64,000 bases of DNA from Henricia sp. BOLD:AAB3569. Taxonomy: Eukaryota > Echinodermata > Asteroidea > Spinulosida > Echinasteridae. The notes under the pieces were generated by a model, which worked only from the letters and a program-made list of their open reading frames with translations, was not told where the DNA came from and did no database searches. Shown here one piece after another: positions 1 to 64,000 of the stretch. The stretch lies in contig JBBELK010000529.1 of assembly GCA_037783545.1 (NCBI GenBank), positions 186,001 through 250,000 of the forward strand, read 5' to 3'. A program made the position numbers and the translations under genes. The number at the start of each line of letters is the position of its first letter. The stretch's first letter is position 1.

Positions 1-640
1 TGGTTAAACTCCCGTGGTTGTGCGGGAGAGTAGCAAAATTTAGTCCAATGGGGACGCACGGAGAATTAGCGTCCCTGTAAAGTTACCGCGACCACGATGT
101 AAAACTTACAGGGTAAAAGAGTCTGCGGAAACTTTCCGCTCAGCCGCGGGAGTTTTACAGGGCCCTCGAAAAGTCCAATGGGAACAGCGCCGCCCTGTAG
201 AACTACCGCTGTGTAAAATGCCAAATGGATGACGTCACTTCCTGCATTGTGCAATCCCACCACACATTGCGTGAAAATTCTTGTTCCGTTATTATGTACT
301 GTACATGCCATGTACGTACGTACGCACGTGTTTTTTTCATGCTCATTTCTTCGCAAATATAATGGCAAGTTTAATAGAAGTTGTTCGAAATTTGATTGGG
401 TTTCCTGAAAACGAAACTCCTGTTAGGTCAAAGGTTATGTAAACTACGCCCTCAATTGACCACATATGGCCAGCCAAATAGCTAAATTTTCCGCTCGCGT
501 CGTGTAAAATATATGGTAGTAGGAACGCACGGGAGATTTACAGGAAGGAATGTTTACAGGGAGTCGCGGAAAGTTCCCGCGAGGGCGCGTAAAAAGAAGT
601 CCAATGGGAACGCGCCTTTTGTGTCTTTGTTCCCTCCCCC
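1..640. repeat. Mosaic of repeated GC-rich motif in intergenic DNA
   Basis: The phrase GTCCAATGGGAAC recurs (near 175 and 600, with a variant near 40), next to repeated 'gcgggagttttacaggg'-like pieces on both strands. This suggests an old, rearranged repeat. A C-tract with one T interruption follows at 636-660 and a short AAT microsatellite at 767-783. No coding exon was recognised. Confidence 0.4.
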
Positions 641-660
641 CCCCCCCCCCCCCCTCCCCC

Positions 661-1998
661 CACAACTTTTTATATTTATATATACTTATCTATTTATTAC
701 CCTATTTATTTGCTCTCTTGTTTATAGTAATATTCTGTTGTATTGTTGCTTGTGTTGGCCGAATAAATAATAATAATAATAATAAGTCCATTGTGAGTTA
801 CGGATCCCTAATCCAAGTCAGTCAAGCTACATCTATTTAAATCACTGCAACAAACGCATTCTTTTGCCAGCAATTGTACTTTTGATAGGCCTTACATTTG
901 ATAGGACTTGTTGAGAAATTATGATTTTATTCACTTCTGGACTTGTGTTGGCCACAAGGCCACAACAAATCCATTCATTGGCAGCCCTGCTTGCATAACA
1001 AACAATTGTTGTTCCCTTGTCAAGATACTTAACCTGGTTTGACCATTAAAACTGCCCCTGTGGAGCGAACCTTGAAGTAGTGTAGATCTGTAAAATAGGT
1101 TATGGACCTTTGAGATTGTTAGTTGTATGCAAAGTACTTTGTTTACTTCCACGCTTCAAGCGAAACCCTGGAATTATTGAGTACCAGCTGAGAGGATTAT
1201 TTGCAGGTCAAAGATCAAACTGGCCACCTGTCAACAGGGTTTGGTGCAACAATTGCCCACCTCCCTTGGCTCACACACTGGCCTCATGCTCCCCTCCCCC
1301 TTCCCCCCGCCCCCAACCAAGATAAAAAAGGGAACTTCTAACTTTTCCATTCCATTGTGACACCAGGAGTTAAAGGTATACACCGGCCTACTGTTTACAT
1401 GATTTAGTGATGTAGCAGCATTGACAATACTTTTTTGATGGTCGTTGTGAAAAAAAGATCATCAAAATATCCCGTAATTTACTAAAGAAGTGCAAAATTA
1501 ACAAAAAAAACGGTCAAAAGACGGGTTATACGCTTTACCAGCCGTTGCAACTACGCGCGAGCCTCACGACTTTGTCACAAACGATTCGCTCTTCTCCTGC
1601 TCGGGATATCTTCAATTTTCTGCTCACGAATTCACTGGACAGCCCGGACGACCGAATAGGAATTTCCGTTTTGTTTTGAGGAGTTTTTTCTTCACGAACG
1701 TACACCGAAGCAACACGCCCGTGTGTGTGTGCACTCAGGCTATTTGCCGTGCTGCGCAGGGCAAATATCCTACACTCCACGGTAGCCTACCGTAGCACGC
1801 GCTCGCTCCCGTTCTCCGGACTCTCGAAACAAACAATTATGTTCAAATTTTCATACTTATTTTTAATTTTGTTTCATACCTGTATAAATAGTCTCTCTTT
1901 TGTCAATTACTTATAAATATTGAGGGGAAATCAGAGTTGAATTTGGTGAAGTTCTGTAGTAACAAACTTTTATACGGCTGGAAATACAACTAACTCAC
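661..1998. other. Intergenic stretch, nothing recognised
   Basis: A+T-rich sequence without convincing exons. The short open frames lack splice context and familiar motifs. A GT-rich run (1720-1731) and a more GC/CpG-rich part at about 1535-1830 were seen but could not be tied to a promoter. Confidence 0.4.
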
Positions 1999-2053
1999 AA
2001 GACCACGTGACTTTTCGGAACCAGAATTTGGTTCCGAAAAGTCACGTGACCTT
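1999..2053. repeat. Near-perfect hairpin with CACGTG tips
   Basis: A 20-bp stem (2004-2023 with 2029-2048) and a 5-nt loop reads CACGTGACTTTTCGGAACCA on both strands. Each arm starts with an E-box CACGTG. It could be a very short foldback element. Confidence 0.6.
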
Positions 2054-2198
2054 GAATTTTTCAAAAGTGCTCAAAAACGGCCAAATTTGACGGCGTCTTT
2101 TCAGGATATATCTAATTTACTCTCGAAGGCGCTTCAGAATAATGTATGGCTCTATTTCGAGCCCAAAAAATCCCAACAAAGCCGGTGTGTTCCTTTAA

Positions 2199-2396
2199 AG
2201 GCCCATTGTGTCATTTGAAATGACCCAAAATTTGACTTAAAATGGATTTTAAACGTTTTGCTGCATCTATGTAGCTGAAATTTCTGTAGGCTAGTTTAAT
2301 TACATGTAACAACATTCTTCTTTAGATATGTAGTCAGCATTTTCTTGTCAACCCGTGAAGTAAAATTTTGGGTCACTGCAAATGATGTATTGTGCT
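2199..2396. repeat. TTAA-flanked MITE, family 2 (short copy)
   Basis: Starts AGGCCCATTGTGTCATTTG and ends with its diverged complement CAAATGATGTATTGTGCT, with TTAA at 2195-2198 and 2397-2400. The internal part shares 'cttgtcaacycgtgaagtaaaatt' words with the copy at 5559-5924. TTAA duplications are the mark of piggyBac-type insertion. Confidence 0.55.
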
Positions 2397-2814
2397 TTAA
2401 GGCATAGCCTACTTTGTGAGAAAAGTGTGTGAAATTCATCACATTTGTCATGCAATGACTTTTTGTGGTATGTTCCATTGTTTGCGATTGACACATAAGT
2501 GTCCCATGTGGTGTTTCCTTCCTACATATGTACAAACAGATGTGATTTTACCAAAAGCAACAATATGCTTACATACATTGTTTGCACATATAGGTCATCT
2601 GATCACACCATATAGACCTTGAGTAGGGACTTTCCCCCAAAATCATGCCACATCGTTCCATTTCCTGGAAGTTTGCAATGTTGATGACATGTTTGAGAAG
2701 TCATTGATGTTGCAACCAACTTCCAAAAGTTTTCGATTTCAAGGACATCTCAGAAGTGCTCTACGCACTGTAGCTCATAAACGAAGAGAAGACGATGAAA
2801 AAATGCTCAGTTTT

Positions 2815-2970
2815 AGAGATGGGAGGGGAACCCCTAAACACGTGTATAGGGGAAAACCCACGGAATCAAGTAGGGACTGAGAACCTAATCCATATACTGA
2901 CCCGGATGGGATTCGAACCAGAGCCACAGAGGTGGAAGGCGAGGAAAGTACCACTACACCAAAAACAACC
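2815..2970 (-). repeat. tRNA-derived SINE fragment, family A
   Basis: On the - strand a B-box-like GGTTCGAATCCC (complement of 'gggattcgaacc') is followed by a body ending in 'ccctacttgattccgtgggttttccc'-like sequence. Related copies lie at 38519-38665 and 41565-41680, with a head-only + strand copy at 58080-58195. The copy is degenerate and unlikely to be a working tRNA. Confidence 0.5.
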
Positions 2971-3367
2971 TGCTATATAAAATAATGCAATGTCTCGACG
3001 TCACATTTTGGAAACCCAAATTCCAAAAGCATGTTTAGTTGTGGACATATTATCTAGGAATTTTACTCGGACGAGGTTAAAAATTGTACTGTTTTTTGCA
3101 CTTGCACATTTGACTCGAGGAAATGAGAAAGTAGTGGAAACGGCAAACTTGGGTACAAGATGACAAGCATTTTACTGAACGGTCTTGTATGTATTTGTAT
3201 TGGACTTTTTGTCTTGATAAAATTTGGTTGGCTGGGAAAAAATATATTTTTTTTCTGGGATGTTTGCACTGGACTTAAAGGCAGAGGCTCTGCCTTTAAT
3301 GTGGTTAAACTACCCATTGACCAACAAATGCATTCATAGGGGAAAATCTGAGGGAGTGTGCCACTGT

Positions 3368-4622
3368 GCCTCATAGCTCAGCTGGTAGAGAATCTGCCCG
3401 GTGAGTCACAGGTCTTGTGAGAAACCTGAGGGAGTATACCACTGTGCCTCATAGCTCAGCTGGTAGAGCATCTGCCCAGTGTGTCAGAGGTCTTGGGAAA
3501 AACTTGAGGGAGTATACCACTGTGCCTCATAGCTCAGCTGGTAGAGCATCTGCCCAGTGTGTCAGAGGTCTTGGGGAAAACTTGAGGGAGTATACCACTG
3601 TGCCTCATAGCTCAGCTGGTAGAGCATCTGCCCAGTGTGTCGGAGGTCTTGGGGAAAACTTGAGGGAGTATACCACTGTGCCTCATAGCTCGGCTGGTAG
3701 AGCATCTGCCCAGTGTGTCAGAGGTCTTGTGAGAAACCTGAAGGAGAATACCACTGTGTCTCAAAGCTCAGCTGGTAGAGCATCTGTCCCGTGTGTCAGA
3801 GGTCTTAGGGGGAAAACCTGAGGGAGAATACCTCTGTGTGTCATATCTCAGCTGGTAGAGCATCTGCCCGGTGAGTCAGAGGTCTTAGGGAAAACCTGAG
3901 GGAGTATACCACTGTGTCTCATAGCTCAGCTGGTAGAGCATCTGTCCAGTGTGTCAGAGGTCTTGTGAGAAACCTGAGGGAGAATACCACTGTGTCTCAT
4001 AGCTCAGCTGGTAGAGCATCTGCCTAGTGAGTCCGAGGTCTTGTGAGAAACCTGAGGGAGTATACCACTGTGACTCATAGCTCGGCTGGTAGAGCATCTG
4101 CCCAGTGTGTCAGAGGTCTTGTGAGAAACCTGAGGGAGAATACCACTGTGTCTCATATCTCAGCTGGTAGAGCATCTGCCCGGTGAGTCAGAGGTCTTAG
4201 GGGGAACACCTGAGGGAGAATACCTCTGTGTCTCATATCTCAGCTGGTAGAGCATCTGCCCGGTGAGTCAGAGGTCTTAGGGAAAACCTGAGGGAGTATA
4301 CCACTGTGTCTCATAGCTCAGCTGGTAAAGCATCTGCCTTGTGTGTCAGAGGACTTAGGGAAAACATGAGGGAGTATACCACTGTGTCTCATAGCTCAGC
4401 TGGTAAAGCATCTGCCTTGTGTGTCGTAGGTCTTGGGGAAAAACCTGAGTGAGTATACCACTGTGCTTCATAGCTCAGCTGGAAGAGAATCTGCCTGGTG
4501 TGTCATAGGTCTTGGGGAAAACTTGAGGGAGTATACCACTGTGCCTCATAGCTGAGCTCAGCTGGTAGAGCATCTGCCCTGTATGTCAGAGGTCTTGGGT
4601 TTGAATCCCGATGAGGCCCATA
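3368..4622 (+). repeat. 78-bp tandem array of tRNA-like 5' halves (16 units)
   Basis: Sixteen units of about 78 bp, each with 'ctcatagctcagctggtagagcatctgcc', which contains the pol III A-box consensus TRGYNNAGYNGG, joined by a linker 'gaaaacctgagggagtatacca'. Only the last unit (about 4547-4620) continues into a B-box-like GGTTTGAATCC and a 3' strand (ATGAGGC) that pairs with the unit's GCCTCAT, so it alone resembles a full tRNA. The period is a multiple of three, which creates a spurious repetitive open frame at 3417-3821. Confidence 0.85.
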
Positions 4623-5284
4623 TGATTGTCCAATGTTTACCCATTGATTGGGTAAGTTTCACCTCAAAACGTCCAATGAAAGAAAAATGCCTTAAATCCT
4701 CAAATTGAAGAAAAGTTTAAACTTGATATTCCTATTTTGTTGGACCTTGTAATCCAGGCTTTTATTGTTTCCTGGAAACCCATTATTTCAAGGTTAAAAT
4801 CGTCAATCAATGGCCCTGAGTAATCAAATAGGAAACAGTAGCAGTGACCAGCTGTAAAATCAGCCTTGGTCTCTCCCATGAGTTTTGACACTATCCAGGG
4901 GTACTCCAAGTCACAGCAATCAGCTGTTCAATGTTATGATGTAAACATCCAGGCTACCCTGACCTACTACAGAGAAAAAAAACATTGTTGAAGTACTTGG
5001 CACTTGAAGCTATCATTGTTTGTAATTTTTCAGGTCTTCCATTCAGATCAAAGGGCAAGGTTGAGGCCCAGCACAATGTCATTTCAATAGGGAGGGTAGT
5101 TGCCCTGGATTTAGGCTTGCCTGGGATTGAGCTTGTTTACTGCTGGGGAGCTTAGGATTTCAGGGAAGCATTTGAATGGGAGAGGTGGAGGTAATTGGGG
5201 CAACAGGACACATTTCCTGATTTTGTTTTTTGATGGTTTTTAATTTTATGTACTTTTGGGAAGATTAGAGGTAATGTACTAATA
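4623..5284. other. Intergenic stretch, nothing recognised
   Basis: No exon, repeat copy or RNA gene was recognised between the tRNA-half array and the next MITE. Confidence 0.4.
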
Positions 5285-5536
5285 CTATTGAGCTCGTGCC
5301 AATGACGTCATTTTGGGAGAAAAACAATGCCGCGTCGTTGTGGAAGCAATGTGCGTGCGCGTTGTGTGTGTCCATAGCGCGCGTAACGCGCTATGCTGGG
5401 GCTCTCATTGGTGAACTAAACCGCGTTACGCCCACCAGAGACACACGCAGCGCGCACGCACATCGCTTCCACAATGACTCAGCATTATTTGACTCCCAAA
5501 ATGGCGTATTTGCACGTGTTCGAAAGGGGTCAATAG
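5285..5536. repeat. CTATTGA...TCAATAG MITE carrying a CRE, copy 1
   Basis: About 252 bp with imperfect terminal inverted repeats (CTATTGA ... TCAATAG) and a strongly self-complementary, CpG-rich middle (GTGTGTGTCC / AGAGACACACGC). A palindromic CRE, TGACGTCA, sits at 5303-5310. Full copies lie at 13286-13537 and 29306-29557. No clear target duplication was found. Confidence 0.75.
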
Positions 5537-5558
5537 AGTACTGTAAACATTTCTTTAA

Positions 5559-5924
5559 AGACAGATTACATCATTGCAAAATTTTTAAAAACAGGAACAA
5601 CAGCATTACATAACTAAAACAATAACGTTGATAAACTGCTTTGTAGAAATTTCAGCCACATAGATGTAGTAATACATGTGTACTTCAGAAAACCTGAAAA
5701 ATCTATGCATGGTTTTTGTGTTGATTGAATAGTAAAAAATAGTCTGCAGACATTTAAAAAAAAAAGAAACTTCAATTGGCAATTTCTCTTACAAATGTAA
5801 CATTTTACACGGAAAATCATGTGGTGTTTGTTACTATTGCAATCAACACTTTTAGTCAGGCTTGTCTTGTCAACTCGTGAAGTAAAATTGTGGGTACGGT
5901 AACTGCAAATTATGTACTGGGGCT
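5559..5924. repeat. TTAA-flanked MITE, family 2 (full copy)
   Basis: A 366-bp element between TTAA at 5555-5558 and 5925-5928. It starts AGACAGATTACATCATTGC and ends with a diverged complement (GCAAATTATGTACTGGGGCT). The sequence 'aacaacagcattacataactaaa' inside gives an intact version of the site that is split by another MITE at 24937. Confidence 0.65.
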
Positions 5925-6334
5925 TTAAGTTTGTAGATGTAAAAAAAATGCCATGCAGGCATACAGCATAGTATTTTGAAGGATTGCGGAAAATTCCCAA
6001 TTGATATGCTTAGGGCATGGAGGTAGGCTCCATGCTTAGGGTAAAGGTTAAGTGGTATTTTTTTCACAGTGGCAATGCTACTGTTTCCATTTGTTTGCAT
6101 GGCATTTCCAGTTTCAGTTTTGAGGAGACAATTTAATTTTGTTAAAGAAAAAAATTGGAATTGTAGAAAAATGCTGCATTTTCCGCCTTCATTTTTTTGC
6201 TCGACTTTGATGGGGAAACTTGTAATATAAGAAATAGTGACACAAATAATCACAAAATATTTAAAAACTGAAGGAAACCGAAGGCATATTTTTGCACAAA
6301 TCAATGGGAAATTGACTGATTCAGAAACATTCAT

Positions 6335-6600
6335 GCTGTTCCATACGCGATGCATTTTTAATATTTTAATCTAAGGGGCGCGCACACACGCAGTTTGACA
6401 TGAGCCACAGAGTGCATGACGCGAGCCACAGACTACGCGACCGACCGAAAAACGATGAGACAAAACGCATACGGATTTTCATGTTTTTTGAAAGCGTGGT
6501 ACATTTGACGGAGCTGACATTTCTTCGGATGAGTTTATTGACGTCTTTCTTTTGATTTATATAATGGTTTTATTCCCAGAATCGCTAAAAAACAGATAAT
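6335..6600. repeat. Partial copy of TTAA MITE family 3
   Basis: Shares long stretches with 27600-27936: 'gccacagagtgcatgacgc', 'ggattttcatg', 'acatttgac', 'tttcttcggatgagttt' and 'ataatggttttattc'. It abuts the family 1 MITE that begins at 6605. No coding content is recognised. Confidence 0.55.
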
Positions 6601-6604
6601 TTAA

Positions 6605-6727
6605 AGGCACAGACTCATCAGCAATGCGCGCGCGCCAAATTCGTGCCACGAAATATGCCTTTTCTATAGAGCTGTGTTTTTCGTGGCACGAATTTGGCGC
6701 GCCCGCATTGCTGACGAGCCTGTGCCT
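6605..6727. repeat. TTAA-flanked foldback MITE, family 1, copy 1
   Basis: An almost complete palindrome beginning AGGCACAG and ending CTGTGCCT, with exact TTAA on both sides (6601-6604, 6728-6731). The arms contain GCGCGCGCCAAATTCGTGCC. Two more copies with intact TTAA borders are at 10640-10741 and 12908-13040, and a decayed one ends near 62812. Confidence 0.8.
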
Positions 6728-6731
6728 TTAA

Positions 6732-8149
6732 ATGCAACACTTTTAACATACAATGTCTTTTAATTCATTAAATGTCACATGAGGGCATTTTGTGCAAAAC
6801 AGCTTGTGCAAAACAAGGAGTTAATTGTGACACTTCACGGAATTGTTAGTCCAAAGTTCCTTGCCCTACATTCTTAAAGAACATTCACTCCTGGATGGAA
6901 TAAAGGCTTTCTAAAAATCACCCGATTCCGATCCAAGGAGCAAAGTTTGTTGACACCCTCTCATTGCCAAGGACACAATCAATTGTTGGGATGTGGGCCT
7001 ATACAAAGGAAATGGGACACAGTTTCAGAACTCACAGCCCCCAAATCATTGGATCTGGGCCAATTTGGAAATTGATGGTTTGTGTTGCAATGCAGGGCCT
7101 TTTATACTAGAACCGTGTGGTGGGGGAAGGGGTGGGGAAGGGGGTGCGGATATGCAGCACACAAATATCACGCAGCGTTCTCAACTACAAAATCATCAGA
7201 GGTACCGTTAGCTCCCGGACAAAAAAATGCCATCCGGACAAAAAACTCGGCCGTCCGGACAAAAATAATAAATTTTCCCCGCTCTAAAACACTTTGAAAG
7301 TACAGCCAAGTTATTCCAAAATTAGGTGTAAAGTCACCAAACATGATTCATTATCGTTCACTTACCACGCATCTATCTATCGCATCAGCGACCCGATACT
7401 TGGCCATGGCAGTTGCATGCATTTGTTTTGAACAGCGCCCTCACGCAGCGAATCAGTGTTCACCACGTGAGGGCGCTGCTCAGTGCGCCTGGTCAAAATA
7501 TTTAGCAGTGGTGAACACTGATCACGACACTTCACATTATAAACCCTGGTCATTGGGCTCTTAAAAGCATTCCTTAATTTAAACTTTCTTAGCTCTCTGG
7601 TAGTATGCAGTCCTGGCTGCCCGTTAGGTACATGTACTCATGAGCTAGTGAACCCATCAATTCTTGTGGAGATATCCGTTTGTTCTCATGTACAAATTGG
7701 TTAGAGTGTCGGACAAAAAAATTCAAACCACTCTTACAGAAGTACTTTCTTGAGCTGAAATTTTGACCAAATGTCCCTTATTTTATATACTTATAGACAG
7801 ATAAGTATACCTTGGAAATTCCTCCTTTTTTAGTAAAATCCATATTTCTATTTTGTATGAATAAGTGATTATTTTTAGGGATTATGACCCAGGGACCGCC
7901 GGGGTGAATGAATTCAATACAAAGGTGGACAAATGTAAGAACCTTGTGGAGACCTATTTTTATCTATAGAAATTTTCTTGTGGAAACCTTTTCATCCTTT
8001 TGTTCCCTATTGTACCCACGTCTTCAGAGTTTACCAAGTATCAGAACAATAGTACTCACTGGAAACAGGTAGCGTATCTTATTACTCCTTATTAGTATCT
8101 TATTACTTTTTAGTAATGTTAAGTGATGTTCTTTGTCAATGTCAAAAAC
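6732..8149. other. Intergenic stretch with short inverted repeats
   Basis: Holds a self-complementary segment at about 7430-7520 (CGCCCTCACG ... CGTGAGGGCG) but no supported gene. A G-rich tract lies at 7118-7148. Confidence 0.4.
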
Positions 8150-8515
8150 TCTGTTTGCTAGGATAGGGTGACAATTTGTGTAAAAAAGCTATATTAGGGT
8201 GACACGCTCAATAGGGCGACAATTTGGTGTCGCCCTAATATTTTTGAGATTAAAAACAATTTTTTTAGGTCAAAAAACATTTTTTAAGGTCAAAAACCAT
8301 TTTTTTAAAAGCGAGAACCATTTTTATTAGGTCTAGAACCGTCTCTCTTAGGTCTCGGGTCTGTAACCATTTTTGGAAGCTTTGGCTAGAGAAATTTGGT
8401 GTCACTTGAGTGATTCTTCCCGAAATTTCGGTGGTCCCCGGGGAAAGGCTTCTGAATTGTCGCCCTATTGCTGCATCCAGGGTTATTACAATAACCATAG
8501 TTATCCAATAGTAGC
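8150..8515 (+). repeat. GGGCGACA-bordered non-autonomous element, copy 1
   Basis: Ends contain GTCGCCCTATTGCTGCATCCAG and a matching 'agggygacaatttg', and the middle has four or five copies of an approximately 19-nt motif (aggtcaaaaaccattttt). Similar copies are at 22538-22815 (opposite orientation) and 38985-39275. Inverted GGGCGACA/TGTCGCCC pairs suggest a DNA transposon derivative. Confidence 0.65.
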
Positions 8516-8684
8516 CACCCTTAATGAACACAAGATTTGAAAGAGGATAAGTCAAGCTATGAGTACAGGCCTATCAATTTAGGGTGTGTTTGCAGAAACT
8601 TGAGTTGAATATAGAAGAAATACAGGGCAGTTTTGGGCGCTTTGAGGAGAAAGCTGCAGGGCGCTTTTGTGTGCTTTGAGGACT

Positions 8685-8800
8685 CGCAGGTACCCATTTG
8701 CTCCTGGGTGGAGAGAGGCAATTTATGGCAAAGTGTCTTGCTTAAGGGCACACGCACCATGGACGCTGGCTGGCTTTGATTCAAACTCCAGGCCAATCCA
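8685..8800 (-). repeat. SINE fragment
   Basis: Contains 'tacccatttgctcctgggtggagag' and 'aaagtgtcttgcttaagggcac', a body shared in part with 48130-48215 and 50468-50503. These words are typical of tRNA-derived SINE bodies in marine invertebrates (recalled, not searched). Confidence 0.45.
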
Positions 8801-9264
8801 GTATGTCAGCGTTATATTGCACTTCATCAGCAGATCGCCACTTTTCGCTCATAGGTAGTTTCTGCGAAGTGGGACGCGAACCTTTCGGGTTCATTCAAAA
8901 GTAGCATCACCTGAGCTCAAGTCACGTTCCCATCATTATGTGTGCCGCCGTATGTGAACTCTGAACGGAATAATGGGTATGTTTAACTGATAAATTACAT
9001 TTTATCACATTTTCTGATGGATCGACTATCATTTTGGCATCACACAAAGGAGTTACCGGTACAAGATAATATTAAACCTCATATTGCAAATATTTGAAAA
9101 TTATTGTGCAATAGGTCAAAAACCCCTTCAACTTATTTGACATGATTTTTTACCAGTTTCAAATTTCTGGACCTTGCTTGTCTTGGCTAAAGTCTAATGC
9201 AAGATGGACGATACAGCATTAATAATAATGTTGGATTCTTGTATTGCTTAGCCTATATCTCTCT

Positions 9265-9485
9265 CCTGCAGGATACTCCTGGGGCTGTTGCCATTATAAT
9301 TACTGCCGTCAGGGAAACACCAGAACCATTTCGCTTCAACTAGGTGGCTGCCTGGCCAAGGCGCACAACCCTATCAGCACTTAGATTGTTGCATTCCCCC
9401 TAATGGCTTCCCAAATATCTTGCTTGGGTTAACAAGGCAATTGAGATTAAGTGTCTTGCCTAGGGACACCCAGAATCGGTTTAGA
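9265..9485 (-). repeat. tRNA-derived SINE body, family B, copy 1
   Basis: Reverse complement matches the body of the + strand copy at 38681-38962: 'cttggccaggc', 'gggggaatgc', 'acccaagc', 'ctcaatt'. The tRNA head is missing or decayed at the right end. Confidence 0.6.
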
Positions 9486-9689
9486 AGAGTTCAACATTTC
9501 ACACAAGCTTTATTTGCGCCTCAAGCACAGCAAGACTGCAGCTTTAAACTGTGACTCAAAAGTTGTACTGATAAAAAAAAAATGACCTGTTCGAAAAATT
9601 GTACTTTCTTGTGGTTTACTTATCTATTTACCTTAAAATTTGAGATTTAACTTATCTAGAATCAAGTCTATATCAGCATTGCTGCAAAA

Positions 9690-10140
9690 CCACAAAATGT
9701 CAAATCTGACAGTCTGGTTTTGTGGTTAGGGTTCCCCTTTTCGCTTCAAGTTGGCCCATTGAGCTCCTATTTAACCAAGTATTGTGCAGGATTTGCAATG
9801 TCAACATTTTTAAAATTAATCTACCATTTGACCGGAAAATCCTTACTGAAATGGAAGATAGAAGTGGTTCCAACTGTCCAATGCAATGATTCCGCCCGAG
9901 ATGATTTTTCTTTTAACGAAAATTATAATTGGAGATGAATTTTTTGATGTGCACAAACATTTTTTTTACAAGGGTGCCTCATGTGAACAAAACTGGGCCT
10001 CTGACTACACGTACTTTGGTATTATGGCTGCAATATCCATGCAGTATAGTCAGGGAACCAAACTAAATAGGACAGTGGCTTTGCACAATTTCTTGAAAGC
10101 ATGGACACTGTTTTTCATTGTTTTCTCAGAATGTGAATGA
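9690..10140 (+). repeat. Old interspersed repeat shared with intron 22
   Basis: Words such as 'atttgaccggaaaa', 'ccttact', 'agaagtggttcca' and 'caatgcaatgatt' recur in order at about 34118-34345, and in part near 35830-35930 and 36385-36440. Class unknown. Small open frames here are not supported as genes. Confidence 0.5.
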
Positions 10141-10635
10141 GTTACTGTGCTGACTTACACACGAGTTGGTTTTATCATACACATCTGTAATCACACGTAG
10201 ATATAACACCGTTTTTAACCACTTGATGCCAAAGGACGTGTAAACGTGTTCTGGCAATCATAAATCACAGGGGCGGTTGACTGCATTAGTGCAAAGTAGG
10301 ATCTTTTGGTGAAAAGATTCATGCAACTTAATGTAGAAATGACTCTCAAGAGTCGGTATTTGTGGTGCTTGACCTGGTCTTAACTTTTAGCCAATCACAT
10401 CTGCCTTTTTAAAATTAATGGTATTTTTTCCAAAATAAATAATCTCGGTGTCCAGTTTTTAAATCATGTATTGATCATGTTAGTTTGGTAAATTAAAAAA
10501 TAATAAAGTAAAGAAAAAGGACAACAATTGTAATAAAATCTTCATTTTCTTGAGTGAAATCCTGTCATTTTCAGCAAGTGATTTTTTTCAAGTTTAGATC
10601 TTTTGATTCAGAACATTGCTCAAAAGATTTGTTGT
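10141..10635. other. Intergenic stretch, nothing recognised
   Basis: A+T-rich, with no exon or repeat family recognised before the MITE that follows. Confidence 0.35.
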
Positions 10636-10639
10636 TTAA

Positions 10640-10741
10640 AGGCACAGGCTCGTCAGCAATGCGTACGCGCCAAATTCGTGCCACGAAATACGCAGCTCCA
10701 TGCCTTTGCTATAAAGCTGCATTGCTGACGAGCCTGTGCCT
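10640..10741. repeat. TTAA-flanked foldback MITE, family 1, copy 2
   Basis: A 102-bp copy with intact TTAA at 10636-10639 and 10742-10745. It has lost part of one arm relative to 6605-6727 but keeps both AGGCACAGGCTCGTCAGCAA tips. Confidence 0.8.
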
Positions 10742-10745
10742 TTAA

Positions 10746-12050
10746 TAGTTTTGTTGCTAGGGACCCAACCTGTTCTTGACTGTTCCTGTTTACCCCAGTA
10801 TCCCTTGGAAGTAACTTTTCTGTTTATTCGTAAATGTCACAAACAGTTAAATCTCCAGGAAACAGGCCACAGTGGACTGATGGCTCGTCACTGGTCATTG
10901 GTCATTTCCAGGCTGAGGTCAGCTTCAATTACTGGTCAGATGGACCGAGCAGATAACTGTCCATCTGGGTTTTTATGGTTTCCTCATTCCCAGGGTTAAA
11001 TATTGACCACTGGCAGATTGCCATATCCCATTAGTCAGCAATAGGCCTATTCAAATATATTCAGAGAGTACAAAATATGACCTTGAAATTCAGTAAGATT
11101 TTTTGCAAGAAAAGACCTTTTGCATCGACAGCCATGACAAGGGACAGGTTTTCATATTTAAATTATGTAACAATAGATCCACAAAGTGCCTACTCATGCA
11201 TGACACACGGTGACATTGTGACTGCCCCCTGTCATGGCCGCCCGTGCAAAGGGTCTATACAGGAGTTACAATAGTGGCGTTCGAATAGCGTACATTGAAT
11301 TACACTGGGTTTACACTAGAGGAAGCCTCCAGAAGATGCAAAACGAATGCCACAGGGTTTCGCTTCATAAAATTACTTTTAATTTGCGTTGAAATACACT
11401 TTATGTTAGTCGCCACATTTTGCAGTTTGGCGCTCGGACTCGAGAGGGCGTGAGTCAGGTCACAACAGATTTTTTTATACTTTACGGCGTGTAAGAGTAC
11501 TGTAGGGAAACGAGCGTTCAATTTTGACGTCGCCCATGCAACTGTTGCACCATTGACGTCATCTTTCCTATTCAAAATTTAAAGTATGGCGCCGCACATA
11601 GCCGCATTGGCTGTAAAGTTTATCATTTAATTGAATCGTGTTGCTCATGTTGAAAACAAGTGTCTCGAACATTTGAATGCAACCCTGCATTGGGTAAAAA
11701 TTGGGATTTTTTTTCGTTTTTGCTAAAATTCAACATGCTATTCCTCACAAATTTTCTCCTTTAACAATAAACATTTAATTTGTATAGTTTGCAATTTTTC
11801 TGCTGACCTAAAAAGTCAAATTGGTTGATTCTTTAAAAACTACACAGAAAAAAACCCTGTTTTAAATGCTTACAAGGCATTTCTGACAAAAACACTCCAG
11901 CATGACAGGTATATTGTAACTATCTATATTGTTTGTTTAAAAGCCATTAATCTGTTGACTTCTCAGCAAGGTTGTTTATCATCATGCAAGAATTTTTCCA
12001 AGGGCATTATCTAAGTCCCACTTTTCCAGTGCATGCTACCAACTTCCTGA
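10746..12050. other. Vitellogenin distal 5' flank
   Basis: No exon recognised. The part at 11085-11260 shares words (gccatgac, ccacaaagt, gtgacattg, gcaaaggg) with 40225-40350 in intron 27, so it is probably an old repeat. 11,300-11,580 is CpG-richer without clear function. Confidence 0.4.
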
Positions 12051-12280
12051 CCAATCAGAAACCAGCACAATGACAATGCAGGGTCAGCCCACATTGTGTT
12101 GACCAATCGTGTCTCTTTGAGAAAAGTTTGCACCAATCACAGTGCAGCTTGCCCAAGTGGATGGACCCTGGTCTCTTTTTTTGGTTTTGTATACATGGTT
12201 TTGTTTAATTCTTAGTGTCAGCAATTGTATGCAAATGAGTTTGAGAGGGGTATAAAATAGAGCGGCCCTAACTCCAAAGC
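12051..12280 (+). promoter_or_regulatory. Vitellogenin core promoter: CCAAT boxes, octamer, TATA box
   Basis: TATAAAA lies at 12251-12257 in a GC-rich frame (ggggTATAAAAtagagcgg), so transcription should begin near 12281, giving a 5' UTR of about 70 nt. Upstream are three CCAAT motifs (12051, 12103, 12133), an ATGCAAAT octamer at 12229-12236, and two nuclear-receptor-like half-sites facing each other, GGGTCA (12081-12086) and TGACC (12100-12104). A strong TATA promoter fits a highly expressed, tissue-restricted gene. Binding by any factor is not shown. Confidence 0.75.
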
Positions 12281-12352
12281 AGAGAGACACGGGGAGAGAG
12301 CAGTTCAGGATTTGCAGTTTTATCAGTTTTGTCTCTGGATTGCACAAAAATC

Positions 12353-13891
12353 ATGAAGTTACTGCTGCTTCTTGTGGGCTTTGCCTTGGCAAGTAAGTCA
12401 ACTTTTGAGTTTTACTTTTAAAACTTTAAAAAAATTCGTAAAGTTTTAGGGATTTTTAAATTTTTTAATTTTAACTGATTTTTAAATTTTGTTTAATTTT
12501 AAATTTAAAAGATTTTAGAGGATTTGTTACTCACTATGCGTGACTTGCTACTTTTTTTAACTACACGGTTGCAAGAGTATTTGTATGTATTTAATTTAGA
12601 AAGTATTTTCTTCGATTACAAAACTAGAGATCTTGGCAAGTTGTCTTTGCTAGCTTTAAGCCATGCTTTAAGTTATACATTTTTGCAGCCGACACACCAA
12701 ATAAACTCAGAAACCCTTGAAGGGCTGTGACCGTCTGAACACATAGCTTAAAATTCACTTTCAGTCAAAAAAGAAGTATTTCATAACAGTTTGGTAGTGT
12801 TGCTTTTTTGTGTTTTGGGGTTTAAGAAGAATAGAAACAAAGTTGTTTGTGGTGAATCTGCTTGCTAAACAATGGGTTTACTTACCTTTATTATCCTGGG
12901 GCCTTAAAGGCACAGGCTCGTCAGCAATGCGCGCGCGCCAAATTCGTGCCACGAAATACGCAGCTCTATGCCTTTGCTATGAAGCTGCGTATTTCGTCGC
13001 ACAAAATTGACGCGCGCGCATTGCTGACGAGCCTGTGCCTTTAACAACATGAATAGAGCTATAACTTCTTCAGAACAGCAGTGTGCATATCTACTGGGTA
13101 CAACTACCAGAGAGTACTCAGTACAATCCTTGTGCCCCTTTTATGCTAGTATTAGCATGTGACCTTGTGCAGCTGTCAGTTTGCCAAATGTCCTTGTATA
13201 AACCTTGGCATTGTTCCTGTTAAGACTTTCTCATTCTTGTAGAATACTGCCCTCTTGTGACAAAGTATTTTCAGTAAAAGAAAATCTATTGAGCTCGTGC
13301 CAATGACGTCATTTGGGAGTCAAATAATCCCGCGTCGTTGTGGAAGCAATGTGCGTGCGCGTTGTGTGTGTCCATAGCGTGCGTAACGCGCAATGCTAAG
13401 GCTCCCATTGGTGAATTAAACCGCGTTACGCCCACCAGAGACACACACAGCGCGCACGCACATCGCTTCCACAATGACTCTCAAATTATTTGACTCCCAA
13501 AATGGTGTATTTGCACGTGTTCGAAAGGGGTTAATAGGCCTAAATGTTATGTTAAAATTTTCATAACTAAATGATAAAGTTAATGTAGAATTCTACATAT
13601 TATCTTGCAATAAGCATAAGGTGTACTTTCCAGTTTTTTATATATTTCTCTTTGTTAGATGCCGCAACTACCATAACCAAGAACAATGGTATGAACAGAT
13701 TTCAAATATTCCAAAACTGTTTTAATTCCATATTTTATGAGACTAAATTGTAAGATTTTTATGCAATTTACTTTGGTAACAGGAATTCTTCAAAATGTAT
13801 TTCACATTCATCAGCGGTGGACAAACATCCGTATTTGTTTTCGTATCAATTTCAGATCACGAGAGGAGTATCACGATCCATCGTAATACTC
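12353..13891 (+). CDS. vtg: Vitellogenin exons 1-3: signal peptide and two tiny linker exons
   Basis: Exon 1 (12353-12392) starts at the first ATG about 100 bp after the TATA box. It encodes MKLLLLLVGFALA, a typical secretory signal peptide, with likely cleavage around residues 13-16. Exons 2 (13659-13688, 30 nt) and 3 (13856-13891, 36 nt) have clean AG and GT borders and keep the frame. They encode a short polar stretch (residues 14-35) before the lipid-binding domain. Both are phase 1 at each end, so skipping either would not shift the frame. Exon 2 borders are plausible but rest only on splice signals and frame. Confidence 0.75.
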
Positions 13892-16800
13892 GTGAGTATT
13901 TACCAAATGCGTTTTGCTTTTTGTAAGAAAGTGAGTTTTATTTTTCAGTTAAGATGAGGTGAAAATACAGCAGTCAATAATGCTATGAACATTCATTTTG
14001 CATGCTATGTTGTCAGAGGACTTAAAGAATAGCAACTACTGAACAGAATTGAAGGATCAGACTTTTTATAGTTATTTTAAAAAAAAGTGGATTATGGACA
14101 GAAATGTACCCCATGTTACCATGTGATTGGTTACCGAGTTGTCAACGGAACACAAACCACATCAGTTCCACTGGAGCTCAGCATACGCTTCACCAAATGC
14201 ATAAGAGATCACTTGTGCCTGAACATTCTTGAGAAGGAAATTACGATCCTTCAATTTCTTTGAGTAGTGTACTTGTTACGAGCCAATCAGTATTCAGAAA
14301 AATGATCACATGATCTCTGTAAATCCCCATCTTTACTTTAAACTATTATGAGTCGACAAGTACTTCAGCATATCTTTGTCTTTGCATAATTCAATTTTTT
14401 TATATAAAATCTTAAGTCTTCTTTTTTGTTGTTGAATGTTATTCTAACCAGCCGAGAAGTACCCGACGGAGTTTGAGCTTGGCAAAACTCACAGGTTCAA
14501 CTACACCGGGGACATCCGGACAAGTTTCCCCCAGACCGGTAACGAGACCGTCGGACAGAGGATCCAATGCATTGTGGAGCTGGTCCCCCTCACACTCAAT
14601 GTGTGGAACATGAGGGTACGTACGGGGGTCAGTCGTGGGGGTAGGGTGTTAACCCCAAAAACATTGAACTCAACTCAAATGTGTATGATTTTAGCTGGAG
14701 AAAGGCAATCATCTTAATACCATGTACATTGTAGGGAGGTGCAGTGGTCTAGTGGATAGCGTGTTGGACATTTGGCTGAGAAGTCCATGGTTCGAAGCCT
14801 GGTCATTGCACTGCATTGTGTCCTTAGACAAGACACTTTACTCCACAGTGTCTCTCTCCACCCAGGTGTATAAATGGGAACCAGCAAATAATGGTTGGGG
14901 ATCCTAACCAACTGCTGGAAGCAAACCTGTGATGGACTGGCATCCCATCCAGGGGGAGTAGCAATGCTCCTAGACACTCTGTGCCATGGAAACCCAACTA
15001 ACTGCTTGGGGGTAAACCTGCCATGGACTGGCATCCCATCCAGAGGGAGTAGCAATGCTCCAAGTCACACCATGCCATAGGAACTGGGGATGAGTGCCCG
15101 CCGTACGAGCCAGTAGTCTCGTGAAGTGACTTTTCTTAATGTGCATATCAATTCCAGTCATATCTTAGATATTTATTTCAAAGATTTCTTTGTCTTATCT
15201 TAACTTTTTTGTTTTATAAAATTAAGTTCAATATTTGGCAACTTTGTTTCTTCCACAGCTGGTCGAACCGACGATTTGGGAGATCAATGGCACTCATGAC
15301 AAGCCTGTGGTGATGATAAACTCCACCAGAGTTACGGACGAGATGAGGACGCTCCTGCAATACAACGTGTCATTCCACATCTCAAAAGGAAAGGTGAGAA
15401 CACGGGTTACCAGACTTTGCAAAGAAGAAATCTGCGTTCAAATTAGTGAATTAATATAATATTTAAGACTATAAAAAATAATTTAGCCGGCTATACAACC
15501 GACTTGTTCTTTAGTTTCAAGCAATAGCCAGGATATTTGAATAAATAAAGCTTGGCTACGAAGTAATGACAAACTTAGTCTCATTTCCAGCCTGAAGCTA
15601 CTCTGTATGTGATAGCCGAGTTCCTTTTTTACTTCTAGTTGTAGTCAAAGTTGGTAGGATAATGAATTTTATTTGGAGGGGAAAATGTGATGCAATAACT
15701 AAGTCATTTGTCGTCCCATATTAGTTTTTTTTTTTAAACTCTTGTACAGCACTTCTTTCTGTCGGAGGTGGTCCTGTCAGAGGTCGTCCTGGCAATTATA
15801 TTGACAGATTGCCTATCTGTATCAGTCACGCACACCATGCCATGTGAAAAATGCGTTCTTTGAACTCAGGACTCCAAGCAATTTTAGTGAAACATTAATT
15901 ACATGTATCCCTCCGAAGTTTATCAAAACTGTTTTCATTTGATAATAAGAACCCCATCTGTCAAAACTCGCAAACACAATCACCTTTTCCTTTGAAAAAG
16001 CCGACCACAAAGTTGAGATTAAAAAAATACTCATTAACCACACTTCACAGTTCTATAAAAATCTTTAATGGCCCACTGTTCGGTCTTAAACCAATAATTT
16101 CCTGAACTTTAAACTATGCCGCCGATTTAATGGACCTGTTGACTAAATCTTTATCTCGTGTTTGAGCTAGTTGAGGGGTAGATAAGCGACTTGAATTATG
16201 TAAAATCATAACAACTTTTTGTTTGCTTTAACCTGCAAGGGCGCCCTCTAGAGGTTGGACTTGTCAATTGTTAAATCTTTCTTTTTTCTTTTTTTAAATA
16301 CAAATGAAGATTTTTGTCTCGTTTGGGGTGCATCACTTTAGAAACACAAAGAAAAGTAAAAAAACACCTCAAGTCCTCCACCTGAAATCGTGGCAAACTT
16401 CTGCAGTTTCCCCCCAGGCAACATACAAAACAAACCCAAAACGGCTCCGTGCGTGCATACAACGTGTACGTGTTTGCTGCAAGGAGCTAGGTACACGACC
16501 ACAGTCAGTGAAGCAGCTCTGTGTGTCTCCTTGCTATGATGTCACACACATAGCTCGAGTTGATTGACGTGACCTTTCATTTTCAGTTTCGCGTGAAAAG
16601 AGTCTCGGGGAAAAAGACTGAAATTTTCTGACTTTTCCAGGATGAAATTCGGAATAAAATGTTCTTAGTACATAAAGGACTATATAAAGAAAGGAATACT
16701 GTTGAAAGTGAAGGGAGATTTCCAACCAGCTTTAAAGCTAATATTCAGAAACCTTTTTAATAATCTTTGTGTTTTAATCAACGATCTCAAGCCAAACACT

Positions 16801-19800
16801 TAAATTAAGAGTTTTTGTGTCATGCTTTGATGTAGATCGAGTCGGTCTTCACCAACAAGACGGAGCCAGAATTCATAGTGAACCTCAAGAAGGGCATCAT
16901 GAACATGATCACCTTGACATTGCAAAAGGATGACGTCTATGAAGTTGACGAGGTTTGTCCTTTTTTTCTTTTTTTTTCACTTTTTGTTGGGGTCAAGTCC
17001 ACCAGAAGTCTAAAATTAATGAGTCTAGTGAAGGGGCAATCCAAAGTTGTCAACATTTTCACAGTTCTACAGAGAGTAGTATTTATTAAAGTCCTACGCG
17101 GCCTTCAACCCCCTCCCCCTTCCTACGCTTTGTAGAACCGTGGAAATGTTGACAACATTGGACGGCCCCTGAGGGTCCAGCAACAATTAAAAGAATGCAT
17201 TTAATAGTCGTGTCGTATTTAAAACTTGTGGACGCGTGATGGACTTGTGTGGACTTGCTGAAACTTCAATAGAGTATTAGGTGTGATGGGTCTTTCTATA
17301 AATTAGAGGTCCAATGTTGGTGTCCCCCGTTACATTTTACATCTTGTTTTTGTAAATTCAGGACACATTCTCTGAATACTTTCCATCTCAAAGAGTGGAT
17401 ACATAAAGTACAATTCATACAAAATGGTTTAAAAGCCATTTTAATGATTTTTGTACGAAAAATAACACATCAGTTGTAACGGGGGACACTAAATGTCACA
17501 CTTTTGGACCCCTAATTTATAGAAACACCCTGATGTCAGTTGCCAGGGAAACTGGGTCTAAACAATAGCTAGTAATCTGAAACGTCCATTGGTAAAGCAC
17601 AGGGAAACAGTTCAGTGGTTTTAGTGTAGAGCCAGTAACCTTGGGAACACACACAGGCTGACGTTTTCACGTCAGCAGTCTATTATCCCTTTAGACACTG
17701 CACCGGCCCAAGCTGGCTTGTCTATTAATCCCTGTACCACCCAAAACTGCCCCAGCATTTGAACACCAATAATAAGAGTGAGGGAAAGCGGTCTTGAAAA
17801 ATACTACGATCTGTAGAACCGTGAAAATGTTGACAACTTTGCATGGACGACCCGTAATAATTCTGTATCTTTATTGTTTCGTCTGCAGGAGGGAATCTCA
17901 GGCAAGTGCAAGACGCTGTACACTGTTGAAGAGAGGACGAATGAGGACCTTGTCAAGATCCTGAACATCACCAAGGTCCGTGACCTGACCAACTGCTCCG
18001 AGACTGCCTTCAACAAGCTGAAGACGTTCAAGAACGTGGAATGCGAGCACTGCGACAAGGTTAGTTAGTATCTTTTGAATGGTCCTTAACAACCACTTGA
18101 CGCCAGAGGACGTTTCAACATGCCAACATTTCCGCATCGGTGTAGCGGAGGACTTGTTAACACGTTTAGGGGAAATTCACTTGTTACTGCTTTTAACGTC
18201 TACACTCGCAGTAATTGAAGAGGAAAATGGGCAAAACAGTTTATAACAGAGCAACATTGGGGTGTACAATGACAGTGCATCGACATAACAACAATACCTC
18301 ACCGCACATGGTTAATGAGTTCAGTTGTTTTCCTTCCTCCATGCTTCAACTAAAAATAAACCCGCGCCTACGGACAGCAATGTTTGAAATAATCCCGGCG
18401 TTAACTGGTTAACCCATTAAGGTTGATTCACACAGCCTTTTCGCGCAGAAAGTCAACGCGCGTCACATCTCACTCAATAAAAATCTAACGAAGATCAAAC
18501 AAAGAGTGATACCATTCACATTAGACTCCCTTAACCAAGATCAAATTACAAGCTCTGTTACGCCAAGGGGGCTTGTCTCACATACACATCGAGCGCCAAG
18601 CATCAAACATCTGATGCTCCCCTGTGTGGTACTCAATTATTCTGTTCACACATGAGCTGTGTCTCAAAAAAACAACATTGGCTAGACGCTTGGCGTGCGC
18701 TACATGTGACCAGGGGCCGATTTCACAGAGCGCTAAGATGCATTTTAGGAAGGGTCACTCTTCTTGTCTTGGTCGTTGGTATGGGAATTAGGACGCAATG
18801 AACTCGTCTTTTTTGACATTATGGAAATGAGACATTATTTAAGACATTCTTCTTTCTTGAATGCAGGACAAGAACACGATGCAGGCAACAGCGACCTTCA
18901 AGTACAACATCACCGGTACCAAGCAGAGGTTCATTATCAACGGGGTCAAGTCAGATGCTCGCTATGTCTTCTTCCCAATGGGAATCAAGGGAGGATCTAT
19001 CTTCGTTCAAGTCAAGTAAGTTGGTTTGGGATTTGCAAGACTCTGTGCTACTGCTTAGTACAACGGTGTCTTTGCGAAAATAAGTTGCGACCATAACTGA
19101 AGATCAGTGGCAGATCCAGCCTCATTAAAATGTGAACTGTTGCACAGTACCCAAAAATTTCAGGTGGTATCAGACAGTGTTGTAAGCTTGAGTCCAGGAC
19201 TCACACTCGAGTCCGACTAGAGTCACAATTTTTGTGACTCGGACTTGACTCGAGTCATATTGGAAAAAGACTCGGACTCGACCATGATGACTCGGACTCG
19301 ACCATGATGACTCGGACTCGAACATGGTGACTCACGATGTCACATATTTAAAAAAAAAAGAAAACAGATATATATTCGCTCGTTTAATACAGGACTTGAG
19401 TCCGACTCGAGTCACAATTTTTGTGACTCGGACTTGACTCGAGTCACGTTGGAAAAAGACTCGGACTCGGACTCGACCATGATGACTCGGACTCGAACAT
19501 GGTGACTCATGACTCACGAGTCACATATTTAAATAAAAAAGAAAACCGATATATATTCGCTCGTTTAATACAGGACTTGAGTCTGACTCGAGTCACAATT
19601 TTTGTGACCCGAACTCGACTCGAGTCACATTGGAAAATGACTCGGACTCGGACTCGACCATAATGACTCGGACTCGAACATGGTGACTCAGGACTCATGA
19701 GTCACATATAAAAAAAAAAAAGAAACAGATATATATTCGCGCGTTTAATACAGGATTCTTGGGGGGGGAAACACAGTACTACGCATGAATATGTACACGG

Positions 19801-22800
19801 TTGACAGCCCCACAACGCGATGAATCGTCTTACAGTAGTTTAGCCAATCACAAAGTGACATTTCTAGTTAATAAAATGCTTGCTACAGGGACAAGTGCCT
19901 TGCGGCTTGAGACATTATCAGTATCCAGGCTCCTAGCCGGTTTTAAATGTCCAGTTTAAGACCATTTAAACCCATTTTTATTCCCTAATTTATTTCTTAT
20001 TTTATCCTTGCGCCCTGCAGCCAGACCCTGAGTCTGATCAACGTGACCAAGGATCCAAGCTTCTCCAAATCCACAGAACAGGTGTCTCGTGGCAGTCTCC
20101 TGTTCAGGTACCCTGAACTTGTCAAGGTCGAGGAGGAGATGTTTAACACCGTCAAGAAGGTGAGACATTTGGAGAATTTTAATCCTAGTTTCATTCCAGA
20201 ATTGCCAGAAATTCAAGCAATATCTTGCCTAGTTTTATCCATTGCTATAATGGCTCTTCGAGGCGTTGAGTCTTGACCAGAGATTGTAATTTTGCATGTG
20301 TGTCAACCCACAATAGTATACAAATACAGCATGGTTTGAGGGGAAGTAGTGGGAATTACTGGTCCCGAGGTGTAGGTCAGCTTGACTACCCTCCCGACGC
20401 GAAGCGGAGGGAGGTGGTCAAGCTGACCTACACCAAGGGACGTAATTTCCACTACTTTCCAGAAATAGACCATGCTGTATTTGTTTTACTACACCTCAGA
20501 AATGTTCATGAGCAAATTGACAAAATAACAGATCCAAGGCCAGTATACAATGACAACAAACAATTTATTTCCTTGTAATCCAAACTCAGAAATGTTGCCA
20601 TTGTTGTTTATGAGCTGCAGAGGTCCGTACCATGGCAATGGAGTTGAATTAGTCTGGTTTCGTGAAGATTCCAATACATTTTTTACGAGGCGGGTTCCAG
20701 AGGGAATTTTTGGTGCTACCAGAAAAAAATACCGCACGGCAGCCAGTTGGATACTCACCGGGCTGACGTCACCTGGGCGCGTAGCATTTTTACTTCCCAA
20801 TTTGCTTATGAATATTTATGAGGTGTAGTAACATAAACTCTTCCAAAAAAGAAAGAACATTTTCTTAAAATGTCCATTCTTGATCTTGACAAATATTTTT
20901 GTTGAATACAAAGAACCTGTAGACAACAAGGCACTGTAGTCGAGTACCTTTTGAAATGTTGTCTAACATTTAGTTATGATAACACAGACAATGTTAAACT
21001 TGAAAAGTACTCGACTTCAACAATGCGGCAAATCCATTGCAACTCGCCGAACCCTTTGTAAGTTTGCCACAGGTTCGGCGAGTAGCGATGGATTTGATAC
21101 CTACGACGCATCACAAATCTTAGTAAGATCGACCCATGATGTGTCTTAGACTTAAGACAGTTATATTGCAATCTGTCCCTGAACTACAAGCAGGAAACTG
21201 ACACCTCCGAGTTATTTTCTTAATTCAGGTCAATTTCTTCTTGGAGAAACTTGTGGAGTGCACCAACAACACTTACAAGACCTTCACCATGGAGTCACCA
21301 AGCCACTTTGTTCTGCTGGTCAGGAGCCTTAAGGAGGCAGATTACAACACCTTGGAGAACATCTGGGGACTGGTAGCCAACAAGCCCGAGCAGAGGTATG
21401 AGATTTATATAATATTGGATGGCTTTGAGGGTGATATGAAAATATGCCGTACGAGTCATGAAAATACCGAACAAGCTAAAGGCGAGTTCGGTATTTTCAT
21501 AACGATTGTGGTATATTCTCATATCACCCATTATATAAAATGCATAGTTCCGATTTTGCCCAGTTAACCCCGCCCCCTTGGATATTGTTGCTATGGCTCA
21601 CACGCTATCGTCAAAATGGCGACACACAACGCACAAAGCAATGGGACTTTCAACGGAAAGCACAGATTCATTGGAGAAAACTCAAAGGTATTCATGTTTC
21701 AGGGTCGACAGTTATCTTAGAACACACCGAGTAAAGGGCCAGTAATACAGGGATGTCATATCATGAAATACGTGCTTTCGAAACGACCGGCCTTGAAACC
21801 AAAAATTCACCCGGAACATCGCATACAACACTGTACAAATTGTATGGGGCAGAACATCTCGTGATGTTATTACAAACAATGCACTTTGACCTATGTGGGT
21901 GATCTCTGCTAGCTCTGTTGTGATTGGTCGGCGGGTTCGGTTGATTCACAGGTTGGAACTATGCATTAAGCTTACCTTCTTTGTTTTGTAGGAATTCCGC
22001 AAGATTTTGTTCATTGTGGGAAAACCTCAGTTTATTTCCCACGTTCATTGTTCATGTATACCGTACTTCAGACATCAATACGGGTGTTTCACAATACATA
22101 GCACCACCAAGCGTTTCTGTCGGAGAGGGCAGAGCGCGGTCGACATCGGTGTATTTGTTTAGGAAAGAATTCCGTTCACTGGTCGCCACTTATTCTCCTT
22201 ACTTAATAACCACCAAAACATGTTAAAATTTTGAAGGGAAGTAATTTTTGGAGTGAAAAACATCCATCAATTCCATTGAAAATACTTAATGCCCTGTTCC
22301 ATAGAACTAACGCCTCAGTGGCAACCAGTGAACGAATCGGAAGTCATACCTTCGTTTATTGCACAAACAATTCAGATTTGATTTGAAAACGAATACCTGA
22401 TTTAGAGGTTGAAGTTTATTTAGGAAGCCTAGATTATTAAAACACAATTATTAAACAATATTTGCGAAAAAAATGTTAAATTAGTGCTCTTTTTTCGAGA
22501 ATAGATGGTATAATAATACACTTTGTAAGAACTCTGGATGCAGCAATAGGGCGACATTTCGGGAAGCCTCTCCCCGGGGACCACCGAAATTTCGGCGAGA
22601 ATCACTCAAAATGACACCTTATTTTTTTACCCAAAGCTTCCAAAAATGCTTCCAGACCTAAGAGAATCGGTTCTAGTCCTAAAAAAAATGGTTTTTGACC
22701 TAAAAAAAATGGTTTTTGACCTAAAAAAATGGTTTTTAATCTCAAAAATAGTAGGGCGACACCAAAATGTCGCCCTAATATAGCTTTTTTACACACAAAT

Positions 22801-25800
22801 TGTCGCCCTTTCATAGCATCCATAGTTTTTATCACAGCACGCGCACATACATCGAATTGCAGCTTTTTCTGTGTCAAATTCTTCATGGCACCCGTGTTGT
22901 GAAACGCCTGAATTACGCGATTTTGCTATTTGGGATACATTCTTCATTTTTTTACTTTGGTCTTGTTCCCCACCTCAGGAAGTGGCTGATTGAGGCACTT
23001 CCATTCGTGAACGACGAGGACATGACTAAACTCATCAAGGAACTGACCACATCAGAGGAGACTCTGCTGACGACTGATGAGAAGATTACTCTTCTGACGA
23101 GGCTTGGTACCATCCGCAGACCGACCGAGAAAACCTTGGAATACCTCAGGGTACAAAACTCTTATTTTTTACTATATTTATTTTATTTAACGGTTTATTG
23201 CATTTATGGAGTTTCAATTCGCAGCCTTTAGGCTGCATGGGAGACTTTTGAAACGCGTGGTGGCAGCAAACAAACCTGTCCCGTTTCCATTGTTTACGTC
23301 ACGTTTGAGCTAAAGTGCGCTTGCTCAATATGACGTAGACAATAGAAAAGGACTGGTTTGTTTGCTGCCACCAAGCATCTCAAAAGTTTCTTGTTACATT
23401 AAACTCACAAGTGTCTTCAACCTACACATCAAAATAAATAGGCGGGTGGTGCCATTGGCAGCCGACAGCCAGAGACACCAGGACATTTTACTCTTCAATT
23501 TATTTTTACTCTTCAATTTATTTTTACTCTTCAATTTATTTTTACTCTTCATGAAAGAATGCTCTGGAATCTTTTAAGTTCGTCACACAACACATTAGAC
23601 CAATGGCTTACATCCCTTCCGAAGGATGGAGCAATTGTGGTTAAGTGCCTTGCCTAAGGGCACAGGTTCTACACACCACCAAGTTGCATACCGTCCTCAG
23701 GGAATTAAAGAGGATCGGGCATGCTGTCCAAGTTGGCCTTATATCTTGAAGGTGCATCGGGGCCAACTCAGCAGAGCATGAGGCCATTGGCTTCGGTGGC
23801 CTCATTTAATGTCAAGACCCGCTATTCATTGTTTTGCTTTAGACATTAAAGTTTATCCCTGCATTTGCTTTTTCAGTCTTAAAAGCATATAATTAATGTG
23901 ATCAAGAAAACATTTGTGTCAAGTAATTTGCAGGTTTCATCCTAATTTGGACAACTGTGACAATCATTGTTTTGTTTGTTTGTTTTCAGGAAATCTGTGA
24001 GCACAAATACCTCCAGTGGCCGCACAACAAGAAGGTGAACTCAACCTACATCTTCAACATCGTTCGCACTCGATACTTCTGCTACAGAGCTCTGGGCGTT
24101 CAGATCTCCGAAATCAAGAAGACACAAAAGTACGTCTCACCGTCCCTCGTTCAGGCACTGAGCAGGTGTGAAGAGACGTTTGACAAGACGACCAAGTTGA
24201 CTCCATGGGACTCCAAGGTTTACAAGAAGGTTAAGGTAGGAATGAGGACAAATTATTTTTTTTCCCATAATTTGCAAAAATGAGTTGGCAGCCAATATCG
24301 TATGTGATGTTTTTCTTACTGGTATTCTCCTTCTAATAATGCTAATAAAAAGCTGACACACAATTTTGGGTGGTAACACATTTTTACAACGCAAATAAAT
24401 TTAATAACAGTTCAGAAGTTGATCCGAATATTTTCTTTAAAATGACTCATCAAGCATTGGTATTAAAAGTGAAGATTTGATTTTTAAAAAACCCAAATAT
24501 AGGAGTGGGAAAAAATTAAAGATTTTGTGAGAAAACACTTGATGTACATCAAAAATAGCCTTTCCACTTCAAACTTAATGTTTTGGTTTTTGTGTTAATT
24601 TGTAGACCGGAGAGAACAAAATCTCCAAGGAAGTGGGCGAGAACCTGACAGAGAGAGACGCCAAGGCTTTGCTGAACATCACCAAAGTGACGAAGGTCCG
24701 CGAGATGTGTCTGGTAGCCATCGGCCAAGCTGGTCTCCCAGATCACATTGACTACATCGAGCCTATCCTCAAGCAGAAGTACAGCAACCAGACCTTGGAC
24801 GTCAGAATTGCCGCCACCTCGGCACTCAGGAGAATGAGATCTGTTCCCAACAAGGTGATGAAAATGTTTGTTTTTTAGATTTTTAAAGACAGATTACATG
24901 ATTGGAAAACTTATAAAAACAGGAACAACAGCATTATATGTGACCCGCTCTGCAAAAAAGGGTCTTAAGTCGCGCTGGCTAGTATTCTTTTTGCGACCAT
25001 AAAAAGAAATCTGTGGCATTTCTACGCTCATTAAAATACCTAAGCACAAAAGAAATTCCAGGCGTAACGCAGACATTCCAGGGGGAACACAGACATTCCA
25101 GGCGGTATCTGGGCACCGCCAGGAATTTCCATTGTGTTTTGGTATTTTATTGAGCGTATTTCTTTTGATGGTCGCAAAAAGAATACTAGCCAGCGCGACT
25201 TAAGACCCTTTTTTGCAGAGCGGGTCACATATAACTAAAGAATAATGTTGATAAACTGCCTTGTAGAAATTTCAGCCACATAGATGCAGTAATACTTCTT
25301 AAAACCTGAAAATCCAAGCATGGTTTTCCTCACTGTACCGTTTCTGTATCACCATCAGGTCTTGTCTCTCGTCCTGCCGATCCTCCGCAACCCCTATGAA
25401 GACGCCGAGCTGCGAATCACTGCGCACCTCGTCATCACTCTGACCAACAAGCGCCCAACCATCTACTCTCTGATTGGCCAGGAGCTGAACAAGGAGAAGT
25501 CTAACCAAGTCCGAAGCTTCATCTACTCCCACCTTAAGATGTTGGCCGAGGATACGGAGCCATGCAACAAGGAGAAGTAAGCAGGGGTCGAAATTAACAC
25601 TGGTCATGTGGTCCGAGACCAGTAAAAAATCAGAAGGACCACTAGATCCGTCAAAAACGCTGGTCCGATGGACCAGTGAAAACATTTACTGACTCATGAA
25701 AACAGTCCCCGATGCCTAATCCACAGTAAATATTTCTTACTCGATGTGAAGAATTCCTGGTTACCACAAACGATTCCTGATCGCTTTAGACATTTTCAGA

Positions 25801-28800
25801 TAACTACATTTCTTTCTCCGATCTCTCCAGACGTGCCCCAGTGTTGGATCAAAAAGCAATCCCATCCATCCTGCACTCAATTACCTTAAACCAGAATGTG
25901 TTACAGTATCTTGGTGCCATTTTGAAAAGCACCAATGGACTGTCAAATTATCAGCAGGACCAGTAGAGTTCTCTCATCTACTGGTCCTTCTGACCAGCAT
26001 GAAATTCAGGTTAATTTCTACCCCTGAGTTTGTAATGGCTTTCCAATACTGCAATATATCTTTAAGTATGTTATTATTCTTGTACCTACGACAGGTCTAT
26101 TGCTGCTCGCTATGGATTGATCTTCACCAAACCAATCAACCTTGGACCAACTTACTCCAAAGTCCGTTCTGTTCGCTTGTTTGATGATGGTAAGTTGATC
26201 CTAATTCACACAGATCAATTATTTCATCGGCGTCTTAATCCCCCACCCCCAATTCTGTTTTTATTCTCACACCGGACATTAAATGAAACTACACGTGAGT
26301 CATAATATATTAGGACTTGACTTGGACTTGACTGAAATGGCTGATGGAATATTTTCACAATTGTCTTTCCTTGCTGCAAAACATTACTTATTTTAAACAA
26401 ATCGAACATTCATCGGTCAAAGTGCCGGGAAAAAATTATTGCACTTGGCAGGTTGCACTAATGCTAGTCAACCGAAAGCATCTGGTGCACCCTCCGTCGT
26501 GCCACTGTACTATTTTTCATAGTCGCTTCGCCGTAAAAATAATATTACTAATTCATCCTGAGTTTAAAAAATCCCATATTACATGTATTCCTAGTTTAAA
26601 GCAAGCCAAACAACATGGTAGGTGCCGCTTTAACCCTGGTTGAACTGGTGACCCAGCTTTTTGGAAAGCAAAGTGCTGGCCCAAGATTATCCCATTACTT
26701 TGTGTACAAAAAGGGGCCTTTGATGTCTGGGTTTTACCGCCAGACCTACCCACGCAATAAATGATACTATGTTGCCTTGCCCCATTCAACAACACCATCT
26801 GGGATGCTTGAACCCTGGTTGAACCCGTGACCCAGCTTTTTGCATGGGAAAGTGCTGGCCCAAGATTATCCCATTACTTTGTGTACAAGCGACTATGAAA
26901 AATACTAGTACGGACGCCCGTTCGTGTAAGAACAAAATCAATAATACCAGCTGGGATCGGAATACATTCAGACACTATGGGAAAGCACTGTGTTGACATA
27001 TGAAGCCATACAACCGAACAGCATTGGGGTAATACACGAAATACAAGCGACTAGTACGGACGCACGTTCGTGTAAAAAAATGGACGCGCGTCCCAGGGTT
27101 AAGAAAGTAAACGGGAAAGTAACTCATTCCATGTCAAATACCGAATTCCTGTTCAAGGATCGGTTTTCGTAAATTCTGTCCGTTTTCCGAAATCATAGAA
27201 AAACATTGGTCTCAAACTGGAAGACATGAACACATTCCTCACAGGGGAGAATTCAGTATTTAGTGACATTGAAACTTCAAATCTTTTGTCAATTATAGAG
27301 AGCAAGATCGGTGCAAAGGGCACACTGCAGACCATTTTCTCCAAGGGTGAGCTGACTCCCAGTAGAACCAACTTGGCCGTCGATGTTGAAATGCTTGGCA
27401 AGAAGACGCCATTGCTTGGCGTGAGTAATATAAGAAATGTTTACATTATCACGTCGACTCCGTAAACTGAGATGTGATAACATCATGTTAAAGGCCCAGT
27501 GTATCATTTGCAATGGCAAAAGTTCTGAAAGTAAAGATTGAATTAATAGCAACTACCCAATGAAAGGTTTCCGCTCAAAATGATATAATTTTACCAGAAA
27601 ATAATCCGCATCTACGCGGTCCAAAATGTATGGGCGCTGTGTACTGCGTGTGCGTGTTCCAACGCGATGCATTTTTATGGATTGCGCGCACACGCAGTAT
27701 ATAATGTGCGCCACAGAGTGCATGACGCAAGCCACATAGTACCCGATCAACTGAGAACGAATATTTGAAACACCCCGCCAAGACCAGGAAAACGCATATG
27801 GATTTTCATGGTTTTTTTAAACGTGGTACATTTGACAAAGCTGAAATTTCTTCGGATGAGTTTGTTGATGTCTTTTTTAAAATTTATAATGGTTTTATTC
27901 GCATAATCGCTCAAAAACAGATCATCTACAGGGCCTTTAAGTCTTTCCGCATGTGTCAAGTCATCTCTATCTTCCACGGCCGGAATCAAGGAATCAAGAA
28001 TGTTTTGACGTTGTTCTGAATTGTGACATCATACCAAGATTAAATGCTGTGTTTAGTGCTTGTTTTACATCAAAAAGCAACACAAACTCTTGATCTTTCA
28101 ACAAGCCGCTGTTCTGTATGCTTGTTAACATTTTGTATGCTCACAAAAAGGCATGTTTATCAAACGTCAAGTTAAAAAAAAGGGGAAAAATAATTGTAAT
28201 ATTTTGAACCAAATCTCGACTAGAAACTACAGATGTTTTTGCCAAATAACTCCGTCGTTGGCTGATCCATTTCTGATTTCATCCATCGCAGGTTGAGCTG
28301 AGGACCAGCGGTTTGACCAACTTGATCGAGAAAATGTTTGGACAAGATGGTCACTACTACAAGCGCTCGAGCGTCTTTGACCTGTTGAAGCCAAGAAGGA
28401 AGCGATCCACCAGCACCATCGAAGAGGAGCTGACCAAAATTAACAAGAAGGTAAACAAACTCTCAATCTCTGGAGAGTATGCCTCGGCTGCCTGTTAGGG
28501 TATATTTTTCACGTGTTACGGGTGTAAATTTTGACGTGTGTTGCCCAATGGAAATGCTACATGGAGGGAATAGACCTTCATCACGGTGCGGCCATCTTCC
28601 TTTTTCCCCTATTAAAATCAATGTATGCATCTCTGTTAAAACGTATGACTGATGACAACCATTCTTAAATGTCAATTTCACGTATTGATCACGTTGAAAT
28701 GTTGTCTCTTCCTACAAAATGCCACGTGCATCATGATTTTGAGCGTATTTTGTTGTGACGCTCATCTGTTGCGCCGTATTTCGAACAAATTTTGAGCAAC

Positions 28801-31800
28801 ACGTGCGCGTTTGGAACATGTTCCAGGGTGTGCACGCGCGTACTTTATGGCGTTTAGTACGCAGTAGCATTTTTTCCTACGAAGATGGCGTCTGTGAATG
28901 TGATCAATTGGTAACCCAAAATTGAGCACAACATGCTTGATTAGTGCCTCTCTATTTGTAAACTGCCCAATTTGACCTTTCTGCTGAAAATAGAAAAAAT
29001 ATCTTGATAAGTTTCTGTTGACTTTCAGTACAGTTTCGTGCTAGAGGGTCACTGTTTTTCACTGTTGCCATCTTTGTTCCAGGTCAATGCCTACGAAGTG
29101 ATCCCCGAGGATCCCCGCGTGCGTCTCTTCATCAGCATGTTCGGCAATCGCATCTTGGACCTGGATATCAACAAGGAGTACTTGACTACTCTGATTAAGG
29201 AAGGGAAGATTCTGACCAACTTGGATACATTGGACAAGGAGTTGGCCAAGCTGCAGATGATTAACACCACCAAGGGTAAGCTCTAGTACTGGATTTTCCC
29301 TTCTTCTATTGAGCTCGTGCCAATGACGTCATTTTGGGAGAAAAGCAATGCCGCGTCGTTGTGGAAGCAATGTGCGTGCGCGTTGTGTGTGTCCATAGCG
29401 TGCGTAACGCGCTATGCTGAGGCTCCCATTGGTGAACTAAACCGCGTTACGCCCACCAGAGATACACACAACGTGCACGCACATCGATTTCACAATGAAC
29501 CAGCATTATTTGACTCTCAAAATGGCGTATTTGCACGTGTTCGAAAGGGGTCAATAAGTGACTTTCCAAGTCCATGTGTTCAAGAGATTATTCAATGTAA
29601 ATGGATTCTCTGTGTGATCATAACATTGTAACCGTTTGTGTTCCTCTCTAACCCCACACAGCCATGATCCTTGTGGATAAGAAGTTTGAACATCCAACCA
29701 TCATCGGTCTGCCCCTGTCTTACAACACCACCATCGGCAGCATCCTGCGCGTTAAGATCAACGCGACTGTCAAGGCTTTCCCGTCTCTGCTTTCCCTCAA
29801 CGAGAACATAACAGCAAGCTTCAACATCACGCCTGAGTAAGAACCTTCAAGATAATTTAAAAGTATATTCTCTGTGATCGGTCCCAAGTATTTTTGGGAC
29901 CGATCAAAATCAGTCACATAGGTTATTTTTTGAAAAATAAGATTTCGGGCGCTCTTGAAAGAGAATTCCAAGCTAAATTTTAATACCAGACACGATGGGG
30001 GAAATTGCCATTTTTCTTATGATGGTGACCGAAGATGCATTTTGTATGATTCTGAGAGTCATGGAATATGCTGTTACCTCTCATTAAATGCAAATTTTAA
30101 GGTATTTACAGAAAATTGTTTCTTTAAAACACTGGACTGGGAGTGAAATATAGACTTTTTAAAAAAGCTTTTAATGCTAAAATCTCCATAATTTAGACCT
30201 ATACAGTGCATAAAAGCAAAATGAGTCAGATGTTCGACATTTTCTGGGCCGGGATTTTGTGACCCGTTCCAGAAATCAGGATCATTAAAATCCCAAAATC
30301 CAATTGAAATTCCAGGCGGTACATGAAAATTCTAGAATGTCCATTATATGTATGCATTTTAATGGCCTGAAACCATCGCTGATTTCTGGTTATGGTTGTG
30401 AACAATCTGACACAATTTGCCAGATCTATCTGTGATTTAAATCTCATTCAAAAGCTTTCAGATACCAAGATAATTATCCTTTTTTCTTCAGATTAATCAT
30501 TGAGGTGAAATTGACTCTGTACACTAACACACTGAAGTACCAGAACTGGTACTATACGGAAAAACAAAAGAAATGCACATTTTCAGTTTAATCAAAATTT
30601 AAAAATTTCTTCTGTAAATTAATTGACTTTGAAATATTCACATAATATCTTCAATATGCATGACTGCACAAAACTTCTGTCTGCCAAAAATTCCAACTCT
30701 TAAATTAACTTTTGTTTTCTTCTGATTTCTCCAACAGGGTCCTTGTTAACTGTGTCTTCAAGATGGGCGTCCACACTCCTCTGATCAAGTTTGGCTCGGC
30801 CGTCAATACGACTCTTAACGCAACCCTTCCGGTGCTGACCAACCTGTCCATTAACTTCCTCGAGAAGAAGTACGAATTGCTTTTGCCACAGATTAATAAG
30901 AACCTGACGTACCTCAACTTCACGTGAGTACATTCTTTTATTGTAAATATTTGTTGATTCTTTCTGGTACCATCTGAACGTGGCATTGTAGCTTGTAAAT
31001 ATTGTAAAACACTTCTAGCTTGTCGAAAAGTATAGATGGTAGCACTTTAAGACTAACTAGATCAATTTCCCAGATGTTGTGTTCGTTACTTTGCCCAGTT
31101 GCGCTACCCACACTGAGAGAAGAATTGGGTCCATAGGGAAAACCTGAGGGAGTATACCAACTGTGCCTTATAGCTCAGCTGGTAGAGCATCTGCCTAGTG
31201 AGTCAGAAGTCTCGGGGTCGAATCCCGATAAGGCCCTTACGTTTTTTCTCTTATCCCAAGTTTTGTTGTTTCATTTCAATGGTGATCAGGCACCATACCA
31301 GATGTTGTGTTCATTACTTTGCCCAGTTGCGCTACCATGCAACACCGAGAGAAAAATTGGATCCATGGGGAAAACCTGAGGGAGTATACCAACTGTGCTA
31401 TATAGCTCAGCTGGTAGAGCATCTGCCTAGTTAGTCAGAGGTCTCGGGGTCGAATCCCGATAAGGCCCTTGCGATTTTTCTCTCATCCCAAGTTTATATA
31501 AATTTAAGCATAAGCTTTTGTAGCAATAGCTACTTCATTAACCTTTTGTGTTTAACATTTGCACTTTTGCCAACACCACAAATTCTTCATTTTCAAATGG
31601 AGGTGCAATTTATTGGATTTCCACATGCTATGTTGAGGATGCCTAGCGACTTAATGTCCGGTTGCTTTATACCATTCTCTCCTACCGGCAACACGGTATG
31701 GATTCTGTACTTCACACTTGCTGCTTGCACCCAATCACCTCGGGCCATTTTCATGGCGCTGCTAAGCACAAGAAATTGCTTAGCACAGGATTTGTTTGCT

Positions 31801-34800
31801 TTATTTGGCAAAAATGGATTGCCAGCCAAAATCGTAAGTGATGTGTATTGAAAAGCATTCTCCTACTCTTGCGAAGAACACAAGTTGCTGTATAATTTTG
31901 GCTTGTAATCCATTTTATAAAGCAAATAAATCCTGTGCTAAGCATTTTTTTGTGCTTAGCAGTGCCATGAAATTGGCCCCTGTGCCCTTGAGCAAGACAC
32001 TTAACCACAATTGCTCCATCCTTTGGAACGGATGTAAAGCCGTTGGTCCAGTGTGTTGTGTAACGCACTTTAAAGATCCCAGAACACTCTTTCGTGAAGA
32101 GTAAGGGGTTTCCTTGGTGTCTCTGGCCGTCGGCTGCCAATGGTGCCAACCACCTGTATATCTCAATGTTTAGGTGGAAGACACTTAGGCCCGCTTCAAA
32201 CGTTGCGCTTATGCCGTGTCGAATTAAATTCAACTTGGAACGACGTTTGCACGACATCAGCACGGCAGTGGCTTCAAACGTCAAACTTAATTGCAAACTC
32301 CCAGTCGAGCTTAAATACATCCAACATGGCGGATGAGTGTTGTGCACGTGTGTTTTCCATTCTGTCCACTGTGCGTCGCCAATTTATTATTTTGATGCAC
32401 TTGTTTGTTGGTTATTTCTTTACTCACATACGCGCTGCGAGCATTCCTAGTTGGAACAAAATTGCGGACCAACTTCGAACTGGAATTAAATTCGACATGG
32501 CAGAAGCACGACGTTTGAAGCCAAGCCGTGCTTGTGCCGCACTAAATTGAGTTAGCACGGCAGACCCTGTCGAGCTAAAATCTTCTGCCGTGTCGAACTA
32601 ATTTTGCCGACCCAAATGGCTTCAAACGTCGTGCTTGTGCCGTGTCGAATTAAAAAAATCAAGTTAAATTTAATTCAACACGGCATAAGCGCGACGTTTG
32701 AAGCGGGCCTTAGGTTCATAAAAAGACGTTTTTACTTCTTTCTTTCAACAGTCACAAGATGTACACCTTCTTCCAGAAGTACGACGACAAAGAAAACCAC
32801 TCTTGTATTAACACTACCCTGACCAACAGGAAACCCATCAAGGTAAATTGATTTCCCACGTACCTACGGGTTACATTCCCTGCAGTACCCTTTGCTATGT
32901 AGGAATCCAATTGGTCAATAGTTATACTGCAATTGGTCAAAACTATTAATAATAATAAAAATGAATTCTTATATAGCGCAAAATCCGTCAAAAGTTTACG
33001 CTCAAGGCGCTTAACATAAATTACAGATAATTTAAAACCAATTTAAAATTTTAAGAACATTTAAAAATGCACAATAATAAATCTACAATTTAAAATTAAG
33101 TGTGCAAGAAAATTATAATAAAAATAGTCAATTTAAAAAATCATAAATAAAGACAAGCAACGTGACAACAATGACAAAGACACCCTAAGGACAACATTAA
33201 CACGAACAATGAAACTTTAGAAGGACATTCTGACCAACAGTAAATCCTTTCCAGGTAAAATTGACTTCCCACTTAGCTACATGTTTGCAGTGCCTATTGC
33301 TATGTAGGATTAAAACTGTCAATACCCCAATGCTGTACCAGCTTCTCAAAGAGCCGCTGAGGCAGGGTGCGCCACAAGTGCCTCCCTGTGCTTCTAGGGC
33401 TGTTTGAGAGACACCCGGCTTCAGAAGTCAGCTTATCCTACACAGGTTTAATCAAGTTGAAACCCCAACAAAATTAGCTCTCTGATCTGTCTTTAAACAT
33501 TTCTAATCCATTGATGTACTTTTCTGTGTCTTTCAGGAGGTCTGGTGCATAAGCCTAGTCAACGACACCAAGCAGTGCCTAAACATCACCTATGTACCTC
33601 GTCTCGGCCAGCCAGAGTCCCCATTCATGCCCCTGTCAGGCCCCATCTTCATGTCTGTCTTCACCAACAAGACCAAGTATGCTCCCAAGATGACCAAGCT
33701 CCAGTACTTGGTGAAAGATACACAGAATTGGGAAAGAGAGAAGGTTGGTTTTAAGAGATCCTTTGTACCATAAAGTATGGATACAGATACGTCATGACTT
33801 CATGCACTTTTTGTGAAGCGTAACCGTAGTACACATGTTTTCATACTCGTGTACAACAGTTATCGACTTCGATACACGTACGAAAACGGATACCCGTTTG
33901 TCTGTGACGAACTTATATATTTTGTAATTTTTTTTTCTTTTTGATATTTCTTCTGTGAATACATATTGATTTTAATGAATCATGTCCAAATGAAAGCGTG
34001 AAAAATAAAACTAAAAACGGAGCATAAATGTACATATACAGGCGCGTGGTGCGAAACCCAGTTTAATGTGTATCTCAATGTGAACGGTTACCATTATCAT
34101 ATCCATATTTGTAACGGCATTTGTACACTTGCAAAACCACTCTTTTACTTTCCTTTAGACCACTTTGCATTCAACTTAGGCATAATTTATTTTTCAAGGT
34201 AAATTTTAGCCTGAGCAGACATACCTTGAAAAGTCTGTGTACAGGATTTGCAAGGTACCAAAATCTTAATTTGACCGGAAAAACCTTACTCAAATTAAAG
34301 ATAAAAGTGGTTCCAATTGTGCAATGCAATGATTATACAATGGGAAAACATGGAATTTTATTATTGTTAGTTTGAATTTGTAATTTTTTTCAGGAAGTTG
34401 ATATCAAACTGATTACCACTGGGTTAAAACACGATATGAGTAATTATGAAAACATTAGCACCTACAACATCCGACTCAACCACCCCGACAAGAGGATTGT
34501 GATCGAGAACACACAAAGTTCACGTCCGGAGTGGCGTAGTGAGATCAGGGCCAACATTCTGGAGGGTGGAGTAAGTTTTCGTTATTTGTAACGCTACCTC
34601 ATAATTTTTTACATGTAATTTTGACGTTCGTCACTTTGTGAAAAAGCGGTGTGGGAAAATTTGGAGTGAAATCACGCACCGAAAACCACGATCAACTTGG
34701 GCGGAATTAAGTGTTTCAGAATGAAAAGCTGGAAAATTTCAATTTTTCACTCTCAGTCCAGTGTTTTGAAAGATTTTACCGTAAATAACTTAAAACTTGC

Positions 34801-37800
34801 TTTTATTGATACAGTTTTAGCATAATTATTTTATAACAAAATCTCTCCTAAAAAAATGCATAAAAACAACATCATTGTAAGACAAATGACGATGTCCCCA
34901 TCGTGCCTGGTTTCAAAATTTAGCTCAGGATTCCCTTCCAGAAAAGCCCAAAATCTTATTTTTACCAAAATTTACCCATGTGACTTTTTACAGATAAATC
35001 AGGAATGTTGCAAATGCCAAGACTACACAATCAGCGCCAAATATAAACTACGGTTAAAGGCGTCGCCCAACGCATCAGCAAAACCTGTTTAATGCCCGGA
35101 TTTCCAATGTTTTATTTTCATTTCTTGTCATTTTCAGGAAATTGACGTGAAGTGGTTGTGGGGAAGTCCTAAGACGTACAATATGAAGATCAACAACACT
35201 GATACACGCTTCTTACGCGAGTATTTCCTACAGATTAACAGCCAGAGCTGGGCTAGAGACAACACTCGTAACATCACAGTCTTCTGGGCTGAGCTGCCCG
35301 AGTGGCTCAAGAACGTGAGTATCGCAACTTTGACGTCTTTTTCCACTCTTTCTAAATCACCTTGGACTACCACAGTGAACTAAACCTTTTTGCCATTTAG
35401 AACCGGCGGGGCCCGGGCCCTTAAACTGCAAGGGAAACGGCCGGCCTTGCGGGACCCATTTAGACAGGGTGCCGTGTGTCTGGGGGATCCTCCATAGCCC
35501 GCCTCCCATGGGATTCTCCTGGAAAACTGCCCAGAATCGGTCTACCATAATACTTCTATACAATGGTTCTTCAATCCTTTTCAAATGTCTCTTATTCTTT
35601 TCCAACGTGATAATTGTTTCTTCTGACTCCAAGTTTTTACTTACTCCACAATTCACATGATTATTGTTGATTACTACCTATTGTTTTATATATTTACATA
35701 TTCCCGCCGTGAATATGGCCACTGATGCCGGCACGGCGCTAAACCCAAAACTCACTCACTCACTTTTTGCCATTTAGAGGTGGTATCATAGTTGAAAGGC
35801 TGCATGAAGGATTCGCATTGTCTCAAAATCAACCATTTGATCGGGGAAACAAAATCATTCTCAAATGGAAGTTAGAAGTAGTTACTATTATATACCTCAT
35901 ACATTGATTCTCGTTCACTGATTGGTTAAACGCAGATCACGCGACATGGATTAGTTCAACTATTTCAGTGGGCAACTGAAAAAAGTACTATTGTTTGACC
36001 TATTGCGCAATATTTCATAGCGCATACGCAATCGCGCGAGCGTGTGCCATGCGCCAGCGCGCGGGAGACGTGTTCGCGTGCATGAAGCAACTAGCAGTGG
36101 ATAATGTGCACTTCGGCTTGGCTCTCTGAAAACTGAATTTTGTCCTGAAAATACCAATCATTTGACACAAACAAATCAATGTATGAGGTATATAAAACAA
36201 ATATTGACTGCTTTTATTCGGGTGATGATGCAAACTACCGCCCCTCGGTGATCTTGAAACGGCAGTCCTGCTATTTTCCCTCGGCCTGCGGCCTCGGGAA
36301 AATAGCAGGACTGCCGTTTCAAGATCACCTCGGGACGATAGTTTGCACCATCACCCTCATGAGCATTCAATATTTGTATACTGCCCAATGCAACGATTCC
36401 GCCCGATATGATATATTTTTAGAGAAAACAACAATTGAAAATGAGTTTATATACCGGGTAAAATGTCTATGCAAATTTTGCGAATGTAGTTGATGAAATG
36501 TCGTCTTCAATTTTCTTGCCAGGCGACTTACCTAACCAAGAAGTGGGTCCTCCCAGTTGTACTGGAGACAGTTAAGAAGACCAACGGGGTTGATTACTTG
36601 TATGAACCTCTCAACAATACCTTGGTGAATTCCACAACCGTCTCTCTCAAGGTTAGTCACACTTACAGTCAGTCACTACTCAAGTATGACTCAACTTTTA
36701 ACAAAAATCTCAGGACAAACACTTGCATTAAAAAAGGGCAAGAAATTATGAATTAAGATTTGTCGGCAATTTCAGAAATTCAGATTTTTACATTTCAGAG
36801 ACTTTGAGGTCTCGTAAAGGCATGGTCACACAAACGCCAAGTTAACATTTAATTCCGAAATAGATATACATGCATCTCTATTTCTGATCAGATATATTTC
36901 TATTAGAAATAAAAGATACAAATGCGGACAAATGTCCATGAGTTTGGGAAATCTGGATGCAGTGAAAAGCAACTTGGCTCCACCGGGATTCGAACCGCGG
37001 ACCTTCTGCTTAACATGCAGACGCCTTACCAATTGAGCTATGAAGCCAACTGGTGGTCTCGAATCATGGTAGTGCAGTTGCTCCTCACTGATTGGGATTG
37101 ACTATCACGTAAGCTTAGAAAGCACTACAGAGGGATAAATAAACTTTCTTTTGTCTCGTTGGTTTGTGACAAAGATTATTCCGGGAAAAACCGGAACAAA
37201 TCACATCCCTGTTTTATGCACTAATGCGCTACACGTGCAACCAAACAAAACCGGCTAAATCCAGTGTGTGAGATGTATGTAATAATTTGCTTGAGTGTGC
37301 TACCCTGATTTTTAAAAGTTAAATAAAACACTTAGCCAAAAGGAACCATTTGAATACCAAATATGCTCGAGTATTTCACTTAAGTACAAACTTAGCCACT
37401 GGTAAATTGAATACCGATTTTGGCTAAGAAATTTGCTTGAGCCAAAATCTAAGTAAAATTCTTACATATTTGATTTAAAGTCTTGAAATGTTTATTGCCC
37501 CAGATCAAGACGAACTACACCATGGATGTGGAGCTCCACCTTCCCATTGAGAAGATCACACTGGTCAATGTAACGATTCCAGTCAACACCTCGGTCTTGC
37601 ACCACAACATTCCCAAGGCTGTTGATGTGATCCAGAGGCGCCTCACGGAGAAATACCTGTCTGGTGAGTTGATTTTGTGTTTGTGAGTTGATTTCATGCT
37701 CTTGTATTATATTATGACCGAGGATAGATAGACAATGGGATAACAAAATGTCCTCGATCGTCTTCTCTTTTGTTCGAGCTGGTCCTTAATCGTACGTTCA

Positions 37801-39285
37801 TGTGCTTTGTCTCGGGAAGACAGTTAGAGTACAGGAACAAATGGAAACACAAAGGATAGACGTCATCTTTTGTTAGTTGCCTAGGCAATGGCTCTTCTCT
37901 AAAAATCACTAAACCGTGTCCCTGTGCTTTTGCGATAGTACATTTTCCGACGGCCATGATGTTTAGAGTCGGTTACCATGGCAACCCATGTCACACTTCA
38001 GCTGTCTATTGTCCTTATTCGTAAATGTGTCTGTTTTCAATACTAGAGAGACCTTTTCCTCCAGGATTATATCACTGTACAATGTCATTCATCTTCTCTC
38101 AAAACAAAAGAAATATCTTAAGACAGATCTAAGTAGATAACTTCAGCTAAAGAACTGCAACGAATAGTGCCACAACATACCTTCCTGAAAGCCGTGTGTG
38201 CAAATTTCCAATATACCGTATGTAACAAGGACACCAAAAAATGTGTCCTATGTTACATACATTAAATATAAAATTTGTACACCGGGTTTTTAGAAAGGTA
38301 TGTTGTCGCACTATTTGTTGCTTAAGTTATCTCCTTAGATCTGTCTTAAGATATTGCTTTTGTTTTGAGAGAAGATAACTGGCTTTGCACAGAGTATAAA
38401 TGATACTGGTGAAAAAGTCTCTCCAGTATTGAAAACAGACTTATATATTACTTGGTTGCAAGATTTGGATTCTCTCGGAAAACCTGAGGGGAGTATTCCA
38501 CTTTAGCTCAGTATAAGATATGAAGGAGACCCCTACACACATGTGTATGGGAAAAACCCACAGAATCAAGCAGGGACTGAGAACCCAATCCACATACTGA
38601 TCGAAACGGGATTCGAACCAGGGCCACAGGGGTGAAAGTTGAGGAAAGTACCACTTCCGCTACTTTAGTTCATACATTGGTGAGAGCACGTGTGGCCTAG
38701 TGGGTACACAGACGTGCTCGTGATCGATGGGTTATGGGTTTGAGTCCCACTTGTGCCAATGTGTTTGTGTCCATGAGCACCTAATCTCAATTACCTCATC
38801 AACCCAAGCGATGTTTGGGGAGCTGTTAGGGGGAATGCCACAATCTAACTGCTGATAGAGTTGTACGCCTTGGCCAGGCTGCCGGCCTTGTTGAAGCAAA
38901 ATTGTTCTGGTGATTTCCTGATGGCGCCATGATCTTAATGGAATGGTGCTATATAAAAACCTGCTATTTCTCTATTTTATCCAATGGGGCGACACTTTTT
39001 GTGTAGAGAGCCCTATTAGGACGACACGCTCTAATAGGTCGACAATTTGGTGTAGCCCCAATATTTTGGAAGTCAAAATCAATTTTTTTAGGTCAAAATC
39101 AATCTTTTTCAAATCGAGAACCATTTTTATTAGGTCTAGAACCGTCTCTCTTAGGTCTGGAACCATATTCGGAACCTTTGGGTAACAGAATTTTGGTGTT
39201 CAATCGATGTCTTTTAGCCAAAATTTCAGTGGTAGTTTGGTAAAGTCTTACCGGCGTGTCGTCCCTTTGCAGCATTATTAAGTGA

Positions 39286-39319
<34 letters not shown>

Positions 39320-42300
39320 CTTTGACAACAGGCAACTGCACATTCAATCACACCGGCAAGTTCGAGACTTACGACAAACTGAAGTTTGACTACAACCTAA
39401 CAGGCAGCTGCCAGCACGTGCTGACCAAGGATTGCTCGCCCAGCAAGCGCTTCACGGTGCTCGTCCAGAACACACGATTGCCCAATAGCCTTATCCGTAC
39501 CAGGCCCGTTGTTACAGTCTACATCGACAACCACAGGATTGAGATGATCACTAAGATAGATGATGAAGTCTTGATCAAGGTAATTAAAGACAGATTACAT
39601 GATTGGAAAACTTTTAAAAACAGGAACAACAGCATTACATAACTAAAGAATAATGTTGATAAACTGCCTTGTAGAAATAGATGCAGTAATACTTTAGAAA
39701 ACCTGAAAAATCTATGCATGTTGTTTGCGTTAAATGAATGTTTAAAAAAAGTCTGCAGACATTTTAAAGCACCTTCAGTTGTTAGTTTCTCCCACAAAGG
39801 TACCATTTTACACAAAAATAAAACCCTCAAAATCCTCCAAATTTTCTCAATAATTTTGTTTTTTACAGTAATTGATTTAAAGCATATCTGATGTTTGTTA
39901 TATATGAGTCTTATTTTTGTGTGAACAGTATAAATTTGAAGTTTGTCAATTTACAAATGGGTCATTCCATAAATTTAATGGGATAAAGTGTTTCCTTATG
40001 TCAAAAAGCTTCTGGAGTTTATTTCTCAAAAAATATTAGGCTTCAAAGAAAGATCACACCTTCAAAATATAAACAGCATATGACCTTGTCAATCGAACAA
40101 TATTGATTTTACTCAAAACATGACAAGAACAATTGATTCGAAACCAAGACCTGCAAAATTAACCAAGGTCTTCAGTTCAATTCCCTAGATGTTTGGCCAT
40201 ACACCCTAACATGTACATATTTTGATAGATCCTTTGCACTGACGGCCATATTAGGAGCAGATTTAAATAATGTATTAATAGCTGCACAAAGTTCGTGCAT
40301 GATGCACAATGACAATGGGATTGCCCCTAAGATGGCCACCATGCAAAAGGTATATTAATACTACATGTGAAATGGAAATTGATTGTTACACGACACTAAT
40401 AACTTTGTTTACCAGTATGATGGCATGGATGAAATGACGAGACGTCGGTCCCGTCCACTCGAGACCGAGATCGGCACGATCGAGCGCAACGAAACTCACA
40501 TCACGATGAAATGCAAGATCGGACTGACCGTCGTCTACAGCAAGTACAACGTCACTACTTACTTGTCACCGTGGTATGTCAACAAGACTTGCGGTAAGAT
40601 AGACTTCTCTCTTAAAAATTTAGACCTGATGAATACGTAGTCACTCTAGGTAGGGGCTACCAAAATTGTGTGCAAAGAAAGGTAGCCTCTAAATGCTGTT
40701 GCCGCTATTTCGGGGAGCAAATTTGACAAAGGTCCCATGCATGTCATGACCCTTCATGGGTACGAATAGAATGCACTAGTCTTTTTACAGTAAATGGGGA
40801 ATTTTGGCAACACAGACCATATTTTCGAGGAAATACCGTTGTCTGGTCTCAAAATAAAAGAAATAAGTTTGTTGTTCTGAAGAGATAACTTAGGCCCAAA
40901 AAGGGATACAAATAGTGTGACAACATGCCTTTCTAAAAACCCTGTGTACAAAAAAGAAACGCAAATATTTTCTTTACTTTTTGATTGAAAAAGCAGTCAA
41001 TCTGAGTGCTGGATTTTTTAGCACACAGAAGCTTTATGCAGTCATGCATAAGGCCAAACAAAACAAGTGGTGCGTTTACGGTAACGGCCTAAATAAAATC
41101 CAGGTAGGTAGGTAGGAAAATAATTTTATTTTGTCATTTGTTTTTACATTTAATTTCATGCATTTGCGTGTTGTTTTGCAATGTTTGAAACTCACTATTA
41201 ACACTATTAACCATGTTCATGTACAAGTGTAGAAATTGTTATGTTCGTTGGACATTATTGCAAATAGTGCTCATTTAAAATTATCAACTTGAAAATTAGC
41301 AATAAAAAGTTTGAGGTCGGTAATTTGGCCTAAAAAATTCCAGGTAGGTCGGGTTACCGTAAACACACCATTTATTTTGTTTGGCCTAATGAAGGTGTTT
41401 ATGTGAATATTTTGATGTCAACTTAATTACAAAAGAAATTTTCAAATTTTGATTAAACCGAAAATTTGCATTTCTTTTGTTGCTCGGTATACTAAATGGT
41501 ATTTAGATTTATCTTTACTTTATCATCAACCTAAGATGACAAAAAGGAGATGTAATTTTAGAAGTGGGAGAAAAACCCCCAGGAAAATCTCCTGGGAGAA
41601 AACCCACGCAGTCAAGTAGGGACTGCAAATTCAATCCACATATCCGCCTAGAAATCAAACCCTGGACGTCTACCGTCCTAGGATTCAATTATTATTGATG
41701 TCGTGAATATAAACATCCACAGGTCTTTGTGGTGACTTCAATGGCGAGACTTTCCTGGACATGAAGTGTACAGAAGGCGGGGAAATCACTAACAGCACAA
41801 AGTTTGGCGCTAGTTGGATTGTACAAGGCGATGACTGCAAAGACAGGAGTAAGTCAAAGTTTGGAATTACAATCAATTTTACCAAATGTGACCTGTCACC
41901 AAATTTTTAGCGTTATCGAACAATTAAAAACATATTTTTCAGACCAATTTTGACGATCGCTTTCTTCAAGCCTCGTAAGAAATTTTGTTTAAAGATTTGT
42001 AAGATTTCAAGGATATCTTCAAAAAACCACCTTTGTTTCGTAAACTAATTTATCTGGTTACATAAAGCAGTGCAGTGATTACACATGCCTTTTTTGCTCC
42101 AAATTGGAGATCTTAAAATAACAAGGATAAAATCTTAAAATAATAAGGATATCTTTAAAAAACCACCTATGTTTTGTAAACTAATTTATCTGGTTACATA
42201 AGTGATTACACATGCCTTTTTGCTCCAAATTGGAGATTTTTATTCCACTGATAGTATTTTGGGGAAGTTTTTCACATGATTGTTAGGTTAGAAGAAATCT

Positions 42301-43710
42301 ATTTTCTGTAAAAAAAAATCTGGACAACTCCTTTCAACAAATTTGTCTTTTCTTATCTCGATTGCCAACACAGCTTGCAAGCTGTCTAAGGAAGAGTTGT
42401 ACGCTCTGCCTGAAACCGTTTACTTGGCCAACAAACCAGCTGCATGCTTCAGCAAAGAACCAGTCAAGGTCTGCCCCGTAGGATGCAACAAAGAATCACC
42501 CGAGAACATCTTCACCGGTGACGTCATCCCCACAAAGCAGTATGTCAAGGTATGGTGTCCAACTTGAACTGTAATTTTGTTTTTATTATACAGGGTGTCT
42601 AAAAACAAAATGCAATCCAAATTTAGCGGAATGCCAAGCGTAGAATGTGTAACCATCATAGATAATATATGCATGGTTTGAAAGCTACAATCTTCCTCTT
42701 TCAACTGAGACATCAAACACTCAAATCTGATAATTTTGGACAGAGCTAGGAGTAATTTCCCAAAAGAGGTCAAATTGACAATGGGATCAATGGAGAAACC
42801 TGTGAAGAGAAGGTAGCAATTGCAATCTTCATCGAGGGCATTCCAGGTGACATTGGACAGGGTAGTCGGCCCAAAACATAGAAGCAGCATGACATTGGCT
42901 GCTACAGGCGGATTTACCAAGACGAAATAATTTTTGTCAGTGGGTCGTCGACCACTTGCAGGCAGATGTGCGATTCTGCAACGCAGGTGGATTTTCACAT
43001 TCATTCAATAACTTGGTCCCATGGCCAATTTGACCTCTCTTGGGAAATTACATTATCAGATTTGAGCGTTTGATGTCTCACCATGCATATGTTATCTATG
43101 TTGGTTACTAATTATACGTTTGGCATTTTGTTAAATTTGGATTGCATTTTGTTTTCAGACACCCTGTGTCTTTAACCCCTAACCATTTTCCAAATTATTC
43201 CCCTGGAGCGGGAGACTGCACCTGCAGTTTTGGTTATAAAACTGCATTATTAAAACTGCATATTAAAACTGCATATGCAGTTCCCCCATTGTTGGTTCCC
43301 TGGTTGGCTTCATAGCTCAATTGGTAGGGTGTACTGTGTGCACATTAAGCAGAAGGTCCGCGGTTCGAATCCCAGTGGAACCAAGTTGTTTTCCACTGCA
43401 TCCAGATTTCCCAAACTCATGGGTATTTGTCCACATTTGTATGGAATTAATTCACCCCAACGGTCCCTGGGTAATTATCCCTAAAAAAATAATAATAATA
43501 ATAAAATCCCCTATTCATAAAGTTTATTTGGTCATTTTTTGTACCTATTCTCAGGTTCCTTTCTTCTGCATGACATCTGAGAATGTCGAAGAGACGAAAG
43601 AACAGATGAAAACACGCAGCGAGCTGATCAAGTCTCAGCCAGTCGACCTGTATCGCGAGATGGAACTGCCACACGATTGCATCTGCACCCGTACTTGCAA
43701 CCAGAAGTGA
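12353..43710 (+). CDS. vtg: Vitellogenin-type large lipid transfer protein, 31 coding exons
   Basis: Secreted lipid-carrying yolk precursor of the vitellogenin/apolipophorin superfamily. Coding exons: 12353-12392, 13659-13688, 13856-13891, 14452-14615, 15259-15393, 16836-16952, 17889-18059, 18867-19015, 20021-20159, 21229-21395, 22979-23150, 23990-24235, 24606-24854, 25359-25576, 26095-26189, 27299-27420, 28292-28450, 29083-29275, 29662-29836, 30738-30923, 32752-32842, 33537-33743, 34394-34570, 35138-35314, 36523-36651, 37504-37663, 39332-39579, 40416-40593, 41723-41848, 42374-42549, 43555-43710. All introns are GT-AG and all phases join, giving 4,788 nt (1,595 aa plus TGA). Order seen: signal peptide, N-sheet, helical domain, A-sheet region with an RRKR site, vWD domain with CGLCGDFNG, Cys-rich tail. 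The length fits invertebrate vitellogenins. There is no polyserine phosvitin block. N-glycosylation sequons are unusually frequent (47). A related yolk or clotting lipoprotein is the main alternative. Exon 16's acceptor is the least certain border. Confidence 0.88.
12908..13040. repeat. TTAA-flanked foldback MITE, family 1, copy 3 (intron 1)
   Basis: A 133-bp near-perfect palindrome with TTAA at 12904-12907 and 13041-13044, inserted in vitellogenin intron 1 about 0.5 kb after exon 1. Confidence 0.82.
13286..13537. repeat. CRE-bearing MITE, copy 2 (intron 1)
   Basis: Copy of the 5285-5536 element, ending 'ttaatag' instead of 'tcaatag'. It keeps TGACGTCA at 13304-13311, about 120 bp before exon 2. 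Confidence 0.75.
14452..20159 (+). CDS. vtg: Vitellogenin exons 4-9: N-terminal beta-barrel (N-sheet)
   Basis: Residues about 36-327, the start of the vitellogenin N-terminal lipid-transport domain. Exon 4 (14452-14615) opens with FELGKTHRFNYTGDIRT, the family's first strand with its aromatic-Tyr-Gly pattern. Exon 7 (17889-18059) has GKCKTLY followed by ILNITKVRDLTNC, the conserved cysteine-bearing segment shared by vitellogenins, apoB and MTP. This part supplies the receptor-contact and lipid-cavity wall in known family structures. Eleven N-X-S/T sequons lie in these six exons and the one before the helical domain starts. Introns here contain short inverted repeats and a three-unit GACTCG satellite. 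Confidence 0.85.
14735..15085 (+). repeat. tRNA-derived SINE, family D (intron 4)
   Basis: A tRNA-like head with an A-box-like 'tggtctagtggatag' and a B-box-like GGTTCGAAGCC (about 14735-14805) is followed by the body 'gtgtccttagacaagacactttac' and two direct copies of a roughly 85-bp tail ('gactggcatcccatccag...gagtagcaatgctc'). Confidence 0.7.
17033..17169. repeat. Short foldback (intron 6)
   Basis: The left arm GTTGTCAACATTTTCACAG pairs with the right arm CCGTGGAAATGTTGACAACA, with outer GGGGC/GCCCC. A third copy of one arm lies at 17812-17845, just before exon 7. Confidence 0.6.
17286..17535. repeat. Foldback element (intron 6)
   Basis: Arms read 'tctataaattagaggtcc' at the left and its complement 'ggacccctaatttataga' at the right, followed inward by CCCCCGTTAC/GTAACGGGGG. 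About 250 bp, with no coding content. Confidence 0.6.
19185..19745. repeat. GACTCG satellite, three units of about 180 bp (intron 8)
   Basis: Each unit has 'gagtccgactcgagtcacaa', 'gactcggacttgactcgagt', a run of GACTCGGACTCGACCATGAT and an A-rich part with 'gatatatattcgc'. Many ACTCGAGT palindromes occur. Similar frames opened on the - strand are repeat artefacts. Confidence 0.75.
20321..20483. repeat. Palindrome of 163 bp (intron 9)
   Basis: The left arm CAAATACAGCATGGT pairs with ACCATGCTGTATTTG at the right. The inner arms carry GTAGGTCAGCTTGA and TCAAGCTGACCTAC around a GC-rich loop. Confidence 0.7.
20488..20829. repeat. Foldback of 342 bp (intron 9)
   Basis: Bordered by ACTACACCTC and GAGGTGTAGT, with 'ttcatgagcaaattg' and its complement just inside. 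It begins 5 bp after the previous palindrome. Confidence 0.6.
21229..25576 (+). CDS. vtg: Vitellogenin exons 10-14: alpha-helical domain
   Basis: Residues 328-677. The predicted protein is rich in amphipathic helices, matching the double-layered helical superhelix of the lipovitellin family. Exon 11 (22979-23150) begins RKWLIEALPFVNDEDM, and exon 13 (24606-24854) holds CLVAIGQAGLPDHIDY followed by VRIAATSALRRMRSVPNK. These are typical vitellogenin HEAT-like repeats in which an Ala-rich helix precedes an Arg-rich one. Exon 14 continues with LPILRNPYEDAELRITA. Few sequons occur here compared with the beta-sheet regions. The exon 13 donor is followed within 30 bp by a TTAA-flanked MITE. Confidence 0.87.
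21414..21538. repeat. Palindrome 18 bp after exon 10
   Basis: Arms 'gggtgatatgaaaatat' and 'atattctcatatcaccc', with inner 'gaaaataccgaac' and 'gttcggtattttc'. It starts within 20 bp of the exon 10 donor. Confidence 0.55.
22538..22815 (-). repeat. GGGCGACA-bordered element, copy 2 (intron 10)
   Basis: Opposite orientation to 8150-8515: begins CTGGATGCAGCAATAGGGCG, contains three tandem 'aaaaaatggtttttgacct' motifs, and ends near 'acaaattgtcgccct'. It lies 164 bp upstream of exon 11. Confidence 0.65.
23420..23690 (-). repeat. SINE family C (intron 11) with 17-bp internal repeat
   Basis: Reverse complement matches 31975-32170: 'tgcccttag.caag.cacttaaccac', 'tggtgtctctggctgtcggctgcca'. Between 23485 and 23550 a 17-bp unit 'tttttactcttcaattta' repeats about four times. 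A related copy is at 49850-50005. Confidence 0.6.
24887..25325. repeat. TTAA MITE family 2, interrupted copy (intron 13)
   Basis: Begins AGACAGATTACATGATTGG after TTAA (24883-24886), 28 bp inside the intron. It continues after the nested 291-bp element with 'gttgataaactgccttgtagaaatttcagcc'. The match to 5559 onward and 39588 onward fixes the insertion point of the nested element. Confidence 0.7.
24939..25229. mobile_element. Nested TGTGACCC foldback MITE with TA duplication
   Basis: A 291-bp inverted-repeat element running TGTGACCCGCTCTGC...GCAGAGCGGGTCACA, with arms of nearly 100 bp. It is flanked by TA (24937-24938, 25230-25231) and sits inside a TTAA-family MITE. Removing it with one TA restores a 17-nt site differing at one base from the intact paralogues at about 5605 and 39633. 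TA duplication suggests a Tc1/mariner-type origin. Confidence 0.75.
26095..37663 (+). CDS. vtg: Vitellogenin exons 15-26: A-sheet / lipid-pocket region with furin site
   Basis: Residues 678-1301, the beta-sheet part that lines the lipid cavity (DUF1943-like and following open beta region). Exon 15 starts KSIAARYGLIFTKPINLG and exon 16 contains LTPSRTNLAVDVEMLG, the Pro-Arg then hydrophobic strand pattern seen in this domain. Exon 17 (28292-28450) carries PRRKRST, a subtilisin/furin-type cleavage site. Exons 18-26 are beta-rich and crowded with N-glycosylation sequons (24, counting one formed across the exon 24/25 junction). There is no serine-rich phosvitin segment between this region and the vWD domain, unlike most vertebrate vitellogenins. 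Confidence 0.85.
26508..26912. repeat. Inverted-repeat element with internal direct repeats (intron 15)
   Basis: Ends share TACTATTTTTCATAGTCGC and its complement GCGACTATGAAAAATACTAG. Inside, an approximately 80-bp segment ('ggtgacccagcttttt...cattactttgtgtacaa') is present twice, at about 26630 and 26809. Confidence 0.55.
27492..27936. repeat. TTAA-flanked element, family 3 (intron 16)
   Basis: A 445-bp element starting AGGCCCAGTG and ending CAGGGCCT, with TTAA at 27488-27491 and 27937-27940. It shares its right half with 6335-6600. Confidence 0.6.
28394..28405 (+). other. Furin-type cleavage site RRKR in vitellogenin
   Basis: Codons aga-agg-aag-cga encode R785-R786-K787-R788, followed by Ser-Thr-Ser-Thr. 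The site fits the R-X-K/R-R consensus and sits in a polar, low-complexity loop, close to the middle of the 1,595-residue precursor. Apolipophorins and several arthropod vitellogenins are processed at such sites. Cleavage here is inferred, not shown. Confidence 0.7.
29306..29557. repeat. CRE-bearing MITE, copy 3 (intron 18)
   Basis: Third copy of the 5285-5536 family, starting 31 bp after exon 18 and keeping TGACGTCA near its left end. The intervening 105 bp lead directly to exon 19. Confidence 0.75.
31073..31495 (+). repeat. Direct duplication of a full tRNA-like SINE unit (intron 20)
   Basis: Two copies with a 228-bp period. Each has 'gatgttgtgttc.ttactttgcccagttgcgctacc', the linker 'gaaaacctgagggagtatacca', and a tRNA-like part of about 70 nt with A box and B box (GGTCGAATCCC). 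The GCCTTAT and ATAAGGC ends pair perfectly in the first copy. The anticodon arm does not fold normally. These are the full-length relatives of the two 78-bp arrays. Confidence 0.75.
31975..32187 (+). repeat. SINE family C, + strand copy (intron 20)
   Basis: Contains 'ccttgagcaagacacttaaccacaattgctcc', 'taacgcactttaaagatccc' and 'ggtgtctctggccgtcggctgcca'. It is cut at its right end by the TTA-flanked foldback that begins at 32188. Confidence 0.6.
32188..32709. mobile_element. Foldback with TTA target duplication, Harbinger-like (intron 20)
   Basis: A 522-bp element with ends GGCCCGCTTCAAACGT and ACGTTTGAAGCGGGCC-type complements, and TTA on both sides (32185-32187, 32710-32712). Words such as 'gcttgtgccgtgtcgaatta' recur inside in both orientations. 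The 3-bp TTA duplication fits PIF/Harbinger MITEs. It ends 42 bp before exon 21. Confidence 0.7.
36221..36355. repeat. Strong hairpin of 135 bp (intron 24)
   Basis: Arms contain GATCTTGAAACGGCAGTCCT and AGGACTGCCGTTTCAAGATC, with a GC-rich loop (tcggcctgcggcctcg). It lies about 165 bp before exon 25. Confidence 0.75.
36885..37047 (-). repeat. tRNA-Asn-derived SINE, copy 1 (intron 25)
   Basis: On the - strand 37047-36976 reads as a tRNA with a paired 7-bp acceptor stem (GGCTTCA/TGGAGCC), anticodon stem TCTGC/GCAGA and anticodon GTT (Asn). The T stem has two mismatches and the same 3' body ('aagttg.ttt.cactgcatccagatttcccaaactcatgg') follows as in the copy at 43306. It is therefore a SINE head rather than a working gene. 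Confidence 0.65.
37858..38010. repeat. MITE with GCCGAAGTG-type ends (intron 26)
   Basis: Shares 'ttttgtt.gttgcctaggcaat', 'aaaaatcact.aacc', 'gacggccatgat' and 'cacacttc.gctgtcta' with 58573-58735. The two copies are 20 kb apart. Confidence 0.6.
38037..38445. repeat. Foldback related to the 52,930 element (intron 26)
   Basis: Long imperfect palindrome: 'cttctctcaaaacaaaag'/'cttttgttttgagagaag', 'atcttaagacagatct'/'agatctgtcttaagat'. It shares 'gggtttttagaaaggtatgttgt' with the elements at 40770 and 52930. Confidence 0.65.
38519..38665 (-). repeat. SINE family A fragment (intron 26)
   Basis: Same body and B-box-like region as 2815-2970 ('gggattcgaaccagggccaca'). Confidence 0.5.
38681..38962 (+). 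repeat. tRNA-derived SINE, family B, copy 2 (intron 26)
   Basis: The head 'gcacgtgtggcctagtgggt' to 'gggtttgagtcccacttgtgc' has paired ends and A/B-box-like boxes. The body includes 'ctaatctcaattacctcatc' and the tail ends 'ggtgctatataaaaacc'. The reverse copy is at 9265-9485. Confidence 0.7.
38985..39275 (+). repeat. GGGCGACA-bordered element, copy 3 (intron 26)
   Basis: Same order of parts as 8150-8515, more decayed. An ATT microsatellite (39286-39318) separates it from exon 27 by a few bases. Confidence 0.6.
39332..41848 (+). CDS. vtg: Vitellogenin exons 27-29: von Willebrand factor type D domain
   Basis: Residues 1302-1485. The domain starts with CTFNHTGKFETYDKLKFDY and then the Cys-His-Val-Leu strand, and ends across the exon 28/29 junction with CGLCGDFNGE, the hallmark vWD motif that includes the vitellogenin GLCG signature (residues 1443-1451). 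The insect-type DGQR motif was not seen. A second basic cluster, TRRRSRP (residues 1392-1398), lies in exon 28. The domain carries seven sequons. Exon 27's donor is followed at once by a TTAA-flanked MITE. Confidence 0.9.
39588..39815. repeat. TTAA MITE family 2 at the exon 27 splice donor
   Basis: The TTAA (39584-39587) occupies intron positions +5 to +8 after donor GTAA. The element starts AGACAGATTACATGATTGG and runs to about 39815, where its right end is unclear. Confidence 0.65.
40770..40955. repeat. Half copy of the 52,930 foldback (intron 28)
   Basis: Contains 'ttgtctggtctcaaaataaaagaaataag', 'aacttaggcccaaaaaggg' and 'tgtgacaacatgcctttctaaaaaccctgt', the left arm of the element at 52930-53310. 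The other arm is missing. Confidence 0.65.
41565..41680 (-). repeat. SINE family A fragment before exon 29
   Basis: Shares 'gagaaaacccac', 'caagtagggactg' and 'tcaatccacat' with 2815-2970. It ends 43 bp before exon 29. Confidence 0.45.
42374..43710 (+). CDS. vtg: Vitellogenin exons 30-31: Cys-rich C-terminal tail
   Basis: Residues 1485-1595. Exon 30 (42374-42549) begins TCKLSKEELYALPETVY and has cysteines spaced as in the tail that follows vWD in vitellogenins. Exon 31 (43555-43710) ends with HDCICTRTCNQK and a TGA at 43708-43710. The even cysteine spacing suggests disulfide pairing with the vWD part. There are no sequons in this tail, in contrast to the rest of the protein. The intron between the two exons holds a 577-bp foldback and a tRNA-derived SINE. 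Confidence 0.85.
42591..43167. repeat. ACAGGGTGTC foldback element (intron 30)
   Basis: A 577-bp element with ends ACAGGGTGTCT and AGACACCCTGT, and long inner arms ('aaacaaaatgcaatccaaattta' with its complement; 'gacatcaaac.ctcaaatctgat' with its complement). The - strand open frame inside is a shadow of the arms. Confidence 0.7.
43306..43505 (+). repeat. tRNA-Asn-derived SINE, copy 2 (intron 30)
   Basis: Head 43306-43382 (GGCTTCATAGCTCAATTGG ... GGTTCGAATCCC), then the same body as 36885-37047, and an AAT-repeat tail at 43486-43505. It ends about 50 bp before the last coding exon. Confidence 0.7.
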
Positions 43711-44753
43711 GATGGCTGCTAAAAACCACTCCGGCTTCAGAATCGTGTCCAGAACAGTATTTTTAAATTAAGACGCTGATTTAAAATAATGCGCACTTTA
43801 CCTGAAGATTACGTAAAATGCCCAATTGGTACAATGACAATAACTTTATACCTCCATTTAAGAAAACGAAAACAATTCAAATTAGTTCTGCTGGAAAGGT
43901 GTTCACAGGAAGGTTTATTTGGCCACAGATTTTTGTTTTTCTAAATATTTTGGTTAGATGTAGTTTTACTTTCTTTATTACATTTCTTCGTTTTTCGGCT
44001 TCGTTTATCTTTATATTTTGGAATTAGTAACAATATCTTTTCTTATTTTTTGTTTTTTTTTTTTTTTTCAATTTTCCCATTCTTTATTAAATAGTTCTTT
44101 ATATCCTTTTTTTAATATTTTACTCCGCCGCTTTTGATATAAGATAGGAAATAACCATCAGTTTCAATTGATTGAACTTTTCTTGTCTATATAGCTCAGT
44201 TCTGTAGTGTTTTTTTTTTCTTTGCTTGCGCAGAGCTTGCCAACCCTCCTGGATTTTGCAACAGATTCTTCAGGAAATGAATAATTTTGTGTGTCATGGC
44301 ATGGATAAAAACCCTCCTGGATTATCAATTAACGACTGGGAATTTTAAAATGTTTTTGGAGTCACGGAATGAACCTGTTTTCCAAGATGTATTTCCCAAA
44401 ATTTGAGAGTGTTGGCAGTTCTGCTTCTGAATTTTCTCTCAACTTCTCAAGTGTATTTGCTGAAAAGAAATAAATGAATGAATGAATAAAAAACTACTGT
44501 TTAAAAATAAGTCCCTACTTCATTTCGTGAGAATAAACGGTTATATAATGATGGAATGTTACTATAACAGAAAACTATGCATATTATTGTATTTTGGCCA
44601 TTTGTAAGGTATTAAAGGTGCAGGTTAAGCTTTGAATTTAGTGAGAAATGGTAAATAAAAGTGAATATGAAAATATTAATGTATTAATTATGTTTCTTTT
44701 CTGCTCTGTTATGAATGTCTCGCCTACTGCGTCGTGTTGCAAGGCACAATAAA
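43711..44753 (+). terminator. Vitellogenin 3' UTR and polyadenylation signals
   Basis: After the TGA the DNA becomes very T-rich. Canonical AATAAA hexamers occur at 44469-44474 and 44485-44490, and again at 44748-44753, so the transcript probably ends near 44,510 or 44,775. A T-tract (44050-44070) precedes them. Which site is used cannot be told from sequence. Confidence 0.55.
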
Positions 44754-44898
44754 ACATGTAAAGCAATTTAAAATAAATGCAGAGGGTGGCCAACTTGAAT
44801 TTTAAAATGGCTGCTTGAGAACAAATATAAATGTTGTTCAGTTGGCCCTGAATAAAACATGTGTTGCTTTAAAACAAATGATTAATACTCGGAATTGC

Positions 44899-44958
44899 AT
44901 GTCAACTTGTGTTCTTCCCAAGAATATCAGCTATTCTTGCTAAGAACACAAGTTGACA
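44899..44958. repeat. Hairpin just after the vitellogenin 3' end
   Basis: TGTCAACTTGTGTTCTT and AAGAACACAAGTTGACA are complementary, with an inner 'aagaatatcagctattctt' loop stem. Confidence 0.65.
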
Positions 44959-44974
44959 CAATTTTGACTATTAA

Positions 44975-45416
44975 AGTTGCACTGCCCGTGTTTGGGCCTA
45001 TTTGGGCATACAATTTTTTTGTTTAAGTTAAATAGGTTTTTTTCTAGAATAGTAAAAGTTATCAGCTTTCATTTGGTATCAAGAACGTAAAAATCCGTCA
45101 AGGATTAATGCCAGTCGATTAAAAACAAGAAATGATTAAAAGGCTGGCAGGTCAATTAATCGACAGGGTTATGACGTAAATGTACATGTGCGCGTACATG
45201 TGTACATTGTACACATACTATGTACATATGAGCGTACGCGCACATGTACAACATGTGAAGCACGTTTCAAGAAAAAGGCTTGTATCTCCAATTCCCGACG
45301 TCGGAAATTTAAGTTTTTGATATTTTTCGTTACAGAGACACGTAAGCTTTCTAAATTCGTTCGCTTGTGTAAATTAATTTTTTTTATCCTTTCACCGAAA
45401 CACGGGCAATGCAACT
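44975..45416. repeat. TTAA-flanked element, family 4
   Basis: 442 bp, ends AGTTGCACTGCCCGTGTTT and AAACACGGGCAATGCAACT, with TTAA at 44971-44974 and 45417-45420. Inside is a palindromic run of ACATGTGCGCGTACATGTG-type repeats at about 45180-45260. Confidence 0.7.
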
Positions 45417-45799
45417 TTAACCCACTTTTATAAAGCACACATTTTTGCTAAACAGCTTTATGAAATTGGCCCCAGGTCTCGAATCGCGGTGAAAGCTCAT
45501 CGCTGATAGGTTAAACGCCATTACCCATTCGTGAGCCGTCGTTGATAATACATTCCTAAGATGTTTTAAAAATAACAATAGGAACAGGTGTACTCTCAGA
45601 TGCTATGTGGGTGTCTGCTTGGGCGATTCCACGCTGGAGTCGAGTAGAATCGATTCCACGCTGGAGTCGAGTAGAATCGATTCCACTTTAAGAATCTGAG
45701 TCACTATTCCAAACTTTCAGGAATCGATTCCTTTTATCTAGATTCGATCCCCAGTGATAGGTTGCCGAATGCCGATTCTTAGAAATTCCGGAACCAAAA

Positions 45800-45930
45800 T
45801 ACACGGGTTTTGCCGTCTTCCTTTCGCAAGGGTCTTTGCTGCACCATGGAGGCACGCTGCACACCGAGTTACCGAGTTTCCGGTGTGCAGCAAAGACTCT
45901 TGTGAAAGGAAGATGGGGTTTTGCAAGAGT
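45800..45930. repeat. Palindrome within a GATTC-repeat region
   Basis: Arms 'tcttcctttcgcaagggtctttgctgca' and 'tgcagcaaagactcttgtgaaaggaaga' surround 'ccgagttaccgag'. The surrounding 45620-46050 has repeated GAATCGATTCC words and an approximately 30-bp direct repeat 'cgattccacgctggagtcgagtagaat'. Confidence 0.65.
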
Positions 45931-46450
45931 ACTCTGCTTGGTTCTGATATCATATCATGAATGTTCAGTACCGCTCAGTGCCACTTATGGAATCGATTTC
46001 GGGTAGCTAGAATTGCGATCGATTAGAATCGGAATCGATTCCAAAAATGCTGTCCAGAGTCGCCTAAGCCCGCGTTTCCATTTTTCGGTTACGTAACCAT
46101 GCACCGCATTCCGGACGCAGTGAACCGTGGAAGCAGCAGGTAGATTTTGCGACAGACTAACTGCCGACGGCCGGTCAAGATGCTGGTGATGATACGGGAC
46201 GTCCTCGACAATCTACGCTAGTGGGATTTTTAGGTACGTAAACTACGATTGTAACGGTTATCCTATTCCTATGTTTTCATGCTATGTGGGAATGGTAAAG
46301 ATTAAAGTTTTTCTGGGTCTTTTACTAGTACCTACTTGAAGCATCCTCCATGCTTGAAGAAGGGAAAAGTAGTTATGTGGGGTTCGGGATTTAAAATACG
46401 TGGGTTGAGTTAGACCATAGTCAGCAAGGAACAGTTCCTTGCTCTGTGGT

Positions 46451-46611
46451 TAGACAAGCTTAGTATTACCTGGCTCGAATTTTTTCATGTGGTAATCTCT
46501 AAAAGATTAGGCTACCATGCACATGAACAATTTCGAGCCGAGGTAATTACCTTGTAACCTTGTCTAAAAGATTACCACATGAAAAATTTCGAGCCGAGGT
46601 AACCTTGTCTA
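46451..46611. repeat. Inverted repeat around GGCTCGAA
   Basis: 'gtattacctggctcgaattttttcatgtggtaa' at the left and its complement 'ttaccacatgaaaaatttcgagcc.aggtaa' at the right. A third copy of the same arm lies between them. Confidence 0.55.
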
Positions 46612-46896
46612 GGGTTGAGTGAAATGAACTTGTTATGATTCCTTGCTTATATTAATGGGGCTTAATCAAGTAACCATCCTTCTAATCTGATTGTTGTTTT
46701 CGCTTTCAGAATGGAGTCGTGTACTACCGTATGACGGCGGCTTCTTGGAAAAGGTAAATTGCGGATCTGTTAAAACTCTTAATTGGAAGAAATTCCTGAA
46801 AGATTTTACTTTAATACCTGCACTTTCAACTCTTTGTACAAGTCTTATGGACTTCATTAACAAAATTAAGGTTTTTTGTTATTTTATTTGTTTAGG

Positions 46897-47268
46897 TTGA
46901 ACAAAGATGTTAAGGAAATTACCTCCTGGAATCAATAGATAATCCAATTTTAAGATATATGTCCCACTTGCACTTTTGTCGGAAATGTTGCATTTCTGAG
47001 ATAAATAAATAATAAAACTACCGGTACTGCAGAGAGTACTAAGACAAAATCACAGCGAGTAAGCGCGACAATAGAGGCCGCTGCATTCAAGCGTAAATGG
47101 TTCATCTTGTGCACCAACTAAATGCAATTTTTGAAGAAGAAAATGTCATTTTTATTTAGAAAAGCAACATTTGCGACAAAATTGCATTTGGAAACTGGAA
47201 AGTATATCTTAGAATTGGATTATCTGTTGATTCCAAGAGGTAATTTCCTTAAAATCTTTGTTCAACCT
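46897..47268. repeat. GGTTGAACAAAGAT foldback
   Basis: 372 bp with ends GGTTGAACAAAGAT and ATCTTTGTTCAACC, and longer inner arms ('aaggaaattacctc.tggaatcaa'). It would lie inside the candidate transcript's intron. Confidence 0.6.
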
Positions 47269-48252
47269 ACTAAACAGTTTTTATTCAGGCTAAAATAATA
47301 TTTTCACAACAAAATTTTACTTTTTTAGCGGAAGATAAACTGTATGAATGAAATAATGCAGGTATTTAAGTAAAATAGGAAATAATTCTGTTTACTGGCT
47401 GCCACTTAATCTCCTTATGACTTAATAACCATCAAAATATTTGAAAGAGAAGTGAATTGTGCAGTAACAAACATTCACAAATTTTCTCGAAAATACTGCC
47501 CTGTTCCATAGATTTAACACACGGCGTCTCAGTGGCAACCAGTGAACGGAATTCATACCAAAACAAATTCTGATCATCTTCTCAACTTTTACCGAAACAT
47601 GAATTTTATAGTGGATAGTGTAATTTTTGAAAGAATTTACAAGTCGGACATCACATAAGCTTTCCTGCACTAAACCCATCGGACAACTGGGAATAATTCC
47701 CGGTATTTTTTCCCTTATACATTGAAAATACATTGCGTAAGCGCGACATAAGTTATTTTAAAGGAAAACAATTCTGATTAACTTCTCAACTCTTAACTAG
47801 AATTCTCTTATTTAATCCGCATAGGAACAATTAAAATTACCACAAAAAAATAATTAAACAAAAATGATGAGGCTATTTTGAATGATCATGGTTAGGGTTT
47901 TGGGAACCTTTTATTTATTTTATTAACAGCAATACTTTGTCTTTTCTCCTCAGGTTTTTGATCACCAGCCAAGGGTCCAGTTTAAATGTAAGTATCATAT
48001 AGTCTCTATTGTAACTTTAAAGATGCATTGTTTGAGCTTGGAGCCAATTTTACCATGAATATCTGGGCATGCAATTCTTAGGTTGATGTTAATTATATAA
48101 ATAGTACTGGAGTTTTATACATTCACCACCAAAGTAGGTACCTATATTGTTCTGTGTGGAGAGGCAATTTATGGTAAAATGCCTTGCCCAAAGGCACATC
48201 TACAACCTTTTGAATTAACCAAGGTATTGAGTACATGACACTTGACTGTTTG

Positions 48253-49353
48253 TACTTTTAGAAGGCTAAAAGTGTTTATTTGACATTTATATTGGGATGT
48301 TATCATTTTTATGTTACACTTTTAGCCCCTTAGCTTTTGAACCCCCATTCGTTGTGTTGAATTTTCCTGCACGACCAAGATGGCGGCCTTTCTGCAAAGT
48401 GAAATTTGACCTTCCAGTCAAAATTAAACATTGAAAAACTTACCATGGAAGACCCTGGAATCTCCAGAATGTTGTACCGTGGTCTATTCTCCCCGATAAT
48501 TCTTTTAAACAGGAAAAAAACTAGTCCAACGTCATTTTTCTTGACATTTTCCGAGCATACTGAAGGGAATAGCGTGATTTGAAGATTAACCAATTATTGC
48601 AAAGATATACCGCCCTCTTGTGGTCACCTCATTGTACTGCAGTGAGCAAGTTCGGGTGGGCGACTATGGGTAACTAGACTAACCTACCCCAGATGCTTGG
48701 TTCCTCTAGTCAGACTAGCTAGTCAAACCACGCAGCGTTCGGGTGACATAAAGCAAGTTCGGGCGGGTGAATATAGTTAACTAGACTAACTATATTCGAA
48801 CTATAGATGTCACTCGAATGCTGCGTCGTTTGACTAGCTAGTCTGACTAGAGGAACCAAGCCCCAGGGGTAGGTTAGTCTAGTTAACTATAGTCGCCCGC
48901 ACTGCCCATACCGACTATGGTTAAGTCTAGTCGCCCACCCGAACTTGTTCAGTGACGTCATACAATGAGGTGACCACAAGAGGGCGGTATATCTCCACCC
49001 TGGTTGGTTGTGCGCGTTCGAGTATTACATCCCGCTATTCTCTTCAGTATGCTCGGAAAATGTCAAGAAAAATGACGTTGGACTAGTTTTTTCCTGTTTA
49101 AAAGAATCATCGGGGAGAATAGACCACGGTACAATATTCTGGAGATTCCAGGGACTTCCATGGTAAGTTTTTCAATGTTTAATTTTGACTGGAAGGTAAA
49201 ATTTCACTTTGCAGAAAGGCCGCCATCTTGGTCGTGCAGGAAAATTCAACACAACGAATGGGGGTTCAAAAGCTAAGGGGCTAAAAGTGTAACATAAAAA
49301 TGATAACGTCCCAATATAAATGTCAAATAAACACTTTTAGCCTTCTAAAAGTA
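48253..49353. mobile_element. 1.1-kb near-perfect palindrome with 9-bp target duplication
   Basis: The element begins TACTTTTAGAAGG and ends CCTTCTAAAAGTA. Its outer 100 bases on each side differ at a single position, and complementarity continues (with a few indels) almost to the centre near 48,803. Flanks are GACTGTTTG at 48244-48252 and again at 49354-49362. A 9-bp duplication and very long terminal repeats fit Mutator-like (MULE) foldback elements. There is no transposase. The near identity of the arms suggests recent insertion or arm conversion. Confidence 0.8.
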
Positions 49354-49362
49354 GACTGTTTG

Positions 49363-50801
49363 GATATCTAAATTTCATATTAAAATTGACCCAGAATTTT
49401 TTTTTTTTTTTACTTGGTTTATTGATCATAAAAAGGCAAATCCTGGGTGTCCGTGCATGGTAATGAACCCCACGTATATTTTGAAGGAAAGAACTAACCT
49501 CCAAATTTAAATCTTGTGGCAAAAAGTAAAACTAAAACAAAATTGGAATATGTGGCCCTGCAATGACATGAAAGAAACTTGGCTTGAGAGATGATGAAAA
49601 TCAATACCTGCATTTTCCGGAAACCATTAGTTTTTGATAATTTTAAAACTAATTAAGTTGGGAAAATAACTAAATTATTGGCCTTTTCGCAATTTCATTG
49701 CTTGAGAAATCAGTGGCAAAATCAGTGTACACAAATAAATTTACTGATAAATTTCTGGTGTCCTTTAATAGCGCATTTCATGTCTCTTGACATCTCAATG
49801 CGAACCACCTCAATATTGATACATAGATCGGCAAGTGGCGGCTAAGCCAGAGAAATTGGGAAAATTCCCCTTCTCTTCCGAAAGAATGTTCTAGGATCTT
49901 TAAGATGCATTACACAATACTGGACCTTGGGCTTTACATCCCATCCACAGGATGGAGCAATTGGGGTAAAGTGCCTTGCTCAAGGGCACAAGTAGTCTGA
50001 AAACCACAACCTTCGGGTGTTTCCACCTGAAGTTTGTAAGTTAATGACCCAAACTGCCACGATACTTATAACTCATTCTGCAAATTACATGTACCTGCAC
50101 TATGCTATTAAAGAAGAAAATATAGCAACGTATAATCCGTATATCATCCTGAAACCTGTGCACATCAAGTTGAATTTGCGAAAAGGCTACATGAATACAT
50201 ACATCGACTTCACCTACTCATCTGTGTCAAAAGTCGGAAGGTTCCATGGCCACAATTTTCATTCAGACATGCTGGTAAATGTACAGCACAAAATCAAATA
50301 TGTTTGGCATGTAGATTAAACAAACTTTACTTATTGCATGTGCGAAGGGAATGAATTTACTTGCTGAAGTGGTTTAACATTGGAGTACAAACTGCATGTT
50401 ACAACATGAACCGTCTGCCATTATAATACATGTATTCCAGCAAACATATCAACATTCACTGTCCTTATAGGTACCCATTTACTCCTGGGTGGAGAGAACC
50501 CACATTTAGAATTAATCATTAGGGAGGTTTTCGCACCGTCACAGATACTGATACGTCATGACTTTATGCGCGTCTCGTGACGCGTAACCGTATATAGTAC
50601 ACATGTTTTCATATGCGTGAACCCACCCCTGTTTTCCGCTATACTACACATCCCCCAATCGATTAATCATAACAAATGACACATCACTGTAAAGAGGAAT
50701 AACAGGGCTTTCCAATGATACAAATTTCAAGGGAAATGATTTAGTAACAAGAGAAAAATCGTCAGTCAAACTTGACTTTCCGAACTTTTTTTGAGGAGTT
50801 A
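49363..50801. repeat. Gene-poor stretch with SINE pieces
   Basis: 49850-50005 matches SINE family C on the - strand ('gatggagcaattggggtaaagtgccttgctcaagggcac'), and 50468-50503 has 'ggtacccatttactcctgggtggagaga'. The short open frame across the SINE edge is not supported as a gene. Confidence 0.45.
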
Positions 50802-51031
50802 AGCATGGTAGTCATCTACAGGGGGCACCTTATAATAGTACATGTACAGCATTTGTTTCAAATTTTTCTGAAAGTTCCTTTTTACAGGGGGAAAATGTAT
50901 GTTACGTGTGTGACGTCAGAAATGTCACACACGTAACAGACATTTTTCCCTGTAAAAAGAAATTTTCAAGTAAATTTGAGACAAATGCTGTATTATTATA
51001 TAAGGTGACCCCTGTAGATGACTTCCATGCT
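50802..51031. repeat. Foldback of 230 bp
   Basis: Arms begin AGCATGGTAGTCATCTACAG and end CTGTAGATGACTTCCATGC. The inner parts 'acagcatttgttt', 'ttacaggg.gaaaatgt' and 'gttacgtgtgtgac' pair with the other arm. It lies about 230 bp before the candidate exon at 51261. Confidence 0.7.
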
Positions 51032-52129
51032 ATATTAATGCAAAAGTATTCACCAACAGGAAATTTATTGAACATAATACAGTTCAAAAAGCTACACATG
51101 ATTTCCAGCTAAAAAGTACTTTTTTGTACGACTGGTAAACTGTTTTAGGCAAATGGAATAAGTTATGAGAAATTTAACTCAAAAATCATTTTGTTTTGGT
51201 ATGAAATGCATTGTAAATTGTGTTGATCTGAAATTAATTGTTGTAATTTTCTTTTTCAGAAATGGGAGCTCATGATGTTGCAGTCAAGTCCACCACAAGT
51301 CCCTGGGTCTTAATTCAAGTCACAGGCTACTCAAATGAATTCAACAAAGGCATTCGTTTGTGCATGCTCATCCTTTGCTTCTGGACGTTTGACTACAACC
51401 TCGGTTCCAGACGGAATAGTTTTTAAATCTTTTCGCGAGTGATGTCTTTGTGCCGTGGTACGTCGTAATCTGGAACAAATTGCCGATGGTATTGTCAATT
51501 GGGTATGTAGACAGAAAACTTGAGAAAGTCAATTTTCAGTTTATCGTCATGTTGTTAATAACAATATGTAACTTAATTGTGATTTACCAAGTTACAAATG
51601 TTGTGTTTTACTGATTTGTTTCTTGAAATTGCAGTTATCGTTTGTAATTATATTTTCTTGTTTTACAGTGAATGTTTAATAAATCATTTTAATTGTATTT
51701 CTTTGTACACCATTTTTATTAATGTTTTCTTTAACAGTTAAAGGAGGGAAACCTCCACTTCAATACGTTAGAAAATCGTACAGGGGGCAACCCCTGTTCG
51801 ATTTTCAAATTTAAAATTTGGACCACCGAACCCTGGACTATCTGTAAAGACAATAGCAATTAGGACCTTGCATAAATTAAGTTAATGAACATTTTACTTG
51901 AATATATTACTTGGTTTACTTATTGGAGTACAGAATAAAATGAGACTTGTTTACAAATGAAACTTTTGTTGTCAGTGACTTTTATTTTGACTTTGGAAGT
52001 TACTTTAACTACAAATAACACTACTTAAATAAGATTGTTTACAAACATTACTATATTTGTTAAAGTACATTTAACAATGCTACAAGAGAAATAAATACAA
52101 TTGGTTGTTGCTAAATAAAGACAAGAATA

Positions 52130-52580
52130 TTAAGTACAAGTCAATGTTTACAAACTGATAGTCATTTTTTGAGAAAATAATTTGAGCAAGTTTTGGTTTG
52201 TTTACAAACTGATAGTCATTTTTTGAGAAAATAATTTGAGCAAGTTTTGGTTTGTTTACAAACTGATAGTCATTTTTGAGACACTGAAGAGTTGTGTGCT
52301 TAGGGATGGATAGAAGATTCAATGTTTACAAACTGTTTTTGGAGAGAGGCTTGAACAAATTTAGGACAGCTTGTTTGTTTACAAGCTGTTAGTCATTTTT
52401 TTGAGACATTGAAGAGTTGTGCTTAGGAACTGACTGTAGGATGGATAAAAGGTTTTCTTCTGTTGATTCAATGTTTACAAACTGATAGTCATTTTTGAGA
52501 CACTGAAGAGTTGTGTGCTTAGGGACTGATAGATGGAAGGTTGAGTTGATTCAATGTTTACAAACTGTTTTTGGAAAGAG
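52130..52580. repeat. 54-bp tandem repeat and diverged relatives
   Basis: TTTACAAACTGATAGTCATT recurs at 52147, 52201 and 52255 with an exact 54-bp period, and in looser form at 52330, 52375, 52475 and 52555. As 54 is divisible by three, an 18-residue repeat opens on the - strand. Confidence 0.75.
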
Positions 52581-55500
52581 GCTTGGACAGCAGAGCTTCT
52601 TGTTGTTGCTTTGGGTTTTTTTTGGGATCTCTGTGGCAGAAGGTTTAATATCATCCTGATTTCTTCAACTTGTGTCTGCGGGGGGAAAAGTAAAAAGTTT
52701 TTAAACAGTATAGTAAATATACAGATGGCACAAATGCAACATTTCCATATTTGTTGAATCAGATAATGTTTTTCTATGCTGTAAACTCAGGCATGCAACT
52801 GTGTTACAAGGGAAATACAAACAAATCTCCGACTTTGTACAGTGTTTTTTAAATTTTCGATGGTGCAGATGAGGAAAAGTTGCATGCCTGTAAACTGCAA
52901 CTTATAAAGGCCCAACGGTCATTTTTCGAAAACTGGAGATACTTCATACAGTAAAGAGGGCATTTTGGCAATACAGACCATATTTTCGAGAAAATACCTT
53001 TGTCTGGTCTCAAAATAAAAGAAATAAGTTTCAGTTGTTCTGAAGAGACAACTTAGGCCCAAAAAGGGTTACAAATAGTGTGACAACATGCCTTTCTAAA
53101 AACCCTGTGATCAAATTTCCAATATACGCTCGTAACCGGGACAGACACGAATTACGAGTGTATATTGGAAATTGGTATACAGGGTTTTTAGAAAGGCATG
53201 TTGTCACACTATTTGTAACCCTTTTTGGGCCCAAGTTATCTCTTCAGAACAACTGAAACTTATTTCTTTTATTTTGAGACCAGACAAAGGCATTTCCTGG
53301 AAAATGCCAGTATATTGGGGCTCACCGTTGGTCAATCTTGGCCACTCTGAAGACTATGCAGTGAGGTCTGCCAAAACAGATCTTGAAAATATTCAGCTCC
53401 TGGTCGACATCGCTTGGCACAAACGTCTTTGTCACCTGTCACAAATTAAGAAATCATAAACGACTACGTTATAAAATGCTGCAAGTTTAGAGAAAATTAA
53501 AAGTTGATGAATTTTTCAATTTGGCTGGAAAAATGAAGACACGTTAGGTGAGAGGCATTTCCGCAAATATTTGAATGTGTAGTGGAATCTTCCCCAATGA
53601 GTGTTCACTGTATAAACTGCAGGCTACATTCACAATCAGAGTTGATTGGGATGGTAGAGACGACCCTACCGGGGTACATCAGTATGGATTTTCAGCAAAG
53701 ACAAAGATTTATAATTTAACTTTGAAACGTACCAAAACAGGTTGGAAACTGGCAAAAAAAATTTTGCTGATTATTTCTGAGACATTTTTTAAAAAGTCAT
53801 ATATTTTTATGCCGATTTGTGCAAATAACTGCTGGACTAACCCCTTGTGATTTAAAAAAAAAATTATTGTCATAAAATTGACCCAAAATGGATTTGCAGT
53901 AAAGATGAACAGAACAATGGACTGTGACTTACTGATACTGTAGGTCAACACTGGCCAGATTTCTTCTCCCAGCAAATCTCAACATGATGGGTGGTGCATA
54001 TGAACAGTAGCCACAGACTAAAAGGGAAAGAAAATATATAAGTTAACTAAGTTACAGTACTTACAAATCAGAGCTACATGTAAGACTTCAAACCAAATAT
54101 CTAACACTAAAGTGGAAAATGTGTGGAGGTATGAATGAACTTAATGCATTTTATGAAAGCAGAATTGATCCAAACAAAAGATGGTTTATTTTAGCTACAG
54201 TGTGTAGTTCATCTACACTGCTACAACCGCAGCAATGCTATCATCTAACTAAATATGACGGTGCCAAAACAAAAATGTGTGGCCTGTCTAATATGTTTGT
54301 CAACTTGTCCAATTCCTTTCTCGTTTTAGTGAAAGCAAATTTTCAGTTTGCGTACATACGCATTGGCTTGGACCCTCGCCCCCTGCCACCCTGTACGCAA
54401 TGTCAACAACAACACCACCCCCCCCCCCCCCCCCTCCTTTATGGACGGCCCCTAACAGAGACATGATGATCAACAAAACAAAGTTTTCAAAAATCTTTGA
54501 AAGGTGTATTCAACTCTTGTAGCTTTTTGGCTGGAAGTAAATGTTTTTGGACTCTTGAGCCACTGTGAGTAACATGCCGTAGTAGAAACAAACATATTTG
54601 GGAAATATGGTACCGGTATGTAAATGAGCAATTTTTAAAATTAAAATTTTGATAAGGATAGTACACCTGGTGTCAGTATTAACTCATTCCATTCAATGCA
54701 TTGGGGCATTCTGGGTAGCATCATGATGAAACCATGGCCACTATGTGACTCCTAAAAATTAAAACTGGAACTCAGTTTCAGGGGTATACACCATGCATGA
54801 ATAAACATGAGAAAATATTGGGGCATTCTGGGTAGCATCATGATAAAACCATGGCCATGATGTGACTTCCAAAAAACAAAAAGGGAACTCGGTTTCAGAG
54901 AGACACCATGCATGAATAAACATGAGAAAATATTGGGGCATTCTGGGTAACATCATGATGAAACCATGGCCATGATGTGACTTCCAAAAAACAAAACTGG
55001 AACTCAGTTTCAGAGGGACACCATGCATGAATAAACATGAGAAAATATTGGGGCATTCTGGGTAACATCATGATGAAACCATGGCCATGATGTGACTTCT
55101 AAAAAACAAAACTGGAACTCTGCTTCAGGGGAACACCATACATGAGCAAGGGCAAAATAGTATATTTAGCATGCTGCAGTGACATGTAAATGAGTAGCAG
55201 ATTTGCATAATTTTGATTAAGGCAAGAACAGTACATCAATATGTCAGTATTAATTAATGGTGCAGTAATATGTAAATGAAGCATTTATTTGCATAAATTT
55301 GAATACGAACAATTGAATACTACACAAACTATTAAAGTTAAATGCCTGCTGCAAGATAGACTACTCTACCAGGGGCTGACCTCCGTAGAAATTCAAGGTG
55401 CCATTTTAGTAAGCAAACTACCGGTAGATGCGCCTCATGTCCGTTTGACATGACTCTCGCGGTTGCTGATTTTTTTCTTATCCCATAGTTTGGTTGTTTC

Positions 55501-57034
55501 ATTTCAATGGTGATTAGGTACAATACCAAACATTGTGTTTGTTACTTTGCTCAGTTGCGGTCCCATGCAACAATATGAGAACAATTGGGTTCTTGGGGGA
55601 AAACCTGAGGGAGTATACCACTGTGCCTTATAGCTCAGATGGTAGACATGCAGGGTAGACCGTCTGCCTGGTGTGTCATAGGTCTTGGGAAAAATCCGAG
55701 GGTGTACATGTATACTACTGTGCCTTATAGCTCAGCTGGTGGAGCATCTGCCCGGTGTGTCAGAGGTCTTGGGGAAAACCCGAGGGAGTATACCACTGTG
55801 CCTTATAGCTCAGCTGGTGGAGCATCTGCCCGGTGTGTCAGAGGTCTTGGGGAAAACCCGAGGGAGTATACCACTGTGCCCTATAGCTCAGCTGGTGGAG
55901 CGTCTGCCCGGTGTGTCAGAGGTCTTAGGGAAAACCTGAGGGAGTATACCACTGTGCCTTATAGCTCAGCTGGTAGAACATCTGCCCGGTGTGTCAGAGG
56001 TCTTGGGGAAAACCTGAGGGAGTATACCACTGTGCCTTATAGCTCAGCTGGTGGAGCGTCTGCCCGGTGTGTCAGAGGTCTTAGGGAAAACCTGAGGGAG
56101 TATACCACTGTGCCTTATACATGTAGCTCAGCTGGTAGAGCATCTGCCCGGTGTGTCAGAGGTCTTGGGGAAAACCTGAGGGAGTATACCACTGTGCCTT
56201 ATAGCTCAGCTGGTAGAGCATCTGCCTGGTGTGTCAGAGGTCTTGGGGAAAATCTGAGGGTGTATACCACTGTGCCTTATAGCTCAGCTGGTAGAGCGTC
56301 TGTCTGGTGAGTTAGAGGTCTTGGGGAAAATCTGAGGGAGTATACCACTTTGCCTTATAGCTCAGCTGGTAGAGCATCTGCCTGGTGTGGCAGAGGTCTT
56401 GGAGAAAATCTGAGGGAGTATACCACTGTGCCTTATAGCTCAGATGGTAGAGCTTCTGCCCAGTGAGTCACAGGTGTCAGGTTGGAATCCCGATAAAGCC
56501 CTTACGACTTTTCTCTCATCCCAAGTGTGGATGCCGCTGTACATGTAACTATTCGCCGCGACACAGATTACACTACGAGAGGCATGTCAAACCGACACAA
56601 GGCGCGTCTAGTTTGCTTATTACTAAAATGGTGCCTTTACATACTTCACTTTATTGAATTGATTCCGCATGGGTGGGCTATCTTGCACTTTTGCTGCTAT
56701 ATCATCTTTGAGGAAGCCCTACCCATGCATGCCTATAAGCGGAAGCTAGACAAGTTTTAATACAGTGGAAAGTCACCATAAATGGGCATCGTATCTGAAC
56801 CATACAAGTGTTTGTTTTGGTGGCGTTTGACGCGAACAAATGATTGGGAGCCATGAGCGATGTTCACTGTAGCTGAATGTTCTTTTTGGTGTTCATTATA
56901 GCGAATTTCCACTGTAATAAATTGGAATAATGGCCAAAAACTCACCTCTCCTGTGTTTTCAGTATCCATGGCAACACGTCCATTTTTGTAGTGTGTAATA
57001 TGAAGCTCCACAGTCTGTGGGCTCCATCTCCAAT
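52475..57034 (-). CDS. Weak candidate: 3' exons of an unrecognised - strand gene
   Basis: Four segments have - strand AG...GT borders and an open frame: 57034-56946 (WRWSPQTVELHITHYKNGRV...), 54017-53933 (CGYCSYAPPIMLRFAGRRN...), 53435-53326 (VTKTFVPSDVDQELNIFK...) and a last one 52675-52475 ending in TAA. A TTTATT (AATAAA on the - strand) is at 51981-51986. The phases do not all join as drawn, so exons are missing or some of these are chance. No family is recognised. Confidence 0.2.
52930..53310. repeat. Full foldback with AGGGTTTTTAGAAAGGCATG arms
   Basis: Left arm (about 52970-53125) and right arm (53150-53310) are near-perfect complements, including 'gtctggtctcaaaataaaag' and 'tgtgacaacatgcctttcta'. 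Half and related copies are at 40770-40955 and 38037-38445. Confidence 0.75.
54701..55140. repeat. 115-bp tandem repeat, four units
   Basis: TTGGGGCATTCTGGGTA starts units at 54701, 54818, 54933 and 55048. Each contains 'catcatgatgaaaccatggcca' and 'ccatgcatgaataaacatgag'. A poly-C run (54418-54434) lies just upstream. Confidence 0.8.
55490..56530 (+). repeat. Second 78-bp tandem array of tRNA-like 5' halves (11 units)
   Basis: Eleven 'tatagctcagctggtggagc' units between about 55630 and 56505. They are preceded by the SINE 5' part also seen at 31073 ('tttgttactttgctcagttgcggtcccatgcaac'). Only the last unit runs on into a B-box-like GGTTGGAATCCC and the 'tttctctcatcccaagt' tail, so the array is one SINE whose tRNA 5' half has been multiplied. 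The 223-residue open frame at 55639-56310 is produced by the 78-bp period. Confidence 0.85.
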
Positions 57035-57040
57035 CTGTGA

Positions 57041-58079
57041 ATACATAATGAAAAAAAATTAGCAACTGTGACAGAAATGCAACCAATCCAGGCTTTGACA
57101 TTAACCAAAGTCACCAAGGCAAATGGCCTCATGCCCTGCCGAGTTGGCCCCGATGCCCCTTCAAGGTACACACTTTCTGTAAAGCTATACTTTCTGATAA
57201 GCTGATAGCAAAAAAAGGACATGTCAAATTGACCTCTCGTGCTCCTTGATCCTGTTTTGCATCTTCCATTTTTATGCGCAAGTTAATTTTAGCTTTGTTT
57301 ACAAAACTAGCCCCTGTTTAGCCAGGTGTGAAATTCCCAACATGATGACGACGTTAATGAAAACTCGAAACCTATGTCTACCGATATTTCAATATTTGTG
57401 AGCCAATTTTCTAAAAATACTACAATTTTCATTTTATCTACAATTTTATGAGTGTCTACTTTTTCTGATACACCCTGTATAACTTCAAATGTTGATAACT
57501 TAATATATCTTCAAGCAAACTTGAATCCGTCGTTTTGATTGGTGGATCCATGGCAACCAACAGTGTGATAATGTTTCATGTAATACTCTTCCGATTCTCA
57601 TATTGTACTTGCAGAGTGTGCGTGTTATTAGTGCGTCAATTTTGCTTGAAGATAATATTAGTTATCCCGCGAGCACGAGTGGAATACGGCATTATCATGA
57701 TTATGTAGGAACGTGACAGTCAGATGTCACGTGACCACATTCGTGTGACTAACTATGTTCCTTTTTTTGTCTGTCGCCTGAGGTGTATGATTTTTAAACA
57801 TTTATATCTGGGAGGTTTTAATTTTGTCAAAATTAGTTAGTCGTACATTATTACATAATGAAACTATTTATAGCCGGATACCCAAAATTTTGGAATCGTC
57901 CAGATTGTACTGTTACATTGTTTTAAATTTAAATAAAGAAATTTATATTGATAAAATTCTCACTTTGTCTGTTTTGTTAGTTCGCTTTATTTGTATTTCT
58001 TCTTTCAAACAAACAAATAAGAAAGAAAGAACCTGCAGTAAAACCCCCGTTGATCATTTTAAATTTAATTTGCTTAAGG
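57041..58079. other. Gene-poor stretch
   Basis: 57090-57170 shares 'aaatggcctcatgc.ctgc.gagttggccccgatgc' in inverted form with 23735-23800, so it is an old repeat. Otherwise no exon or RNA gene is seen. Confidence 0.4.
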
Positions 58080-58195
58080 GCGGTCTGGTTGGCGTAGTGG
58101 TTCTTTCCTCGCCTTTCCTCTGGCGTACCCGTTTCAAATCCTGGGCGTGTATGTGGATTGGGTTTACACCTAGAACTATGGGGGATAAATAATGT
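58080..58195 (+). repeat. SINE family A tRNA-like head
   Basis: 'ggtctggttggcgtagtggt' (A-box-like) to 'cgtttcaaatcctgggcg' (B-box-like), then 'atgtggattgggtt', the complement of the family A body at 2890. Confidence 0.5.
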
Positions 58196-58438
58196 ATCGC
58201 CCATAGGTAATGTTTTTTTCCAATATGGCGGCGCCTAAACTTTAAGATCGGACAGAAACGTTTTCGGCTAGCGCAATAATCCGCTGCCCAATCGCCACCA
58301 AACTCCGTCTGATAGTTCTTGAGACACTCACCTTGCGTGTGTCTACAGAATTTCGGTACCATTTGTCCATTAAATTCTCCTTAAAAAATGTTGGGAAATG
58401 AACGGGAACATGTGCGATGCGTCAACATTCGTGATCCA

Positions 58439-58556
58439 GGCATTCGGTAAAAGCCGGAGTTGCCGGAACTCCCGGAGTTGCCGGAACTGCTTGGATTTTT
58501 TATTGGTCCCAGCTGTTCCGGCAACTCCGGGAGTTCCGGCTTTTATCGAATGCCCA
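58439..58556. repeat. Small GC-rich palindrome GCCGGAGTTGCCGGAACT
   Basis: 'gcattcggtaaaagccgg' pairs with 'ccggcttttatcgaatgc', and 'agttgccggaa'/'ttccggcaact' inside. It lies inside the larger foldback. Confidence 0.65.
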
Positions 58557-58572
58557 GGGCTCGAAATAGACT

Positions 58573-58735
58573 GCCGAAGTGAATACGTCACCTTTTGTTG
58601 GTTGCCTAGGCAATTGGATCTAAACTAAAAATCACTCAACCACGTCCCAGTGCTTTTCCAATGGTACATTTCCCGACGGCCATGATAGTTTAGATCCAAT
58701 TGCCATGGCAACGCACGTCACACTTCGGCTGTCTA
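58573..58735. repeat. MITE with GCCGAAGTG ends, copy 2
   Basis: Ends GCCGAAGTG and CACTTCGGC, with inner 'ggcaattggatctaaact' and 'agtttagatccaattgcc'. The same family is at 37858-38010. Confidence 0.65.
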
Positions 58736-59086
58736 TACCCACTGGACCAGTGGACCGAGGCCAGTAATTTAAGCTTCGGTCTAGTGCTTTCTCTACCTTA
58801 CTAGAACCAGAGGTCCAGTGCATTTTTAAACTAACGAACAGTAACTCCACGTTCTTTGTGGCTTTGGTCTTGTAAAAATAGCGTCGGTCCAGCAGATTTT
58901 TTCATGAAATTCGAGCCCTGATGCCTGGATCACGCATGTGGACGCATCGCACATGTTCCCGTTCATTTCCCAACATTTTTTAGGAGAATTGAATGGACAA
59001 ATGGTACCGAAATTCCGTAGACACACGCAAGGTGAGTGTCTCAAGAACTATCAGACGGAGTTTGGTGGCGATTGGGCAGCGGATTA

Positions 59087-60992
59087 GGCTAATGAAACTC
59101 GATGTTATGTTTCCCGTAACATTTTTGTCAAGCCCAAATGAGGCAACTATTTCATTATTCATTATTCATTATTTTGTAGCATTTCATTATTTGCAAATAA
59201 CGGCTATTTGATCAAAACTTAGCGCGCTCCATACTCTCTGATAGTGTGTTAAAACACAACCCTGATCAACTTATACACAAATTTGTATTTATTAAAATAT
59301 CTTTCACCATTTCTCAGGTATTTATGACAAATTTATTTAAGGATCAAGATATATTTAAATAACAAAACACATTTATATCAGTCCACACAATTTAAATGGG
59401 AATTGCACCCATGCTTTTCTACCTTTATTATACCCCCTTCCTGTATCTTCAATTATACACAAACATTTTATTTGTCTCACATCATACAACCTTCTCCAAA
59501 ACACGACAGAAAACGATGCGATTCTACGCGTCGACGGTACCTAAAAAGTGTTCAAGTACGTACGATGGCCCATTTGTGGTCCGCGCGCCGCTCGCTAACG
59601 ATAAATACAATCGCCCATTTGTAGTTTGTGTGTTAGTTCTAAGCTAGCACTTATACAGCTGGGTCATCAGTCCATGTCAAATCACCCAAAAAAATTGACA
59701 TTCTAAACCCGACCCTCTTGGATTTTGGTGAAACTTTGTATACTTGTTGATTGGGATCCCACAGCACCAAATATCAAAATTTAGATCAATCGGACCAGTG
59801 GTTCCGGAGGCAAGGTCACCCGAATGTTTGAATTTTTGGCTAAAAGTGGCACGGACGCCCACCTTTGAACCCTAGTATCTCGGGAACTACTGAGCCAATC
59901 TTCACAAACGTGGTGTTGTTGGAAAGGTGATTAGTCAAGGATTCCAAATTTGCCATTATTTTTTAGATTAAAGTATGTTGGGGGTGTATTAACCTTTGCT
60001 ATGACCTCGAATTTGACCTTGTGGATCACGTGACCTTAAAATGACCTTTCCTGAAATTTAAAAAATTCGGGTGACCTTACCTCCGGAACCACTGGTCAGA
60101 TTGATCTAAATTTTGATATTTGGTTCTGGTTTCCTACTGTGTAAACACCCTTTACAGATTTATAAATACACAGGCGTAGTGCTGGCAGCAGATATTTAAT
60201 TTATATGGGGGTGAGCGCGGCTAAGAAGATCCCCAATGTCCATCTTCATCAAACCGGATTTGAAACTGTCAACACAGTTGGTGACTCTTTGATGGATGAC
60301 GGGAGGAGGTTCCACTCAGGGATTGTGTGTGGAATAAAAGAATATTTGTAACAGTCCTTTTTGGTGTGAAGTGCGATGAAAGATGAATTTGGTGCACAAC
60401 CCCTCGTAACCCTTGAGGATGATTTTGGCATTTTGTCATCTTGAAAGGCCATCAGGTTGTTGGTGACTTTGTACAGGAAAGTGAGTCTGCTTACTGATCT
60501 TCATTCCTCCAAGGGTTTAACCCATTGGGTGATTTGACATGGAATGACCCAGCTACAAACCACGGATTTAACAACTACGATGGAGTGGACGGTCTCTATG
60601 TAATTTGTACAGCAGCGCGCCGGACTTGCGCGTGTACGGTTTTGCACACCGGGTACATGCATCACAAAAATGGCAGCGCAATGTCTTCTCCAGGAATTTA
60701 TTGTTGACGTACCGCCGGCCAGCCGCGCCGATACTCTGCTTCTGGGGTATTTTGTTTTATGGAGAAAGAAAATTACGTTAACATTTTTTTTGAGCACCAC
60801 GCCCAAATTGTGAAATTCGAGCGCTGCTTTTAAAAATCCAACAAAAATGGCAGGAGAAAAAAATTTAAAACTCGATATTTTGAGGGAAAATACAAAATAA
60901 TGAATTGTTTAAGGATTTTAGCATCTCAAACGCAACCGAAAAATCCAAACGCGGGCGGGTTACGGGAAACATAACATCGAGTTTCATTAGCC
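59087..60992. mobile_element. 1.9-kb TTA-flanked element, PIF/Harbinger-like, no transposase seen
   Basis: Terminal inverted repeats of at least 34 bp (GGCTAATGAAACTCGATG ... CATCGAGTTTCATTAGCC) with TTA at 59084-59086 and 60993-60995. Because it split one arm of a palindrome, the other arm (58265-58295) shows the empty site with a single TTA. Inside are a second inverted pair (about 59655-59690 and 60522-60545) and a LINE fragment. No transposase frame is visible. Confidence 0.75.
60249..60515 (-). pseudogene. Fragment of a LINE reverse-transcriptase C-terminus
   Basis: The - strand frame reads SVSRLTFLYKVTNNLMAF, then CYKYSFIPHTIPEWNLLPSS. These match the typical end of jockey/CR1-like LINE polyproteins (R-L-x-x-L-Y-K-I/V then a Tyr-Ser-Phe-x-P-x-T-I-x-x-W-N-x-L-P motif). 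A stop codon interrupts the frame upstream, and the rest of the polyprotein is absent. Confidence 0.6.
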
Positions 60993-61089
60993 TTATTGCG
61001 CTAGCCGAAAACGTTTCTGTCCGATCTTAAAGTTCAGGCGCCGCCATATTGGAAAAAAACAACATTACCTATGGGGGTAGACAGAATTA

Positions 61090-61300
61090 TTCTGTCCCTA
61101 CGGGATTTCCCGTACCAAGTCAGACCCGGACCAAGTCGGACCCACGACTGACTCGGACCTGGACCAAGTCGGACCTAGACCAAGTCGGACCCGGACCAAG
61201 TCGGACCAATGCATGACCAAGTCGGACCCACATATATCTATTAACAATAATATATATAATAATAAATAATAGATATCTGTGGTCGGACCCTAGCCCAGGC
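61090..61300. repeat. ACCAAGTCGGACC microrepeat
   Basis: At least six copies of 'gaccaagtcggacc' or close variants between 61110 and 61228, then 'ggtcggaccctagcccagg' at 61281. The inverted 'gacctgggctagtcggaccc' near 63828 suggests that these are the ends of a large element. Confidence 0.6.
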
Positions 61301-62716
61301 CAGGTTGGACGTCGTCTTCATTGCATTACGAAAATACGAGTGACGTCCAGGTTACGATGTCTCTAAACAGGGGGACTGAAACTTGCACATTATCTTTTGA
61401 GCTATTTTACCTTTTATTGGACGTCGAATACATAGACAGAATTATAAATAAAATTAATAAGTGTAAAGTGAAAAACTGAGTTATTTAGCATTTTAGTCGA
61501 TTTTATACCCACTGCAAAGTGCGCCCTCCTATTGTGTCCGCCATACTTCAAAAAGGCTAATGTAGTATAGTGATGTCCCCTAACTTGGCGCACTTCGACA
61601 ACTCACTGGAAATCCGCTCACCTTATAGCAAAACCCCCTAGCAGAATTAGTTGAAACTTACACACCTTGTAGTATAATTCATAGGCTCCAAGAAAAAGTA
61701 ATACTTTAATATTTTGACTCATCAACAAGTACAAAATAACACAAACAATCAGGACAAAACGATGAACACTTTTTTCCCAAAATCGCCCCGACTGTCCCCT
61801 AACGTGGAGCGCGTCGCTGATTGGCTGAAATGGTTTGATGCCTTACTACGATGGCCCACAAAGACCACTTGCACGCACACACTGTGACACTGTACACAAC
61901 GCCAGTATGCCTGGTTTTATTCTCGTGAAATGCCTATTACAGGCTTCCGTGTATGGTGTCATGACAACCTGAAGCAAACGGCGATGCCTTCACATTCCGG
62001 TGAATTTCTAGTAACTGAATGATTCTTCTCCGTATTTCAGTTTTATAATTTATGAAGGTAGGGTAGATGCGGGTATATTCGACCGGTAGAGGAATTCGAC
62101 CAGTATGAACTAAAAATGTAATAAATATAATAAAAACCACTTTTTGTCATAATTATTATGTTTACTATTTTGTTTAAGTTAAACCCTCGATGGCGATATG
62201 GTCAATGATTCAATATACCCCAAGCAATCAAAATAAAATGAGTCTAAAACATGAAATAAAGTAGCTTCGTCATTTAACGTCGTTGCCTTATGGGGTCCAA
62301 TAAGAAATACGAGCTACTTTGTGACGTCGGTTTGAACGTCTGTCGGGTGGAGTGGTAATTTGTAATGAACATCGTGTCTTTTTGTATGCTACAGAGTTGA
62401 CCAGTACAAAATTGCTGGCCAAAATACTGTCCTGGGTTGAAACAATGGTTAGTCGAATACCACATCATTTTATCAAACTGCTGTTTGAGTATTCGACTAA
62501 GGGGCATGGCGTGCGGCGCACGTGTATTTTTCTTTTATATCATTAACGAGCATAGCCTTATCTTTTGTTATTTTTGTCAAAATATAATGGTTAAAATACG
62601 TATCTGCACTTGTGACCGGGCCGAGCACCGCCGCATTGCAATAAAGTTTCGCAACAGACACCATTGTGCCAACAAGCTAGGCCTGCCAGAAAACCGGGAC
62701 CGCACTTTTGGCTAGA

Positions 62717-62812
62717 CGTCAGCTGAAGCAGTCATATATTGCGCGGCGTATTTCGTCGAGCTACGGCACGAATATGCCGCGCGCGCATTGCTGACGAGAC
62801 TGTGCCTTCAAT
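62717..62812. repeat. Decayed TTAA MITE family 1, copy 4
   Basis: Contains 'cgtatttcgtcgagctacggcacgaat', 'gcgcgcattgctgacgagactgtgcctt'. Its ends are degenerate and no TTAA remains at the left. It lies inside the nested element at 62058-63687. Confidence 0.6.
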
Positions 62813-63153
62813 CAGACTCTGGAGGCAGAACGGAACTTCTGCCGAGCACTGACCTAGTTTGCGTATAGAGCTAGCACGCGCCAATCCTTTTGGCGCGTGC
62901 CAGAAGAGTCTGGCCACGTGCCGCCTGGGGTTAATGTATTACATTGTATAACATTGTACATGTATTACTAATTCTTGCTTCCTGTGCGGTGTGCTTATGA
63001 TGCACACGGGACTTCGTTGTTGTGTTGGAGAGTATTAAATGATAACTCGGCTTTGTCTTTCTTGTGGAGTCGGAAATCATGTGACTGTGTCCCTTTTCTG
63101 GCGTTTGAGTGCGGGAATTGAGGAAATAACACTCGTTAGGCCTACTACAAACA

Positions 63154-63171
63154 AACACACACACACACACA
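63154..63171. repeat. AC microsatellite
   Basis: Nine AC dinucleotides after 'aaacaaac'. Confidence 0.85.
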
Positions 63172-64000
63172 CGTCTCGGAAAAGAATTCAAAATTTCAAA
63201 GAACATTTTATTTCATGCGCCTCGCGCAAACGAATCCGAACGGTCCAATATTTTTCATTTCTTATTTTCTTGCCATGCAGGAAAATTATCCTCTGAATAT
63301 CATTTGTATGTTTCAATAGATGGCCAAAAGTGTTTATAATGCATGCACACACAAGTAGCACGCTATGAAATTGCGCCGATTAGAATAAAATTACCACTCA
63401 ATTACGTTTATTTTCGAACAAACAAAGTCCCATCAATACTATGTATTCAGTACAAATGGCACTGGACGAATAACCCAACACAGTAGTCGAATTCCACAAC
63501 ATCTACACCTCATTTTGGTGGTCAAACTGTACATCATTCATCGGTCCTCCAGTTTCGGGCTTGATGCAAATGAAAGGCAGTTACCTAGACCTGCGATTGT
63601 CGAAAACTTTTGCCTTGCTTCTCCTCAGACGCAACTGTTATGCTCAAATGAACCTTATCCGGTCGAATACCCCCACTTTTACCCTACTTGAGAACTTTAT
63701 TTCTATTTAATGCCAAGTGCAACAGATTGTTTATTGCGCCAAGAGAGAATGGAAAGTCAATTGAAGCCCGCCACGTTAGGGGCCGCGCCACGTTGGGGGA
63801 CATCAACAATATGCGGTACGGAGTCCGACCTGGGCTAGTCGGACCCATGAAGTGCGCGGTTCAGTGTCGCTGGACTTTTATTTGATTAATGCAGTTTATC
63901 ATCAAAATATGTATGAATAGGCCTACATGTTTCTTGAACATAAAATATTTGTTTTGCACTTTTGACTCCTTTTACGATCGTAATTAGAACCAATTTCCAT

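What the first reader, a model, noticed from the sequence alone, without database searches (positions are those of the whole stretch)
48253..49353. Nearly perfect 1.1-kb palindrome with an intact 9-bp target duplication
The two arms, each about 550 bp, match almost base for base, and GACTGTTTG sits directly on both sides. This is a clear transposon insertion. The 9-bp duplication and very long inverted repeats point to a Mutator-like foldback element without coding capacity. Any read-through transcript would form a long double-stranded RNA, a possible source of small RNAs.
Basis: partly seen in the sequence, partly recalled or inferred. Interest (0 to 1): 0.7.

Follow-up and report, generated by a model that had tools for sequence, protein, structure and literature searches.

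The report
High-copy foldback transposon, nested palindrome inside
A hairpin-shaped, gene-less jumping DNA element, one of perhaps a thousand copies in this animal genome, landed here and was later hit almost exactly at its centre by a second, smaller palindrome; it is an ordinary kind of transposon whose two arms appear to have evolved together.

Summary
The element is exactly 48253-49353 (1101 bp), flanked by GACTGTTTG at 48244-48252 and 49354-49362. The arms match 98% over the outer 300 bp; further in they carry gaps. It is not one insertion: other copies of the same insertion, and independent copies, are about 790 bp or less and lack 48646-48949, a second palindrome inserted at the centre with a 5-6 bp repeat. 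It is no assembly artefact: the window's own 740.7-Mb genome has 2041 copies of the 22-bp end (one mismatch allowed; reversed control 0). Of 32 two-ended copies read (26 sites), 24 (20 sites) have exact 9-bp duplications; three have clean empty sites. So it is a large family of non-autonomous, foldback-shaped DNA transposons. A Mutator-type transposase is the best guess but unproven: the genome has MULE transposase domains, yet none of the 19 found has these ends within 1.5 kb, and no autonomous copy was found. Over the 26 sites the two arms of a copy differ by 6.3% on average, against 14.1% when arms are re-paired between copies (0 of 10000 shuffles as low), though in seven copies the arms differ by more than 10%. 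An ordinary kind of element; a useful natural experiment.

The parts
48244..48252 (.). left target-site duplication GACTGTTTG
48253..48645 (+). left arm of the outer foldback element (inner part of type A, ...AACCAATTATTGCAAAGATAT...)
   Evidence: alignment with 13 other copies; boundary from L009/L011/L020
48253..48274 (+). 22-bp terminal sequence TACTTTTAGAAGGCTAAAAGTG, nearly invariant in the diverged copies read (some have up to 4 mismatches)
48264..48327 (+). subterminal inverted motif GGCTAAAAGTGT ... ACACTTTTAGCC (further repeats of the CTTTTAG end motif); candidate transposase-binding sites
   Evidence: kept in most diverged copies aligned, not in L075; binding role inferred
48377..48387 (+). 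AAGATGGCGGC in left arm, reading inward (YY1-like motif, name recalled); possible promoter element
   Evidence: 0.01 expected by chance; motif chosen after seeing it; function inferred
48640..48645 (.). CAGTGA, left copy of the repeat flanking the nested palindrome
48646..48949 (.). nested second palindrome (ends GCAAGTTCGGGTGGGCGACTA / TAGTCGCCCACCCGAACTTG), present in window, L010, L012 and absent from L009, L011, L020 at the same insertion
48950..48955 (.). CAGTGA, right copy
48956..49353 (-). right arm of the outer foldback element (inner part of type B, with CGCGCACAACCAACCAGGGTGGAGATAT)
49219..49229 (-). AAGATGGCGGC in right arm, reading inward
49332..49353 (-). 22-bp terminal sequence, right end
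49354..49362 (.). right target-site duplication GACTGTTTG
45548..52224 (.). surrounding stretch found again, with the same insertion, on contigs C669, C204, C210, C801 and C1720 (pieces 90-99% identical); outer limits set partly by the ends of the fetched stretches; paralogues or in part alternative haplotypes

Best explanation
The feature is one copy of a high-copy, non-autonomous DNA transposon family of foldback shape (its closest relatives are about 790 bp; pairs of ends elsewhere span 450-1030 bp). A transposase supplied from elsewhere, most likely of the Mutator (MULE) superfamily, recognises the conserved ends (22 bp nearly invariant, about 100 bp conserved, with three CTTTTAG motifs per end) and inserts the element into a staggered cut that becomes a 9-bp duplication. 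This copy inserted at GACTGTTTG; the locus came to lie on at least six contigs; in one branch a second palindromic element of about 300 bp inserted at the centre, giving the 1.1-kb palindrome. In the source elements the two arms are rewritten against each other (gene conversion or snap-back repair), so subfamily variants tend to appear in both arms; inserted copies afterwards mutate arm by arm. Shown: family, ends, 9-bp duplications, empty sites, absence of the inner palindrome from other copies, likeness of arms within copies beyond chance pairing. Inferred: that the inner palindrome is a transposon, the MULE transposase, the mode of arm correction, any promoter or small-RNA role.
For: 2041 ends with at most 1 mismatch in the genome, reversed-pattern control 0; 26 close inverted pairs among the 100 ends listed (my count). 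24 of 32 two-ended copies with exact 9-bp duplication, 20 distinct; left flank of one copy equals right flank of another in 23 of 992 pairings, all of which fall within shared sites by my count. In the 12 whole copies fetched from the listing (contig order, not ranked by similarity; all have both intact ends by the way they were found) 10 of 12 are exact. Clean empty sites with a single copy of the 9 bp for L057 (in this window, 58332-58523 and 58921-59031), L026 and L060. Nested palindrome absent from L009, L011, L020 and from the independent copies aligned. Arms: over all 26 sites of the table the mean within-copy difference is 0.0631 (median 0.037) against 0.1407 when right arms are re-paired, 0 of 10000 shuffles as low; in 17 chosen copies 0.0263 against 0.1310, 0 of 10000; among 8 near copies 0.0262 against 0.0327, 2 of 5000. 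MULE domain: 19 hits in the genome, all over the Pfam cut-off; one of them, L034, lies between short-repeat inverted ends with a 9-10 bp direct repeat.
Against: No copy read encodes a recognisable transposase; none of the 19 MULE-domain loci (1.5 kb each side) has the 22-bp end with up to 4 mismatches or a similarity at E 0.01; only two 2-mismatch matches to the 13-mer turned up there (L034, L044). A 9-bp duplication alone does not exclude Merlin or others, and the search for a Merlin-type domain did not complete. The arms are not built of tandem repeats as in classical foldback and many MULE ends. 8 of 32 copies lack an exact 9-bp duplication. Against arm correction: in seven of 26 copies the arms differ by more than 10% (L015, L021, L026, L061, L065, L066, L069; three of them truncated or interrupted), the own right arm is the nearest right arm in only 14 of 26, and the duplicated group itself shows no significant pairing (351 of 5000 shuffles), which fits correction only before insertion.
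Confidence: 0.78

Rival explanations
1. Same foldback transposon family, but moved by a transposase of another superfamily that makes 8-9 bp duplications (Merlin/IS1016-like or similar; duplication lengths recalled).
For: No autonomous MULE partner found; one copy with an 8-bp duplication (L063).
Against: Long inverted ends and a near-constant 9 bp fit MULEs best (passages of PMC6446971; PMC5225508); MULE domains are present in the genome.
Confidence: 0.2
2. The palindrome is an assembly artefact (read chimera or hairpin misassembly).
For: Long palindromes are known to be hard to assemble (general knowledge).
Against: Same ends and structure on many contigs with different 9-bp duplications and empty sites; six contigs carry this very insertion.
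Confidence: 0.02
3. The arms carry the end of a transposase or other gene (an outward frame with a GT...AG stretch, or the inward frame), so the element is a relic coding element or a gene-capturing MULE.
For: Open outward frame of 87 codons in the left arm and a plausible 52-nt GT-AG stretch; the frame gave 150 matches in the genome, the 150 scored of 1526 candidates, as expected from the DNA repeat alone.
Against: No credible Pfam match, no solved relative (best E 1.3), no confirmed relative in viral contigs; differences by codon position 175/98/159 in the outward frame show no third-position excess in either frame (arms not independent, and little of the frame aligns in several subfamilies).
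Confidence: 0.05
4. The inner palindrome 48646-48949 is an old part of the element that was deleted in the other copies.
For: It is palindromic too and sits at the centre; no copy of it elsewhere was seen, because the genome search for it did not complete.
Against: Independent copies with other flanks have the uninterrupted centre (TACTGCAGTGACGTCATACA in L016 and, in the other orientation, L022), and the longer copies carry CAGTGA twice.
Confidence: 0.07

Closest known systems
Mutator-like elements with long inverted ends, e.g. Muta1 of Aedes aegypti and its non-autonomous derivatives (PMC5225508, passages seen)
   Same: 8-9 bp duplications, long inverted ends with short end motifs, many non-autonomous derivatives (over 300 reported for Muta1)
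   Different: no transposase-coding partner found here; end sequence different; no 12-bp tandem repeats in the arms
Tm1 Mutator/foldback family of root-knot nematodes (PMC3169594, abstract, outline and one section seen)
   Same: non-coding copies with 9-bp duplications and long inverted ends; the two ends of a copy on average 93% identical
   Different: Tm1 ends contain 1-9 units of a motif of mostly 14 bp; low copy; a transposase-coding copy is known
Galileo (P superfamily foldback of Drosophila; PMC2775673, passages seen)
   Same: long inverted ends, non-coding copies, nested secondary insertions
   Different: 7-bp duplications with a fixed consensus; internally repetitive ends
MITEs in general (recalled)
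   Same: short, non-coding, inverted ends, very high copy number
   Different: longer than most and palindromic nearly to the centre

Membership tests
Mutator (MULE) superfamily | target-site duplication of 8-11 bp, mostly 9 | tested here: met
   24 of 32 copies, 20 of 26 sites, exact 9 bp
Mutator (MULE) superfamily | long terminal inverted repeats | tested here: met
   12 list-order copies have arm identities of 0.78-0.97
Mutator (MULE) superfamily | autonomous relative with the same ends and a MULE DDE transposase | tested here: inconclusive
   none of 19 MULE-domain loci has the ends within 1.5 kb; only 100 of 2041 ends were listed, with 1 far pair, whose flanks are inverted copies of each other
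Mutator (MULE) superfamily | MULE transposase domain present in the same genome | tested here: met
   19 matches over the Pfam cut-off
Foldback (FB) elements in the strict sense | inverted arms built of short tandem repeats | tested here: not met
   no tandem array in 48253-49353
Galileo / P superfamily | 7-bp (P: 7-8 bp, recalled) duplication | tested here: not met
   9 bp
Merlin superfamily | ISXO2/IS1595-like transposase in the genome with these ends | not tested
   search for PF12762 sent but not answered
MITE (non-autonomous, structural class) | short, non-coding, inverted ends, duplications, many copies | tested here: met

The most novel reading that the evidence does not exclude
Every round of amplification in this family goes through a snap-back (hairpin) intermediate in which one arm templates the other, so the palindrome is re-made at each transposition; this would explain why variants are born in both arms together, why arms drift apart only after insertion, and why foreign inserts often lie near the loop.
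Probability: 0.12. Interest if true: 0.65.

Novelty: new member of a known kind. Interest (0 to 1): 0.35.

Why it matters
A family of perhaps a thousand near-palindromes in one animal genome is a natural supply of long double-stranded RNA, fragile sites and recombination substrates. One insertion present on six contigs beside many independent insertions lets one compare what happens to the arms before insertion with what happens after, which bears on how very long palindromes survive and spread.

Tried and rejected
Coding capacity: an outward frame with a GT-AG stretch looked promising but has no credible family match (8 pieces given, 7 without any match, one with two matches far below their cut-offs), no solved relative (best E 1.3), no confirmed viral relative and no codon signature. 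Autonomous partner: 19 MULE loci lack the ends; two long copies were read, L048 (2668 bp) and L075 (2130 bp), and both proved to be ordinary copies with foreign inserts; the 14.5-kb pair on C10 has flanks that are reverse complements of each other, so it looks like an inverted duplication, not an element. The 21-bp match at 63317 is short and weak (E 0.06). Viral contigs hold no match to the 22-bp end, one position left free.

Six-frame Pfam scan, what was covered: 45001-60002 in six frames, one plus frame of 40001-64000, 15001-45002 in the three plus frames and one plus frame of 3-15002; the rest was not scanned. One plus frame of 45001-60000 had been left out by a slip and was run at the end.

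Not answered: a copy count of the inner palindrome, of the flank (106, 112, 117, 119, 121, 130), the Merlin domain (107, 125, 131), a second search with a whole copy (61, 64, 66, 68).

Rows left out. Of the duplication table of 32: L013, L017, L018, L023, L024, L028, the first copy in L019, second copies in L014 and L025, and L049-L054 and L056, which lack one or both recognisable ends in the stretch read; C10:457242-458135 (ends only, exact 9 bp) is not in it either. L049 and L051 share the left flank of L026, so they are probably the same insertion. One search used 17 copies that I chose, without L015, L021, L025, L026, L027, L061, L065, L066 and L069, several of which have unlike arms; one search repeats it with all 26 sites, which weakens the contrast (0.0631 against 0.1407 instead of 0.0263 against 0.1310). 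Empty sites: 24 joined flanks were searched, only against sequence already held; spanning matches were found for 6 (L015, L026, L055, L057, L060, L063), 4 were inspected and 3 are clean.

Full report
What was checked. The element is at 48253-49353, 1101 bp, with perfect 22-bp inverted ends and GACTGTTTG on both sides. The outer 300 bp of the arms align with 294 identities, 5 mismatches and a 1-bp gap; inside, gaps of 11, 4, 19 and 19 nt break the match. RNA folding predicts one long hairpin of -865 kcal/mol. Within the window there is no second copy, although some 18 other palindromes, without detectable similarity to it, show up in the self-comparison.

What genome. The window is G000:C529:186001-250000 in an unnamed 740.7-Mb genome of 2104 contigs. 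It holds exons of a vitellogenin-type gene on the plus strand: Vitellogenin_N (E 1.9e-24) and a sub-threshold open-beta-sheet match, a VWD domain at about 39.3-39.6 kb, and lipovitellin as the solved relative (E 8e-6). So it is very likely an animal; I could not name it. The element lies about 8.7 kb downstream of the VWD exon; whether inside the gene is not known.

The family. A search with the outer 267 bp gave 43 matches from the 40 best scored of 1729 candidates. The 22-bp end with at most one mismatch occurs 983 + 1058 = 2041 times, the reversed control 0 times. Of the 100 places listed, 52 form 26 inverted pairs spanning 451-1028 bp, 11 of them 891-896 bp (my count). Diverged copies keep the end and about 100 bp of subterminal sequence and differ further in.

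Target-site duplications. Of 32 two-ended copies read (26 sites: six copies share the window's site, L067 and L068 share one), 24 have an exact 9-bp duplication with 20 different sequences; L011, L020 and L048 have one mismatch, L075 two, L014 and L016 three, L063 an exact 8 bp, L069 none. Equal flanks between different copies occur in 23 of 992 pairings; by my count 21 are in the window group and 2 are L067/L068. In the 12 whole copies taken from the listing in contig order, 10 of 12 are exact. Base counts over the 20 sequences show only a mild preference (T at position 6 in 14 of 20). Three insertions have clean empty sites with a single copy of the 9 bp in related repeats: L057, whose target repeat occurs uninterrupted in this very window at 58332-58523 (89%) and 58921-59031 (97%), L026 (in L055) and L060 (in L026); a fourth, L015 against L031, is 81% identical and not clean at the junction.

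One insertion, six contigs. The window, L009, L010, L011, L012 and L020 share the same flanks and duplication, over 45548-52224 in the widest comparison. They are therefore one insertion copied with its surroundings (some may be alternative haplotypes), not six insertions.

Nested palindrome. L009, L011 and L020 run straight from window position 48645 to 48950, and independent copies have the plain centre. The window has 304 extra bases, themselves palindromic, flanked by CAGTGA on both sides; L010 and L012 have the same insert. With the L010/L012 right end the duplication can be read as 5 bp (CAGTG) or 6 bp (CAGTGA). The insertion is thus derived and sits within a few bases of the centre. That it is a transposon of its own is inferred: the genome search for more copies did not complete. 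Other copies also carry foreign inserts: L048 has a 1.86-kb palindrome with ends TACTTCCAAATACTG and its own 9-bp repeat ATGATTTAC, about 80 bp from the centre (my reading); L075 has 1.34 kb about 36 bp from the centre; L023 has about 0.3 kb in the inner part of one arm; L026 has about 0.4 kb near one end. Four of these five lie near the loop, but the copies were not sampled for this question.

Arms evolve together. In the near copies the inner parts of the two arms are fixedly different (type A and type B) and elements occur in both orientations, so these copies descend from an element that already had two arms. Yet among 8 near copies (window, L014, L016, L017, L022, L023, L026, L027) there are 12 element-sites, at 7 positions (33, 58, 81, 94, 117, 162, 219), where the minority base stands in both arms, against 56 where the arms of a copy differ; 45 of these 56 are at positions where only one copy has unlike arms. 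Within-copy difference there is 0.0262, against 0.0327 when arms are re-paired (2 of 5000 shuffles as low). Over all 26 sites of the duplication table, including truncated and interrupted copies, it is 0.0631 (median 0.037) against 0.1407, 0 of 10000 as low; the own right arm is the nearest right arm in 14 of 26, and in seven copies the arms differ by more than 10%. A first run on 17 copies that I had chosen gave 0.0263 against 0.1310, 0 of 10000. After insertion the likeness is not maintained: in the duplicated group the same arm of different copies differs by 0.0153, unlike arms of different copies by 0.0256, the two arms of one copy by 0.0239, with no significant pairing (351 of 5000). So correction seems to take place in source elements or during transposition. 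One copy, L059, has arms identical over 300 bp, which suggests recent activity.

Superfamily. Nine-base duplications and long inverted ends point to MULEs (passages of PMC6446971 and PMC5225508). The genome has 19 matches to the MULE domain, several in long open frames; one, L034, has short-repeat inverted ends and a 9-10 bp direct repeat. None of the 19 has our end within 1.5 kb. The link is therefore by analogy, and Merlin-like or other transposases are not excluded.

Literature. Text searches for foldback, Mutator-like, palindromic and related terms gave related families but, in the listings and passages that I saw, no report that I could tie to this one; I did not search by sequence in repeat libraries, which were not available. 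So I cannot say that the family is unnamed.

Noticed in passing
window 3340-4599, 31070-31495, 55654-56475: Tandem arrays of 78-bp (and 232-bp) units resembling tRNA sequences; two units at 31164 and 31396 reach Rfam's tRNA threshold.
   Followed up: no
window 17.9-39.6 kb, plus strand: Exons of a vitellogenin-type gene: Vitellogenin_N, a weak open-beta-sheet match and a VWD domain.
   Followed up: partly
window 52267-52359, plus strand: A borderline Pfam match (27 bits, at the cut-off; no single stretch passes) to the Dicer dsRNA-binding domain, next to a 54-bp tandem repeat; may be chance.
   Followed up: no
window, e.g. 52982-53305, 38029-38440, 24934-25234, 50802-51031, 36197-36377, 12904-13044: About 18 further palindromic stretches without similarity to this family in the self-comparison; the window is rich in foldback-shaped repeats.
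   Followed up: partly
L048 500-2355: A 1.86-kb, 94.5% palindrome with TACTTCCAAATACTG ends and a 9-bp repeat ATGATTTAC, nested in a copy of this family: possibly a second foldback family with 9-bp duplications.
   Followed up: partly
L034, L035 (G000 C216 and C808): MULE-domain genes between inverted arrays of about 16-bp repeats (GGTCGTTTCGTACCC); L034 flanked by a 9-10 bp direct repeat, CCTGCATGGC.
   Followed up: partly
G000 C504:607053-644117: Four MULE-domain genes repeated about every 12 kb on one contig, mostly 94-99% alike where they align at length.
   Followed up: no
L065: Mosaic copy: ends of one subfamily, 291 internal bases 95% identical to the window's right half; suggests exchange between subfamilies.
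   Followed up: no
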